NCBI GenBank assembly: GCA_030549335.1
Contig: CM060195.1
Location: 14,811,501-14,875,500 of the forward strand
Direction of reading: 5' to 3'
Length of the DNA: 64,000 bases
Origin: Pontederia crassipes
Lineage: Eukaryota > Streptophyta > Magnoliopsida > Commelinales > Pontederiaceae
This document shows, piece after piece, positions 1 to 64,000 of the stretch; positions within the stretch are counted from its first letter, which is position 1, and each line of letters begins with the position of its first letter. The notes below the pieces were generated by a model that saw only the letters and a list, made by a program, of their open reading frames with translations, had not been told where the DNA came from and did no database searches. A program made the position numbers and the translations under genes.

Positions 1-93
1 ATTCTGATTAATTGTTGACAAAAACTAAAGATGATGACGATTCATCAACAAATGGCTGTACAGTTTGAAGGAGAAAATTTGGGACAAAATAAA

Positions 94-651
94 TTAGCGA
101 GTGAAAGCATAGAACACGATGGCGGCGTAAATGAGCAGCCCGGCGGGGATGAGGATGACGAGAGGCACGACAGCCCCGGCGGCAGCGCCGCTGCAGCCGA
201 GCCGACCGAGCTTGATCTGGACGACGTTGACGAGGGCCAGCATCAGGAAAGTGCAGCCGGAGACGGATCCGGCGGCGGACGCGATGAGACCACCCCGGAG
301 CAGCGCCTTGTTGACGCGGGCGTGGCGGCGGACGAAGGCGGCGGCGGCGTAGCGCGGGAGTACGACGCTGATGGCCTGCTTGAGGCAGAGAGCGACAAGG
401 CTGGAGAAGAGGAAGGAGGCGAAGGCGAATACGTGGAAGCAGACAAGGTTCTCCTCCACCCTGTCGCCCACGGCGCACTCGCCAGTTGAGAGGGCGGTGG
501 CGCCGTCGGAGGAGGGGCTCCAGGCGAGGCCAACGAAGACGGCGAACGTGAAGAGGGAGTTGACGTTGACGATGCCGTCGAGGGCGGTGATGTGGATGCT
601 CGTAGCCCCGCCTCTGGTCCCAGAGGTCTCGTAAATCTCTTCCTCGTCCAT
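94..651 (-). CDS. MEE60-like four-helix membrane protein
   Basis: Single-exon gene of 185 aa. I start it at the ATG at 651-649 (M-D-E-E-E-I-Y-E); the frame stays open upstream to 717 but has no ATG there. The stop is TAA at 96-94. After a short acidic N-terminus comes the block ITALDGIVNVNSLFTFAVF, then four hydrophobic segments at about residues 28-47, 75-100, 125-150 and 155-182, so an integral membrane protein with its N-terminus probably cytosolic. The block and four-helix layout match plant proteins annotated 'maternal effect embryo arrest 60'; this is recalled, not searched. The molecular function of that family is not established. GC content is very high, unlike the surrounding AT-rich DNA. 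The neighbour is a ROPGEF on the same strand, the order I recall for Arabidopsis AT5G05950/AT5G05940, which supports the call. I am confident it is a gene, moderately confident of the family name. Confidence 0.72.
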   Translation of the reverse strand: MDEEEIYETSGTRGGATSIHITALDGIVNVNSLFTFAVFVGLAWSPSSDGATALSTGECAVGDRVEENLVCFHVFAFASFLFSSLVALCLKQAISVVLPRYAAAAFVRRHARVNKALLRGGLIASAAGSVSGCTFLMLALVNVVQIKLGRLGCSGAAAGAVVPLVILIPAGLLIYAAIVFYAFTR

Positions 652-2487
652 GGGAGTGTCGTGAATGGCCACAGCGCGCTGGAGAGGAGCAGGCGGAGTG
701 GAGTGCGAAGAGATCAATCGAACAAAAGGGGCACCTTTTTTCGAACAATGGCGTAACGCAGCTTCTGGCGTGCACGGTAATGTTACGAAACCAGACCGAT
801 CGAAACAAGCCGATGGGCCTTGTTTCCTTCGGTTCGGGTCGGGACCTAATCTTTATTAAAATAATATTATCTAATAAACACTAATGGATTAATTGTAAAG
901 ATATTCAACAAAGATATAAGATAATTCAATAATAACCTATTAATTCATATTTTAAATATTTAAATGTAAGCAATATTAAATATTGCCTTATATATATTAT
1001 TTTTTAGTTTAAATGATATTATTTTATTTTTAAAAAATTGTGAACACTTTTTATCTTTTTATTTTTTTTATATGTTTCTTTTTTTTCTCGTCCACCAAAT
1101 TTCAGATTAATTTTAGTCCGTCAATTCAAACTGATTTTTCTTATACTAATTTTCTTTTCTAATTCACCTTCTATAATATATTGCAGTTTCTATTTTTCTA
1201 TGTTTTCGTTTTTCCGGCATTCCTTCCTTAATTATACCTCATATAATCTACTTTATTTCTTTTTTTTTCCTCTACCCTCAACAACTCTTCCTCAGTTCCT
1301 CGCATTATTATTATATTTTACTATTTTTTTAACTAAAATTTGGGTCAAACCAGTTTTCCAATTTCCTCTGGTCGTCCTTTCCAACCCGATTTGTTTAAAA
1401 ATGAGTTTATACATTAATTTGGACCGGGGGTTGGAAAACAAGCAGTGTACTAAGGCCAGGCTACACAAAGTAAGAGACATCTTGAATCTTTGACATATTT
1501 ATTTGGAAAGTATTTTTTCCCCCTTTGCAACGGCTAAAGCAAAAGAAGAGGACACAGATGTTTACTAGAAGAGTTGTTATTCGAATGAAAATTCAGATGA
1601 AATCAACTATATAAATCAGAGTCGACGTTTAATATAAAGAAATAGTATTGGCATCTGTCTGTCTAATATTTGCTATTTAGCGAAAAGTGAATGTCTCTTG
1701 CTTCATCGCGTTGCAGGCACCAGCATGTCTTCTGCAGAACATCATGAAGAAACAGTGAAAAATAGTATATTGAGAGTCCTGTGCTGGTATGCATTACAAG
1801 GCTAGGTGCAACACACAAGTAGAAGAAAAAGCAGAGGAAGCCCAGCAAACAACTTTGTGATCGTCCTTCAGTTAGGAAAGTATAGTCATCTTTGATAGCT
1901 TCAGTTAAACAACTTGGTAAATATAAAGAGAACAAAGAAAAAATCACACCTACAACTGCCAACCTTTTGTGATTCCCCAGCAACAATGACATAAAGAAAA
2001 AGAATAAATCAAGAAGCAACATCAACGATGACTAGTGAATGCAAAATTTGAGGGTAACCAGGGGAAAGAAGTCACATACAACAGGAAACTTGAGCATGAG
2101 GACCAACAATTGTGAATTAAAATCAGAGGATACAGATTCCTGTTTGCTGTTATTTTACACATCCAAACAAGTTCTCTACCATCCAAGCACACACAAAAAA
2201 AAACCTGGCCGACATGTGAACTTTTGGTCATAAAAGTCGTTTGATTAGCAAATAATACACATCAATCAGTTGAAAAAAGGTATATATATAATGTGTATCC
2301 ATAGCCCCAGAGATTCGCAAACCATCGCCTGAAAATGTAATAAGTGCCACGCTTCTACTATCCAAAAAGATGTTAATATGAAGTTAGCAACAGATCATAT
2401 AGAAAAATACTCAAGAACTCTTTATGTTCAGTAAAAAAAATTAGTAACATATGTGCATTCATGTTTGAATTTTGCTGAGCTGAGCTA
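652..2487. other. Intergenic: MEE60-like promoter and ROPGEF 3' flank
   Basis: Bases 652 to about 840 are GC-rich and would hold the 5' leader and core promoter of the MEE60-like gene. From about 850 the DNA turns AT-rich. Two overlapping minus-strand open frames of 120 and 69 codons (1663-2231) have low-complexity hydrophobic translations and no motif I know; they lie where the 3' untranslated region of ROPGEF should be. I see no transposon ends or RNA gene here. Confidence 0.5.
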
Positions 2488-4951
2488 CTACATTTGATCT
2501 CTTAGAGTATTATGCTCAAGAGCTTCAGCCTTCATGCTTGATATCCGTTGTGCCATCTCATTTGAGATGCCAGAGCTTTTAACCTTCACTTCACCACTCA
2601 GATAATTCGTCAAAACTTTCCTCACGTCGAATCCACGATTATGAGATTTGTTGACAAGTGCCATCCTCTCTCCCTTTGCAGGGCTAATTAACGGTGAAGG
2701 TGAGAAGTTGGGTGTGCCATAGGCAGTTGCATATGGAGTGCCTGAGGGAGGCACAGAATGTGGCAGTGTCTGAACTTTCTTCTGGGCAACTAGACCTGCT
2801 CTAGATTCCAAATGTTGATCTGAATGCTTATTGATGTTGTCTACATTGAGTAACTCATCGATACGCGTAACGATGTTGAACGCCAAGCTCTCCAAGACTC
2901 TAGAATAACTCTCAAGTATGGATTTTCCAACATCCTGAAAAAATGTTGATCACAGAGCATATAAAGTCAGAATTTGAATTCAATGATCTTCATTCTATAG
3001 CAGATGCATTCAATTGCTGAAAAATTTAGTAGGCATGTCAACCTTGTTGTATTGAATTTTGGTCATATCCAATGTTGTTTGTGTAAGACCAGGGAATCTT
3101 TGCTTCAGGCACATCATGAGACTCTCAGCTCTGTCAGCAAGCAATTCCCTTTTGTCAGCATCCATGATCAAATCCTTGACCATGCTCCAAGATGATTTAC
3201 CTGGAATGCCACCTTTGTTACCAAGGGATTTTCCACCTGTTTGTTTACGCCAAATGTAGATTGCTGCCTCCACACGGTTAGCTATTTCTAAAGCCTGGTG
3301 TTCGGAGGATAAATCAAGGCAATCCAGAAGGCATTCAGACGAGAATTGATCTGAAGTAATGTAACGATGGATCAGATCCCCCAGGCTTGCTCTTCCATTC
3401 TGCATATAAGATGAGGCATATTGGATAATATGAATCGTACGGATAAATGATTCTTTCAAACCAAATCATATATCAATAACCCTATCTGCTGGAAGGCAAA
3501 CCTTTGGAAGTGAACTGAGGTAAGACTCGGGAACCTCCATTTCTGCCAAAGCATTACTGTTAATTGCCATTACAGCCTTCAAAATTTGATTAGTGCTCTC
3601 TCTTTTGTGCTGCAAGTGCTTTCTTGTCTTCTCACTGAGTCCACCCGGGGGCACACGAGGAACAGGAAGCCACCATTTGTCTTCTTTACGTTGGAGGGTA
3701 TCATGAATTGATTGATCAGCATCCGGTGTTAATATACCTTGATCAACATACCAAAACTCTGGTTCACGGAAACTATCCAATATTTCCTGCAAAGTAATAA
3801 AATAGTAAATAGAACAGCTCGTCCAATAAGAATGTGACAACATAAGAGAGTAAGATTAGAACTCACGAGGAGCATATGGTCCAACTTCCGCAGTGCTGGA
3901 AAATCAATGTGCAGGTCTGATCTCGGTCTGCAAGTCATCACCTGCATATTGATGTCCAGCTAAATGTCTTCAGTTAACGAGTTATAAGTAACCAGACAAT
4001 CAATTAGCTATGGGACTTGTTCTAGTGCAACATTTGACAAGAATTCTCATTCCGGAAAATGAATTGTACTGCTGTACTAAGGAACAGACGATCATACATG
4101 TTATAGCAATGCACAAAACAAATTGTATATGGTATTCTAAATTACCTCCACTTTGCTCCCATCAGGAAATGTTTGCCAAGTAGGTATGAGTTCAACTATG
4201 TGATCACTAACACACAGAAGCCAGTCCATCTCCCTCAGCCACATGGACTTCTTCTCAGGAGGCAGTGGTTCCAACCTCCACAGTTGCCCAAAGATGGTGC
4301 CTGCAGAAATAACAAATTTGACTAGGGATTGGGAATAGGAGCAAGAAAGCTCACATCCGTTGGCTTCACCGGGCAAAACAGAGAGCTGGAAGTACTTACC
4401 ACAGAGATTGGTGATGCCATTGGAAATAGCCAGTGCTGTGCACACTCCTTTCCCGCAGCCTGACATGTCTTCTCCCAGCAACAGCTTGGAAAACCTCTCC
4501 TTCATCATCTCAACATCTAAAAGAACGGAACAACACATTCCATAGTCAAATCTCCTTCATCAGTAAGCTTGATGGCATTTCTGGAGCAAACGATTAGTGT
4601 TTTTCTTCTTTTACCTGAAACTGCATTGTACTTCAGTTTATCGGTCTCTTCAGAGTTTTTGCTGTGCTTTTCCTCATCTGCTGCCAGACCACGAGAGACA
4701 GCGGCGTCGCCCATCGGCCAAACCAACGCTGCCGGCTGCTCGACTGACTCCTCGGAGCCGGCGGACGAGGTCTGCGCCGTCTCCTCGCTGCAGGAGGTCT
4801 CAGAGCTGAAACAACTGCTCCCCCCGCACTCGTCCTCTGTCGAGTCACTAAAAGCCTCCGTGTCGCCACCCACGTGATCTCCTCCTCCCATCGCCTGCTT
4901 CTCCTCGGCCTCACCAACCTCCTTCCCAGCAGTACCCTCCATTCTCAGCAT
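2488..4951 (-). CDS. ROP GTPase guanine-nucleotide exchange factor (PRONE domain), ROPGEF5-like
   Basis: Seven exons join in frame: 4951-4615, 4516-4400, 4300-4146, 3941-3867, 3786-3502, 3399-3043 and 2934-2488. All introns are GT-AG, giving 590 aa. The start is the ATG at 4951; a second ATG lies three codons on. Residues 1-112 are an acidic, Ser-rich variable region from a GC-rich exon. The PRONE domain runs from about 113 ([17 protein letters not shown]) to about 470 and includes [34 protein letters not shown], the paired Trp at 266-267 ([15 protein letters not shown]) and the end segment [20 protein letters not shown]. The last 120 residues are variable and Ser/Pro-rich. PRONE proteins are plant-specific exchange factors that load ROP/RAC GTPases with GTP at the plasma membrane, driving polar growth and receptor-kinase signalling; the C-terminal tail is usually autoinhibitory and phosphorylated. 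Length and exon joins are those of an intact gene. The ROPGEF5 subtype is inferred from its neighbours, not from a tree. Confidence 0.93.
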
Positions 4952-5720
4952 CCCTACGCACAAATCAACACCTATTCCAGCCGTACACGTACAAGGCAAC
5001 AAGGAATGAGCTTGTCCTGTCCAAGCTATAGAAGCTTAGCTGCAGTTTAAGTAGAAGAAGGAAGATGAGGAGGAGGGTCGGTGGGTGTGGTGGGAGAGGA
5101 AGCACCAAAGTTGGCTAAGTGGAGGAAGAAGGAAGGAGGATGGTCCCATGAGAAGGTGGTGATCATTCCTTGGAAGGGCCAAAGTAGGAGACAGTACGAG
5201 CAGCCGATGGGCTCCCGACATCTATAACCCCTGCAGGCTTCTTACTTGAAGGGAAAGGTTGGTGGTGCGTCGCCACCTTCTATGTGTGCTGTGCCTGTGC
5301 ATGCATGAACGATGCAGTGTAATGGTTACAAGGGGGACAGTCGGGGAAGGAGAAGGAGGAGGAGGGCGGCCTTATGGTTCAAGTTTGATCTTTCTTGGCT
5401 ACAACGGTCGGGGGAGGAGTCCTGACAGGGCAACGGAACAGTGCGACGAAGTTAATGATGTTTTTTTGGCTCTGCTGCTGGTTGTAGTGTCGCTTGCGGC
5501 AACCACATGGATAGCCGTTGGGCGCTGCTCTCTCTTTCTTTTCTCTTTATTATTATTATTATCATTACCATTTTCTTTCAAGTTTAACCCAAGGGCTCTG
5601 CTTTTTCTAAGGGTTATTCGAACGTTGTGGACTTTTCTTTTGGGCAATATAGAAGTCCTGATTACTGTAACTGATACTGTTCAAAAAAAAATTTAAAAAA
5701 ATGTGGTCAAAGCAGGCAGT
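4952..5720 (-). promoter_or_regulatory. 5' leader and promoter region of the ROPGEF gene
   Basis: This is the immediate upstream side of the ROPGEF start. In the gene's direction it is CT-rich (long TCC and CTT runs at 5041-5120), as plant 5' leaders often are. It also contains a short TTA microsatellite at about 5547-5562. Plus-strand frames across it show no conserved motif. I cannot place a TATA box with confidence. Confidence 0.4.
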
Positions 5721-8707
5721 CATCGTGGTGCTAAGAAAAGAAATCGAGAGACGATCATTTAAATTTTGATTGGTTTTGAGAAAATCTGATAAAAAAATAA
5801 CTTAACCTATCTGAAAGTTATTTTTTAAAATAAATAAATTAGAGGGAATAAGAATTAATTGAATACAAAAGTTTACATTAAAAAGAAAAAGAAGGCAGGC
5901 GCTGAGTAAAAGGCATTTGAAATTGAAACCACGCACAGCAACCACCTCCCCTGCGGCTGGGGGGGTTCTTGCTGCTCATCGGCAACCACTTGAACTGAGA
6001 AGAGTCCGTCGACATGGCTGCGTTCAGTAATCATGGAACTGGATGATTACTTGGCATATGTGACATTTGCACGTCGATTGGAAAGGAGTATCGAATCATG
6101 TATGTAGCGTTGTCCCCCCACCAACTTCATTTGTTTTCGTTTTCTCTTTTGTAGTAGGATTTCAAACGTGAAAGCAGCCTTTGCTGTTCCCTTCTCAGGT
6201 CATGGATGGAAAACTGGACATGGCAAGAAAAATCTCAAAAAAAAAAAAAAAAGAGAAGCCAGTCATCGAATCAACGACCAGCTTGGTTAATATCCATCCT
6301 CATCACGGTAGCAAGCAAATGATGTAATATGCTTTAAACATTAATCATGCAGTTCGCACGCACACTCTAATCGTGTGAGTCAATGGTTGAACCATAAGCA
6401 CTTAGTGGAACACAGAGATATCGGGAAAATGCACACTACAATAGAGGAGACCACCACTCCATGCTTGCTACTTCCCGAAAAAAGAGAAAAAAAAAACTGT
6501 TTAAGAAATTGTTCCAAAATGGCCTTTTTGCTGGCCGCGCTCTCTGTGCCGTGGAAGCTAAACCATGCTCAACTTTCAAACATATATATAATATAGAGAG
6601 AGGAGAGAGAGAGAGAACGGATCATGATCTTAAATTAATAGCCAGATAACATAGAGGAAGAAGGATTTGTCTTGTATACTTCGTCTCTAATGTGAAACCC
6701 TGTATCCTCCAGTGTAGATTAGGTTTCATCACTTTCTGCCAGTTATATTGTTTACTAATTTATAACTATGACATTAGCATTGGAAATCACATCATAAAAA
6801 AAATGCCAAATCAACCACCGTTCCATGGTGATTATATAAGGGATAAAGATATTAAAGGATCCAAGCTCCATATCTAATTTAATCATGCAGGCTTAACTTG
6901 CAAGCTTGTCGTAATGGCTGTTGCAATTGTTGCTGGTTGTTCCAACCTCCATTGCAGAACTCGTTTCGCCATCACCATCATTAGCCTCTGCCTGCCATGG
7001 TAACTTCGTTGGGATAATTATTAGCAGATGCACCAAGGAAGACAGCGACGGGTGACTTATTTAAGGACAGGGACTATTACTGGTTGCTTCCTTTCTTTGT
7101 CTTCTGTTTTCGATGAGAGTTCATCCTTTGATTTGAAATAGTATTGGGCGAATCACCCCCACGTTATGAAGTGATACTATCAGGTACTATCAGAACATGC
7201 AGGTTGGTCAGGAAAAGATGACAGTGTTCAGAATGGGCACATACAAGGCATGTCAGCCCAAGCAATAAGCCAATAAAACGTCGTAGATGCACTGCCTCGA
7301 CCAACCTAAACGCACACAGACCCGCACTCTCTAATCAGTACTGCTGATTTGAGCTTTCAGAATAGAGAAAAAAAAAAGAAAAATGTTAAATCCTCCTAAA
7401 ATTTTGATCTAAAAATCGTCCTAATATTCATATTTTTAAATTACCTTAAAAAATTGATTGCATGAGTGCTATTGTGAGTGAGTTAGGAGATATAGCATTG
7501 TCCAAAAAACTAATGGTATTGGTTAATCAGTAATGTTGATTAGTGTTTTAGGTAGAATATATAAGGCTAAAATTTATGTTTCAGAAAACAGGAGGATAAA
7601 AAGGAAAAAAAAATGAACGGCACTGATTGAACTGAAGGACAGCAAAAGTTCTACTGTAGAGGCCACTTTGCAGGCTGTAAAGTAGTCAGGAAGTTGGTCC
7701 AGAAAAATGAAATCTTGAAGACGATAAAGCAGATGGATATATGAATTATTGATAGCAGATGAAATCACGTTTAACATTATTTGGACGATATAAACTATGT
7801 TTTCAGAAGATATCCAAGTTCGATAATCAAGAAATACAAAGATCTTTGTATCTGTTAAGTTCGAAAAGGAAAAAAAGAACTTATTTAGACTTCAAATTCT
7901 ATAAGTGCAATAAGTTTCGACCTCATATGCAACACAAATATTACAAAACTAAACTTTGGCAAACGAGGAAGACGAAGGTGGACTGATTTAGATATGGCCA
8001 GCAGAAATCTGAAGAAGATGGTCAGAGAACGGTTTTCTTCTGCAAATTCATCTCCCAACATAAAAGCATGCCTAAACCTCCACATTTCCAGAAATTTTGC
8101 TTTAATTAAATAACAGAAACAAATGAATAGCAAGTCTCAATCTCAGATGAGCTAGTAATTCAGCATTCAATTATTTATTTAGTGAACCCAAACACCTGAA
8201 TAATATCCATGTATGTTCGTTCATATGAATATTTAACATGTCAAAATAATGGAGGAAACCAACAAGACAATGACAAGTGTATTAGATGATTATTCATACA
8301 TCGTGTAGTGTATAATCTATACGATTATTGTATATTCATTTACCTACTCAACCTACAGAACAAATTTAACCTTTCCCACCCGAACCGCTACATTATGGAT
8401 GTAATCTCATTACATTTACGGTGCTCTTGTAAACTTTGTTAAGGAGTCTTGTTTCAACTCAACCAAAAAATCTCCTAGAAAAGTAAACAAAAGGACATGA
8501 CATGTCTACATATCCACATGATCCAATGGCACTTTGTTACACGGTAGAAATTTGTGAAGGCAGTTATAAACCTGCAACTCAAAAAAGAGATTGGAAATCT
8601 AGAGAATAATTTAAATATTGTAGCTACAGAAAGATTCTCTATCTTGGAAATGAAGAGTACTAGGCACTAGCAATTAAGAAGTTACCTTCATAGTGAATTT
8701 AAATCTT
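5721..8707. other. AT-rich intergenic stretch, no gene recognised
   Basis: Contains a poly-A run at about 6237-6253 and a GA-rich microsatellite at about 6596-6617. Mildly less AT-rich pieces occur at 6880-7060 and 7600-7770, but I could not match them to a protein. The part next to 8707 would be the 3' flank of the PSF1 pseudogene. No transposon termini or tRNA were recognised. Confidence 0.4.
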
Positions 8708-10269
8708 CTATTCAAGAAATTCTTCCATCAAGCCCTGCCAATTGTACAAAGAATGTTATCAAATTGAAATGCGAGATGAGCAAGTATGATGCCGTACCAT
8801 TTCGAACATACCTGAGAAATAAATCGTTCAGCATTTGTGCGCCTAAGAGAGTGCAGTGAATGCCAAGAGAGACATCGAATGATCACCAAGGCAAACTTCA
8901 CTTATATCCTCAAGTACTCTATAACCTGAATGAAAGGATCCTTGGGAGAGGAACCGTATCCTAGAAATACATAATAGCATTATGAGTGAAGTAACTTATG
9001 CAATTGTTTTGGGGGGGGGGGGTATAAGTAACTTATGTAATTAAATTTAAACGTTTACGCAAGCTTAAGAAACTCATCATACCATAGTCAAGTTTAGATC
9101 CAACTCTGACGTATTGGGCTCCATTGCTGCAGAGTCAATTTTGAAATATTCTTCTTCTGAATTGTTAACTTTCTATTTTATCTCATGCAGAAGCACAGGG
9201 CCAACTTTCCACATCAAGCCCTGAATGATATCTGCTTGATTGTCTATTCAGCATAAAGTTATTCCGAATGAGGCCAAAATTTTACATGTAGGCTAATGCA
9301 ATAGAAGAAGGAAATGGAACAATCTATTTACATGTAACACGTGAGGCAGCATTTACTGCGGATCAAGGCCAGATGACGTATCACACGCCGTAGTGGTCTT
9401 AATTTTTAGTTGTTTGGATGCCTAAGTTCTCTTCTTCAATTTTCTTGGTTAATGTAGTTCAAGCTGAGGTTTGAAAACAACATATATTCATTAAACTTCC
9501 CAAAAGGTGACAACTTACTACATGATTATCAACAACTAAGATATGGTCACAAAGTGTAGGTATACATGTAGAAGCCACTGTATAGGTGACAACTTTGACA
9601 TCTGACAAAAGGAAGCAAGGATTTTACTTGATTAATGATTGTAAATGCGAGTTGTGTTCATTGCGTTCTTTGATAACTTGATCGAATACATAATTCTGCA
9701 TGCACAGACACAAAAGGCCAAATGGTTGACTAAAGAAAGCAGAACGAGGAATAATTGCAGAACACACTACAGACAATCCCCTATTTTAGTAAGGATCATG
9801 TTAAAAAGACACACTTATTTAGCTTATGCCACTTCATATCAAAGGTTATAGAATTATCGACATCCAGTAACTATTGGTGAAGGCCAAAATCAGTCAACAA
9901 GGACTTATGATGTATGTATTCATGGATAACAACAATAAAGTCTTATCCCACTAGGTGGGGTCGGTTACATAGATCATACGACTTCGTTGATCCATATTCA
10001 TAAGATTCGACAGGGTTTTACGCTGACTGTCGGGGCCTAATACAACCATCCTCCTTTATCCGGGCTTGGGACTGACTATAAAACATAGGCGGAGTTGTAT
10101 TCATGAATAAATGTCAAATAAATTGTTGCATGGCTTGTCCAGACATATACAAAAAGGATAAAGACAATTTTCTTAGACAAGGACGAAGGCCAACAAGATT
10201 ACATGTGATTTGACCAGCTTCATTACATGCTTGCTCCTTCAGGAGTTGGGTTGCTCGTCTCCCATGCAT
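8708..10269 (-). pseudogene. GINS complex subunit PSF1 pseudogene, six exons with introns retained
   Basis: Six short blocks in order on the minus strand match plant PSF1. Exon 1 is 10269-10203 (start MHGRRATQLLKEQ). Exon 2 is 9695-9628 (FDQVIKERNEHNSHLQSLI). Exon 3 is 9443-9332 (EEENLGIQTTKN, stop, DHYG, then frame-shifted IRHLALIRSKCCLT). Exon 4 is about 9248-9083 (DIIQGLMWKVGPVLLHEIK, stop, then SEEEYFK and SELDLNLT). Exon 5 is 8960-8812 (VLEDISEVCLGDHS, then shifted HSLHSLRRTNAERFISQ). Exon 6 is 8734-8708 (GLMEEFLE and a stop). Splice signals remain at most junctions. PSF1 is part of GINS in the CMG replicative helicase. At least two in-frame stops, several frameshifts and a damaged exon 1/2 join rule out a working protein. 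Introns are kept, so this is a decayed gene or DNA-level duplicate, not a retrocopy. The family was recognised by recall; the agreement of six ordered blocks makes it strong. Confidence 0.85.
9930..10096 (-). mobile_element. SINE-like insertion in intron 1 of the PSF1 pseudogene
   Basis: A 167-bp insert is flanked by a 14-bp target-site duplication, gtattcatggataa at 9916-9929 and gtattcatgaataa at 10097-10110, with one mismatch. Read on the minus strand it ends in CCACCTAGTGGGATAAG followed by a TTG-rich tail, which I associate with the 3' end of Au-type plant SINEs. The left part (CCCCGACAGTCAGCG, GTATGATC) also fits widespread plant copies that I recall. No tRNA-like A and B boxes could be picked out, so it may be 5'-truncated. 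Confidence 0.7.
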
Positions 10270-10889
10270 CTCCAAGAAAACTACAAAATATATTTAATTT
10301 AGCAAAAAATTAGAAAGAAAAAGAAAAAGAAAGAAGTACATAAGCTAAATTTATGTTTCTCTGAGGAACGCAATAAACAGTTAACATGGAGTGGTGATTA
10401 TGAAATTGAATTTAAAACTAATGTTAACAACAAAGACGAAAGAAGAAACCGACAAATATCATATAAGTGAACAGCGTCATATTTCCCACAGAAATCAATT
10501 CAAAGAACAAAAGCAGGAACTCAACAACTGAGACATTGACGATGAAAATGGAGAACTGGCCATAATTGTAACTTCAAACGCAAGCAAAGTCATCTTGGAG
10601 GAAATGGAACCGACATAGAAATGCCATTTACATAGTCCGCAGTTGGGATAGTGCTCCATTCGCACCACAGATACAAATGCAAGGGTGGGTTATAAGGGAG
10701 GTTCGACTTACAGATTAGCAAACGGGATGCGGATGCTCCAATGGAACAGATGGCAGGAGAAAGACCGATTCGATGACCGGTCGGACTTTGCCACCAAATT
10801 AACAATGTAATACGATTAAGGATTCAATAATTAAATTAACAATTCAATAATCAATTTCAATTCATTTAACCATTCCATTCAATTACGAA
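10270..10889. other. Upstream flank of the PSF1 pseudogene
   Basis: Would contain the former leader and promoter of PSF1. One 71-codon minus-strand frame (10805-10590) has no recognisable motif. At about 10,810 the sequence changes to the CAATTAAATT-rich style of the adjoining LTR. I could not find a clean LTR boundary here. Confidence 0.4.
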
Positions 10890-12867
10890 AATATCCATCG
10901 ACCATAACCATCTACACCGACCACAATAAACCCCAATCGATCACAAAAATCTTCATCGACCACGAGAGCTTCTATCGACTATAAAGACCTCAATCGACCA
11001 CAAAGATATCCATCGACCGTAAAGACCTTAATCAACCAGCCTCCATTAACAATTATGCATTCAACAATCGACTCCATGAGCCTCCGTTGACCCAATGAGT
11101 CTCAATCGATCACAAGAATTTCATCAACCATGAGGGCCTCCATCGACCAACGCCTCAATCAACCATGAAGGACTCTATTATTAATTTAACAATTCAATGA
11201 TAGCAATTTTTCACATCGTTAGTTGAACGATGCACAATCAATATCAATAATCTCATTATATATCAAATTATAACAATTGAACAATAGGCCCTGAATCCAT
11301 AATCAATTATTATCAATTAACACATTACAATTACAATTGATTAACATCAGTCAACATAATAATCACAATGACTAGACCGATACATATCAATGCATGGTCA
11401 TGAACAATCAATGCTATTAAACAATGCAACTAACCTTAAATAATTATTTAAAATATACTTTAAACCCTCGAAATTCGACTCGCACTAAGGCAAACCCGGG
11501 GCGGTTCATCTATTTCACTTTCTCCAATTTCTATATCAAAACCCGAGCCGGATCCAATAAAACTCTTGTCGGGTATGTTTTTGTCCAATTCCATATTAGT
11601 CATCCAATGTCAAGTAGAATCCAAGCCGGATTCGCTCAGTTTCAATCCATTGTCAATGATAAGTCGAAATGTTGATCTAATTCTGCGTTGCACTCAGGTA
11701 AGGGAACCTCGGTCGCGCCTATGGAAACCTAGACCGGAACTCGGTCCAGTTCCTATTAAGATTCTATTGAACTCGGGCTGGGCAAAATAGAACCCGCCTA
11801 TCTGCCACCGACTTTCTGACACAACTTTCAAACATCCTATGTATATCATATGATATTCAATAGATGCAAACAATATAACAATTAATATTTGTATGACAGA
11901 GAAGAGTCCAGGGGCCCATGTCGCGAAAAACCGACGCCATGGGGATCCCCTTACATACCTTAAATTGGTTGAAAAATCAACTATGTTCCTATTGTCTGTG
12001 AACTGCACGGACATCGTGACTTTGGCCGACGATTCCTCGCTATTGACGTTCAAAAATCTTCGTCTACCACTTGGATCTTATTCTCCTCTGTTGGGGCTTC
12101 GAAATGGAATATCGCATACGCTCTCAGGTGCCTCGATTTGTGAGAAAATGAATGAGAAAGATGGGCTCTCGTGCAAAAATTCTATAGAGATAAATAATAG
12201 TTTCTAGCCACCCTTTAGGCTCTATTTATAGCTCTCACTAAGGTTTTGGACTCCTATTGTACCTTGAGCTATTTCTCCATTAATCATAGCCATCCATCAC
12301 TAATTATCATCTCTCAAATTTAATTAAACCCGAATTTCACTAATTATTCCATAACTATACTAATAAAAAATCTATCTCTACTCAAATTCTTTTTTATCTT
12401 TTCTATAATTTCTTTCAATCAAATTCTACTTTCAGCTTTTCCTTTTATTTCTTTCTTTTCTCTAATTTTTTGTAATTATTTAATATGATAAGATTTTATC
12501 ATCTAATTTTTGAAATTATTTAATTCCATAATATTTTATCATCTAATTTTTAAATTAAAATAATAATTTTATCATTTTAATGGCTCAAATATTTTTAAGC
12601 CATCAGACTTTCAATCCTATCATATTTGGAAGTCCTTTATCTATTAAATATTCTTTTAAACCTCAAATCAAATTGAAATCCTCAATCTCAATCCAATTAT
12701 ACTTCCTACTCCCAATAGGATCTAATCTTCCTTTCTTTTCCTATTTCTTTTATAATTATATTCATATTCTTTCTCAAATCCTTTAATACCTTTTAATACA
12801 TTAATATTTCCTAATTTAATTAGCAAATTACTTTATTACCCCTGTTGAAATCTTGGGGTGTTACATC
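10810..12867 (-). mobile_element. Ty3/gypsy 3' LTR, minus strand, left end unresolved
   Basis: On the minus strand the LTR begins at 12867 with TGTAACACCCCAAGATTTC, the usual start of Tekay/Del-type plant LTRs. It is preceded by the purine-rich end of an internal region (GAGGACGAATTTATTTTTAAG). About 650 bp inside lies a minus-strand TATA-like CTATAAATAGAG near 12,220, followed by a leader. Further in are degenerate runs of 'CCCGGGC/GAACTCGG' type (11,490-11,800) and of 'CATCGACCA' type (10,890-11,165). I did not find the expected left terminus, so the 5' limit is approximate. Confidence 0.65.
10890..11165. repeat. Degenerate 'atcgacca' short-motif cluster in the gypsy LTR
   Basis: About a dozen copies of variants of CATCGACCA/AATCGATCA spaced some 15-30 bases apart. 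It resembles a decayed form of the GGTCGACCGGT clusters found in other LTRs of this window. Confidence 0.6.
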
Positions 12868-14512
12868 ATAACCTCCTTAAAAATAAATTCGTCCTCGAAT
12901 TTACGTAGGAGAATTTAATTAATCTAATACCCGATCAATATGCTCATTAAAGAACGATCAATATTCACTATCAATTGTCAAGATTCTTATATCCTTACTA
13001 ATTTACCCAATTGAAAGGAACCAGTTGTACATTCTTATTCTAATCCCCTAACAATTGTGTAGCATTTATTCTATAATATGTTTTAACTTTTCTTATCTTC
13101 CCTTTGTTTGGTATCCATTCAAATATTGTACGCCTATTTTGATAACAAGGTACCCACTTCTTTGTTCTATTCTTGATTTTTGCCTATTTCTTCTCAGTTC
13201 GAGCAATTTCGAGTGAAGTGCCCTTGCTTCAAGTAGTAGAGGTAAGCTCTTATTCTTTGATACCATTCTCCCAAATGACACATTTGACGGAGGAACAAAG
13301 TATCATTTTCTTTTTTTTCTAATCATTGGGCTTCGAACAATCATTCCCTTACCTTAATCATCCATTTGTCGGTCATTCCAATCAGGATAATTTGTCTCTT
13401 TTCATAACGATTTTATATTGGTTAGCGGATGTTTGATTCTACTGGTTGTCACTTGTTTTATCACCATTATGACAAGCTCACTAGCGAACTAGAGGATCTG
13501 ATACCTTCCCCCCTTCACTCTTTCTCGAAGGATGGCTTAAGGTCATCCACCCAACGCTTTATGTGGTCCATTACTACAATGGGGTGTACCTTTCAAAACT
13601 CAAAAACTAGGTCAAGTACTTTATCGCCATACCTCCCTATTACAGTGTGAGGCGCTCCTTCTACTTCCTACTTCTCTCATAGGCAAGTACCTATCTTTAA
13701 AGTCCTTAGTGGTCATGTCCTGTTTAGAGAGTGTAGTGGCCTTTATAGCTTGCTACCGATCTCTCAGTTTAGCAGTCAATTTTTGAGTGGCATAAATTTA
13801 TCTTGCGGTCCTCATCGCATTCCATCTTTAAAAATTTTATAATCCACCACTCTGCATTCTCGAAATTGTCCTTCCCTCAAACTAAGGGGCTGCAACTTGC
13901 AATATCTTTCTATAGTATCTCTACGATCCTGACAAGGTGATAAGTCATAGCTCCTAGTGTTGGAGTGCTTAGTATGTACCGAGTGAGACCCGTGCGATGG
14001 AGATTCCTGTTTCAACTACTTACCGCCCATTAACATGTGCCAGATTCCTTTAAAAGTCTTGGGCCCGTGGATTTGCTCGTTGAGATTTACTCTTTGGGGC
14101 TCTAGGAATCTAGTGTGGAATACCCATCTCACGAGGCATCTATATCCATAAAACATAAGCAAGAATGAGTCCTTTTTTTATAACTTGTTTTATTCTCATC
14201 TCATCCGGGGATAATCTTCTTAGGACTTGAGTTATTCTATTCAGAATAACCTCCTTAAAATTTCGATTATTCCTTTCGGAATAACCTCCTTAGGCATTGC
14301 CTTATGCCATCAATGAATCATTCAATTTCATCAATTTAAAAATCTGGGTTATCCTTCATTCTATCCACAATTTTGAAAGGCTCTACATTCCGTATAACAT
14401 TTAGCTATATAAGGTATCTATGGTTCGAAGAATTAACTTGACCCTTTTTTGATGGTGCGGTAGTTGCACATGAGTTGCGCACATGGACACTATCTATTTA
14501 TTAGAGGCAATT

Positions 14513-15670
14513 TGTTGGAGCAAAGTTTTAACGACATATTAAATTAGATTTTGATGATACAAACCTCGAAAGATTAAAATTAAATGCTGAAAAAGTTTAA
14601 AGAAAAAGAGACAACTTTATGAACCACACTTTGATTAAATAATTGACTAGGATATGATTATATTTTGGATGAATGATAAGCATCAAAGTTGTAGAGAATT
14701 CTATTGTTTATCCATAGAATCTAAGATCATCTAATTTGGATATTGTGCAAAAAGTTATACTTAAAATAGTGCAGGTTGGTGTCGATTGAAGCAAAGAAGG
14801 CCAATTGAGACAATAACGGTCGATCGAATAAAGATGCCGGTCGACCGATCAATACTAATCTTGCCCCGGTTGACGTCGAGACGATACCGATCGATGCACT
14901 GATTGACGGACCAGACGACCGATCAAGCGCAGAAGTTGAAGAGATAGCGCAACAGTCACAAAGATCGGTCGACCGGTCCAGATGTGCAGTCGACCGGACT
15001 CTTGGTCAAATGAATAATAACGATCAATTTTGAAGGAGAAATTTATGGAATAAATTCTGAAAAAAGTTTCACGTACTGAAGGCTATAAAATGAGTGTAAA
15101 GCCAGAAGCAAAGACATCTATTCACCATTATCAAAAAGACCTTTTTTCTTGAAGTTTTTATTTTATAGTTTTCTCTTATTTCTCTCTTCTCTTCTTATGA
15201 GCATAAAATTGTAAAAGAGAGAAATATTTTGTTCAGAAAAAACTTAGAGAGCTCCTATATAAAAGAGGTTCAAAATTTTGCCTTTTGAGCGAGAGAAAAG
15301 ATTAACTTCATTAGAGGAGAGGTGAATCTTACTTCTCAAGCGGAGAAAATGTAGTGGTGTAAAGGGCTTTTCTTCCTTGCCTCATTTGAAACAAAGGAAG
15401 AGTTCTAGTAGAATCTCCGACGTTCTCGAAGTTAAGAAGTCGGAGTGGGGACGTAGGCCAAGATGTGGCCGAACCTCGTCAACAACCACCAAGTGCATTG
15501 TGATTGAATTCTCTCTCTCCTTGTCTCCCTCTCATACTGTGTGATCTGAATTATATTGTTTTTAAAGGATTAACGAATTGGTTTTAAGCTTCCGCGATGA
15601 TTTTTGTGAAATTGATACTTTTGATTTGAACATCCATTCACCCCCTCTTGGTGCCCTTTGGGATTCTACA
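14513..15670 (+). mobile_element. Copia-type solo LTR with CAATT target-site duplication
   Basis: Starts TGTTGGAGCAAAG and ends GGGATTCTACA. The same 5 bases, CAATT, flank it at 14508-14512 and 15671-15675, which defines an LTR/LTR recombination product of 1158 bp. Plus orientation is supported by a TATAAA at 15085 followed by a CT-rich leader, and by the CCATTCACCCCCTCTTGG block near the 3' end that is common in Ty1/copia LTRs. It is nested in the gypsy internal region and contains a GGTCGACCGGT cluster at about 14,815-15,005. Confidence 0.85.
14815..15005. repeat. GGTCGACCGGT-type palindromic motif cluster
   Basis: Within about 190 bp there are repeated near-palindromes such as GGTCGATCGAA, CGGTCGACCGATC, GATCGGTCGACCGGTCC and CAGTCGACCGGAC. 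Each is centred on GTCGAC or CGATCG. They lie in the part of the copia LTR upstream of its TATA box. Confidence 0.75.
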
Positions 15671-15707
15671 CAATTAAGAAGTAACTCTCGTTAGGCTCTG
15701 ATACTTT

Positions 15708-16440
15708 TGTGACGTCTCGAGGTTTTTTTTCTTTTGCTTGTCCAGAAAAATATTTCGACGACGTCACTCAATTTTATACATTGACTTTTTTAACTGACTT
15801 ACATAAGAAGAAGACTAATTTATAACATTTTATTACAATATGCAAAAGCTATTTATACTATATCCAATAATTTGTGAGTTCATGGGCCTTACATCTATAC
15901 AATAATAGACTTTGTATCCATGTGTATGTCATTCGTCAAAGAGCCACCAACCGTCTCACCATCACCTGTACAGATCCAAGTACAAGAGCAAAGCCCAATG
16001 AGATAACTCAGTCCATATGGTCACCCATAACAATAAATAATATGAACCATAGTCAATATCAATACTATCATTAAACAATTATGCATAATAATATATGACT
16101 GATCAAAATAGATAACGTTTAACAATAATCAATAAATTATAAACAATTTGATCAATCATAATAAATATCCATATCATCAATTATTGACGACCAATATTCA
16201 TTCAATTCAATTCAATTATCTTAAATCAATTACCAATTGGCTAGCCACAATAATAATTATCAATTATCAATTTTATTAACAATTCAACAATTCAATTATC
16301 CATCATCCACTAGGGCAAGATCATATTCCCATATATACCAACATCTCTTTGGTAACTTATGTACGTGAGACTAATTCTAGACATATCTCATGCATCAAAT
16401 ACATCCATATAAATACACACACATACATATATATAAGGTT
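15708..16440 (-). mobile_element. Fragment of the 5' LTR of the decayed gypsy element
   Basis: Begins on the plus strand with TGTGACGTCTCGAGG, the reverse complement of an LTR end next to the primer-binding site. It continues into the same CAATTAAT-rich sequence style as the 3' LTR at 11,200-11,420. The outer end with a TGTAAC start was not found, so it is truncated near 16,440. Confidence 0.5.
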
Positions 16441-16559
16441 TAATGTAGATGTTGAACGCTTTACATGTAAAGCGCGTGTCAAGCGACTTCACACATAGTT
16501 ACTTTATTTTTTTTATATCTTTTTTCATGAATAGTTTAAATCATTTATGGCAACAAAAC

Positions 16560-16980
16560 ATAGTTATATATATATATATATATATATATTATAAATATAT
16601 TTTTTGATGGATCTATCCTTCGGAATTACCTTCAAATTTTAATCCTTCGATAATTTTGAATGCGCAACTCGTAAAAAATGTTAATAATGAAATAATACAT
16701 ATATGCTTATATATATTATTATAAATACATTTTTTGATGGGTTTATTCTTTGAAATTATCGACAAACATCCAATTACTGATTGATAAGACATTCGTGGAT
16801 AATTCCAAAGGTCACCACGATCGATAAAAATTATTGATGGATTTTACCGTCAATATTATGATTGGCATTTTGACTGTCGGTAGCTTTAAAGAATATTTCT
16901 CGCCATAAAAAATGTGAAATTGTGAAGGACTGTGGTCCATCGAAAATTATCTGTCGTAAATGTGTGATTTTCTTGTAGTG
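16560..16980. mobile_element. CACTA-superfamily transposon end (partial)
   Basis: The plus strand ends at 16980 with ATTTTCTTGTAGTG; on the minus strand this is CACTACAAGAAAAT, the classic terminus of En/Spm (CACTA) elements. Inside it lie subterminal motifs around TGATGGA and CGATCGATAAAAATT. A matching left terminus was not found, so only one end remains. The 16,563-16,590 TA microsatellite marks the approximate inner limit. Confidence 0.6.
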
Positions 16981-18658
16981 ATTTGATCGTGAGGTTGATC
17001 CATTTTTGTCAAATCAAAATATGAGTTCAACTGAGAAACCTTACAGGTTTTGAGGACCTGACCCAAATGAAATTGAAAAGTAAAAAAGAATATTGATATA
17101 TAAAAAGTTAAAACTTTTTTATACAAATGATCATCGATAAAAAGAATATTTGTCTATTCTTTTACTTGAAACTTATACTCTGACACATTTTTCTTTTATT
17201 CTCCTTAATATATATAATTTTTTTGATATTATGTATTTAATGAGAGTGTCACGTGCTTTCGTGTAATGCGTGTGTCAAACGACTTAAAATATATTTTTCT
17301 TTATTTTTTTATATCTTTCTTCATTACTATTTTAAAAGGATAATTAATGATAACAAAAATGTCATTCAATTCATCAACAACAAGTATATTCATCATTTTC
17401 AAAGTTATACAAACTTTTGCATATTATCTTTCATAATAAATATAATCATTTTTATATTTATTATGAAACTATTTTTTGTTATCATCAATCATCCTCTAAA
17501 ATCTAAATTATTAATAAAGATAAATAACGCAGAAAAATTAAAAAAATATGCATAAAATGGCTTGACACGAAAAATGCATGGTAGACTCATTTTTCTATTT
17601 TATGTTTATAACTATTTTACTTCATATGAAGATTTCTTTCTTTATTTAGCAAATATTTAATTGATGATGTAATTTATGTTTACTTTATTATATTATTTAT
17701 AACTTTAATTATTTCATGTTAATTTATTATATTATACTTTATATTATTAAGTTATTTGAATTATAAGATAACATCAATCACCTGAATCTATTTTAATTTT
17801 TATTAATTTAAATTATTCGATCTGATCCTTTAAACTCAGCTAGGGCTAGTTACATTTTTTTAAAGAAACTTGCAATTATTTATTAAAAGTGTGATAAACG
17901 TCTTGATAAGATAGCTCCGGAGATGAGATATCCCCCCCCCCCCCAAAAAAAAAAAAAATATCTGCTATGATAGTACCACCCACATTAGCCAAAATATGTG
18001 CCGTTAGTTTGGAGAACTTGAGCTAGTTATAGAATTGGTAACCTCGTGATTCTCACCACTTTTTTCATTATTATAAATAAAGTGACCAGAATAAGATATA
18101 TTGAAAAGTGATTGACTCAGGGGCTATAATAAAATTTATCACCCGGCTTAAATACATCAAGAAAAAATATTTAAAGAGAGACATACATGGAGATTCGTTG
18201 TACCTATCATTTAATTCTTAGCTGAATTTACTGTTAGCAGTTGAGACTAAATATCACTTATGCCATATTTAATAGTACGCAATAATGTAACTGGGAAAAA
18301 AAATATAGCATGTGAAAAATGTTAGAATTACAATTATTTATAGAATCAATTGTAGTAATATATACATGGAGATAAGGGAAATAGCTTTGTTAGTAATTAA
18401 ATAAATTGCAAAAAAAAAAAAAAAGCCAACCCGGGAGAATTCGCATGATAGGACAATAATCATGTATATAATTGTCAGTGTTAAAAACACAGTTTAATTT
18501 GTAAGTTAGAAGTTCTTTTAAAAGTCGTCTCACGTCAACATAAAATTTTTATATTTACAAAAACTTAAACTCAAAATCTTTTATCTTGATAAATAGTAGT
18601 TGGATAGAAGGCCGATCGTGCCATGCTAAAGATGATTAAATTATGTTCTAACTGGTCG
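16981..18658. other. AT-rich DNA with a diverged direct repeat, no gene
   Basis: The stretch at 17,235-17,360 (GTGTCAAACGACTT then TTTTTTATATCTTTCTTCAT) is a diverged direct copy of 16,480-16,560, so the pair flanks the CACTA end. A C-run then A-run homopolymer lies at about 17,933-17,957. Otherwise the DNA is AT-rich with no motif I recognise. Confidence 0.45.
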
Positions 18659-18663
18659 GGTAG

Positions 18664-20685
18664 TGTAACGCCCCCAAATCGACTTTCGCCACGTGGCGAA
18701 GATCAACATGGAGACGCTACGGCGTGCTATGACTTTGACCATTATATTGACCATATCTCAGTCAAGAACCGAGACACGTCAGCGGAAGAAAAGAAATGAA
18801 GATAAATTATAACTTTAATTACGGAAGTCTAAAAGAAATAAAATAAGTTCTACATCATAAATCTAAAATGCGGAAGGTAAATGAAAACTAATAAGTATTC
18901 TAAAAGTCCTATGGTTCATGTGTTGTCCTATCGCCAGAGCCCCATCACCACGCGTCTACTCCACCACGTTACTGACCTGGTCCTGTGGAAATCAGACACA
19001 GGGAAGGAGGTCCTCCCGTAAATTTTACAGCCTAGTGGGGAACCACATGATATACAATGCATGACATGAATATAATAATCAACGGTAAAAAATCATGCTT
19101 AACTTGAACGTGGAAGATAACATATCAGTATCATGAATCATAATAAGAATAAGATCAGCGATATCATGTATCATGAGGATCAATAATACATAGTAAACTT
19201 GGAATCATGACATACTTGACTTGACTTGAACTTGCTTCTTGATCTTGATTATTAATTAGCAATCAGGGTGACTTTATGTGCCTTTAATTCTTGGGATATG
19301 TCCAGCAAACGATACGGCCTTGTGCGGGTCAATGGGTGATCAAACCATGACCAAGGGAGCGACCCTTATCTTGATGCACTTGGCTTGGACTGACAACTCA
19401 TCATTAATCTTTCATCTGAACTTATTAATCGCTTTAATAACTTGTAGCTCTTTGTTCTTGATTCAATCGATACGATAGGATCAACGTGAAATAAATCAAT
19501 AACAGAGTAAATCATGTAAGTCAGTGAGGGATCTCTGTGGGGTCAAAAAATATGATCAATCATATATATATAATATCTGGATAAAAGAAAAATAATTAAT
19601 AAATATAATAAAATTTTTTTTGGGGAATCGGTCGACCGGTTCAGGGGAACGGTCGACCGATTGTTTGCGGGTCGGTTGATCCATTCAGTTGAACGGTCGA
19701 CCTGATGGGGAAGGATCGGTCGACCTGTGACAGGAATCGGTCAATCGGTCAACATGTGCAGGAAGCGGCTGCATGCAAGTTATCGGTCGATCGGTTGCCG
19801 CGATGCATACGGACCGGTCGACCGGTAGGCGTCCAGAAAACTTGCAGAACCCTCGAATTTCGTAAATTCTTCGGTGCAATCTTAATCTAACCTAATTCCT
19901 ATCTCCTAGCAGATCAATCACATAATAATAGATCAACAAACAGTGAATTATGCATGCAAATAATCAATCAATCAATCAATTCAAGAAAATCAAACAAAGC
20001 AAAATAAGGAACTTGAATCATCTTTTCCTCTTCTTCTTTACTTGTACGATTAGGGCATGATTTAACATTATTCAGGGGTCATGCAAGGTGATTTCGATTC
20101 ACCCACCTGTTCGTGATAGATCCGTTCCTTCGATTCGTCGAAAAAAAATTATGGGCCGAACCCCTTGTCCTATCTCTGCACTCCCTTTTCTTCCTCTCCT
20201 AACAGACCAACGTCTGCGACAGTTCGATGGAGAGGCTGAGGAAAGTGGCGTGGAGATCAGATAACTTGCAACAAGGGGCGGGGGAAAGAGAGAGAGAGAG
20301 AGAGCTCGACTACCTTTACACCTGAAATCACCGAGCGAGAACTTTCAGCCCTTGCTCACGTCTGCGGGAAGGGACGAACAGGAGAGAAGAGATTGATCGT
20401 GGAGTTTATTTTGGGGGAAAAGGGTTAATGAATAAAAATCTGATTTTTATCTATAACAATCTCCTCTCTTCTAATCTGATTCAAATTTAATTAATGGGGT
20501 CAGATTTTTATCTTGTGATGGTCGTTCCAACCAAATACGAATTCCTTTCCTAATTTGATTTGATATCTCTATCCCCCTAATGCATCAAATTATAAAGATA
20601 AACTTAAGGTTTATCCCGTGATGACCGCTCCTAATCAAAATCTGATTTGATTTCTTTTTTTTTTTACTTTGTGTCGGTTATTACA
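18664..20685 (-). mobile_element. Gypsy-type solo LTR with GGTAG target-site duplication
   Basis: Plus-strand ends are TGTAACGCCCCC and GGTTATTACA. GGTAG flanks it at 18659-18663 and 20686-20690, so this is a 2022-bp solo LTR. The minus orientation is inferred because the minus strand then starts TGTAATAACCGAC and ends GGGGGCGTTACA, as in other plant gypsy LTRs. A GA-rich microsatellite sits at about 20,290-20,310. A strong GGTCGACCGGT cluster lies at 19,625-19,835. Confidence 0.85.
19625..19835. repeat. GGTCGACCGGT-type palindromic motif cluster
   Basis: At least eight copies lie in about 210 bp: perfect or near-perfect GGTCGACCGGT at about 19,629 and 19,818, with AACGGTCGACCGATT, GGTCGGTTGATCC, GATCGGTCGACCTGTG, CGGTCAATCGGTC and CGGTCGATCGGTT between. 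Many contain the six-base palindrome GTCGAC. Confidence 0.85.
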
Positions 20686-20690
20686 GGTAG

Positions 20691-21082
20691 CCTTATGAAC
20701 GATGATACCGATGAATTGTTTCTTTGTTAATCTAAATTATAATATTGTAATAGGTTATAGGCATGAATGTCCAAAGTAAAATTTGCCTTTTAAAACCTTT
20801 TTTCATCAGTGGACCTTTTTTTTAAAGTTGTGGAGTAGTGACTACTCGGATAAAAAAAAATCTAAGTTAATTAGATTAACTTGTGTCGAAGTATTTAAAT
20901 CCTGCTTCCCGCTTGATCCAATCGTTGTTGACATGATTTGATTTTTTATTTATTTTTAATCTTTATTTTTGGGCATTTTGCAAAGTTTTGTTCTCAAGCA
21001 ATGGCGAACATTTTAAGTTATTTATTAATTACTAACTTGGACTTTGCCATTGATATAAAGTTGAAACAGGGTGCTGAAATGT

Positions 21083-21113
<31 letters not shown>

Positions 21114-21459
21114 TTTATAAATTTACCTTTTCATTAAATGTAACAATGCACAAGTTTTTGTACCTTGGAATATTTTTGTTAGCATTTATAACATACAAGG
21201 TTAAAATTGAGGGTCTATCGTTTATATTTTTTTCAAGATGAAAAGAAAAATCAGTTACATGTTAATATGTTATAATGAAAAATAAAAGAAGGGCACCGCT
21301 ATTTTATCTCATAAAAATAAAAATATTCAGTATTTTCGGCGTATTTTGAAGTAAAAATAACAATATCTATAAAAAAAATACGGCGGGGCACCCCCCTATT
21401 ATAAGTAAAAAAATATAATTATTATAACTTTAGGGCACGGTAATATCTTCCAATAAAAA
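20691..21459. other. AT-rich intergenic DNA
   Basis: Contains a TA microsatellite at about 21,084-21,108. No gene, RNA or transposon end recognised. Confidence 0.5.
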
Positions 21460-22277
21460 TATGTACTAGTCATACATTATTAATTGGGTAAATGAATATG
21501 CGAGGCCGTCATTATCATGAACTTTAATTAAACTAATAATATAATTTACGTATTAAGTAAAAATACTTATCGAATTAAGTCAAAAAAAAATATTGATTGA
21601 CAAATAAATTATGGAAACGACCACAGTTAGGTTCTCTATTTAATTAATAAGATAAATTTGTATGTAATTTATCTGTGCATTAATTTTTTCCCCTAATTAG
21701 ATAATAATTTGTTGTTTGTTGGGCATAGGTTTCGGTAATTCTTCCAAAGATATGATAAGTTGCATTTGTTTTGGGAGGGTTTTAAATTTTAATTTCTACC
21801 TACCAGCGATCGGCGCCCTCCTCTGTCAACGGCAACGACGGCTTTCGTCTCTTAGCGCATAATTATATTATGTACTAGTCATACATTATTAATTGGGTAA
21901 ATGAATATGCGAGGCCGTCATTATCATGAACTTTAATTAAACTAATAATATAATTTACGTATTAAGTAAAAATACTTATCGAATTAAGTCAAAAAAAAAT
22001 ATTGATTGACAAATAAATTATGGAAACGACCACAGTTAGGTTCTCTATTTAATTAATAAGATAAATTTGTATGTAATTTATCTGTGCATTAATTTTTTCC
22101 CCTAATTAGATAATAATTTGTTGTTTGTTGGGCATAGGTTTCGGTAATTCTTCCAAAGATATGATAAGTTGCATTTGTTTTGGGAGGGTTTTAAATTTTA
22201 ATTTCTACCTACCAGCGATCGGCGCCCTCCTCTGTCAACGGCAACGACGGCTTTCGTCTCTTAGCGCATAATTATAT
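21460..22277. repeat. 409-bp tandem duplication, copies apparently identical
   Basis: Copy 1 is 21460-21868 and copy 2 is 21869-22277. Both begin TATGTACTAGTCATAC and end CGCATAATTATATT. I compared them by eye over the full length and saw no base differences and no indels (constant offset 409). The unit includes a small GC-rich patch (CAGCGATCGGCGCCC). The second copy ends about 425 bp before the GC1 start codon, so the duplication falls in the GC1 promoter region. Confidence 0.95.
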
Positions 22278-22701
22278 TAATTAATTAATGATTTATTATA
22301 TAATAAAATAATGAGTAGACCACACCCCCAACCCGATGTCTACGCCTGGCCTACTTCATGTCTATCGCTACGCCTCATAACTCACGCACGATCCACCACC
22401 TCGTCCGACGCCGCTTCGTCGTCTTCCTCCTGCGCCACGCCGCGCCCCCGGCCAGCCCTCCGCGCGAACCCCTTAACAGCCAGGCCAAGGCTGTCCCTTG
22501 TTCGCGCTTTCCCACATACACCTTTCGCGCAAAAAGTATGTGCGCGTCTTCACTGCCCAATTCCCGTTCTTTCGCTCCTCCAATTTATCTCCCGAATTGA
22601 TATTTTCTACCTTTTTTGTGTGTGTGTGTGTGTGTTGTTGTTGTTGTTGTTGTTGCAGAGAATTGGCGATGACAGGTAGTGATCGAACCGTCCGATCGGT
22701 C
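22278..22701 (+). promoter_or_regulatory. Promoter and 5' leader of the GC1-like gene with TG/TTG microsatellite
   Basis: GC-rich from about 22,330. A (TG)n run at about 22,617-22,635 passes into (TTG)n to about 22,655, then CAG at 22656-22658. This has the shape of a pyrimidine-rich 3' splice site, so a 5' leader intron ending at 22658 is possible. An upstream in-frame ATG lies near 22,670 (Met-Thr-Gly), but the conserved start is the Met-Trp-Pro at 22702. Confidence 0.5.
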
Positions 22702-25700
22702 ATGTGGCCTTTTTGCTCGAAGCTGATGAAGATGATCGAAGGAGGAGGCGACGTCGACGAACGCCCTGGCGACGACGACGAGAGGCGGCTCCATCCGTCC
22801 CAGATACGAGATCCCGTCCCTCACCGCTGTTGCTCCATCGACGTGAGTTTCCTCGAATTAATTGCCGAAATTGTTCCCTAATCTTCTCCCTGTTTTTTTT
22901 CTTTTTTTTCTTTTTTGAAAATCTTGAGAACTTTTGCAGGTTCCTCATGTGCGGCAACGATTCAATTGGGACTGCGGTCTTGCCTGCGTGGCGATGGTGT
23001 TGGGGACGTTGGGATTCCATCAGTATGACATCCATGACCTTGAGAAGCTGTGCTGCACCACAAGGTGAGCGTTCTTCGTATCTGCATAATTTGCTAATTG
23101 ACTAACATTCACGAATTTCAGAATTAGCGATGCTTCAAATTCTTGTTTCAAATAATGAAGTTATGTATTCAAAATTTATATTTGTCGGTATAATTTTTTT
23201 GCAAATTTAACAGCAAGCTAAAACGAGAGTCCCAAAAAATGCTGAAATACATTTTGAGATTATGTTTGATGCACTTATCATCTTATATTTGTAAAGGGAT
23301 GAATTTACCAGGCAAACAAGCAAACAACTCTTTAGTATGTTTGTAATTTTTTTGTGATTATATAAACCTTGTCATTTTGGGCAATGCTATATTGCTTGAA
23401 ATAGAGACTGATGAGTCGAAGGCAAAGAAGATTTTCTGAAGGGAGAGTGGGAGTAATGAAAGGGTTGGAGGAAGGGATATAGTGCCAGTTGCACACAAAT
23501 TCTCAATAATGCTTGGACCATGCATGGTGATTATGTCATATCAAATAGGAATTATTGATGACCTTATAAATGTGTTATTTTTTAGTGGTAGAATTATGAC
23601 TAAAAATTGCTAGTGATATGTATGTATTAATGTACAAGTGTCTAGAAAAGTAAAGGAAATGACATGGTGGCAGAAAATCACAAAATATCCTTTTACTTGG
23701 TGACGAAAAATGGAGATTGATTGATGTAATTTTATACCCAACACTCTCAACAATTCTCTCTATTTTATAAAGTATTGAACATATACAGACCATGAAAAAA
23801 GATGAATGACATACATATACTGATTTATTGAATTATTTCTTCTTGAAAGGAACACAATGGAATGGACTTCTATTTCTTATAAGTTAAACTTAAACCCTTT
23901 CACTTTTCCCAATGTTAATCACTTTGAGTGTTTTCATGTTGAATGGTACATCTATTTTTTCTATTTGCCTTTTATTTTAGCATTAGTCTATGCTCATCTG
24001 CGCCCTTTACACCAGCTAGTATTAGGCAATCTGCATCAAATAATTTTCTATTATAGGTTTATGGAATAGGGTCGTTCAGTTGTATAAATAGCATGATATA
24101 TATAGCTAGGGATTCTTACCTCTCTTCTGATTTGCAGCATCTGGACTGTTGATCTAGCATATCTGTTGCATAAGTTTTCAGTTTGTTTTACCTTTTTAAC
24201 GGTGACACTTGGTGCAAACCCAGAATATTCAGCTGAATCCTACTACAGTGTGAGTCCTCACTGTGATGCTTTCTGTATGAATAGTTCATTTCAAATTGGA
24301 TTTATCAGTGCAGTGAATTCAATTAAGCTATTGTATTTGGTAATTTAGTTATGGTGTACATTTAGTGAATAATTGTCTTATTATTCATCGTTTAATTCAT
24401 CTATTGTTGCTGCAACGTAAGTAAGTTGTTAGTGGTATGCGAGGTAGCTATTTTTTTGGAGTTTCAATAGGATTGTAGGAACTACTTGCAGATATTTGAT
24501 TGACTATTATTTTGATGCATGGAATGGAAATCTTAAGTCACTTGGGATATTAAAACATTAGATATAATTTATGCATCTCATTTACTGTTCTTGCTTGGGT
24601 GAATCAGAATATATTGAAAAGTGACAAAATATTTGGTGTTATTTTTTTACCCGTAGCATAATGCTCGACTTTGTGAGCTCATGTTGGCACTGCATGGATA
24701 ATTGCTGACATCTTGATTGTATGAACAGTTACCGTTACTTGCCTGAAATGTTTTCTATATGGTCAAATAGTTCCTTCCTCCTAAAGTATGAAATTTTCCA
24801 TCAAATAAAAGGTCATTTGGACTTCATCCCTAAATCGTGTGAAATATGAACTTATGATTTCTTTCAAATTCCCATGGCATGTAATGATAAGTCCAACCAA
24901 GAAAAAACAATATGCAGGGCTATCTCTTTTTTCAAGCCTTTGTGGTGCGGCACATTTAACCGCTGATATTTCCTTGCTTCATGGTAAAGTTCTAAAGTTT
25001 GCTTGCAGTTATTATTTCTAGGCAAAAAGTTGTAGTTTGAAACAATAACTGGTTTTCTGTCTAAATATAGGTACTTTATTTAAAGATGTAGAAGAATTTG
25101 TTCAGCACAGTTTATCCATCTGGAAGTTTTCTTATTGTTCTCTAAACCTCCTATTTTTGTGGTGCAATCCATGTTTGCTGTATCTTGTGGACACAATATA
25201 ATGCTGGATTTCTGGACATTTGAACATGTACAGGAGCAGTTGCAAGATGACAGAGGGCGAGTGAACAGACTATTTGAAAATGCTCTTGAAGCTGGGATTG
25301 ACATACAAGTAAGTATAGTTAGTGATCATACCTGTTGTCAAAGTAATTCTGAAACAACAAAATGATCCATATTACTATGTGTAATACAAGTGACCACAAG
25401 ATGCTATGTGGTTAGTCTGAAATGTGTTTCCCACAGTGCAGGTCCATCAGTGGGAAAGATTTATCCATGCTAATATTGTCAGGTCAATATATTGCTGTTG
25501 CTTTGGTAGACAAGATCAAATTAAGGTTAATATTTCAAGTTGTCTGTAGTTTCCGCCCTCCTTCTGAACTTTTCTTTTCCCTTTCAATTCTTTCCTGTAG
25601 TTAACTTGATTTATTACTAATTCTTCTATATCTTTTTAGTCAACCTTGGCAAGAAGATATACATGACACAGAATGTTATGGAAGAAATTCAGAGTACATG

Positions 25701-26524
25701 GGTAGGAAGTTTATTATACGCCTTTTTTATTTTTCCAGAACATACGACCTTTACAGTGTGCACATATGTTGGTCACAGTCACACTCCTCACGTTATGGTT
25801 GTTGAATAAAACCTCGTGACTTGACTTCATTTTTTGACAGCTCCACGTGGTTTCCATTGTCATGAAATTGTCTTTTTCTTCATAAGTTAAAGAGGAAGTT
25901 CAACAAGATCTTAGATTAAGTCTAAATAGAAAGTGATCGATATTCTTTAATAAATAAGGAAATGACATCTCACTGTATGATGTAATTAACTTCATAATTT
26001 TTCTTTGGAAGTATCTAGTTGAGGCTATTTGTTTATCAGAGATTGTTATTTTTGCTATGATTTCTTGTATGATACTGAATCCTATGTATTTTGTTTTTCA
26101 GGACATTATGTTCTTATATGTGGCTATGATGCGGATAATGGTGAATTTGAAATAAGAGACCCTGCCAGTCCAAGGTATATTGTCCTAGAAAATTGAACTT
26201 GCGTGTATTTGTCGTCATTCGATAAATTTGTTATTGCATGTAGGAAACATGAGGATGTTTCAATGGAAAACCTAGATGAAGCACGCAAATCGTTTGGAAC
26301 TGATGAAGATATTCTTTTGGTAACATACTTTTTTTTGCTAAACACATCTTTTAGGAATTTCCTTCATTCTATTATTTGGTCTTCTTTTTACCATTATTTT
26401 TTCATTCGTTTAATTGCAGATTTCATTGATAGGAAAGGATATATCAATGTCTCGACAAAAGTCATATGGCAACAAGTGTAAAACTCTTTATGCCTGTTAT
26501 TTGCAGGATCAACTGTTAATGTAG
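22702..26524 (+). CDS. GUCD1/GC1-type 'guanylyl cyclase-like' protein with C39-peptidase-like signature
   Basis: Nine exons join in frame: 22702-22842, 22940-23064, 24138-24249, 25234-25308, 25437-25525, 25640-25701, 26102-26174, 26244-26319 and 26420-26524. All introns are GT-AG, giving 285 aa; Arabidopsis GC1 is, as I recall, about 274. The start is the Met-Trp-Pro typical of plant GC1. Landmarks are VPHVRQRFNWDCGLACVAMV (48-67), SIWTVDLAYLLHKF, the GHYVLICGYD block at 202-211, EIRDPASPRKHE and ARKSFGTDEDILL. The family is soluble. Plant GC1 was reported to make cGMP in vitro, but the fold is that of papain/C39-like proteins: Gln53, Cys59, His203 and Asp221 are spaced like a C39 peptidase active site. 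The biological substrate is not known. Exons 1-2 are GC-rich and the rest AT-rich. It is divergent in strand from ROPGEF, with the inserted DNA between them. I see no damage. Confidence 0.92.
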
Positions 26525-28364
26525 TTACCATTTTCATCTCCGTGTATTATTGGTGTATATATGTTCTAATTCATTTGTTTGTACATTTCCATATAATATA
26601 TATGTGTATATGGGTTCTTCTCTTGTGTCTACGAAGCCTGTATAATGATAGCTAGGGCCCCTGGCCCCAATTTGGCTGCTTTATCAAAAGTTTGATAGCC
26701 TATGAAAAGAAGTTGGTGAACATATAGGGGCTGCTTTTATCTCTCAAAAAAGTACTGTTTGGCGCCAATGTCATTGTCCCGAGCTCAGGGTCAAGTGACC
26801 CAATTTTTTTTTCTCATTTTGAGGTTTCACCAAGAATATTTATGGTCTTGAGTCTTTCCTAGAACATAAATGTTCTTATTTTTTTCTTGTTCCTGACACC
26901 ATAGCCCACAAGTGTAAAAATTAGGCGTTTAGATGAAAAAGTGAAAACATGTTCTGGGTGATGTTTTCGTATCGAGCACGCTCATAGAGAATTAGGCATG
27001 TTAGGTTCGTCTCAATTTTTTTTTCTTTCAAAATACTTGTTTCATCTCCTAATGTCTTGAACACTTGATATTATTATACAAACATCATACTCCGCTTAGT
27101 TTAGTTGGTTTGTATCTCTCATGGGTTTGGCGCATCAGCCGAACCACTACATTGAAACTGACGCCGACCTCTTGTTCTTTTGGTTTTGGAGGAATCCCAC
27201 AATAACTGGAAGGACTCATCTTTTTTGTTGGATTCGTTTGTGAGCGGCGGATTATGCTTGTTCGTTCTGTGGTCTGGTTTAACCATCCAACTTCCATGAC
27301 TTTGGGGAATATGGAGTATGCACACAATCATATGGAGACTCTAATCTTGTTTAGTGATTTTGTCTCTGACGGCATGAAGCAAGAGTGTACTGCTTCAAAG
27401 TTTTATACTAATAGTTGCTATTAGTCAATAATTCAGTCATCTGAACTCTTTAAGATAGTGGGATGTCCGTCGTAGGTGAACCGGGACATTTGTTTTGTGT
27501 GTTATAATATTTTTGTTCAAAAGAAAAAAGTAGGGTATTATAAATATATCTTATTTCTCCTCATTACACGAGACGTGTTATCCGCCCAAAATCCCACAAC
27601 GCTCACACTCCCGCACCACCGGGATGTTTCGTCCGCATTCCTTCTTTAGGGCTAATCTCAATATTATTTAACATCACAGTAGTACTTGCTGGGATTCGGT
27701 TAATATTTTTGCCTTCAAAATTCCGCTAAACTATATTTTCTTCTTTACTTAGGATTGTTTGGATGAAAAAAAATGAGATTTTTTTTTTCTATATTTGAAA
27801 CTCAGAAAAGCCTTGGTCAAATTTCTTGTTGATTGAATGCTTTCGGCTGCTGCATTTTTATTTATTTATTTATTTTTTTTGTGAAGTGGTCAGTCTTCGA
27901 TGTGCGCTGAGAATCTAACCAGTGCATTTCTTACCCTCCAACCGAGCCATGTGTGGTGATCCATTCAATCTTTTCAAGATGGAAAAATAGTACTGATGCG
28001 GCGGATCATTACGGCATGAATTGGCATCGCGTGTCATCGTCTTCTAAAGATGGAAAAATGGTCCATTGCCGACCGGTCATATCGAATCTGACCGTTCGGT
28101 GCGCCAATTCCTTTTTGGCTCTTCAATTATAAACAGAATACAATATTAGTATTCTATATTTTATATCACTATATTGTATAATTATATTACACATTTAAGA
28201 TTTTAAATATGTTATTAGGTAAATAAATTTAATAATAACATATTAAATTTTGTAAAATGAACAATCATATTCTACTTTATACATAGTATCTATATGTAAG
28301 TTTTTTACTAAATATAGTAAAATACTAAATTCTATAGCAAGTAATGAAGTACTAATATATTTAT
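26525..28364. other. 3' flank of GC1 and intergenic DNA
   Basis: The first few hundred bases would be the GC1 3' untranslated region. A slightly GC-richer patch at 27,085-27,330 has short open frames on the minus strand without a motif I recognise. A second such patch at 27,940-28,130 contains isolated GACCGGTCA/GACCGTTCGG motifs. No transposon ends were identified. Confidence 0.4.

Positions 28365-28451
<87 letters not shown>
28365..28451. repeat. (TAA)n microsatellite
   Basis: About 29 uninterrupted TAA units. Such a long perfect array is expected to vary in length between individuals. Confidence 0.97.
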
Positions 28452-28465
28452 TAATCCACTCCACT

Positions 28466-28659
28466 ATCTCATTAATTTCGTTTAAGAAAAAACTGAAACG
28501 TTGATATTTGGCCTTTGCAATTAAACTCTCACTTCTGTAACTTAACTCCTCACTTTAAAAATATCTCATTAATTGCGGTTAAAAAAAAAAATGAAACATT
28601 CACATTTGACGTTTGCAATAAACTCTCCCACTTCTCTAACTTAACTCCACACATTGAAA
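28466..28659. repeat. Diverged 97-bp tandem repeat, two copies
   Basis: Both copies start ATCTCATTAATT (at 28466 and 28563) and share AACTCTC, ACTTCT.TAACTTAACTCC and a closing run of A. There are many substitutions, so the duplication is old. Confidence 0.75.
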
Positions 28660-30259
28660 AAAAATAAATCTTAAAAATATGATAGATTTAAATCAATCAT
28701 CAATATTATATATATATATATATATAATTCTAACGAATTGTGTCAGTTCCATTTATCTTTTTTCCTAATTTTTTGAATTATTTGAACTTTATTTTCTTTT
28801 TTTGCAATTTTACTTTGCTTAAACAATCATAGTGACATTGATTCTCATTACAACTAACGTATATAGTCATGCAATCGCTCCAATCAGTTATAAAATCTAT
28901 TTAAATTGAAGTTATAACCTCTTTTATTGCCTATTTAATCCCAAGACATCCTTAACGTACCCACTCCATTAATTTCATAAATTTTTAGCAATAAGCAATT
29001 ATTATATTTATATAAAGCACAATCCTAAGTGGTCTTTCAAACTTCTATCCTTCCTTCATCCTATTTTTTTTTTCTTCTTTTTTTTTTTTTGCATTTTAGG
29101 TGCTTTCCCTCTTCGACTTTCTCCCCTGCATGCATTATCCAAAAGACAACAACACAGGCACAACAGTTTGTTTTCTTCATTTTTAAGTTAGATCAGTTTA
29201 GAATATAAAGTTATACCTATATCAGTTTTTTTTTCTTTTGGAAGATGAATAGAACAGTTGGTGTTGTTCACACCAATATTTACTGCCCTCCAGACTTCCT
29301 ATACGTTGGTAGTCTTTCAGTTCCAAGTTTTTAATATTCTCGAGTAGCAAGTTGCGCAAGCCATCCTACAAATGCAGGTTATTATGTGACCGGTAGTCAA
29401 TTGTGCATAACAAAAATATTGACTGGTACCTCAACTCCTCATCCTTTTCCTCCCCCCACCAAACTCCTTTTGCATAACTGGTACCGAAGCAGCAGCTGCG
29501 AACCTTTGGTTCCACCACCGCCGTCGTCACCGCTGCATCCCTCTACTGATGCCGCAGCCGGAGAACCAGTACTCTTCGTCGCTCCCCTCTCCCCTCTACC
29601 GCTAAGAGGGCTCAGGGCACCGGCATTCTTACATGTGGACCTCTATTCGACTATATTATAAATTATAATAAAAATTTAAAATTATATTTTCATTTATTTT
29701 TAATATATATATTTAAATTGCTTGGAACACGAGTGAGTTAAAGTAGTTATATTAGTAGATTGGATGCATTTATATGTTTCATGTACTATATATTGAAAGT
29801 AGTAATTGACATCAAAATTTAGCTGGTTCATTATTTTAGTCTGTCCACTCGAGTTGTATCATTATTATAAAATAAAAAATATCGATTTACAAAGAATAAA
29901 AAAACTACAAATTTGCAATAATAACTTTATGGTTAATTTATTAAACCTCTTCTAAAATTATAATGAATTTTCATGTCTAACTTTAAGATACGAACTCATC
30001 GTATGATGTCCTTAAATTATACTACGATTTTCACTTTAATTCATTGTCTAATTCTATTATCTTTTTCATTTTTTATTTATGAAAAACTTAAATTGTCCTT
30101 TCACTAATTGTCTTCTTTTCTAATGTTTTAAAAAATATAATAATAGAAAATATAAAACCTAAAAACTTTTATGAAAAAGAGGCTACCCCCTCCTCTCCAT
30201 CTCAGTGCCGATAGTAGAGAGGTGCAACATCCCCCTCCCCCTCTCCCACTAGCGGGTTT
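28660..30259. other. AT-rich intergenic DNA
   Basis: Contains a TA microsatellite at about 28,708-28,728 and a GC-richer patch at 29,420-29,620 with a plus-strand frame of low-complexity Pro/Ser translation. Bases 30,180-30,259 are C-rich and may be the far side of the RING-H2 remnant cut by the adjacent LTR. Nothing else is recognised. Confidence 0.4.
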
Positions 30260-30264
30260 GTCAT

Positions 30265-33200
30265 TGTAACACTCAAAACAAACTGTCACATGGTAGAATC
30301 CACTTCGAGGACGTTACGATCATCCTTACACGAACAACATATTGATTAAAAAAAAAAGACTTTGACTGGTCAACTCAACATAAAATAATAGCGAATGACT
30401 AATCATCATATAAGAAGTAATAAACGGAGAGTATGATCATCAATATCGTGTAGAAGACTAATGAAATAACCTCATATGAGTCCTAATTGGCTCAACTAAT
30501 ACATCAATCTAATTATCAAGAGAACGAAAACTAAGACATGAGAGAATAGACTTAGAACACCCATGTGCAGCCACCACGAGTTCGATCGGTCATCGTTGAC
30601 CACCTTCATCATTCTGACATGATAATGCAGGAGAGATAAACCTTCCTATGAGTTTTGCAACTCAATATGTAATTAAAGTAAAGACAACATAAGATCAAGA
30701 TACTAGACAAGAATCATATGAACGATCATCATATAAGGAGGAAATAAGCATGATCGAAATATGAGTAAAAGAAAACATGAAAAATAGCATATTGATAGAA
30801 GATCAATAGGGTCAAGGAAGAATCATCATAAAAGAGATTTCATGAATTAGTATGCTTTCATCTTCTTTATTATTTTATCATTCATCTTTGACTTATCATG
30901 AAATACGTTTCAACCTAAGGAGAGGAATGCCTCAACCCAACATCACCATCATCATAACTGGCATAGTCAATCCATAACTCACAAATGTTAGCCCATATAT
31001 GGCCGTCACCAATCCATAATCATAAGAGCTCCCATTTCATCTTTTATCTGTAGGAATTGGGCTCAAGCTTTCTCTAGCCCCTTTTCATCAATGGACTCGT
31101 GACGTATACGAAGGAGTGCGGTTCGTTTGACAAATTCCTATCTCTATATCTATCTCTGAGATGTTTGGATTTTACAAAACTCCATAGACATGCAGAAGAG
31201 AAATGCTATCCCCACTCGGATCAAGACATAACTTTTACCAAAAGTTTATTATGATCTTTTTGTTCAAATAAAATTAAGGTGAAGTAGGGTCAGGAACAAC
31301 GAATCTCTTTATGATAAATAGATCCATTTTACAAGTTCATTATTACTAGTAGTTCCCACAATGGATCGGACATCAGAATACAAAAATAATAGAATCAGAG
31401 CATATGGAGCCATTTCCTTATCTTCCTATAAAGAAAAAGATGGTGGACTAACTGATCTTTATATTAGTTCATGAAAGAGCCTAATGCAACAAAATGCATG
31501 TTGCGTCTTTGAAACAGTTCAAATCATTTTGATAATAATAAGTTTGATCTGTTTTATCAAAAAGGTCTATAGTTCGAGTCTGTATAGCTTATATATATAT
31601 ATTATTTTTTATATTTTTATTTTTGTTTAGTATTTTCTTCAATAGAATGGTCGTTTATTTTTGTTGGTTGGTCCATAGAAATGAAAGCAGTATCACACCC
31701 TCATCTAATCTAAATGCATAGAGATAGAAAATTTTAAAAATAGGTCTAATCCATATTTGTAAAATCTCGAATAAAATAAGCATCCTTTTTTATTAATTGT
31801 AGTGGATGAATTCTGTATGACTTTTTTATCTTTTCCTATCTGTCCATGATCAAAGAGTTTGTAAAGTAAAGATGACTTTTGTTTTTTTATTCAAATATAG
31901 ATACTATACTGTATTTGATTCAAATACTCTTTTTGTTCTAATTTGTTTTATTCGTAAATATACTATATGACATGATTCTAAATTACTAAAATCGAAATAT
32001 TCTAATAAGAATATTATACCAAGTGAATAGAAATAGGTAGTAGAATGATTAAATATAGCAAAAAATCTCATTCTTAAATCTTATTATTTCATTTTTTATT
32101 AAAAATTATTACTTATTTATTACTCTATAATTAAGTAATACTTAAATTAAGTAATACTTAATTAGTTAATATTTATTTTTTTCTTTTTAATATTCAATTT
32201 TGAAGATTAATTCTCCTTAATAAAATTAAATAAATTTTCTTTTCTATTAATTATCATTTAAGTTTATTTTAATTATTAATTCCTTAATTACTTACTATTA
32301 ATTATCATTAATATAATATAATAATCTATTATGGAAATCAAATTTATAGAAATAGAATTCAAATTTCTTGTTAATTTTTAATTGTACTGAAATCTTTAGA
32401 AATTACATCAAAATAGAAGAGTTAAGTCGATCTAAAATTCAAAGGAGGTTCATGGACAAGGGTACTTGCATCTTTTAATTTATTTTTATTAGGACATAAA
32501 ATCAGGATTTGACCATCATATGAAAGAAAATCAAAAGGTTCCGAGGCCATAAAATCAAAGAGTCCCAATTGAACATCATCATCATAATAGCATAGATTCA
32601 AATTAAGGCTACAAGATAGTATCATGGAGAGTAATCAGAGGGCACAAACTTGAATAATCATCGTTATATCATGGATAGGGATTTAACATGTGGATCAGGG
32701 GTCAATCATAAAATCAACATCATAATGTTGGAACTCAGACCGAGTATATGCAAAACCCGGGCTGAGTACATGCAAAATCCGGGTCGAGTTCATAGGACGT
32801 CTTATTGAGAAAATCATGCCTAAACCCACTTCATGTTTGGGTTACACTCGGGTCAGGTTTGTGTTACACTCGGACTAGGTTCGAACATTTGGTTGAACGA
32901 AAGGCACGACCAATGTGATATCATCATGCATATAGCTTGGGCTGGGTCATCATCATCTCGGGCTGATTTCATCCTATTGCAGAGATTCGAAGGTCACGAC
33001 AATGGTGGATCCGAGCCGAGTTCGTAGAACTCGGTCCAAGCAAGGGCTTACCTGGGCTGGGTTACAATGAACCCGAGCCGAGTTCTATCATACGAAAAAA
33101 TTGTGCACATAATGGACTTTCTGGTGATTGTCGGCGTCATGCATCATCATACAACTATAGACTATGACTAGGGATTAACCAGAACTACTCACGACATGCT

Positions 33201-33556
33201 TCAAACCTAAAATTAAGATGAATCTATCCTAATTCTATACATTGCAAGTTTCTGTCCGAGGGTCCATCCGTGTGGTCATGCACGTCCAAGTCCTCATGTT
33301 GGTCTCCCGTTGGACGACAATGAATTAAGGATGTGAGAGAGCGAAAGGGACACATGAATCAGGGGAGAAAAATAGAGCACACACATGAAGTTTAAAGAGG
33401 GCCGGTTTGGTCTTAGCCTCATATTTATACAGAGAAAGAGCTTGAAACTAACTGAGATTATAAGGATTTGATTCTATCTCCAAGTGGTTTTAAAATTTAT
33501 TTTTCTATTCGGTTTTTATCTTCTTCTTTTTTTTTTCTTATGTCATGGTTGTTATA
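30265..33556 (-). mobile_element. Gypsy-type solo LTR with GTCAT target-site duplication, split by chloroplast DNA
   Basis: The plus-strand left end is TGTAACACTCAAAAC and the right end is GGTTGTTATA (expected TTACA, one change). GTCAT flanks it at 30260-30264 and 33557-33561. The minus orientation is supported by the minus-strand TATAAATAT near 33,425 followed by a leader, and by CCCGGGC/CTCGGGT runs at 32,740-33,080 like those of the LTR at 10.8-12.9 kb. Removing the organelle segment would leave roughly 2 kb, close to the 2022-bp solo LTR at 18.7 kb. Confidence 0.75.
31116..31592 (+). pseudogene. Chloroplast-derived trnV-UAC: group II intron and 3' exon (NUPT)
   Basis: A group II intron 5' motif GTGCG opens at 31116. 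A domain V-like hairpin (GAGCCTAATGCA, loop, TGCATGTTGCGTC) lies at about 31,480. At about 31,555-31,592 is the 3' half of tRNA-Val(UAC): variable loop, T arm with GTTCGAGT, and most of the acceptor strand. Compared with the chloroplast 3' exon as I recall it, the T stem and acceptor changes are C-to-T or G-to-A. The anticodon-bearing 5' exon is not recognisable upstream. AT-rich DNA to about 32,430 may continue the insert as the trnV-ndhC spacer, but I cannot fix its end. It lies inside the solo LTR. It is not a functional tRNA. Confidence 0.75.
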
Positions 33557-33599
33557 GTCATTCTCTCTTGACTCGACGAGTTCGCTCATAGTGGTGGCA

Positions 33600-33965
33600 C
33601 CACATCGGCATTGTCGATGTCGGGATGATGACAACGACACAATAGTAGGAGGGGCAGCTAGAGTTGGACCCGAGCCACATGTCAACGCAGCCGATGTGGA
33701 AGTCGTAGCCGCACTGTGGCAGGAGGTGGACCTAGTCCCCTTCCTCGAACTCCACCAGGAAAATGGTGCACTCCATTGACAGCCTCCCTCGGCCGTCTTT
33801 GGGGGTCTCGAGAGTGAGGCTTTGGTTGGGGGGGGGGGGGGGGGCAGGGCGGAGCCAGATGCATGAGGCTCATGATGCAGACGAGCTGCAGAGCAAGGTG
33901 GCGAGGGTGAAGACTACATTAGAGTCCACAATGAGGTGCTCCGGAGGCTCTGCCGTCCTGTAGTC
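33600..33965 (-). pseudogene. ATL-type RING-H2 E3 ubiquitin ligase, broken copy
   Basis: On the minus strand, from 33,965 downward, the translation shows a membrane-anchor start like that of ATL proteins (IVDSNVVFTLATLLC) and then a stop. After a G/C homopolymer and a frame change comes a RING-H2 block: MECTIFLVEFEEGD, a stop, VHLLPQCGYDFHIGC and VDMWLGSNSSCP. Known ATL RINGs read C-x2-C, then GH-x-FH-x2-C-x2-W, then CP-x-C. Here the second Cys is Phe, the GH is GY and the last Cys is lost. ATL proteins are membrane E3 ligases, often elicitor-responsive. The C-terminal end stops at the GTCAT site of the solo LTR, which probably cut the gene. Not functional. Confidence 0.7.
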
Positions 33966-36619
33966 ACGGGAGTTCACCTACAAAAATCTCGCAGCCAATG
34001 GCATTCACTCACAAGAAGAATATCAATCAAGTTGAAAATTTTCCATCGACCGTCTTCTCAAAATTCCTGGCCTCCTCCTCTCCTGTCCACACCAAAGATG
34101 AGCCCTCGCTGTTGCAACTCAAGCATTTTCCATCCAGAATCCTACAATCGAAATGTCAAACTTTGCCTCCACTGACATTGCCTAGGGGCTGCCTGCAGGT
34201 CGATCACCATGAGCGATGTAGCACCCTCATCAATGAACAACTGAACTAGTCGAAGAAGCATGGAGGAGGCATGGACATAGGGGCGCGCCCTCTCTGGAGG
34301 GATGGGTCAGCGCCCCCTCCCTCTTTTTTTTATTTTTTTATTACATATTATTTTTAACTTTTAAAATTAAAATAGAGTACAAAAAGATAGTTTAGTCTTT
34401 TAATAAATATAAAAAATAAAAGAAATAGAAAATGTAACAAAATTAAATAGATGGATCAAAGTGATAATCACAATATAATTTAGGCGTCCTATGAGGGTTA
34501 GATGCAAAAAAATGTTATAGCTCACTGGATATTTAAGGAACTAACCCATAAATTTATGAAGAATTATATGTGGAGGCATTGGTTTCATCATCTTTTATTT
34601 GTAGTAATAAGAATTATTGACATTGTGTTCGAATATCATCATACTAATCTTTTAGAAATATATAAATATCCATCGATTTAAAATTCATTCTATTTTATTT
34701 TCTCACACAATATCTTAAAATTGTATGCAAATATTGTTTCAATGTCATTATAAACATCATAATAGCTCAAAAAATCTAGAGCTAATGTAGAGAGAATTGA
34801 ATACGTATGACCATTTATCTTCATCGCTTGAAGACACTAATATCATTATCACATTAATTTGCACGTGACATGTAATCTTGTAGTTCATTATACGAATTCA
34901 TTCGATCTTCTTGAACTGCCCCCTAATAGAAGACATAAACGTGGAAAATAATTTATTGTTGAAAGGTCTAGGTGATGTAGACGTGATGAAGATACTTACT
35001 ATCTATGCACATTAAATTTTAATTCATAAATATTATATAACTCAGTTTTTATATTTTCTAATAAAATTTGGATTAAAAAATCATTAACTTTTAATTCATA
35101 TGATTTCTTGTATAACGTTTGAAAAAATAATTTTTAATTTCTCTCATGTACCATTAGGACAAGATTCATTAGATCTAAGATCTATCGTCATTGCTAAAAT
35201 GTTTGTGCATAGTAAATTATTCTAATATTCTTAAAATGTTGATTCCATCAAATTAATTAAATAATTCACATTTTTAATTAAATAAACTTGTTATTTTATG
35301 AAATTGATTAATTATTAAATGTGAAGTGATGGAGTAAATAACAAATAATTTTAAAATAGCATTGTAGAAGACTTACAATGATTTCATAATTGCTTTAGCA
35401 ATATCCCACTATTTTTATTTGATTATTACCTCACCCTGTGCGGAGAGTATTTGAGCTTAATGGGACTGTAGGTGTCATTGTTGCACCATCTCCTTCATAA
35501 CCTTCATAACTTGAAGGAATACCAAAATTATGAACGACAAGATAATTAGCATAGATAGTTGGAATTGGATAGTCAACTGATGATTTCTTATCTTTCATAC
35601 ATCCGAATGATTCACCAACCAACATGTGCTCATGAAAATTAAAAGCATCATCACCACTATTAACATATAGTGTACCATATGGATATGGCGATCTATAAGG
35701 TGAATAACAAAAATAATCACCATATAAATTAAATAAACCAATTATAACATATTTTTAATACAAATAGTAATTTAAAAATCAAAATTCTATTAGAAATATG
35801 GAATAAATATCATATTTATTGTACAATTGTCGATGAAAATTTTGTCATTATAGTAAATTCAATTAAAGAAATTAAAATCATTTTTGATAATAAGATAAGA
35901 AAAACATATATAAGCACTAATACATATACAATTTATAAATTAACATTTTTACCAAAATTTTGAAGTGATAAGAGTGAAGATATTGAAGAATGAGATTATT
36001 GAGAGGGGAAGGTGAAATTTGTAAGAGAGAGGAAGAAGTTAGAAGAAATGAGAATGTGTGGTAGTAGAACATGGCTTGCATTGTTTAAACGCGATCTATG
36101 TCATCCTCTCTCACAATGTGTGATTGTTATCACACACAACTGTGCAGCAAAAATTTGCTCAAGTTGTGGTGCAAGCCATCTTCTTTCAGCATGGGCGATG
36201 CTGAAGTTTGAAATGACCGTGTAACATTCGAAAACTTTAGTCAAATGTGGCAAAGACATGCTTTATTGTAACATCATGCCAACTATTATCTCGTCCGTTC
36301 GGGCCACATATATTAAGTGACCCATCCTGACATCGATGATATGTGGGCTATGATGATGCTTTGGACTCAACGTGTGGCTCGACTTGACACGAAGGAAAAA
36401 AAAACAAAAAAAAAACTAGAGTTTGAGGAAGTTGTGGACCAAAAATGGCTCCATAGTTGTGGACTATCGTGGATCTCAAGATCCACGATTGTGTTGAAAG
36501 TGCTCTCAGTTCAGCTGTGTTAAAGCTGCTCTTAGGTGATTAAATCCGGTTCAGTGAAGTACCTTTTCTCGATTTTGGTCTTTCCTTCACTCCTCCGCTC
36601 ACCAAATCGCTCACATGTT
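33966..36619. other. Mostly AT-rich DNA with one unexplained minus-strand frame
   Basis: 34,000-34,310 is moderately GC-rich with no recognised product. At 35,700-35,430 a minus-strand frame of about 90 codons reads PYRSPYPYGTLYVNSGDD, HEHMLVGESFGCMKDKKS and YPIPTIYANYLVVHNFGIP. It has a protein-like composition and ends in a stop, but I do not recognise it; a domesticated or decayed transposon accessory protein is possible. The rest shows nothing identifiable. Confidence 0.4.
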
Positions 36620-37370
36620 GAACGTCATTGTCGCCGATAACACTGACATCCATATCGTTGTTGCGTTCAACGCTGATACTGTGTGGATATAGAACTCTTG
36701 TAGATTTAGCTCGAGACAACCTATTTCCGAGCGGCTTCCTCCATGAGGGACGCCAAAATGAGCTCGACCTTAACAAGGGTGAGTTGCTAAGGATTCAAGC
36801 CCTTGAATTGTAGAGCCGAGAGAAGGGCGGCGATTGAGCGGATCGACGCGACAATCTCATGTGCCATAATACTCTAGAATAAATCCTTGATCTAGCTGGC
36901 CACCGATGCTTCATGGTGTGCTATGTTGAGTATCACATTCCGCTCCATGAGCTTCTCCTTCATCTGGAGGGATTCCTCGAGGATAGAGGCGTGGGAGAGG
37001 GTGATGGCCACCTGATCAACAACCACCTCCAATATATCGAGCTCGTGGGTGGTCCAGTCCCGCTCCCAGCCCTCCCCACCCATAAGCATGACAAGATGGA
37101 CTTTACCTAGGTTGTGAATGGACCAGGAGGATGGCGTAATAAGGCTCAGCAAGCTGGGACCGATTGTCGATGTTCAAGTCACCAACCTTTAAACGAGACA
37201 TGCGAATGGCAACCGACGGGCCCAAGCCTCGCCTCTGGTTGTGGCATGCACGAGTTGGGACCTCGGGTCCAACACAACAAGTCTTTTATGATGATTTGGG
37301 TGACATTTGGATGTGCGCCTCCGTTCACAAAAAATGATGATGGACATCTCCATTGGATGCCCTAAATGAT
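36620..37370 (-). pseudogene. Ethylene receptor fragment (GAF and histidine-kinase start), ETR2-like
   Basis: Read on the minus strand from 37,370 down, pieces follow the order of a plant ethylene receptor. First come LDPRSQL and AIRMSRLKVGDLN, then AEPYYAILLV. Next is the GAF end HELDILEVVVDQVAITLSHA followed by SILEESLQMKEKLMERN, then the histidine-kinase entry IMAHEIVASIRSIAALLSAL. Ethylene receptors are ER-membrane two-component-like proteins; the N-terminal ethylene-binding helices and the kinase end are absent here. Several stops and frameshifts lie between the blocks (for example after EASVAS), so it is a broken fragment. The HELxIxEVVxDQVAxxLSHA block is diagnostic for the family; the ETR2 subgroup is a guess. 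GC content is higher than in its surroundings. Confidence 0.78.
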
Positions 37371-37422
37371 GGCGGAGGCTTTCGTTCGATGTCCAAAATT
37401 GCAACGATTGAAGAATCATGGT

Positions 37423-38160
37423 GGTGGAGACCATCGCCAAAGGTGTCTGAGGCGGTGGCATCCAAGGCGACGGCGTCCGGGGCAGTGGTGTCCAAGGTGA
37501 CGATGTCCAGGATGGGACGTCGAGGAGGGAAGGATGGGAGAACAAGGATGGGAGAACAAGGATGGGAGACATGGGAGACCACAGTTGTGGACCCAAAGTG
37601 GTTCCACAACTTCCTTAAACCCAAAAAAATATGTTATGTCATGCCGGGTCGAGCTAAGTTCGTGTTCCCCGAGACCAAGATCATATTCCCCATAGCCGAG
37701 TCGTGTTGTGCCAAGTGTACAATTGAGCGACTCAGCATGGGTTGGCACATGTTGTGCCCAGGACGAGCTTGTGCCATGTTGGGCTAGCATGATTTTTGGT
37801 GGAGACCATCGCCAAAGGTGTCTGAGGCAGTGGCATCCAAGGCGACGGCGTTCGGGGCAGTGGTGTCCAAGGTGACGATTTCCAGGATGGGACGATGAGG
37901 AGGGAAAGATGGGAGAACAAGGATGGGAGACATGGGACACCACAGTTGTGGATCCAAAGTGGTTCCACAACTTCCTTAAACCCAAAAAATTATGTTATTT
38001 CATGCCGGGTCGAGCTAAGTTCGTGTTCCCCGGGGCCAAGGTCATATTCCCCATAGCCGAGTCGTGTTGTTCCAAGTGTACAATTGAGCGACTCAGCATG
38101 GGTTGGCACATGTTGTGCCCAGGATGAGCTTGTGCCATGTTGGGCTAGCATGATTTTTGG
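37423..38160. repeat. 375-bp tandem duplication, two copies
   Basis: Copy 1 is 37423-37797 and copy 2 is 37798-38160. Both begin GGTGGAGACCATCGCC and end GGGCTAGCATGATTTTTGG. Copy 2 lacks one 12-bp GATGGGAGAACA-type subunit and has a few substitutions. Open frames across it on both strands follow from composition and duplicate with it; none carries a known motif. It adjoins the ethylene-receptor fragment. Confidence 0.93.
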
Positions 38161-39143
38161 ATGGGCCGATAGTGTGTGAAGCTGGATGGCCTACTTGAAA
38201 GTCCATCTTTACCTTCTTGGATAAGGTGTACACAAACCTTCATGATACATGAAGTTGGACATCTCCAACTTGGTTGGATTCTAACAGCCTAAACAAGAGT
38301 CATGTATCAAACTTGGGACTTTTAATGTAACCTCTCTCTTAATAGGTGTAAAAGTGGTTTTTTATTAAAAAAATATTGGCTATTTTTTAATCGGCCTTTT
38401 AAATTAAAAAAGCATCCTAAAAAGGTTTAGGAAAAATACCATCTAGTACATAATTTTTTTCTCCTAGTTTTTTTGAGAGACTATTTTAATATAATAATGT
38501 TTTTAAAAAATATATAATAAATCAAAATTAATGTAAACACAAATAATTTTATGACTAAATATAAGATATAGTACTACTATAAAATTAGAGTTCCATAATG
38601 ATAGAAAAATATTAAATTATATAAAAGGTTATTATACCAATAAAAACTGATGTTATAAATAATTATATAGTTAAAAATATATAAATAAAGAATGGGCTTC
38701 ATGAGTCCCACAGTTTTTTCAAGGTGGAGACCTAATTTGAGCGAGCCGATTCGTTCTATTAAAATTCCTCACTAATCATATTCGTAGTTCTATTTTTTTT
38801 CCGGTTCAATCCCTTTGGATGGGGTATGCTTATTAGGTTGGTCAGTTTTTAACTATACATCTTAACATTATTAAGTTATAATAATAAATATATTAATAAA
38901 AGTTTTTTGAAAAGCTAAAAATTAATAAGTGAAAGATAATAATTTATTATGATATAAAATGTTTACGTAGTAAATAAATAACAATGGTCTCATGAGATTT
39001 CATAAAATAACATCTGCAAAGTCTAATATCCCTATTATATTTTGAAACTTATTCAATCCTAGGTGTGTGTACAACATGAATCCCAAGATATATCATTTAT
39101 TTCTAGAGTATATAATAAACCATTTGTGTCATATCATTGTCAT
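38161..39143. other. AT-rich intergenic DNA
   Basis: No gene or transposon terminus recognised. It leads into the 5' end of the outer copia element. Confidence 0.45.
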
Positions 39144-39450
39144 GTCCTAACAATGTGCTCATATTGTATATGCATGACACATCTCCTATAATATGACATG
39201 ATATGTATCCTTTGTATATAACTTGCTATATGATCTTTATTCTTATCAATCATGTCAACATTGTTAGGACATATCCATCAAAGAACTCTCTTTTGTTAGG
39301 CTCTCAGCAAGATTGCATAACATTTGATATGCTATATATTGCTATCTATATACTTATGTACAATATACCTCACAAAAAAATAAATAAGAAAACACCATTT
39401 AGTTTACACTCTGATTCAATTCTTATATGGTATCAAAGTGCCACTAGTAC
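39144..39450 (+). mobile_element. Outer copia element (copia-2), 5' LTR end and primer-binding site
   Basis: TGGTATCAAAGTGCC at 39428-39442 is a near match to the initiator-tRNA-Met primer-binding site (TGGTATCAGAGC) of Ty1/copia elements, so the LTR ends just before it at about 39,420. The LTR start is unresolved: TGTTAGGACATATCC at about 39,258 is one candidate. A 13-base inverted repeat (TGTCCTAACAATG at 39,144 and its complement ending at about 39,268) lies in the same place. The element resumes at 55,248, where a copia gag starts. Confidence 0.65.
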
Positions 39451-42154
39451 TGCAATATCCCAAATTTAATTTGCATATAATTAAATGAGTTAATATTTAT
39501 CATATGATTGATAAGTAATAAGATGTATGTGTTAAGGCATGAGTTTTAACTTAGTGTTAGATATATACATGTCCCTTAAGGTTTACGTTAAGGTCGGTAT
39601 ACATCTCCCTTATATTAAATTTGTACACAAGATCCAAACCAAGGAGCACCCAAGGCTAATTGAAGTAATTGAAGAAGGGGAGAAGATTTAGGGTTTTCAT
39701 TTCGGGTGAGTTCTTGCATAAATACTCTTTAATTTTAAATATATATGAAGTAAAAAGGGGTTTCTGAATCATGTATATCCTCTTTATTGAATAATTTCAA
39801 CCTTTTGGCGTGAAAAAGCAAACCCCATGTCTTTGTGAGAAGAATAAACCCTAATCGAAAGTAACCTTGAAGCTTCGAACTTAACTAGACTTTTGCATGC
39901 CTAAGGATTGTCCAACAATTATGAAATTTACCTTATTTGATCCTCTCTGAGTCTACTTTTATTGATATCTAGAATCAAGTTAATCAGATGTCAACAGATA
40001 AAGTTATGTTCCCTTCTTTAAGGTGCTACCATTCTGTCCGTCGAAACCATTACCTAATTTTGTAAAATATGTATTAAATCCAATATATTATATAATTATT
40101 TGGTAATTTAGGATAAGAAAGATATAGATGTTAAAACTCATTTATAATTGGAATAAGCATAAAAGGATATGTCTAATGGAAGTTATAAATTGTTAACTGA
40201 ACCTCACTTAGTTTGTCAAAATGAAACTTAGGAGAGATTATGTTAGTATTTGTTAAATTTATTGTGCTATGTCTAGAGGGATATAAATTCAAGAAATTTT
40301 ATGAGCTGCACTCTATACTTCTAGAGAAAATTAAAATGATTAGAATAAGCGATATTTACCAGTTTATATAAATCATAAAAGTAAAGTCACTCAATTTGAC
40401 AAAACACGAAAACAACATAAAATTTAGGTGGAATGTTGATTTTCCTGAGAAACTATAAATAAATAAAATATGAAACTTTTATATATTAATGCTTCTGTAA
40501 TTTGTACCAGACAAATTTGAAATGATGAAATTTGGCTATGAATGTCAGAAGATATGAATTTTACTTTACTATGTGTCCAATATGTCATAGTATAAGATCA
40601 ACTCTTGTGATAAATAACTACGTTATAAGATTAAATGCATGTGTTATGTAACCTTTGTAATCATCTATACTCATGTATGATATTTTAGGGATTAAAATAT
40701 AGCAGTAATATGATTGTTATTATTATGGCTATAGGATTAAAAGAGTCACGTAAGAAAAAAGGAGAAAGCCTTTTGATTTGTACTTCCACAAAGTAAGTTA
40801 TTTTCTCCTACTCTATATATTCACCTCTTATGAATTCGGTGTGACATTGATTGTTATACATTTTTCGTCCTTGTGAAAAGTATATCTAAATGATTATTTG
40901 GTTGTGCATTTTAAAAGCATATATTATGTCATGGATAGATTTTATAAAATGCAATCATGTTCCATCTGAATGAGTATTCGATATGATTCATCTTCTAACA
41001 TGTGAGGTACAATTGTTATATGATGAATCATGCATCTGCACGTATGGTGGTTGACGCTAAGTGCTACATCGCTGATCATGATGGGAACCAGTTCTTTTTT
41101 TTAATGCATCATTTTGTTCCCTAGAAATGAGATAAGATAAGATGGAGCTAAGTATTGTGCGGACCTAAGTGCTACATCGTGAGAAATCATGGTGGGAACC
41201 ACCGTATGGACCACCTCTAGAAGCCATATATCGGTTTCTGATATATTCTCCAGAAATGGGATGAGATAAGATGGAGCTAAACATCGTGCAAACCTAAGTG
41301 TTACATCATGAGAAATTATAATGTGAGATACCTCTAGAATTCATATGGATCACCTCCAAAGCCATCTATCGCTTTCTGATCTGTTCTCCAGAAATGAGTT
41401 GAGATAAGATGGAGTTAAGTGTCGTGTGGACCTAAGTGCTACATCGTGAAAAATCATAGTAGGAACCACCTCTAGAATCCATATGATCACACCTCTGGAA
41501 GCCATTTATCGAACTAGACAAATTGGCCAATTTTGATTTGTGCATTCATATGAGAGTGTTGCATCTGCATTCATATGCTTGATATGTTAAAGTTCCAGTG
41601 ATTACAAATTGAGTGTGATGCTTTTGATTATAATGTTTTATATGTAATTATCAAATGTATAAAAATACTTATTTTGATATTATGATAATATGAATTGATT
41701 ATATGGTGATACATAGGCTTTGACTTGTCAACTTACTGAGCTATTTTGCTCACAATGTTTCTAATATTTTTCATATCAGTATAGCTATTTGGATCACACG
41801 AGCTCATAATCTTAGCAGGGTTTATCTCCTTTGTGCTAAGGTAGTCAGGGGAGTTATTTCTCTCGTGTCATTTTATTAAGTTGTCGAAATAGTTGATTAT
41901 TTGTACTATATATATGTTATTTTGTACCTTCTAAAGAAGGATGAATGTTGTTGAATGTGAAACATAAGGTTCCCTTGGTCTTCTATGAAGAATGATAATA
42001 AATTGTTCCATATATTTATTGCTATTTATATGCCTTTATGTTATATAAAACATAAATTACATCATGTTTCCATATTCTTTCTCAATTTTATTTGATCATC
42101 TGTAATGAGTTAGAAGATCTAGATTAAACCATGATTTAAATCGGGGTTGTGACA
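39451..42154 (+). repeat. gypsy-1 5' LTR
   Basis: 2704 bp, from TGCAATATCCC to GGGGTTGTGACA. About 270 bp shorter than the 3' LTR after removal of its copia insert, because sequence corresponding to part of 47,610-48,040 is missing here. Bases near 40,190 (AATGGAAGTTATAAATTG) preserve the uninterrupted site into which copia-1 jumped in the other LTR. Confidence 0.88.
41058..41520 (+). repeat. Tandem repeat inside the gypsy LTR
   Basis: The phrase TAAGTGCTACATCG followed by GA(G)AAATCATGGTGGGAACC recurs at 41058, 41166, 41295 and 41432, spacing about 108-137 bp. Each unit also has GAGATAAGATGGAG and GCCATCTATCG. The same array, with fewer units, is in the other LTRs at about 54,253-54,580 and 60,554-60,840, so it is an LTR feature. 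Confidence 0.85.
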
Positions 42155-42839
42155 GTTATCATATGGGTGGGGTCAGTTTGGAGATTATAGTGTGAGGTTA
42201 TATATGTATTAATGTATGACCTTTCAAAATGTGATTGTGATATATGCCTTTATCAATTATGACCCTATGTATCGCAACCCTATACATTGGTTTGAAAAAA
42301 AGAGAATCATCGAGTACTATTTTGTGATCTTTATTCTTCATGGCAATGCATTGTATTCACATATAGTGTAATAATAATGCATAATATGAGATGCGACAAG
42401 TACCTTCGTTGTTGACATGATTGTTTTGTATTTGTATTAATTTCATGTGATTTTGGATTTGGATTAATATTCTTTTTAGTAGGAATGATTAGATTATTAC
42501 AAAGAAAACTATTTTCTCGCTTTCAGATTAACTATCATTTTATTTTATGAGTGATAGGGAAGTAAGTATATGTTTTCTAATCTATTACATGTGTATATCA
42601 ATAAGTTAATTGAGAGTTGAAGTGATGGTTCTTAAATTATTTGGTAAAGGAAAATAGTCTAAATAATGTTCCTATGTTTAAGGAATTCCCTAAATATATT
42701 CTAGAGAAGTGGTGTGTCCCCCTTGATAGAAAGAGATGAAAATCTATATTCCCCTTCCTCTAGAATCATTTCTACTTCCAATATCCTTTATTGTGTGGTC
42801 ATGGAATCTAAAAGAAGTATATGAGTCTTCATATGAGGG

Positions 42840-43020
42840 TTTTAGTTGGCCTACAACTACGAGCTTTAGTCTTATTCATTAAGAAGAAAGATGAGTCCTG
42901 CAAGTTTATTTATAGGCTTTTGAATCAAGTAACTATAAAGTTTACGAAAAGTAAGTTATTTATTTGATCTACAAGGTGCCCTTGTATTTCCGAAGCTTGA
43001 TTTAAGATTTGAAAACAAAA
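42840..43020 (+). pseudogene. Ty3/gypsy reverse-transcriptase remnant
   Basis: The plus strand, in shifting frames, gives FIKKKDESCKFIYRLLN, then LFDLQGALVFPKLD. These match the FVKKKDG...CIDYR...LN and LFDQLQGA...SKIDL signatures of plant gypsy reverse transcriptase. Stops and frameshifts are present. Downstream, 43,020-44,010 yields no block I can place. It shows that gypsy-1 once coded for pol on the plus strand. Confidence 0.8.
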
Positions 43021-44428
43021 AATGCTATATTTTAAAGAATGCATTTAAAACAACCCATGATTAATTTTTGTAATGTCATAGGATCATTTAATGCGTAACT
43101 GTCTTTATATTTTATGAATCGAAATTTGAAACTATTCTTATATTAAATCATAAATTATTTTTTTATGACAACTTAATTTGTTCATAGAGTCATACAAGTC
43201 ATGAAAACATTTGAACCCTAACCTTTACAAAACAAAATTGTGTGTCAAAATTAGTGTGAGTTTTGACATGACCATATAGTAGTGAGCCATGTTGGTTATA
43301 AGACAGAAGAATCATGTTCCTAATATGCAAGACCATTTGAGATACTGGAGTGAGACAATTTAAAAGCTTATCCCTCTCAAATGATCATGATGTGTTTCTT
43401 GTGCACATTTTAAGAAAACATGAATTATATTACTTACATATGATTTGGTATGTTCAAAACTAGTGATTTGAAAATATATCGTTTAGAAAGTGTCTAGTTA
43501 TTATCTTAGTTTACAAGAGACGTAGGACAACGAAGAAAAGTTCATACCCTATAATGTCATGTCATAAAAACTTTAGTCATATAAGGTATTATGTTTTGGG
43601 ATAAATACTTTCAAACAATAAGATGAGGGAAATATCTATAATTCATCCAAATGAAACAGGATATTTATATATATGAGAGTCAAATAGTAAGTCATTTTAT
43701 GTCATTAGCATTCTAATTGGAAAAGAAAAGCCAAACTATTTGGATTTGAAATACATAGATCTTAACAACTTTTTCAAGAAATTTTGGTTATATGAAATTT
43801 TGTAGGATCTCCACATGGATAGATTTTAGAGTCTATATTATACATGGTCAGGATATATTATGATCGAATGTATGGATAGGAAGATAGTGACAACAGATGA
43901 AGGTATGGTTATGAAAATCTAAATAGTCTGAAAATCAATTTATGAAAGGTGTCAGGTAAGATAAGTATAGCTTCAGTATGGTTTTTATGACAATCTTATA
44001 TCCTACATCACATCCCTTTCACGCATGTATCCGTCGCACTATCCAACCGTCCAATTGTAGATCGATGGTCAATGATGTCTAAAACATCAGCATTCGTTGG
44101 ATTGAAGCGAAACAACCCTGATTTAATAAAGCAATAAAAAAAATACTTGGCTGCTTGCACATTCATTTCTTCCATCACGATTGGTTCTTTTTATTTTCAA
44201 TAGATACCCCTCTGTCACACTCATCAAACGTCACTAGATCATGCTCATCGGATGTTGCCTTAATCACTTGCACTGGAAGAGAAACAACCCTGATTTAATA
44301 GGGTGATAAAAAAACCCTTGGCTGCTTGCACATTCGTTTCTTCCATCATGACTAGTTTCCCCTTGGTCACGCTCGTCCGTTGCCTCTATCACGCTCTCTA
44401 AACGTCACTTGGATCATGATCGCCAGAG

Positions 44429-44945
44429 TTCTACCATATGCATTATGCCCTTGCTGATCGTTATGATCAGGTAGTTAGTAGTAATATGCGGGAGAACACC
44501 CGTCTAGAACTCAAATCTTATGGTTCAAGCAAGCAGTGGATCTTGTCTTGTTTTTTAACCACCTTCTCCTTCAACGATGAACTCTTCAAAATCCACACAT
44601 GAATCAAAATAATATCTCAAGTTGGATCCGAGAGCTGTAGGATTGACATCTTCCTCAACTCTGGTGACAGTTCTGATCGCTTCAGGAAGTGTGGCATTGA
44701 TTCCTCATTTTCAGAATCAGAGTCTATATTGATGATGCTGTTGAAGTGAATCAGGAGTGCATTTCTTCTAGACTACATGAGAGATTGCTCGAATTGGAAG
44801 ATGAACAAATTTCCGAATTACATGAGAGCATATTGCAGAGAAGCACAAAGTCTTGGAGCAAGATGAACAAATTTCCATGTTGCGAGATACATCATTGTCT
44901 CACAAGCATGAAATTGAGCGTCTAAAAGATGTAGCCGTGGATACT
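44429..44945 (+). pseudogene. Captured NETWORKED (NET/KIP1) actin-binding protein fragment
   Basis: 44,429-44,540 translates to FYHMHYALADRYDQVV, then RENTRLELKSYGSS. This resembles the end of the NAB actin-binding domain of NET proteins (EEFYRMYRALAERYDQ-type, then LQSQGS). From about 44,730 a second piece, EVNQECISSRLHERLLELED followed after a frameshift by EQDEQISMLRDTS and HKHEIERLKD, is coiled-coil-like, as in the rest of NET proteins. Frameshifts and stops break it. NET proteins tie actin to membranes. It lies between the two inverted arms. The family assignment rests on one short block plus the coiled-coil. Confidence 0.6.
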
Positions 44946-44969
44946 GCTTGAACAAAACTGGGAGCTGAG

Positions 44970-45110
44970 CATGCTTCTCTCTCTCTCAACATGCTTCTCT
45001 CTCTCATTGCCAAGCATGCTTCTCTCTCTCTCTCACAGGGTGGTGTTCTCTCTCTCTTAGAGTGGCGTGTTAGGAGCCAAGCATGCTTCTCTCTCTCTCT
45101 CTCATATTCA
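44970..45110. repeat. AAGCATGCTTCTCTCTCTC repeat
   Basis: Four or five copies of (C)ATGCTTCTCTCTCTC with variable CT length, inside the Pack-MULE-like element just after the captured fragment. Confidence 0.85.
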
Positions 45111-46680
45111 CAGAGTACAAGTCATGAAATGGTGCAGTATATGCTACTCCTTACATATTTCGCTATATCTTGTGTCTTAAGTTAAGGATTTGCATGTCTC
45201 TTAATCTTATTTTCATGGAAGGGATAACTTCGTGTCTTATATATGTTTTTGTTTATTTTTGGTACATGAAATCCTCTTATATTTGATGACATCCTTGCCA
45301 TGATTGCTTCTTCATCAATGGTTCTCTTTTTTCCAAGAATGGAATGTGTTTAATGCTGTTTAGGGATAGATGGAGTCTCCTTTCGACATTGGACAGAACG
45401 TGATTGAAAAATATAACCAAAATACAATAAAACAGGACAAAGGGAGAGTTACTCACTCTTAACTAGAGAAGATGAGACAAATGTGCAATCCCAAAATCTA
45501 GGTGAGACAAACCGATGGAGAAGATGAAGAGATCCACTCAATAAAAAATATTATGCAAAATTACGGCCATCATGATTGGTGAGCTCGATCAAGGCGACAT
45601 CCAATCCACGTGATCCAAGTGACGTTCGACGCAAGTGATTATGATGGCGTCCAATGAGCATGATCGAGTGACGTTCGAAGCGTGACAGAGGGGTATCTAT
45701 TGAAAATAAAAAGAACCAGTCGCGATGGAAGAAACGAACATGCAAGCAACCAAGTATTTTTTATTTCTTTATTAAATCAGGACCATTTCGCTTCAATCCA
45801 ACAAACGCTGACATTTTGGACATCATTAACCATCGATCTACAGTTGGACGGTTGGATAGTGCAATGCATATATGCATGAACGGGCTAGGACATAGAAGCA
45901 TATAACTCATATATATATATATTAGTTTAATACATGTTTGAACTATTTGAATTAGATATGTGTGTAAAAAATTATGAGTTTCATCTCCAACTTTGAGAAA
46001 ATTGAAGAGGAATAAGATTATATGTTATAATGGAAATTTGGTGGGGACAATTAGTAAGGGAATAAATTATAATTTACTGTAACAATATGCGGTGTTATTT
46101 TAAGGACTTGGAAACATATGTGACAAAGACAAAAGATAACACCACTCAATTAAGTATAAAGTATAGAAGAACCGACTATCCAAATAGTTTAATGTTGAAT
46201 AGTGATACTTACTTGGTTGGGTCCAAATCATTTAATGATCAGTAAATTATCATCGGTAGATGTGAATCATTATTAATAATTTCCAAAGCATTGTGAATTA
46301 TTGAATTACTGTCGTTAATATTAGTTGGTTCTCCCCCTCCATTACTATATATTTCAGAATCACTGATGATTCTTGATTCATCATTATCGATTGAAATTCA
46401 ATCTTTCAGTATAAAGTTTTAGTTTGTCTTTGTTTGTCACATCTCACATTGTTCGAATGATGGAATATAATCATTATTGATCTAAAATTACCATCTTTGA
46501 GCATCAATTTATAGCTGATCCTTACTTCATTTTGCTTGTCCCAACTCACTTAGTATAATTGATTGAATCACCATTGCCACTCTTCTACGCGTGATAATGA
46601 TTTTTCATTTTGATTTTAGTATATCAACTGACCTTGAAAGTTTAAGAGTGGTTTAAAAGATTTTCGAAAGATGTATTGGA

Positions 46681-46820
46681 GTGAGGCTTCCTCTTTCTCT
46701 ATCATGGAGTGTTGGCTGGAAGCTTTGAGAAAGAATGATTGGAAAGGGATGTGAGGCCTCCTCTTTCTCTATCATGGAGTGTTGGCTGGAAGCTTTGAGA
46801 AAGAATGATTGGAAAGGGAC
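46681..46820 (+). repeat. 70-bp tandem duplication
   Basis: 46681-46750 and 46751-46820 differ at only two positions by eye. A single diverged copy (TGGAGTGTTGGTTGGGAGC) occurs at about 57,380-57,430 in the related gypsy-2 segment, so the doubling is specific to gypsy-1. Confidence 0.93.
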
Positions 46821-48627
46821 GTCTTTCCAATCTTCAATCACAAAGTCGAATCGATAAGACACAAAAGGTCACATTAATAAATCTTATTAGTGCTCAGAGT
46901 CTCATCGTTATTCTATCTTTATTCTGATAGACGACAAATGATAGTCCTGGCCAATGACTACAAGATAATCAGCGGTTGCCCATTGTTTAATATACCATCC
47001 TCCCTTCAATGCCATTGTCCAGTTATGTGAATATTGACATTTTCATTATTATCAGTATTATGTTTAATTCATGAAAGAATGTTGTAAGTAACTATAATGA
47101 ATGGAAATATCAAATGTAATATATGTTGTGGATTATATAAGTTGTTTTCAAACAAAATTAGTTCTGATGATCTGGGGAGCTGCATAAAAGAAATTATCAA
47201 TTCTTACTTGACTGATTTTCGAGCCCAATCCCACACTTACATATCTTGCCTTCCTCATGATGAGTAATGATAGAATAAAATTAAGTTAGGTCTCCACAAT
47301 GAAGCTATGTGACGAAACACTATATAAAAGGAAACATAATCACATTCTTAACCAAACAGAATAAATCCTTTGATCTAGACTGATTTTATTGTCATAGATT
47401 CTACAACGAGCAATTGAGGGCATTAAACAAAACATGTGTGACAATTATTCATATTGCTTTGAATAAGAAAATACATTAAATTTTGAGGACAAAATTTATT
47501 TTAAAGGGGGTAGAATGTAATATCCCAAATTTAATTTGCATATAATTAAATGAGTTAATATTATATCATATGACTGATAAGTAGTATGGTGTATGTGTTA
47601 AGGCATGAGTTTTAACCCAAAGTATTTGATCATTAAAATTGACAAAAATCGCCTAAGGCATGAATACGATTTTAAAATATGTTGGATTACGAAAATTAAA
47701 GTCCCGATAATTTTTAACCTGTGTTAAAGTATGCTAAATATGATTTTCTAATAAAATTTAAGTAAAGTCTTGGTTAGGTTAAATGATAGAGCAAAGTCGA
47801 AAGATCAGAAAATGATCGATCGGACAAAAAATGAATTTCAATACTTTTGTAATTTAATTTAATAAATATTTTATTTGAATCCAAATAGGTAGTATCTTCT
47901 TATTTATATGAGATGACTTAAGTAAATGAATAAATAAATAAAGGAAAGTACAAAACCTTTACTTATATGACTTTGGGTATTATATTGCCAACCACAAGGG
48001 TATTTTGGTAACACCTATATGACCGACCTCAAAGTCGGTATCCATCTCTCTTATATTACGTTTTCACCTCCTCTCTTCTATCATATCCTCACAAGACCCG
48101 AACCAAGGAGCACCTAAAGCTAATTGGAGAAATGGAAGAAGGGGAGAAGATCTAGGGTTTTCACTTTGAGTGAGTTCTTGCATAACTCCTCTTTAATTTT
48201 AAATATATATGAAGTAAAAAGGGTGTTATGAATCATGAATATCCTCTTCATATAATTTCAGTCGTTTGGGGTGAAAGATCAAACCACAAGTCTTCGTGAG
48301 AAGAATAAACCCTAATCTAACCTTGAAGCCACGAACTTAACCAGACTTTTGCATGATTTACGATTGTCCAACAATTATAAAATTTACTTTAATTGATCTT
48401 CTCTGAGCATACTTTCATTAAGTTATGGAATCAAGTTAATCCTATGTCTACAGATAAAGTTATGTTCTCTTCTTTAAGGTGCTATCATTTTATCATCCGA
48501 ATTTGTAAAATATGTGTTAAATCTAATATGTTATAGGATTATTGATAATTTAGGGTCGGAATGATACAGAGTTAGGACTCATTTACAACTGGAATAACTA
48601 GAAAAGAATATGTCTAATTGGAAGTTA

Positions 48628-48987
48628 TGTCTAAAATTAAAGGATAAACTAGAAAAATAATTCAGCACATAATAGAGTAATCAAGGAATAATTTTTGGAG
48701 AAAAGAAAATATCATTGCATGATATTCTGCTATGTTAAAAACCAAAATAAGATGGCCTATAAATAGGCTTACAACTTGAGAAGATGGGAAATAACATGTA
48801 GATCATGCCTAAAAAAGTGGGAAATCATACACACACTCCACCACTAACACACTACTACCATTAATTACATTACCCCGTAATCATGACTACCACATCACCA
48901 CAACTATCTACTAACTCCATAATTAATTTTCTTTTTTTCCAAAATACAAAATGATGTGAATAATATTTTTTGAATCACATTTCAACA
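48628..48987 (-). repeat. copia-1 3' LTR
   Basis: 360 bp. Its outer end reads TGTCTAAAATT where the other LTR has TGTTGGAAATT, a small rearrangement at the junction with host DNA. Confidence 0.9.
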
Positions 48988-48994
48988 CTCCCCC

Positions 48995-51900
48995 TTATTC
49001 AAAACTGACTCCAAGCATTTTTGTGAAAAATGCATGCTTGCGAATAGGAAGAGCTTTGGTGAACAAATATGCCATTTGTTCATCTGTACCACAGAATTCC
49101 AATTTAATTTCTTCATCCTCCACTAAGTCACGAATAAAATGATGACATATCTCAATATGATTTATTTGTCCATGCATAACTGGATTCTTGGTCATTGCTA
49201 TTGCTGATTTGTTATCACAAAACATAATTGTTGCTTCATTCTGTGATTGATGGAGATCCAACAAAATTCTTCTTAACCATATTGCTTGACATGCAGTAGA
49301 TGTAGCAACAATATACTCTGCTTCAGAAAATGAGAGGGCAACAGTTGTTTGCTTCTTTGAACACCATGAAATTGCTCCTGATCCAAGACTAAAAACACTT
49401 CCTGAAGTGTTCTTTCTATCATCCAAAGATCCTGCCCAATCATTATCAGTAAATCCAAATAATCTAAAATTAAAAACTTTAGAATACCAAATTTCAATGT
49501 CCACCGTGCCAGCAACATAGTACAGAATGCACTTGACTGCTCCAAAATGATGTTTTGTTGGAGAATGCATAAATCTGAATACAAGACTGACAAAAAAAGA
49601 GGTATCCGATCTTGTATGAGTCAAATAAATTAAACCATCAATCAAATTTCTAAATGTTCTTTCATTAGCATGACCTGTATGAGCTTTTCATTCACATTCA
49701 TAAGAGTGGCATCAGCTTTGCAATTGAGCATATTGAACCTGTCCAACAAATCATTAGCATATTTCTTTTGAAAAATAAATATGCCATCAGTATCTTGCTT
49801 CACTTCTATACCTAGAAAATAGTTCAATATCGCCAAATATGTCATTTCAAAATTTATCATCATGCATGTTTTAAAATCAGCCACAAGTAATTGAGAAGAA
49901 CTCATATATAGAATATCATCAACATATAAGCAAGCTATAATAAATTCAGCCTATTTTTCTTTCAAGTAGAGTGTTGGCTCAATTTCACTTCTACGAAAAC
50001 TATTATCAGTAAAGAATGAATTCATCTTATTGTACCATGCACGAGGAGCTTGCTTTAGGCCATACAAATCCTTTCTCAATTTGTAAATTGTCTTCCTTCC
50101 CATTGATAACAAAGCCTTCTGGTTGACTGACATAAATATCTTCATTCAAATCACCATTCAAAAAAATCTGATTTTATATCAAGTTGATAAACAAGCCATT
50201 GCAATTGAGCAGCTAAGGTTAAAAGTAATCTCACTGTTTCAAGATGAGTAACAGGAGAAAAAATTTCTTCAATATCTATACCTTGCTCTTGTGCATAGCC
50301 TTTTGCTACAAGCCTTGCTTTGTGCTTCTGAATGCTTCCATCTACATAATATTTAGTTTTAAACACCCATTTCAACAAATCAAAGTTTTGTTGTCAAGAA
50401 AATCAACTAACTCCCATGTATGATTTCTTTCAATAGACATCATTTCTTCTTTCATTGCATTGCACAATTCTTCTTTTGCCATTGCTTCTTCCAAGCATGT
50501 CAGATCTGAGACAAATAAAGCAAATTGACAAGAATAATATATTTCTTGCAAAGAATGAAATTTCCTTGGTACTGAATCAGATGAATTTTTTGAGAAATTA
50601 TTTCCACTACTTGGAACACATTCATTTCTTGCTGATGCTGCAATAATATTTTTTTCACCTTATGTAAGAAACTCAATTTGTAAATCAGCCACATTAGTTC
50701 TATTTGTTTCCTCCCATGTCCAACTGCATTTTTCATCAAAGATAACATTTCTACTAATAACTACTTTGTTAGTAGAAGGATTGTATAACCGATAAGCTTT
50801 GGATTGAACAGAATAGCCAACAAAAATATATTTCTTGGACTTGTCATCAAGCTTTTGACAATTTTCAGAATTGTTCAATGTATATGCAATGCACGCAAAA
50901 ACTTTTAAATGACTTACTTTCGGTTTGCAACCTTTCCATGCCTCATAGGGAGTCTGATTTTGCACTGCTTTTGTTGGAGAGATATTCAGCAAATATACTA
51001 CAGTTGTAACTGCTTCAGCCCAAAAAGTATTTGAAACATTTTTCTCCTTTTGCAAACTTCTTGCCATTTCCACAATTGTTCGATTTTTCCTTTCAGTAAC
51101 ACCATTTTGCTGAGGTGTATATGGAGCTGTAACTGTCTTTGAATTCCCTGTTCTTCACAAAAATGATTAAATTCATTTGATAAAAATTCACCAACTCTAT
51201 CTGTGTGCAAAATTTTTATGTGATAACCACTTTCATTTTTCCACCATTGCTTTGAATTTTTTAAACATATCAAATGTCTCATATTTCTGCTTCAAAAAAT
51301 ATACCCAATTCATGCGAGAATAATCGTCAATAAATAATGCAAACTATTGACTACCATTGAAGGATTTCGTTTGCATAGGTCCACATAAATCTGCAAGAAT
51401 AATTTCAAGAGGATACTTTATTTTCCTACATGAAATGACTTTTTGCATTACTTTTCAAAAATGCACCATTCACAAACTTCATCCAGAGAATTAATTTTTG
51501 GAAGACCATGAGCCATATTCATTCTAGCCAATAATTTCAGTCTATTAATGTTGAGATGACCATACCTCAAATGTCAGAGTTTAGACTCAGAAACTGACTA
51601 AACTAAAAATGCACAAGAATCTAAAAAATCCAAAGGAAAGATGCGATTTTTTTCCATAGAAATTTTTGCAATAATCTGTCCAAATTTCTTATCTTTGACC
51701 AAGCAAACATCATCATCAAACAAAATAGAATAACCACTTGCCATTAACTGTCCAATACTTAAAATATTGTTCTTCAAAGTTGGAACATAAAAAAATAGCA
51801 TGGAGAATTTTTTTCTTTACCATCATTCTACCGAATAGCAATTGTACCTTCTCCCTCAACTTGCACAACTTTATCATCTCCAAATCTGAGCTGTCTTTTC

Positions 51901-52040
51901 TTTGACTCATCAAGTACTTTAAACAATGATATCATTCCATTCATATGGTTAGAACAACCACTATCTAAAAACCATATTTCATTTGTATCATTAGAATGAG
52001 AATAAGTCATAAATAGCTTACTTTCCTCTTTTTTTTCTTC
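48995..52040 (-). pseudogene. copia-1 pol, broken (protease, integrase, RT, RNase H)
   Basis: Domains in order on the minus strand. The protease has WFLDSGCSNHM near 51,980. The pre-integrase and integrase region spans 51,600-50,660 and includes ARSLQKEKNVSNTFWAEAV and AFACIAYTLN-type sequence. Reverse transcriptase covers 50,378-49,640, with [30 protein letters not shown] and the catalytic YVDD at 49926-49915. RNase H covers about 49,480-48,995, with GFTDNDWAG, SEAEYI and FCDNKSAI. Frame changes or stops occur near 51,830, 51,600, 51,130, 50,660, 50,380, 50,150, 49,950 and 49,650, so no full polyprotein can be made. Confidence 0.9.
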
Positions 52041-52055
52041 AACAAAATTTGTTAT

Positions 52056-52895
52056 TTACTTTGCCTTGGTCCAACAATTTGCTTCAATGTGCCCACACTT
52101 CTTAAAATAGTAGCATTGAACTTTGCTTTTGTACTCATTTGATGGTTGTTGTCTTTGCTCATTTTGTCCATCAAATCTTCCTCTACCACGATCTCTTCCT
52201 CGGCCTCTTCCACGAAATCCGTCATGACCATGACCTCTATTGCAATCAGATCGAGGTGCTTCTGCTTTGATTTGAAAAGCTTTTTCTTCAGCTTTTTCTG
52301 TAAACCTGCTCATTCTTGCTTCATGTGCTTGCAAAGAACCCATTAATTCATCAAAAGAGAGTATAGATAAATCTTTAAACTCTTCAATTGCAACAGCTAC
52401 ATAATCAAATTTTGAGGTCAAACTCCTCAAAACTTTAGCAACAATAATTTTATCATCAATCTTTTCTCCATAAGATCTCATTTGGCTAATCATAGTAGTT
52501 GACAAAAATTCTTGTACTGACTCATTTAATTTCATAAACATCTCAAAATCTCGACAAAGAGTTTGCAATTTAACTGTGATTACCTTTGATGTTCCTTGAT
52601 ACTCTTTTTGTAATATACCCCATACTTGTTTTAAGGTAACTGCACCTGTAATTCTGTAAGAAATAGTTTCATGCATAGCTTGCTGAATAAGAAATAATGC
52701 CTTTGCAACTTTCTTTTTGTTTTCCTTTAATTTCCCTTCTTCATCTAAATCTGCATATCCATTCTTAACCAAATCCCAAGGGTCTTGTGACATAAACAAA
52801 GTTTTCATTTTGATATTCCAAAACTCATAATTATCACATTTAAAAATAAGAATCAAAGGTTGGGAGAAACTTACACTACCACCATTCGCAGTCAT
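52056..52895 (-). CDS. copia-1 gag
   Basis: I start at the ATG at 52895 (M-T-A-N-G-G-S-V-S-F). The frame is open for about 279 codons. The N-terminal part has YEFWNIKMKTLFMSQDPWDL, then the gag core (KVLRSLTSKFDYVAVAIEE, SFDELMGSLQAHEARM). After a stretch rich in Arg-Gly comes a CCHC zinc knuckle, CYYFKKCGHIEANC, in which the usual second Cys position reads Phe-Lys-Lys-Cys. The knuckle binds RNA; gag forms the virus-like particle. A TAA at 52058-52056 separates it from pol; in related elements the frame continues, so this stop may be a mutation. The frame itself is intact. Confidence 0.88.
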   Translation of the reverse strand: MTANGGSVSFSQPLILIFKCDNYEFWNIKMKTLFMSQDPWDLVKNGYADLDEEGKLKENKKKVAKALFLIQQAMHETISYRITGAVTLKQVWGILQKEYQGTSKVITVKLQTLCRDFEMFMKLNESVQEFLSTTMISQMRSYGEKIDDKIIVAKVLRSLTSKFDYVAVAIEEFKDLSILSFDELMGSLQAHEARMSRFTEKAEEKAFQIKAEAPRSDCNRGHGHDGFRGRGRGRDRGRGRFDGQNEQRQQPSNEYKSKVQCYYFKKCGHIEANCWTKAK

Positions 52896-53017
52896 AATTT
52901 GCTCCACACTTCTGCTTGTTGTGATTACTGATTAATTGCACTTGATAGCAATTCCAAATCTGCAAAATGACGTCTTCTCCTGCCCGAGTATTTCGCAACC
53001 TGCTCTAATACCAAACT

Positions 53018-53379
53018 TGTTGGAAATTAAAGGATAAACTAAGAAAATAATTCAGCACATAACAGAGTAATCAATGAACAATTTTTGGAGAAAAGGAAAT
53101 ATCATTGCATGATATTTTGTTATGTTAAAAACCAAAATAAGATGGCCTATAAATAGGCTTACAACTTGAGAAGATGGGAAATAACAACATAGAGCTCATG
53201 CCGAAAAAAGTGGGAGATCATGCACACACTCTACCACTAACACACTACTACCACTAATTACATTACCCCGTAATCATGACTACCATATCACCACAACTAT
53301 TCACTAACTCCATAATTAATTTTCATTTTCTCAAAATACAAAATGAAGTGGATAATATTTTTTGAATCACATTTCAACA
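53018..53379 (-). repeat. copia-1 5' LTR
   Basis: 362 bp. TG/CA ends are intact on both sides and it is followed directly by the primer-binding site. Confidence 0.92.
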
Positions 53380-55267
53380 ATAAATTGTTAACCAAACCTC
53401 ACTTAGTATGTCAGAATGAAACCTAGGCTATATTATGTTAGTATTTGTTAGGGATATAAAGTCAATAAATTTTATGTGTTGCTCTAGAAGGTAATACTTT
53501 TATAGAAAATTAAAATTACTAGAATATGTTATGTTTACTATTTTATATAAATCATAAAAGTAAGGTCACTGAGTCTGATTTTCCTAAGAAACAACCATAA
53601 AGAAATAAAATATGAAACTTTTACAGATTAATGCTTCTATAATATGGAACCAGCAAAATTGGAATGATAAAATTTGACTATGAATGACAAAAGATATGAA
53701 TTTTCCTTTACCATGTATGCAATCTATCATAGTATAAGATCAACTCTTGTTGATAAATAACTATTTAGGTTATAAGATTAAATGAATAAGTGCCATGTAA
53801 CCTTTGTAATAATTTGTACTCATGTATCATATGTTAAGGTTTAAAATATAGTAGTAATATGATTGTTATTATTTTGGTTATAAAATTAGAGGAGTTAAGT
53901 AATAAAAGAAAGACGAAAATCTTTTGATTTGTACTCATACAATGTAAGTTATTTTCTCCTACTATATATATTCACCTCTTATGAATTCAGTGGGACATTG
54001 ATTGTTATATGTATTATTATATGTTTTTCGTCCTTGTGAAAAATATATCTGAATGATTATTTGGTTATACATTTGAAAAGCATATATGATATGTCATGGA
54101 TGGATTTTATAAAATGCAATCCTATTCTGTCTGAATGAATATTCGATATGATTCATCTTCTAATATGTGCCTTTTGATGTGTGAGTTACAATTGTTATAT
54201 GATGAATCGTGCATCTATTTGTATCATGCATCTGGATGTATTATGGTTGGAGTTAAGTGCTACATCGCTGATCGTGATGGGAGCTATCTCTAGAGTTCAA
54301 TGCATCATTTCATTCCCTCAGAATGGGATGAAATAAGATGAAGTTAAGTGTCGTGCGGGCCTATGTGCTACATCGTGAGAAATCATGGTGGAAACCACCT
54401 CTAAAATATGTATGGCTACATATGGAAGCCATCTATCGCTTTTTATATGTTTTCCAAAATTGAGATGAGATAAGATGGGAGCTAAGTGTCGTGCGCACCT
54501 AAGTGCTAATCGTGAGAAATCCTGATGGGAGTCACCTCTAGAATATGTATGGGCTATCTCTAGAAGCCATCTATCGACTATACAAGTTGGACAGTTAGTG
54601 ATCCGTGCATTCATATGAAAGTGTTGCATTCATATGTTTGATATGTTAAAGTTGATTGCAAATTGAGTGTGATGATTTTGATTTGAATGTTTTATATGTA
54701 ATTATCAAATGTATAAAAATAGTTATTTTGATATTATGATCATTATATGTCTTTTTATCAAATGAATTGATTATATGGTAATACATAGACTATGAGTTAT
54801 CAAGTTACTGAACTATTTTGTCCATGTTTCTAATATTATTTAGATTAGTATAACTATTAGGATATCATAAGCTCATAATCTTAGCAGGGTTTATCTTCTT
54901 TAATGCTAAGGTATTTAGGGAATTTTTTTTTCTCTCATGTCCTTTTATTAGGATGTCAAGAGAGATGGTTACTTGTACTATATATGTGTTATTTTGTACG
55001 TTGTAGAGAAGGATGAATATTGTTGAATGTAAAACATAAGGTGTCCTTGGTATGCTCTCAAGAATGATCATAAATTATTCCATATATATATATATTATAT
55101 ATATATATTGATAATTATATGCTTTATCTTATATAAAAAATAAATTACATCATGTTTTCTCATTCATTATTAATTTTATTTGATCGATCGTAATAAGTCG
55201 CGAGCTCCGAATTAAACTATAGTTTAAATCAGGGTCATGACAAGTACGCTCCTTCTATTTTTCTCTC

Positions 55268-56775
55268 ATGGCATCGTCTTCTTCATCCTATGCTATGATG
55301 AACTCCGCGGTGGATTCAAGACCCTCTCTCGCATTGCCATCTTTCAATCATGTTAATCATGACTTGACCGTCAACTTAAAGCCCACCAACTATCTTCTTT
55401 GGAAGACTCGGTTTCTTTCTCTTTTCAAGAGCTTTGAGCTTGAAGGTTTCATCACTGGAGATTTTCCATGTCCACTGCTCATTAGTCCGGGATCGGCAAC
55501 GTCTCCTTCGTCCACTCTGAGCACAACGCAATTGCCTCCTCCCAATCCGGCTTATGTTGATTGGATTCGTAAATATCAACTACTCCTCAGTTGGTTGGTC
55601 GCTTCTCTCTTTGAGAAGGTTCTTCCTCATGTTGTGGGCCTTGAAGCTTGCTGTCTGGCATTCTCTTCATAAGGCATTTGGTGCACCTTCTCACACATGT
55701 CTTCTCTAGTTTACTATGCAGTTGCATAATCTCAACAAGGGGCTTCTTTGGTTTCCTCTTATCTTCATGAGACAAAATATTTGGCAAATGAATTGGTTGC
55801 AGCAAGGCATCCCCTCTCCATTCCTGCCTATAGTGCATAATTTTCAACTAGGGGACTGATTTTCATGATGTTGTCGCATCATTATCTTCTTGTATTGAAC
55901 CTATTGTGTTCTGAGATCTTCATACTATTTTATTGAGTCATGAAATTCGTCTAGCATTCTTGCATCTTGATGCTTCATTTCAGCCGACAGCCAATTATGT
56001 TCATGTTATGGCTCTAGGATCTTCAAATAATTCTACCAGACGGGGTGGACAAACTCAATATTGTGGGCATTGACGTACCCCAGCTCCTCATCATGATCCT
56101 TGTCCAATTTGCGGACATCATGGTCATAGCCCCTAAAAATGCTAGTTTCGTCATCCTAGCTCTTTTTCTCACCTAGTGACTACACACCAAAAGACACCTT
56201 TATGCTTGCTGCTCCTACTTCTATCTATGTTGCAAGTGTACCAACCTCCTTATCCATTGCATCAATGTCTACTCTAGGTGCTTACCAAGAGTGGATCCCT
56301 GATACAGGTGTGACACATCATGTCACATAGAACATTCATGCTCTTCAATTGGTTACAAGCTATACTAGCACCGATGGATTGCAAGTTGGCAATGGTATGT
56401 GTTTGCCAATTCATCACATAGGACTAAGGTTCTTTCTACTTCTACTAAAGCTTTTAATCTTAGCACGTCCCCTTTGTTTCTAAGTATTTATTGAATGTGG
56501 CTCAATTAGCGCCTGACAATTCTTGATATTTTGAATTTCACCCTACTTATTTTTTTTGTTAAGGATTGACGAACCCATCACATACTTCTTCAAGGGCCTC
56601 ATAAAGATGGTCTCTACAGTTTCCATGCTTCTACCTGTCTGCAATTTTCTCCTCAAGTCTTCCTCAATAGCTCTACTTCTACCAATTTGTGGCACCAGCG
56701 TCTTGGTCATCCATTTCAAAAGTTCTTCATTAAGTTGTTGTTGTCCATCATCTTCCTGGCTTATCTTCTACATCA
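55268..56775 (+). pseudogene. Outer copia (copia-2) gag, protease and pre-integrase remnant
   Basis: An ATG at 55268 opens a gag-like frame to 55,672 with a Ser-rich start, then PTNYLLWKTRFLSLFKSFEL and GFITGDFPCP, the copia gag (UBN2 type) signature. After a stop the series continues in shifting frames: WIPDTGVTHHVT (protease Asp-Thr-Gly) near 56,295, LQVGNG, FEFHPT near 56,530, then LLQGPHKDGLYSFHAS and LWHQRLGHPFQK near 56,690 (GAG-pre-integrase). The integrase core is missing: the series stops at about 56,775 where gypsy-2 begins. Its 5' LTR and primer-binding site are 16 kb upstream, across gypsy-1. Confidence 0.85.
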
Positions 56776-58459
56776 TCTACTTTGTGGGGACAATAAGGAA
56801 AGGAATAAATCATAATTTTATTATGAAATTATGAGATGTCTATATTTATAAGAAATTGTGAATATTTGTAAGCAAAACAGAAGAGAACACCACTAAATTA
56901 GGTATGAAATATTAAGAAACCAACTATCTAATATGTTTGGAGTTGGAAATTAATACCTTTGTTTAATAGGACCCAAATCATTGGATGGTTATTAAATTAT
57001 CTTTATTGAATGTGCAAAACTATCGATGATCTTGAAATTAATGTGAATTCTTGAATTGATATCATTGATATCAGAATCATTGGTGACTCCTTAACTTATT
57101 GCCGTCAATAACCATTCATCAATACAAAATATGAGATTATCAATGATTCTTGATTAATAGTCATCAATCACAATCAAGTTGACTATCAACTTAAGGTTGA
57201 TTTTCTTAGTTCATTGTTGTCTTTCACATCTCACCTATCACAAATGATTGATAACCAATGTAGACCTTTTAATATGACAATGACCTAAAAACTTTAAAAG
57301 AGTTATTTAGAAAGCTTATCAAAAGATATAAAGGAGAGGTCATTGATCGAGAGCTTGAGTGGAGCCATAGAATTCTCTTTGTGGAGTGTTGGTTGGGAGC
57401 TTAGCGAAAGAATAATTGGAAGGGGATGCTTTTTCAATCCTCGATCACGAACTCGAACTAGTATTTTACTATCGTAAACCCATAAGAAAGAAAAAGTCAA
57501 ATTTACAATTCATATCAGTGTTCACACTCTAACCTAGTTCCTATAGACAATAAGTGATTTTTTTTAATTGTTGAATGTGTATCATAGATTGTTTTTTTAT
57601 CCAATATGTCAATTTTTTTTTTCAAATGTTATGATCGACTTAGCTTTGGCATTTTACCCCTTATTAATGTTGTGCATGAGCCCTACTAAAATGTTTGAAA
57701 ATCAATGTTTATGTTTATTTAGACATGTATAAAATCAAGTATGGTATTATGACTTAAGGAGTGAATTATTTTTTTTGTTTTTGGTGGAATCTTAGACATC
57801 CACATCAAGTATGTCAACATTGTTTCAAAAATCTTATAATCACGAATATGGGATGGATCAAAATATGTTTTCTCTTTATCCAAATTATTTTTTTTAAAAA
57901 AAAGATGAATCAAAATTTGAGGATGAATTTTATTTATCGGGGGAAGAATGTAATAATCAAACTTTTTCTATAAGTTAATTAATCTATTCGAGAATTTATT
58001 CGAGGTAACCACTCTTCGAGTAATTTAAAATTAATTATTTAATGAATAACTAAATTGGTATTAGTTAATCTAACATAAGTGACACTAAGTTAATTTACTA
58101 AATATAATTAATTGTGAATAGAATGACTTAATTAATATGTTGGGGAGTGATCGTGTGCAATATCCACATGTTACTATCATTAGCTATAATTAAGCTAGAA
58201 TCAATTTAAATTTATTAGCTTGGCAATTTAACCTTTGAATGATTTCTCACTCCTATGTACTTTTGGCAATTCATTCTAATGGTAAGAGCTTTACTTGTTG
58301 ACAATTATTTATCTCTCCATTAATTAACTTAACCACTATTAATTAAATTACGTGCTACGTGAACACTAATTAAACCTGCTGAGACTTGGATCCACAACCA
58401 CCAAATGATGCCACCTATATCTTATTTGTACTATGCCTACAACCGCCTCAGGCCACTAC

Positions 58460-58490
<31 letters not shown>

Positions 58491-61476
58491 AATATCTAGT
58501 CATATATATCCATAAGTAAATTTTTTTTCTATCACTTATGCATATTAGTCGGAAAAAAGAGAAGAGAGAATGTTGCCTCTTTCCTTTTGCTATCGATTTG
58601 GGGAGAAATAATAAAGGGAAGAAAAGAATTTTTATCTCATGCTGGCCGAACCTACGGAAGGAGGACAAAAGAATGAAGCAAAACAAATAAAGGAAAAAGG
58701 CAAAGAGAAAACTACTAAGGTAAGATATGTAGGGGAATTTGTTTCAAGTGTCCAATGATTTAGTTCACTATAGTATTTGACTATAAGATTGGATTAAAGG
58801 GTTTTATTTAGCAATAAGTGCATACTAATTCAAAATCAAATAGGTTAAGAACTTCTGCTTGTTGTTTGTTATAGGGCTGAAATTTTGTTACCAGTAATTA
58901 AATATAAAAACTGCTCAAATAATTATAAAATTATATGACTTGGTCCTCTGAAAGTATAATTTCCATGGGATTTGAAATGATATCAAAATAATATACATAT
59001 AATATGTTGTCTGCAAAACCGTGAGCAGTTGTCGTGCTGTTTTCCAAAATGACATAGTTAGCTTGTAAATTATGTTCTTATCCATATCAATCATATAACA
59101 TTGTGAAACTTTTATGTGGGTTTTTTGCTTCTGTAAGATGCCTAATACAAGTGGAATAACTCAAAAATCAATTATATAAAAGAAGATATCAAATTTCAAA
59201 TGATTATGTAAAGTAGAATCCAAATATGTGCCACCGCGGGATTTTCCAAGATTTTTATATATAAATTATGAAATTAAGTTTGTCCTCTACATTCACTGAG
59301 CTTTGGAATCAGGTTAATCAGATATATGTAGAAAAAGTTGTGTGTTAATCTTTAAGGTGTTGTCATTCTGTTCTTCAAAATTATTATCTGATTTTATAAA
59401 TTATGTGGTAAATTATGTGTTGTCATGGAATTAAATGATAATTTATGGTCTTAGATATAAATGTGTTACTTTTCATTTACAGTTGGAATCATTGGAAAAT
59501 AATGTCTGATGAAAGTTATAAAAGTTTAACCGAACTTCCCTCAGTCTATCAGAAAGCAACTTAGGGTTGATCATGTTAGAACTTGTTAAATCTATGATTC
59601 TCAGTCCGAAAAGATATAAAAGCTAAAAATTTTATGAGTCACATCTCAGGAAGTCTGTTTTTGTAGAAAATTGAAATTACTAGAACAAGAGTTGTACTCA
59701 TGTCCTATTTTATATAAATGATTAACTTATGACCACTCAGTCTTTTGGAACACAAAAATAATATGAAATTTAGATTAATTGTTGATTTTTATGAGAACCA
59801 ACAATAGGAAAATAAAATATGAAACTTTTACGAATTAAGTTTTCTATAATATGGAGCTAAGTTGGAATCATTTGGTTTTATTATTTATATTTAGAGATAT
59901 GAATTTTATTTCATAATGTATGCAATCAGCCAGGGTACATGAACTCTTATGTTTAACTAATTAATTAAGTTATAGGATTAAAGGTATGAGGGGTATATAG
60001 AATTGATCATTATTGAGTCCTTGTAGGACATGTTGGTATGCACATCAATAGGATTGGAAGAATAATAAAGGAAAGGAAAAAGGAAAAGTATTTTGATATC
60101 ACTCATATCAGGTAAGTTGATTTCTCCTACTCCATGTATTCATCTCTTTTGAATTTGGTGTGACATTGATTGTGATATATATTGAATATGTTTTGAATAT
60201 GTTCTTATGAATATTATATTGGAATGGTTAATCGATTTGATTGTACATTAAAAAGCATATGTGATATGTTATGAATTGATTTTATAAAATACAATCGTCT
60301 TCCAATTGAATGGGTATTGGATATTAACACCTTACATGTATTTAATATATCTTTGAAAAAGTTCTGATGAGAAGTGTGTCGGAACGATTGACCAAGTGAT
60401 TGCATATTCAAAGGAATGTACGATATGTTATGGATTACTATTGTAAAATCCAATCATGTTTCTCTAAATTGAATGATCGATATGATTTATATTATGATAT
60501 CCGAGATATAATTATTATATATGAAACATGCATATGCATATATGATAGTTAGAGCTAAGTTCTACATCATTGCTTATGATGGGAGCCACCTCTAGAGTCT
60601 AATCCATCATTCTGTTCTCGAGTAATGGGATGAGATAGGCTGGAGCTAAGTGCCATGCGGAGCTAAGTGCTACATCATGAGAAATTATGATGGGAGCCAC
60701 CTTTAGAATTCGAAGGGACCACCTCTAGTGTCCACCTATCGTTATATGATATGTTTCTCGAAAGGGATGAGGTAGAATGGAATTAAGTGCTATATCGCCA
60801 ATCACGATGGGAGCCACCTCTAGAGTCTACCTACCGACTACTGATCAGTTGGTGATTTGTGCATTCATATGAGAGTGTTGCATTTGCATACATGTATTTG
60901 ATATGTTTTAAATGATATTGATTGCAATCGGAGTGTGATAATTTTGATTAGGAAATTGTATATATTATTTCCAAATATATGAAAACATTGTATAATTATT
61001 TCATGTTTTTGCAAGTCTCTTTGAATTAATTAGATGGTAACACATAGCTTATGAGTTATCAACTTATTGAGTTATTTTTGCTCATAATGTTGTTTCTAAT
61101 ATCTTTCATATTCATATAACTCTTTGGGGATCGTGCAAGGTGATAGTCTTAAAAGAATTCTATAACATCCTTGATGGTACGATGAGAAGATTTTTGTCTC
61201 TCGTATGTTTCTATTAAGATGTCGAGAGAGCTAGTCATGTTTATTACTTATGTTAAAATAAGTTGTACCGAAAATAAAGTCATTTTGTGAAATGTATGAC
61301 TTAAGGAGTATCGGTTTGATCATAACTTGTATAATTTGTTTAATTATATTTTTATTTCTTATGCTTTAATAAAAAAATTTACATCACGTTTCCGCAATCT
61401 TTCTCGATTTTATTTGATCCTCCGTAACGAGTTGCGAACTTCGATTTAAATCACGATTTAAATCGGGGTCGTGACA
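56776..61476 (+). mobile_element. Second gypsy 3' half (gypsy-2): internal end plus LTR
   Basis: 56,776-57,948 is a diverged copy of gypsy-1 internal DNA at about 46,045-47,515 (shared AACACCACT.AATTA..TA, GGACCCAAATCATT and TGGAGTGTTGG blocks). It ends in a polypurine stretch (TCGGGGGAAGAA). The LTR 57949-61476 follows. It ends GGGGTCGTGACA like the gypsy-1 LTRs and carries the same tandem array, but its first kilobase differs. No 5' LTR is visible. A possible imperfect target-site duplication is CTTTG at the left and CTATG at the right (61477-61481). Confidence 0.7.
57949..61476 (+). repeat. gypsy-2 3' LTR
   Basis: 3528 bp, from TGTAATAATCAAAC to GGGGTCGTGACA. It contains a TA microsatellite at about 58,457-58,478 and the LTR tandem array at 60,554-60,840. 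Confidence 0.75.
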
Positions 61477-61865
61477 CTATGCCTATCATGCTAGATTTGA
61501 TGAAATCACTTTTCCATACATTCTTTCTCCTTCATCCTCTCTTTCTTTTACTTCTGTAGTGTAACATTGGCTCACTATTAGTTCTGCTATGTCTCTCTCC
61601 TTTTCATATTTTGACCCTTTCTCCACTTCCCTCCCTCCTTCTCAGTCTCCCACCACTTCCTCTTTGGCAACTCATGTTAGTTCGTCGACCACCATGTCAT
61701 CTATTATTTTTGCATCTTCGCCATTTGATGCTGCTCCTTCCCCTGTGATGGCTCTTCGTCTTCGTAATCGTGTCGTTATCGCGTACTCGTAGGACTTGAC
61801 AAACCTACCGCCCTTCATGTTTCCCTTTCCTCATTTCCTTCAGAAACCTCATGTTACTCAAGCAC
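61477..61865 (+). pseudogene. Outer copia (copia-2) tail, integrase-RT linker remnant
   Basis: Begins with AYHARFDEITFPYILSPSSS-type translation, the R-H-x-x-F-D-E-x-x-F-P-F motif that follows copia integrase. After it come a Ser/Pro/Thr-rich stretch and MALRLRNRV (compare MxTRSxxG of copia). There is one in-frame stop in between. It is cut at about 61,865 by another LTR. Together with 55,268-56,775 it shows that gypsy-2 sits inside copia-2. Confidence 0.7.
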
Positions 61866-64000
61866 AAGCTATAAAACTGATAAAATTACAATGGACAAAA
61901 ATGCCCTTACGTTGAGGGGAAAATTAGGTTTTTGGGCAAAAGAGAAAAGAATATAAAAGGTCAAAAACTTAGATTAATTAATGGACTAAAACACCCTTAA
62001 AAGCAAGAGCATCTTTAGGGTAGTTTAGAAAAAAGGTAAAACTAGTCTAAAATCTCTCTAAAAGTGGGAGTAGTTGGAGGGCAATCACGTCCTTCTGAAA
62101 ATATGACAACTGAAAATATGACAAATTTATAAGCACAAAACCCTCATTCCACCTCTCATCTCCTTCTTTCCCTAAACCAGCCACCAAAGCCTCTCTTCCC
62201 CATTCTCTTCTACACAACAAAGCTAGGGTTTTAAGCTTGTGTCTTCATCCATGGTGGAGCTCTTCAAGGGAGAATATGAATAGGAGGTCAAAATATACTA
62301 GAAGAATGGAAAAGAAGGCCTAATGGATCCTAGATGAAGAAGGAATGAGAAGAAGATGGATCAAAAAGGATTTTGGACAAAACCCTAGGTATGTAAGGGT
62401 GAAACCCCTTCTAATCCATTTAACTCATGGATGAGAAGTCTTATCTTGTGAATTTGATTGATGTGGCATGAATGGATTGTTTATTAGATTCATAGTCCTC
62501 ATCAACTTGTTTGTCCTAAATGTCGTTCAGCATGTGGCCTTTTAATTTTAAGTGGATGTGTGATGATAGTTATGTGTTATAAGAACTAGAAGCATGTTCC
62601 TACATAATCTGTCTAGATTTGGTGCAATATGTTTTTTAATAGGTTATTGTTATCCAAAAATCATGTATAATATATGGTTGGAATTCACGGAGTCTAGTTT
62701 CCATATCTTTTGTTTCAACTCATTTGGAACTGTGTACTGAGAGTTATGACCGAAAGAGTGACTCACTATCAAACTACTTCGGGTAGCAACACGACATATT
62801 TGGAAATTCACCAAAATTGTATCTCCTAATCTTAGATTTAAACTTTGGAGTAGATAGATGAGTGGGTCACCATCTATCTACATAACTTGGATTCACCTCA
62901 AAAGGAGGTGTGCATAGGGAGATATTAATTGTTTAGTGCTCAACTATCAAACTGGTTAATGTGGTTAACACTTAGTTATTGCAAAAAATTTTGAGAGTAA
63001 ACGGGAAAATAATAAAATCTGAGAAAATTATATGTTATTTCCTTATGAATCTAATGTGAAGATAAATTAGAATAAACAAATTAATGACTTAGAGAGTGAG
63101 TTATGGATTTTGAACCGACAAGTTGTCGAATCTGTCCAACTTAAAAAATAAGTATGTAATGAGTGAGCCCAAACACCACCTCACCTTAACACATAGTTGG
63201 AATGAGAGTGTGATTATGATTTTCCCCTAACTTTGAATGCTTTATGGATGGATTTTGTTGTTCTTGCAAGGGTTTCCGAAATGTACGGTTTGAGTGGAGA
63301 TGTGATTCTTTTTCATGGATTTATTGTTGTTTATTGATGTTTGAATGTATGGAACATGTTAGGTAAACGTGGGATGATTATATGTGCGATTGTGTTTTTG
63401 GATGATAGATTGAAATGGATGATTTCGTGATTTTCGATCATAAATTGGTTGAGCAGTCGAATCCAACAGTTGACCGATCTTTAGGATATAAACGCTACTA
63501 TTTTATTCGGACATGTCATTGGTCGACCAATTGGCATGATCGGTCGTGGATTGAAAGTCTCTTTAAATCAGTCGCTGGAAAAGTAAATCGGTCGACTGCT
63601 CCATGGTTAAAAGGACAACTATTTTATTCAGTCAAGTCGTCGGTCAGTTGATCGGTGTGACCGATCAATCAATTGTAAGTCTCTGGTTTAATCGGTCGAC
63701 CACTGTAGTAGCTGGAATAGGGGTCGGAAGCCACTATTTCGATCGGTCATGCGACCGGCCGATCAGTTGATAGATCGACCGATCAAAATGTATGATTTTG
63801 AATATTGAACTCAATGATTCTTCTATCAATTGTTGATATCATGCTATGCCATTGCATGTTTCATGCTTTTATTGATATGATTGCTATGCTATTGATTGAC
63901 TCACCTATAATCCAACCTTGCATGCTAAGTTGTAGGATTAAAATGAATCATTATTTTGAAATGGCATGTTGAGGATTTACTTGGCCCTTGCTGGATGGAT
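61866..64000 (+). mobile_element. Part of a third gypsy-type LTR (runs off the window)
   Basis: It has the features of the transcribed part of the other gypsy LTRs here: TATAAAAGGTC-like boxes near 61,950, a CT-rich leader with CTAGGGTTTT at 62,224, AACCCTAGGTATGTAAGGG at 62,382 (a splice-donor-like leader also seen at about 11,960 on the minus strand), and a GGTCGACC cluster at 63,470-63,790. Neither end is seen; the left side is cut against copia-2. Confidence 0.55.
63470..63790. repeat. GGTCGACC-type palindromic motif cluster
   Basis: Variants include TTGGTCGACCAATTGG at about 63,520, AATCGGTCGACTGC, GATCGGTGTGACCGATC, ATCGGTCGACCAC and ATAGATCGACCGATC. They are spread over about 320 bp, less regular than the 19.6-kb cluster. 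Confidence 0.75.

What the first reader, a model, noticed from the sequence alone, without database searches (positions are those of the whole stretch)
39144..61865. Nested retrotransposon stack with at least three levels, readable from target-site duplications
A copia element is split by gypsy-1 (AGTAC on both sides), which holds a Pack-MULE-like element in its interior and copia-1 in its 3' LTR; gypsy-2 splits the outer copia again further on. Removing 39,451-55,247 joins the copia primer-binding site at 39,428 to its gag ATG at 55,268. The intact LTR also preserves copia-1's empty site. The order of events can be read directly.
Basis: partly seen in the sequence, partly recalled or inferred. 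Interest (0 to 1): 0.75.

Follow-up and report, generated by a model that had tools for sequence, protein, structure and literature searches.

The report
Nested transposon stack predating chromosome duplication
An old jumping element in a plant chromosome was split again and again by younger ones, and a second chromosome carries an older version of the same stack, so one can see which insertions came before and which after the two copies parted; it is a well-preserved example of an ordinary process.

Summary
The nest is real. Gypsy-1 (39,451-55,242) lies between two AGTAC copies inside a copia element; at 6 of 6 other places found in the genome the copia leader runs uninterrupted across that join.

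Corrections: the outer copia starts at 39,262 and ends at 67,821, beyond the window, with AACAT on both sides. Gypsy-2 is 5'-truncated and about 690-790 bp of copia are missing at its left edge. An unreported 3.05-kb LTR-like insertion (61,870-64,920) splits the copia again, and a Helitron-like insert sits in its 3' LTR (66,100-67,808). Pack-MULE edges are about 44,001-45,911.

Main new result: a duplicated copy on contig C14 shares gypsy-1, truncated gypsy-2 and the fourth insertion, but lacks copia-1, the Pack-MULE and the Helitron-like insert. LTR distances agree with the order: copia-2 0.20, gypsy-1 0.19, C13/C14 split 0.085, copia-1 0.072, although copia-1 versus split is not significant. 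One C14-only element breaks the LTR clock: its LTR distance, 0.13, exceeds the split.

A known kind of structure with an unusually legible history.

The parts
39257..39261 (+). target-site duplication AACAT of the outer copia (copia-2); its partner lies at 67,822-67,826, outside the window
39262..39427 (+). 5' LTR of copia-2, followed by the primer-binding site at 39,428
39446..39450 (+). AGTAC, left target-site duplication of gypsy-1
   Evidence: single AGTAC at the uninterrupted site in L012, L013, L014
39451..42154 (+). 5' LTR of gypsy-1; keeps copia-1's empty site near 40,184
42155..47515 (+). interior of gypsy-1, about 3.45 kb without the Pack-MULE; no recognisable gag or pol domain
   Evidence: 16 of 16 ORFs of 45 aa or more outside the MULE scanned, none reaches a Pfam cut-off
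44001..45911 (+). Pack-MULE-like element with long terminal inverted repeats and a captured fragment of a KIP1-domain gene (44,426-44,804 and 44,825-44,948)
47516..48627 (+). 3' LTR of gypsy-1, part before copia-1
48628..53379 (-). copia-1 (gag, integrase SH3, RT pieces on the minus strand), LTRs 48,628-48,987 and about 53,018-53,379
53380..55242 (+). 3' LTR of gypsy-1, part after copia-1
55243..55247 (+). AGTAC, right target-site duplication of gypsy-1
55248..56779 (+). copia-2: gag start (ATG 55,268) to GAG-pre-integrase domain, many stops
56780..61476 (+). gypsy-2 remnant: 3' part of the interior (56,780-58,155) and one LTR (58,156-61,476); 5' LTR and most of the interior missing; about 690-790 bp of copia-2 lost at the left edge
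61477..61869 (+). copia-2 piece after the integrase core
61870..64000 (+). fourth insertion, a 3.05-kb LTR-like element without recognised coding sequence that continues to 64,920; flanked by CAAGC and TCAGC where relatives read CCAGC or CTAGC

Best explanation
An old copia element (39,262-67,821) was split in turn by gypsy-1, by gypsy-2 and by an LTR-like element, all before the chromosome segment was duplicated on contigs C13 and C14 (most likely a recent polyploidy). A deletion that took gypsy-2's 5' part and part of the copia also came before the duplication. After the copies parted, copia-1 landed in gypsy-1's 3' LTR, a Pack-MULE in its interior and a Helitron-like element in the copia's 3' LTR on C13, while C14 gained its own insertions and deletions. 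Each insertion worked in the ordinary way of its class (integrase, transposase or rolling-circle). Shown: continuity of relatives, empty sites, shared and unshared insertions. Inferred: that the duplication is a polyploidy, and the mechanism of the gypsy-2 truncation.
For: Continuity across 39,450/55,248 in 6 of 6 other places. C14 copy: gypsy-1 5' LTR and interior (40,551-44,001 at 90.9%), 45,914-46,294 directly after it (no MULE), 46,290-48,628 then 53,380-54,407 directly (no copia-1), the gypsy-2 left edge and right edge and the fourth insertion, all collinear. The best match of gypsy-1's interior in the genome is C14 at 93%, next 78% or less. LTR tree: 3' LTRs of C13 and C14 pair (100/99) and 5' LTRs pair (89/92), so gypsy-1 had inserted before the split. 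Distances: gypsy-1 LTRs 0.191 +- 0.010 over 2,242 sites against split 0.085 +- 0.003 over 13,297 sites, 2000 of 2000 bootstraps. A neighbouring PRONE gene has its closest copy, 97%, on C14 about 120 kb away. MULE empty site at 5 of 5 places listed for both sides.
Against: Both outer junctions of gypsy-1 are deleted on C14, so its sharing rests on LTRs and interior, not on junctions. The 5'-LTR pairing is below the tree tool's 95 mark. Copia-1's LTR distance (0.072 +- 0.015) is below the split in only 1599 of 2000 bootstraps, so its lateness rests on the empty site. A C14-only LTR element with a clean ATTGT duplication has LTR distance 0.13, more than the split, which contradicts a uniform LTR clock. 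The PRONE gene and the nest have opposite relative orientation on C14, so an inversion must be assumed. MULEs can excise, so its absence on C14 is not by itself proof of late arrival. The order of gypsy-1, gypsy-2 and the fourth insertion among themselves is not resolved.
Confidence: 0.9

Rival explanations
1. The C13 and C14 copies arose by a local segmental duplication or translocation of this stretch, not by doubling of whole chromosomes; the order of insertions is the same.
For: Collinearity was followed only from window 28,443 to 68,357; orientation differs between the PRONE gene and the nest.
Against: The PRONE gene 36 kb away is also best matched on C14 at 97%, and other genes repeatedly hit neighbouring contig numbers in pairs at equal identity (C5/C6 75/75, C11/C12 67/68; C9/C10 88/87).
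Confidence: 0.1
2. Copia-1 and the Pack-MULE were present before the split and were lost from C14 by precise deletion or by copying of an empty copy.
For: DNA transposons excise; copia-1's LTR distance is not significantly below the split.
Against: LTR elements have no known precise excision (recalled); the C14 sites read like the unoccupied sites in the other gypsy-1 LTR and in four unlinked family members; two independent exact losses would be needed.
Confidence: 0.05
3. Gypsy-2 never had a 5' half here: it integrated as a truncated copy together with a deletion of target DNA, rather than being truncated later.
For: The left junction joins copia directly to gypsy interior, with the same junction on C14, so it formed before the split.
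Against: 5'-truncated integration is unusual for LTR elements (recalled); a later deletion across the left edge explains both losses at once.
Confidence: 0.15

Closest known systems
Nested LTR retrotransposons of maize and other grasses (Du, Swigonova and Messing 2006, PMC1560396: abstract and the section on nested elements read)
   Same: LTR elements inside LTR elements; a three-layer nest at orp1; a solo LTR nested in another element; inserts that include gene fragments
   Different: Here a duplicated locus in the same genome splits the insertions into before and after
Survey of nested and original LTR pairs (PMC7251063: passages seen)
   Same: Nesting as absolute relative age; about one fourth of nested elements have more diverged LTRs than their host, blamed on gene conversion
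   Different: Here the anomaly is a C14-only insertion more diverged than the split itself, with a strong transition excess (118 to 25)
Nesting preferences (PMC6911290: abstract and section list seen)
   Same: Gypsy elements nest often, also into their own kind of target
   Different: Copia-1 sits in an LTR, a location that the abstract calls not commonly targeted
Pack-MULEs
   Same: Long terminal inverted repeats and a captured host gene fragment without transposase domain in what was scanned
   Different: No clear 9-11 bp target duplication in the AT-rich flanks
Helitrons (PMC3288121: one passage seen)
   Same: 3' CTAG, hairpin 9 bases upstream, insertion before a T, many relatives that stop at the same 3' end
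   Different: No TC at the 5' end could be recognised

Membership tests
LTR retrotransposon, Ty1/copia (outer copia-2) | LTRs, 5-bp target duplication, PBS | tested here: met
   LTRs 39,262-39,427 and about 65,941-67,821, AACAT both sides, PBS at 39,428
LTR retrotransposon, Ty1/copia (outer copia-2) | gag, pre-integrase, integrase, then RT | tested here: inconclusive
   GAG-pre-integrase 29.3 bits (cut-off 28.4) and RVT_2 22.3 bits, below its cut-off 31.6, in copia order; integrase core missing from this copy
LTR retrotransposon, Ty1/copia (copia-1) | gag, integrase before RT, LTRs | tested here: met
   Retrotran_gag_2, SH3_retrovirus, RVT_2 in this order on the minus strand; rve weak; LTRs 93%
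LTR retrotransposon, Ty1/copia (copia-1) | 5-bp target duplication | tested here: not met
   only 1 bp overlap against the empty site
LTR retrotransposon (gypsy-1) | LTRs, target duplication, PPT | tested here: met
   AGTAC, LTR pair, AAAGGGGGTAG before the 3' LTR on C13 and C14
Ty3/gypsy superfamily (gypsy-1) | RT before integrase | tested here: inconclusive
   no pol domain in 16 of 16 ORF pieces; gypsy label rests on a recalled 3'-end motif; non-autonomous, LARD-like
Pack-MULE | long TIRs | tested here: met
   TIRs about 85% identical over 258 bp, family of relatives
Pack-MULE | captured host gene fragment | tested here: met
   88% to a 560-aa ORF with a KIP1 domain on C9
Pack-MULE | 9-11 bp target duplication | tested here: inconclusive
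   AT-rich edges, no clear repeat
Solo LTR (fourth insertion) | one LTR flanked by a target duplication, no interior | tested here: inconclusive
   CAAGC/TCAGC, CCAGC or CTAGC in relatives; no internal repeat; 2 of its ORF pieces scanned, no domain
Helitron (66,100-67,808) | 3' CTRR with upstream hairpin, A|T target | tested here: met
   CTAG, hairpin z -2.8, T follows; C14 reads GA|TTC; 24 of 54 non-self rows end within two bases of CTAG
Helitron (66,100-67,808) | 5' TC | tested here: inconclusive
   AT-repeat at the left edge

The most novel reading that the evidence does not exclude
The locus is a stratified clock: one duplication date cuts through a stack of seven mobile-element events, and it shows that LTR divergence runs at unequal speed in neighbouring elements (a post-split element with LTR distance 0.13 beside a split of 0.085). 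Such shared nests across a polyploid genome could calibrate, or falsify, LTR dating family by family.
Probability: 0.5. Interest if true: 0.45.

Novelty: new member of a known kind. Interest (0 to 1): 0.33.

Why it matters
Nested elements are common in plant genomes. This one is useful because the same nest survives on a second chromosome, so the order of insertions is tested by presence and absence and not only by LTR divergence. It gives a worked case where the popular LTR clock fails for one element and holds for others.

Tried and rejected
Rejected: that the AGTAC match is chance (relatives show a single AGTAC at the uninterrupted site). Rejected: gypsy-2 as a full element (only one LTR and a short interior). 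Rejected: 39,144 as LTR start; 39,142-39,156 is a 15-bp inverted copy of the stretch across the true LTR start, left unexplained. Rejected: the 226-base step between the captured pieces as an intron; in L031 the ORF runs through it, so it is a deletion in the captured copy. No target duplication could be made out for the MULE. Ages in years were not given, since species and rate are unknown. Display filters: self and cross BLAST rows under 60-80 bp (and, under 90 bits) were not printed. In one search alignment pieces were chosen by hand from BLAST blocks; one search pools 13 of them for the nest and leaves out the copia-2 LTR pair (0.079) and gives the three flank pieces apart (0.113). The whole-genome searches score only the best 40 candidates (of 316, 496, 497, 885 and 154), so family sizes are lower bounds. 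18 ORF pieces inside the MULE were not scanned. One search failed by a script error and was rerun. Paper searches; PMC3903597 was seen as abstract and section list. No claim is made that such shared nests are absent from print.

Full report
What was claimed and what is there. The window is C13:14,811,501-14,875,500 of a 1.13-Gb genome in 43 contigs; it is a plant by its PRONE and KIP1 gene domains (inference). Gypsy-1 runs from 39,451 to 55,242 between two AGTAC copies. Its two LTRs, 39,451-42,154 and 47,516-55,242 without copia-1, are 83% identical over 2,242 aligned sites. Copia-1 (48,628-53,379, minus strand) lies in the 3' LTR; the matching place in the 5' LTR, and on C14, reads straight through. 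It lacks a 5-bp duplication: left and right flanks overlap the empty site by one base only.

The outer copia. In relatives on C12, C10 and C3 (L012, L013, L014) the LTR and primer-binding site run directly into gag where the window has gypsy-1. A 143-base query of the two joined flanks gave 8 rows: the window's own two halves and 6 other places, all 6 continuous across the join at 73-84% identity. Compared with these relatives, the window's copia consists of 39,262-39,450, 55,248-56,779, 61,477-61,869, then 64,921 on, with its 3' LTR interrupted by another insert and ending at 67,821; AACAT flanks both ends.

Gypsy-2. Only 1.4 kb of its interior and one LTR (58,156-61,476) remain. Its left edge joins copia sequence directly to gypsy interior, and 690-786 bp of copia present in four relatives are missing (L012 786, L013 693, L014 704, L015 690). 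The same left and right edges occur on C14, so this loss is older than the split.

The fourth insertion, 61,870-64,920, belongs to a numerous family (885 candidates, 40 scored). It has no internal repeat and no Pfam domain in the two ORF pieces scanned; flanks CAAGC and TCAGC compare with CCAGC and CTAGC in two relatives with the site intact, while L014 has a deletion there. A solo LTR is the likeliest reading.

The Pack-MULE. Relatives of gypsy-1's interior stop at 43,990-44,001 on the left in 31 of 53 non-self rows and none goes beyond 44,001; on the right 35 of 39 non-self rows start at 45,902-45,916 and none earlier. At 5 of 5 places listed in both searches the two sides lie side by side (C14:47.32, C9:51.97, C13:18.05, C15:26.67, C16:43.56 Mb). 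Hence the element is about 44,001-45,911. It holds two stretches 88% identical to an ORF of 560 aa with a KIP1 domain on C9, and its counterpart on C10.

The C14 copy. C14:47,298,501-47,338,500, reversed, is collinear with window 28,443-34,476 and 40,551-68,357 apart from gains and losses. Shared: gypsy-1 LTRs and interior, both gypsy-2 edges, the fourth insertion, the copia pieces. Missing on C14 with uninterrupted sequence: the Pack-MULE, copia-1, and the 66,100-67,808 insert. Deleted on C14: 34,477-40,550 and 54,408-55,585, which removes both outer junctions of gypsy-1. Only on C14: an LTR element at 46,290 with ATTGT on both sides, a 3.2-kb insert in the fourth element with a 13-base flank repeat, and a 0.4-kb insert at 65,352. 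The PRONE gene at 2.5-4.6 kb has its closest copy, 97%, at C14:47.179 Mb; the next are C5 and C6 at 75%.

Dates in relative terms. Kimura distances: C13/C14 nest 0.0847 +- 0.0027 (13,297 sites, 13 pieces, range 0.042-0.118); flanks 0.113; gypsy-1 5' against 3' LTR 0.191 +- 0.010; copia-2 LTRs 0.203 +- 0.045 (130 sites); copia-1 LTRs 0.072 +- 0.015 (354 sites). Gypsy-1 exceeds the split in 2000 of 2000 bootstraps; copia-1 falls below it in 1599 of 2000, which is no proof. In a tree with gypsy-2 LTRs as outgroup, C13 and C14 3' LTRs pair (100/99) and 5' LTRs pair (89/92). Against the clock: the C14-only LTR element has LTR distance 0.1315 +- 0.0116 with 118 transitions to 25 transversions, above the split although C13 has no trace of it. 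Faster decay of a methylated element is my reading; a long-lived polymorphism before the split is the alternative.

Coding content. Copia-1 has gag, integrase SH3 and RT pieces in copia order. Gypsy-1's interior shows no Pfam domain above cut-off in 16 of 16 ORF pieces of at least 45 aa outside the MULE (two sub-cut-off hits judged chance), so it is a non-autonomous, LARD-like element (term recalled), and 'gypsy' rests on a recalled 3'-end motif and PPT.

Verdict. Three levels of nesting are real (outer copia; gypsy-1; copia-1 and Pack-MULE), with gypsy-2, a fourth and a Helitron-like insertion beside them at level two. Such nests are ordinary: PMC1560396 (abstract and one section) describes a three-layer nest in maize. 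The added value is the second copy, which turns a reading of order into a tested one.

Noticed in passing
L009:6100-7808 (window coordinates 66,100-67,808, outside the window): Helitron-like insert in the last bases of copia-2's 3' LTR, absent on C14; ends in a hairpin and CTAG, with a 119-bp tandem repeat near the end; 24 of 54 non-self family rows end within two bases of CTAG.
   Followed up: partly
L051-L052 and L050, C14:47,316,321-47,321,382: C14-only LTR element with a clean ATTGT duplication whose LTRs (distance 0.13, transitions 118 to transversions 25) are more diverged than the C13/C14 split.
   Followed up: partly
window 39142-39156 and 39258-39272: Exact 15-bp inverted repeat whose right arm spans the start of copia-2's LTR; origin unexplained.
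   Followed up: no
window 2488-4556 and C14:47,179,079-47,181,148: PRONE (Rop exchange factor) gene with a 97% copy on C14 on the plus strand, while the nest on C14 is on the minus strand: an inversion with one breakpoint between about 4.6 and 28.4 kb of the window.
   Followed up: no
L049, C14 about 47,302,065-47,305,236: 3.2-kb C14-only insert inside the fourth element with a 13-base flank repeat and a (TTG)-rich end, perhaps a non-LTR retrotransposon.
   Followed up: no
window 21452-22279 and 37422-38160: Tandem duplications outside the nest: 419 bp at 99% and about 378 bp at 92%.
   Followed up: no
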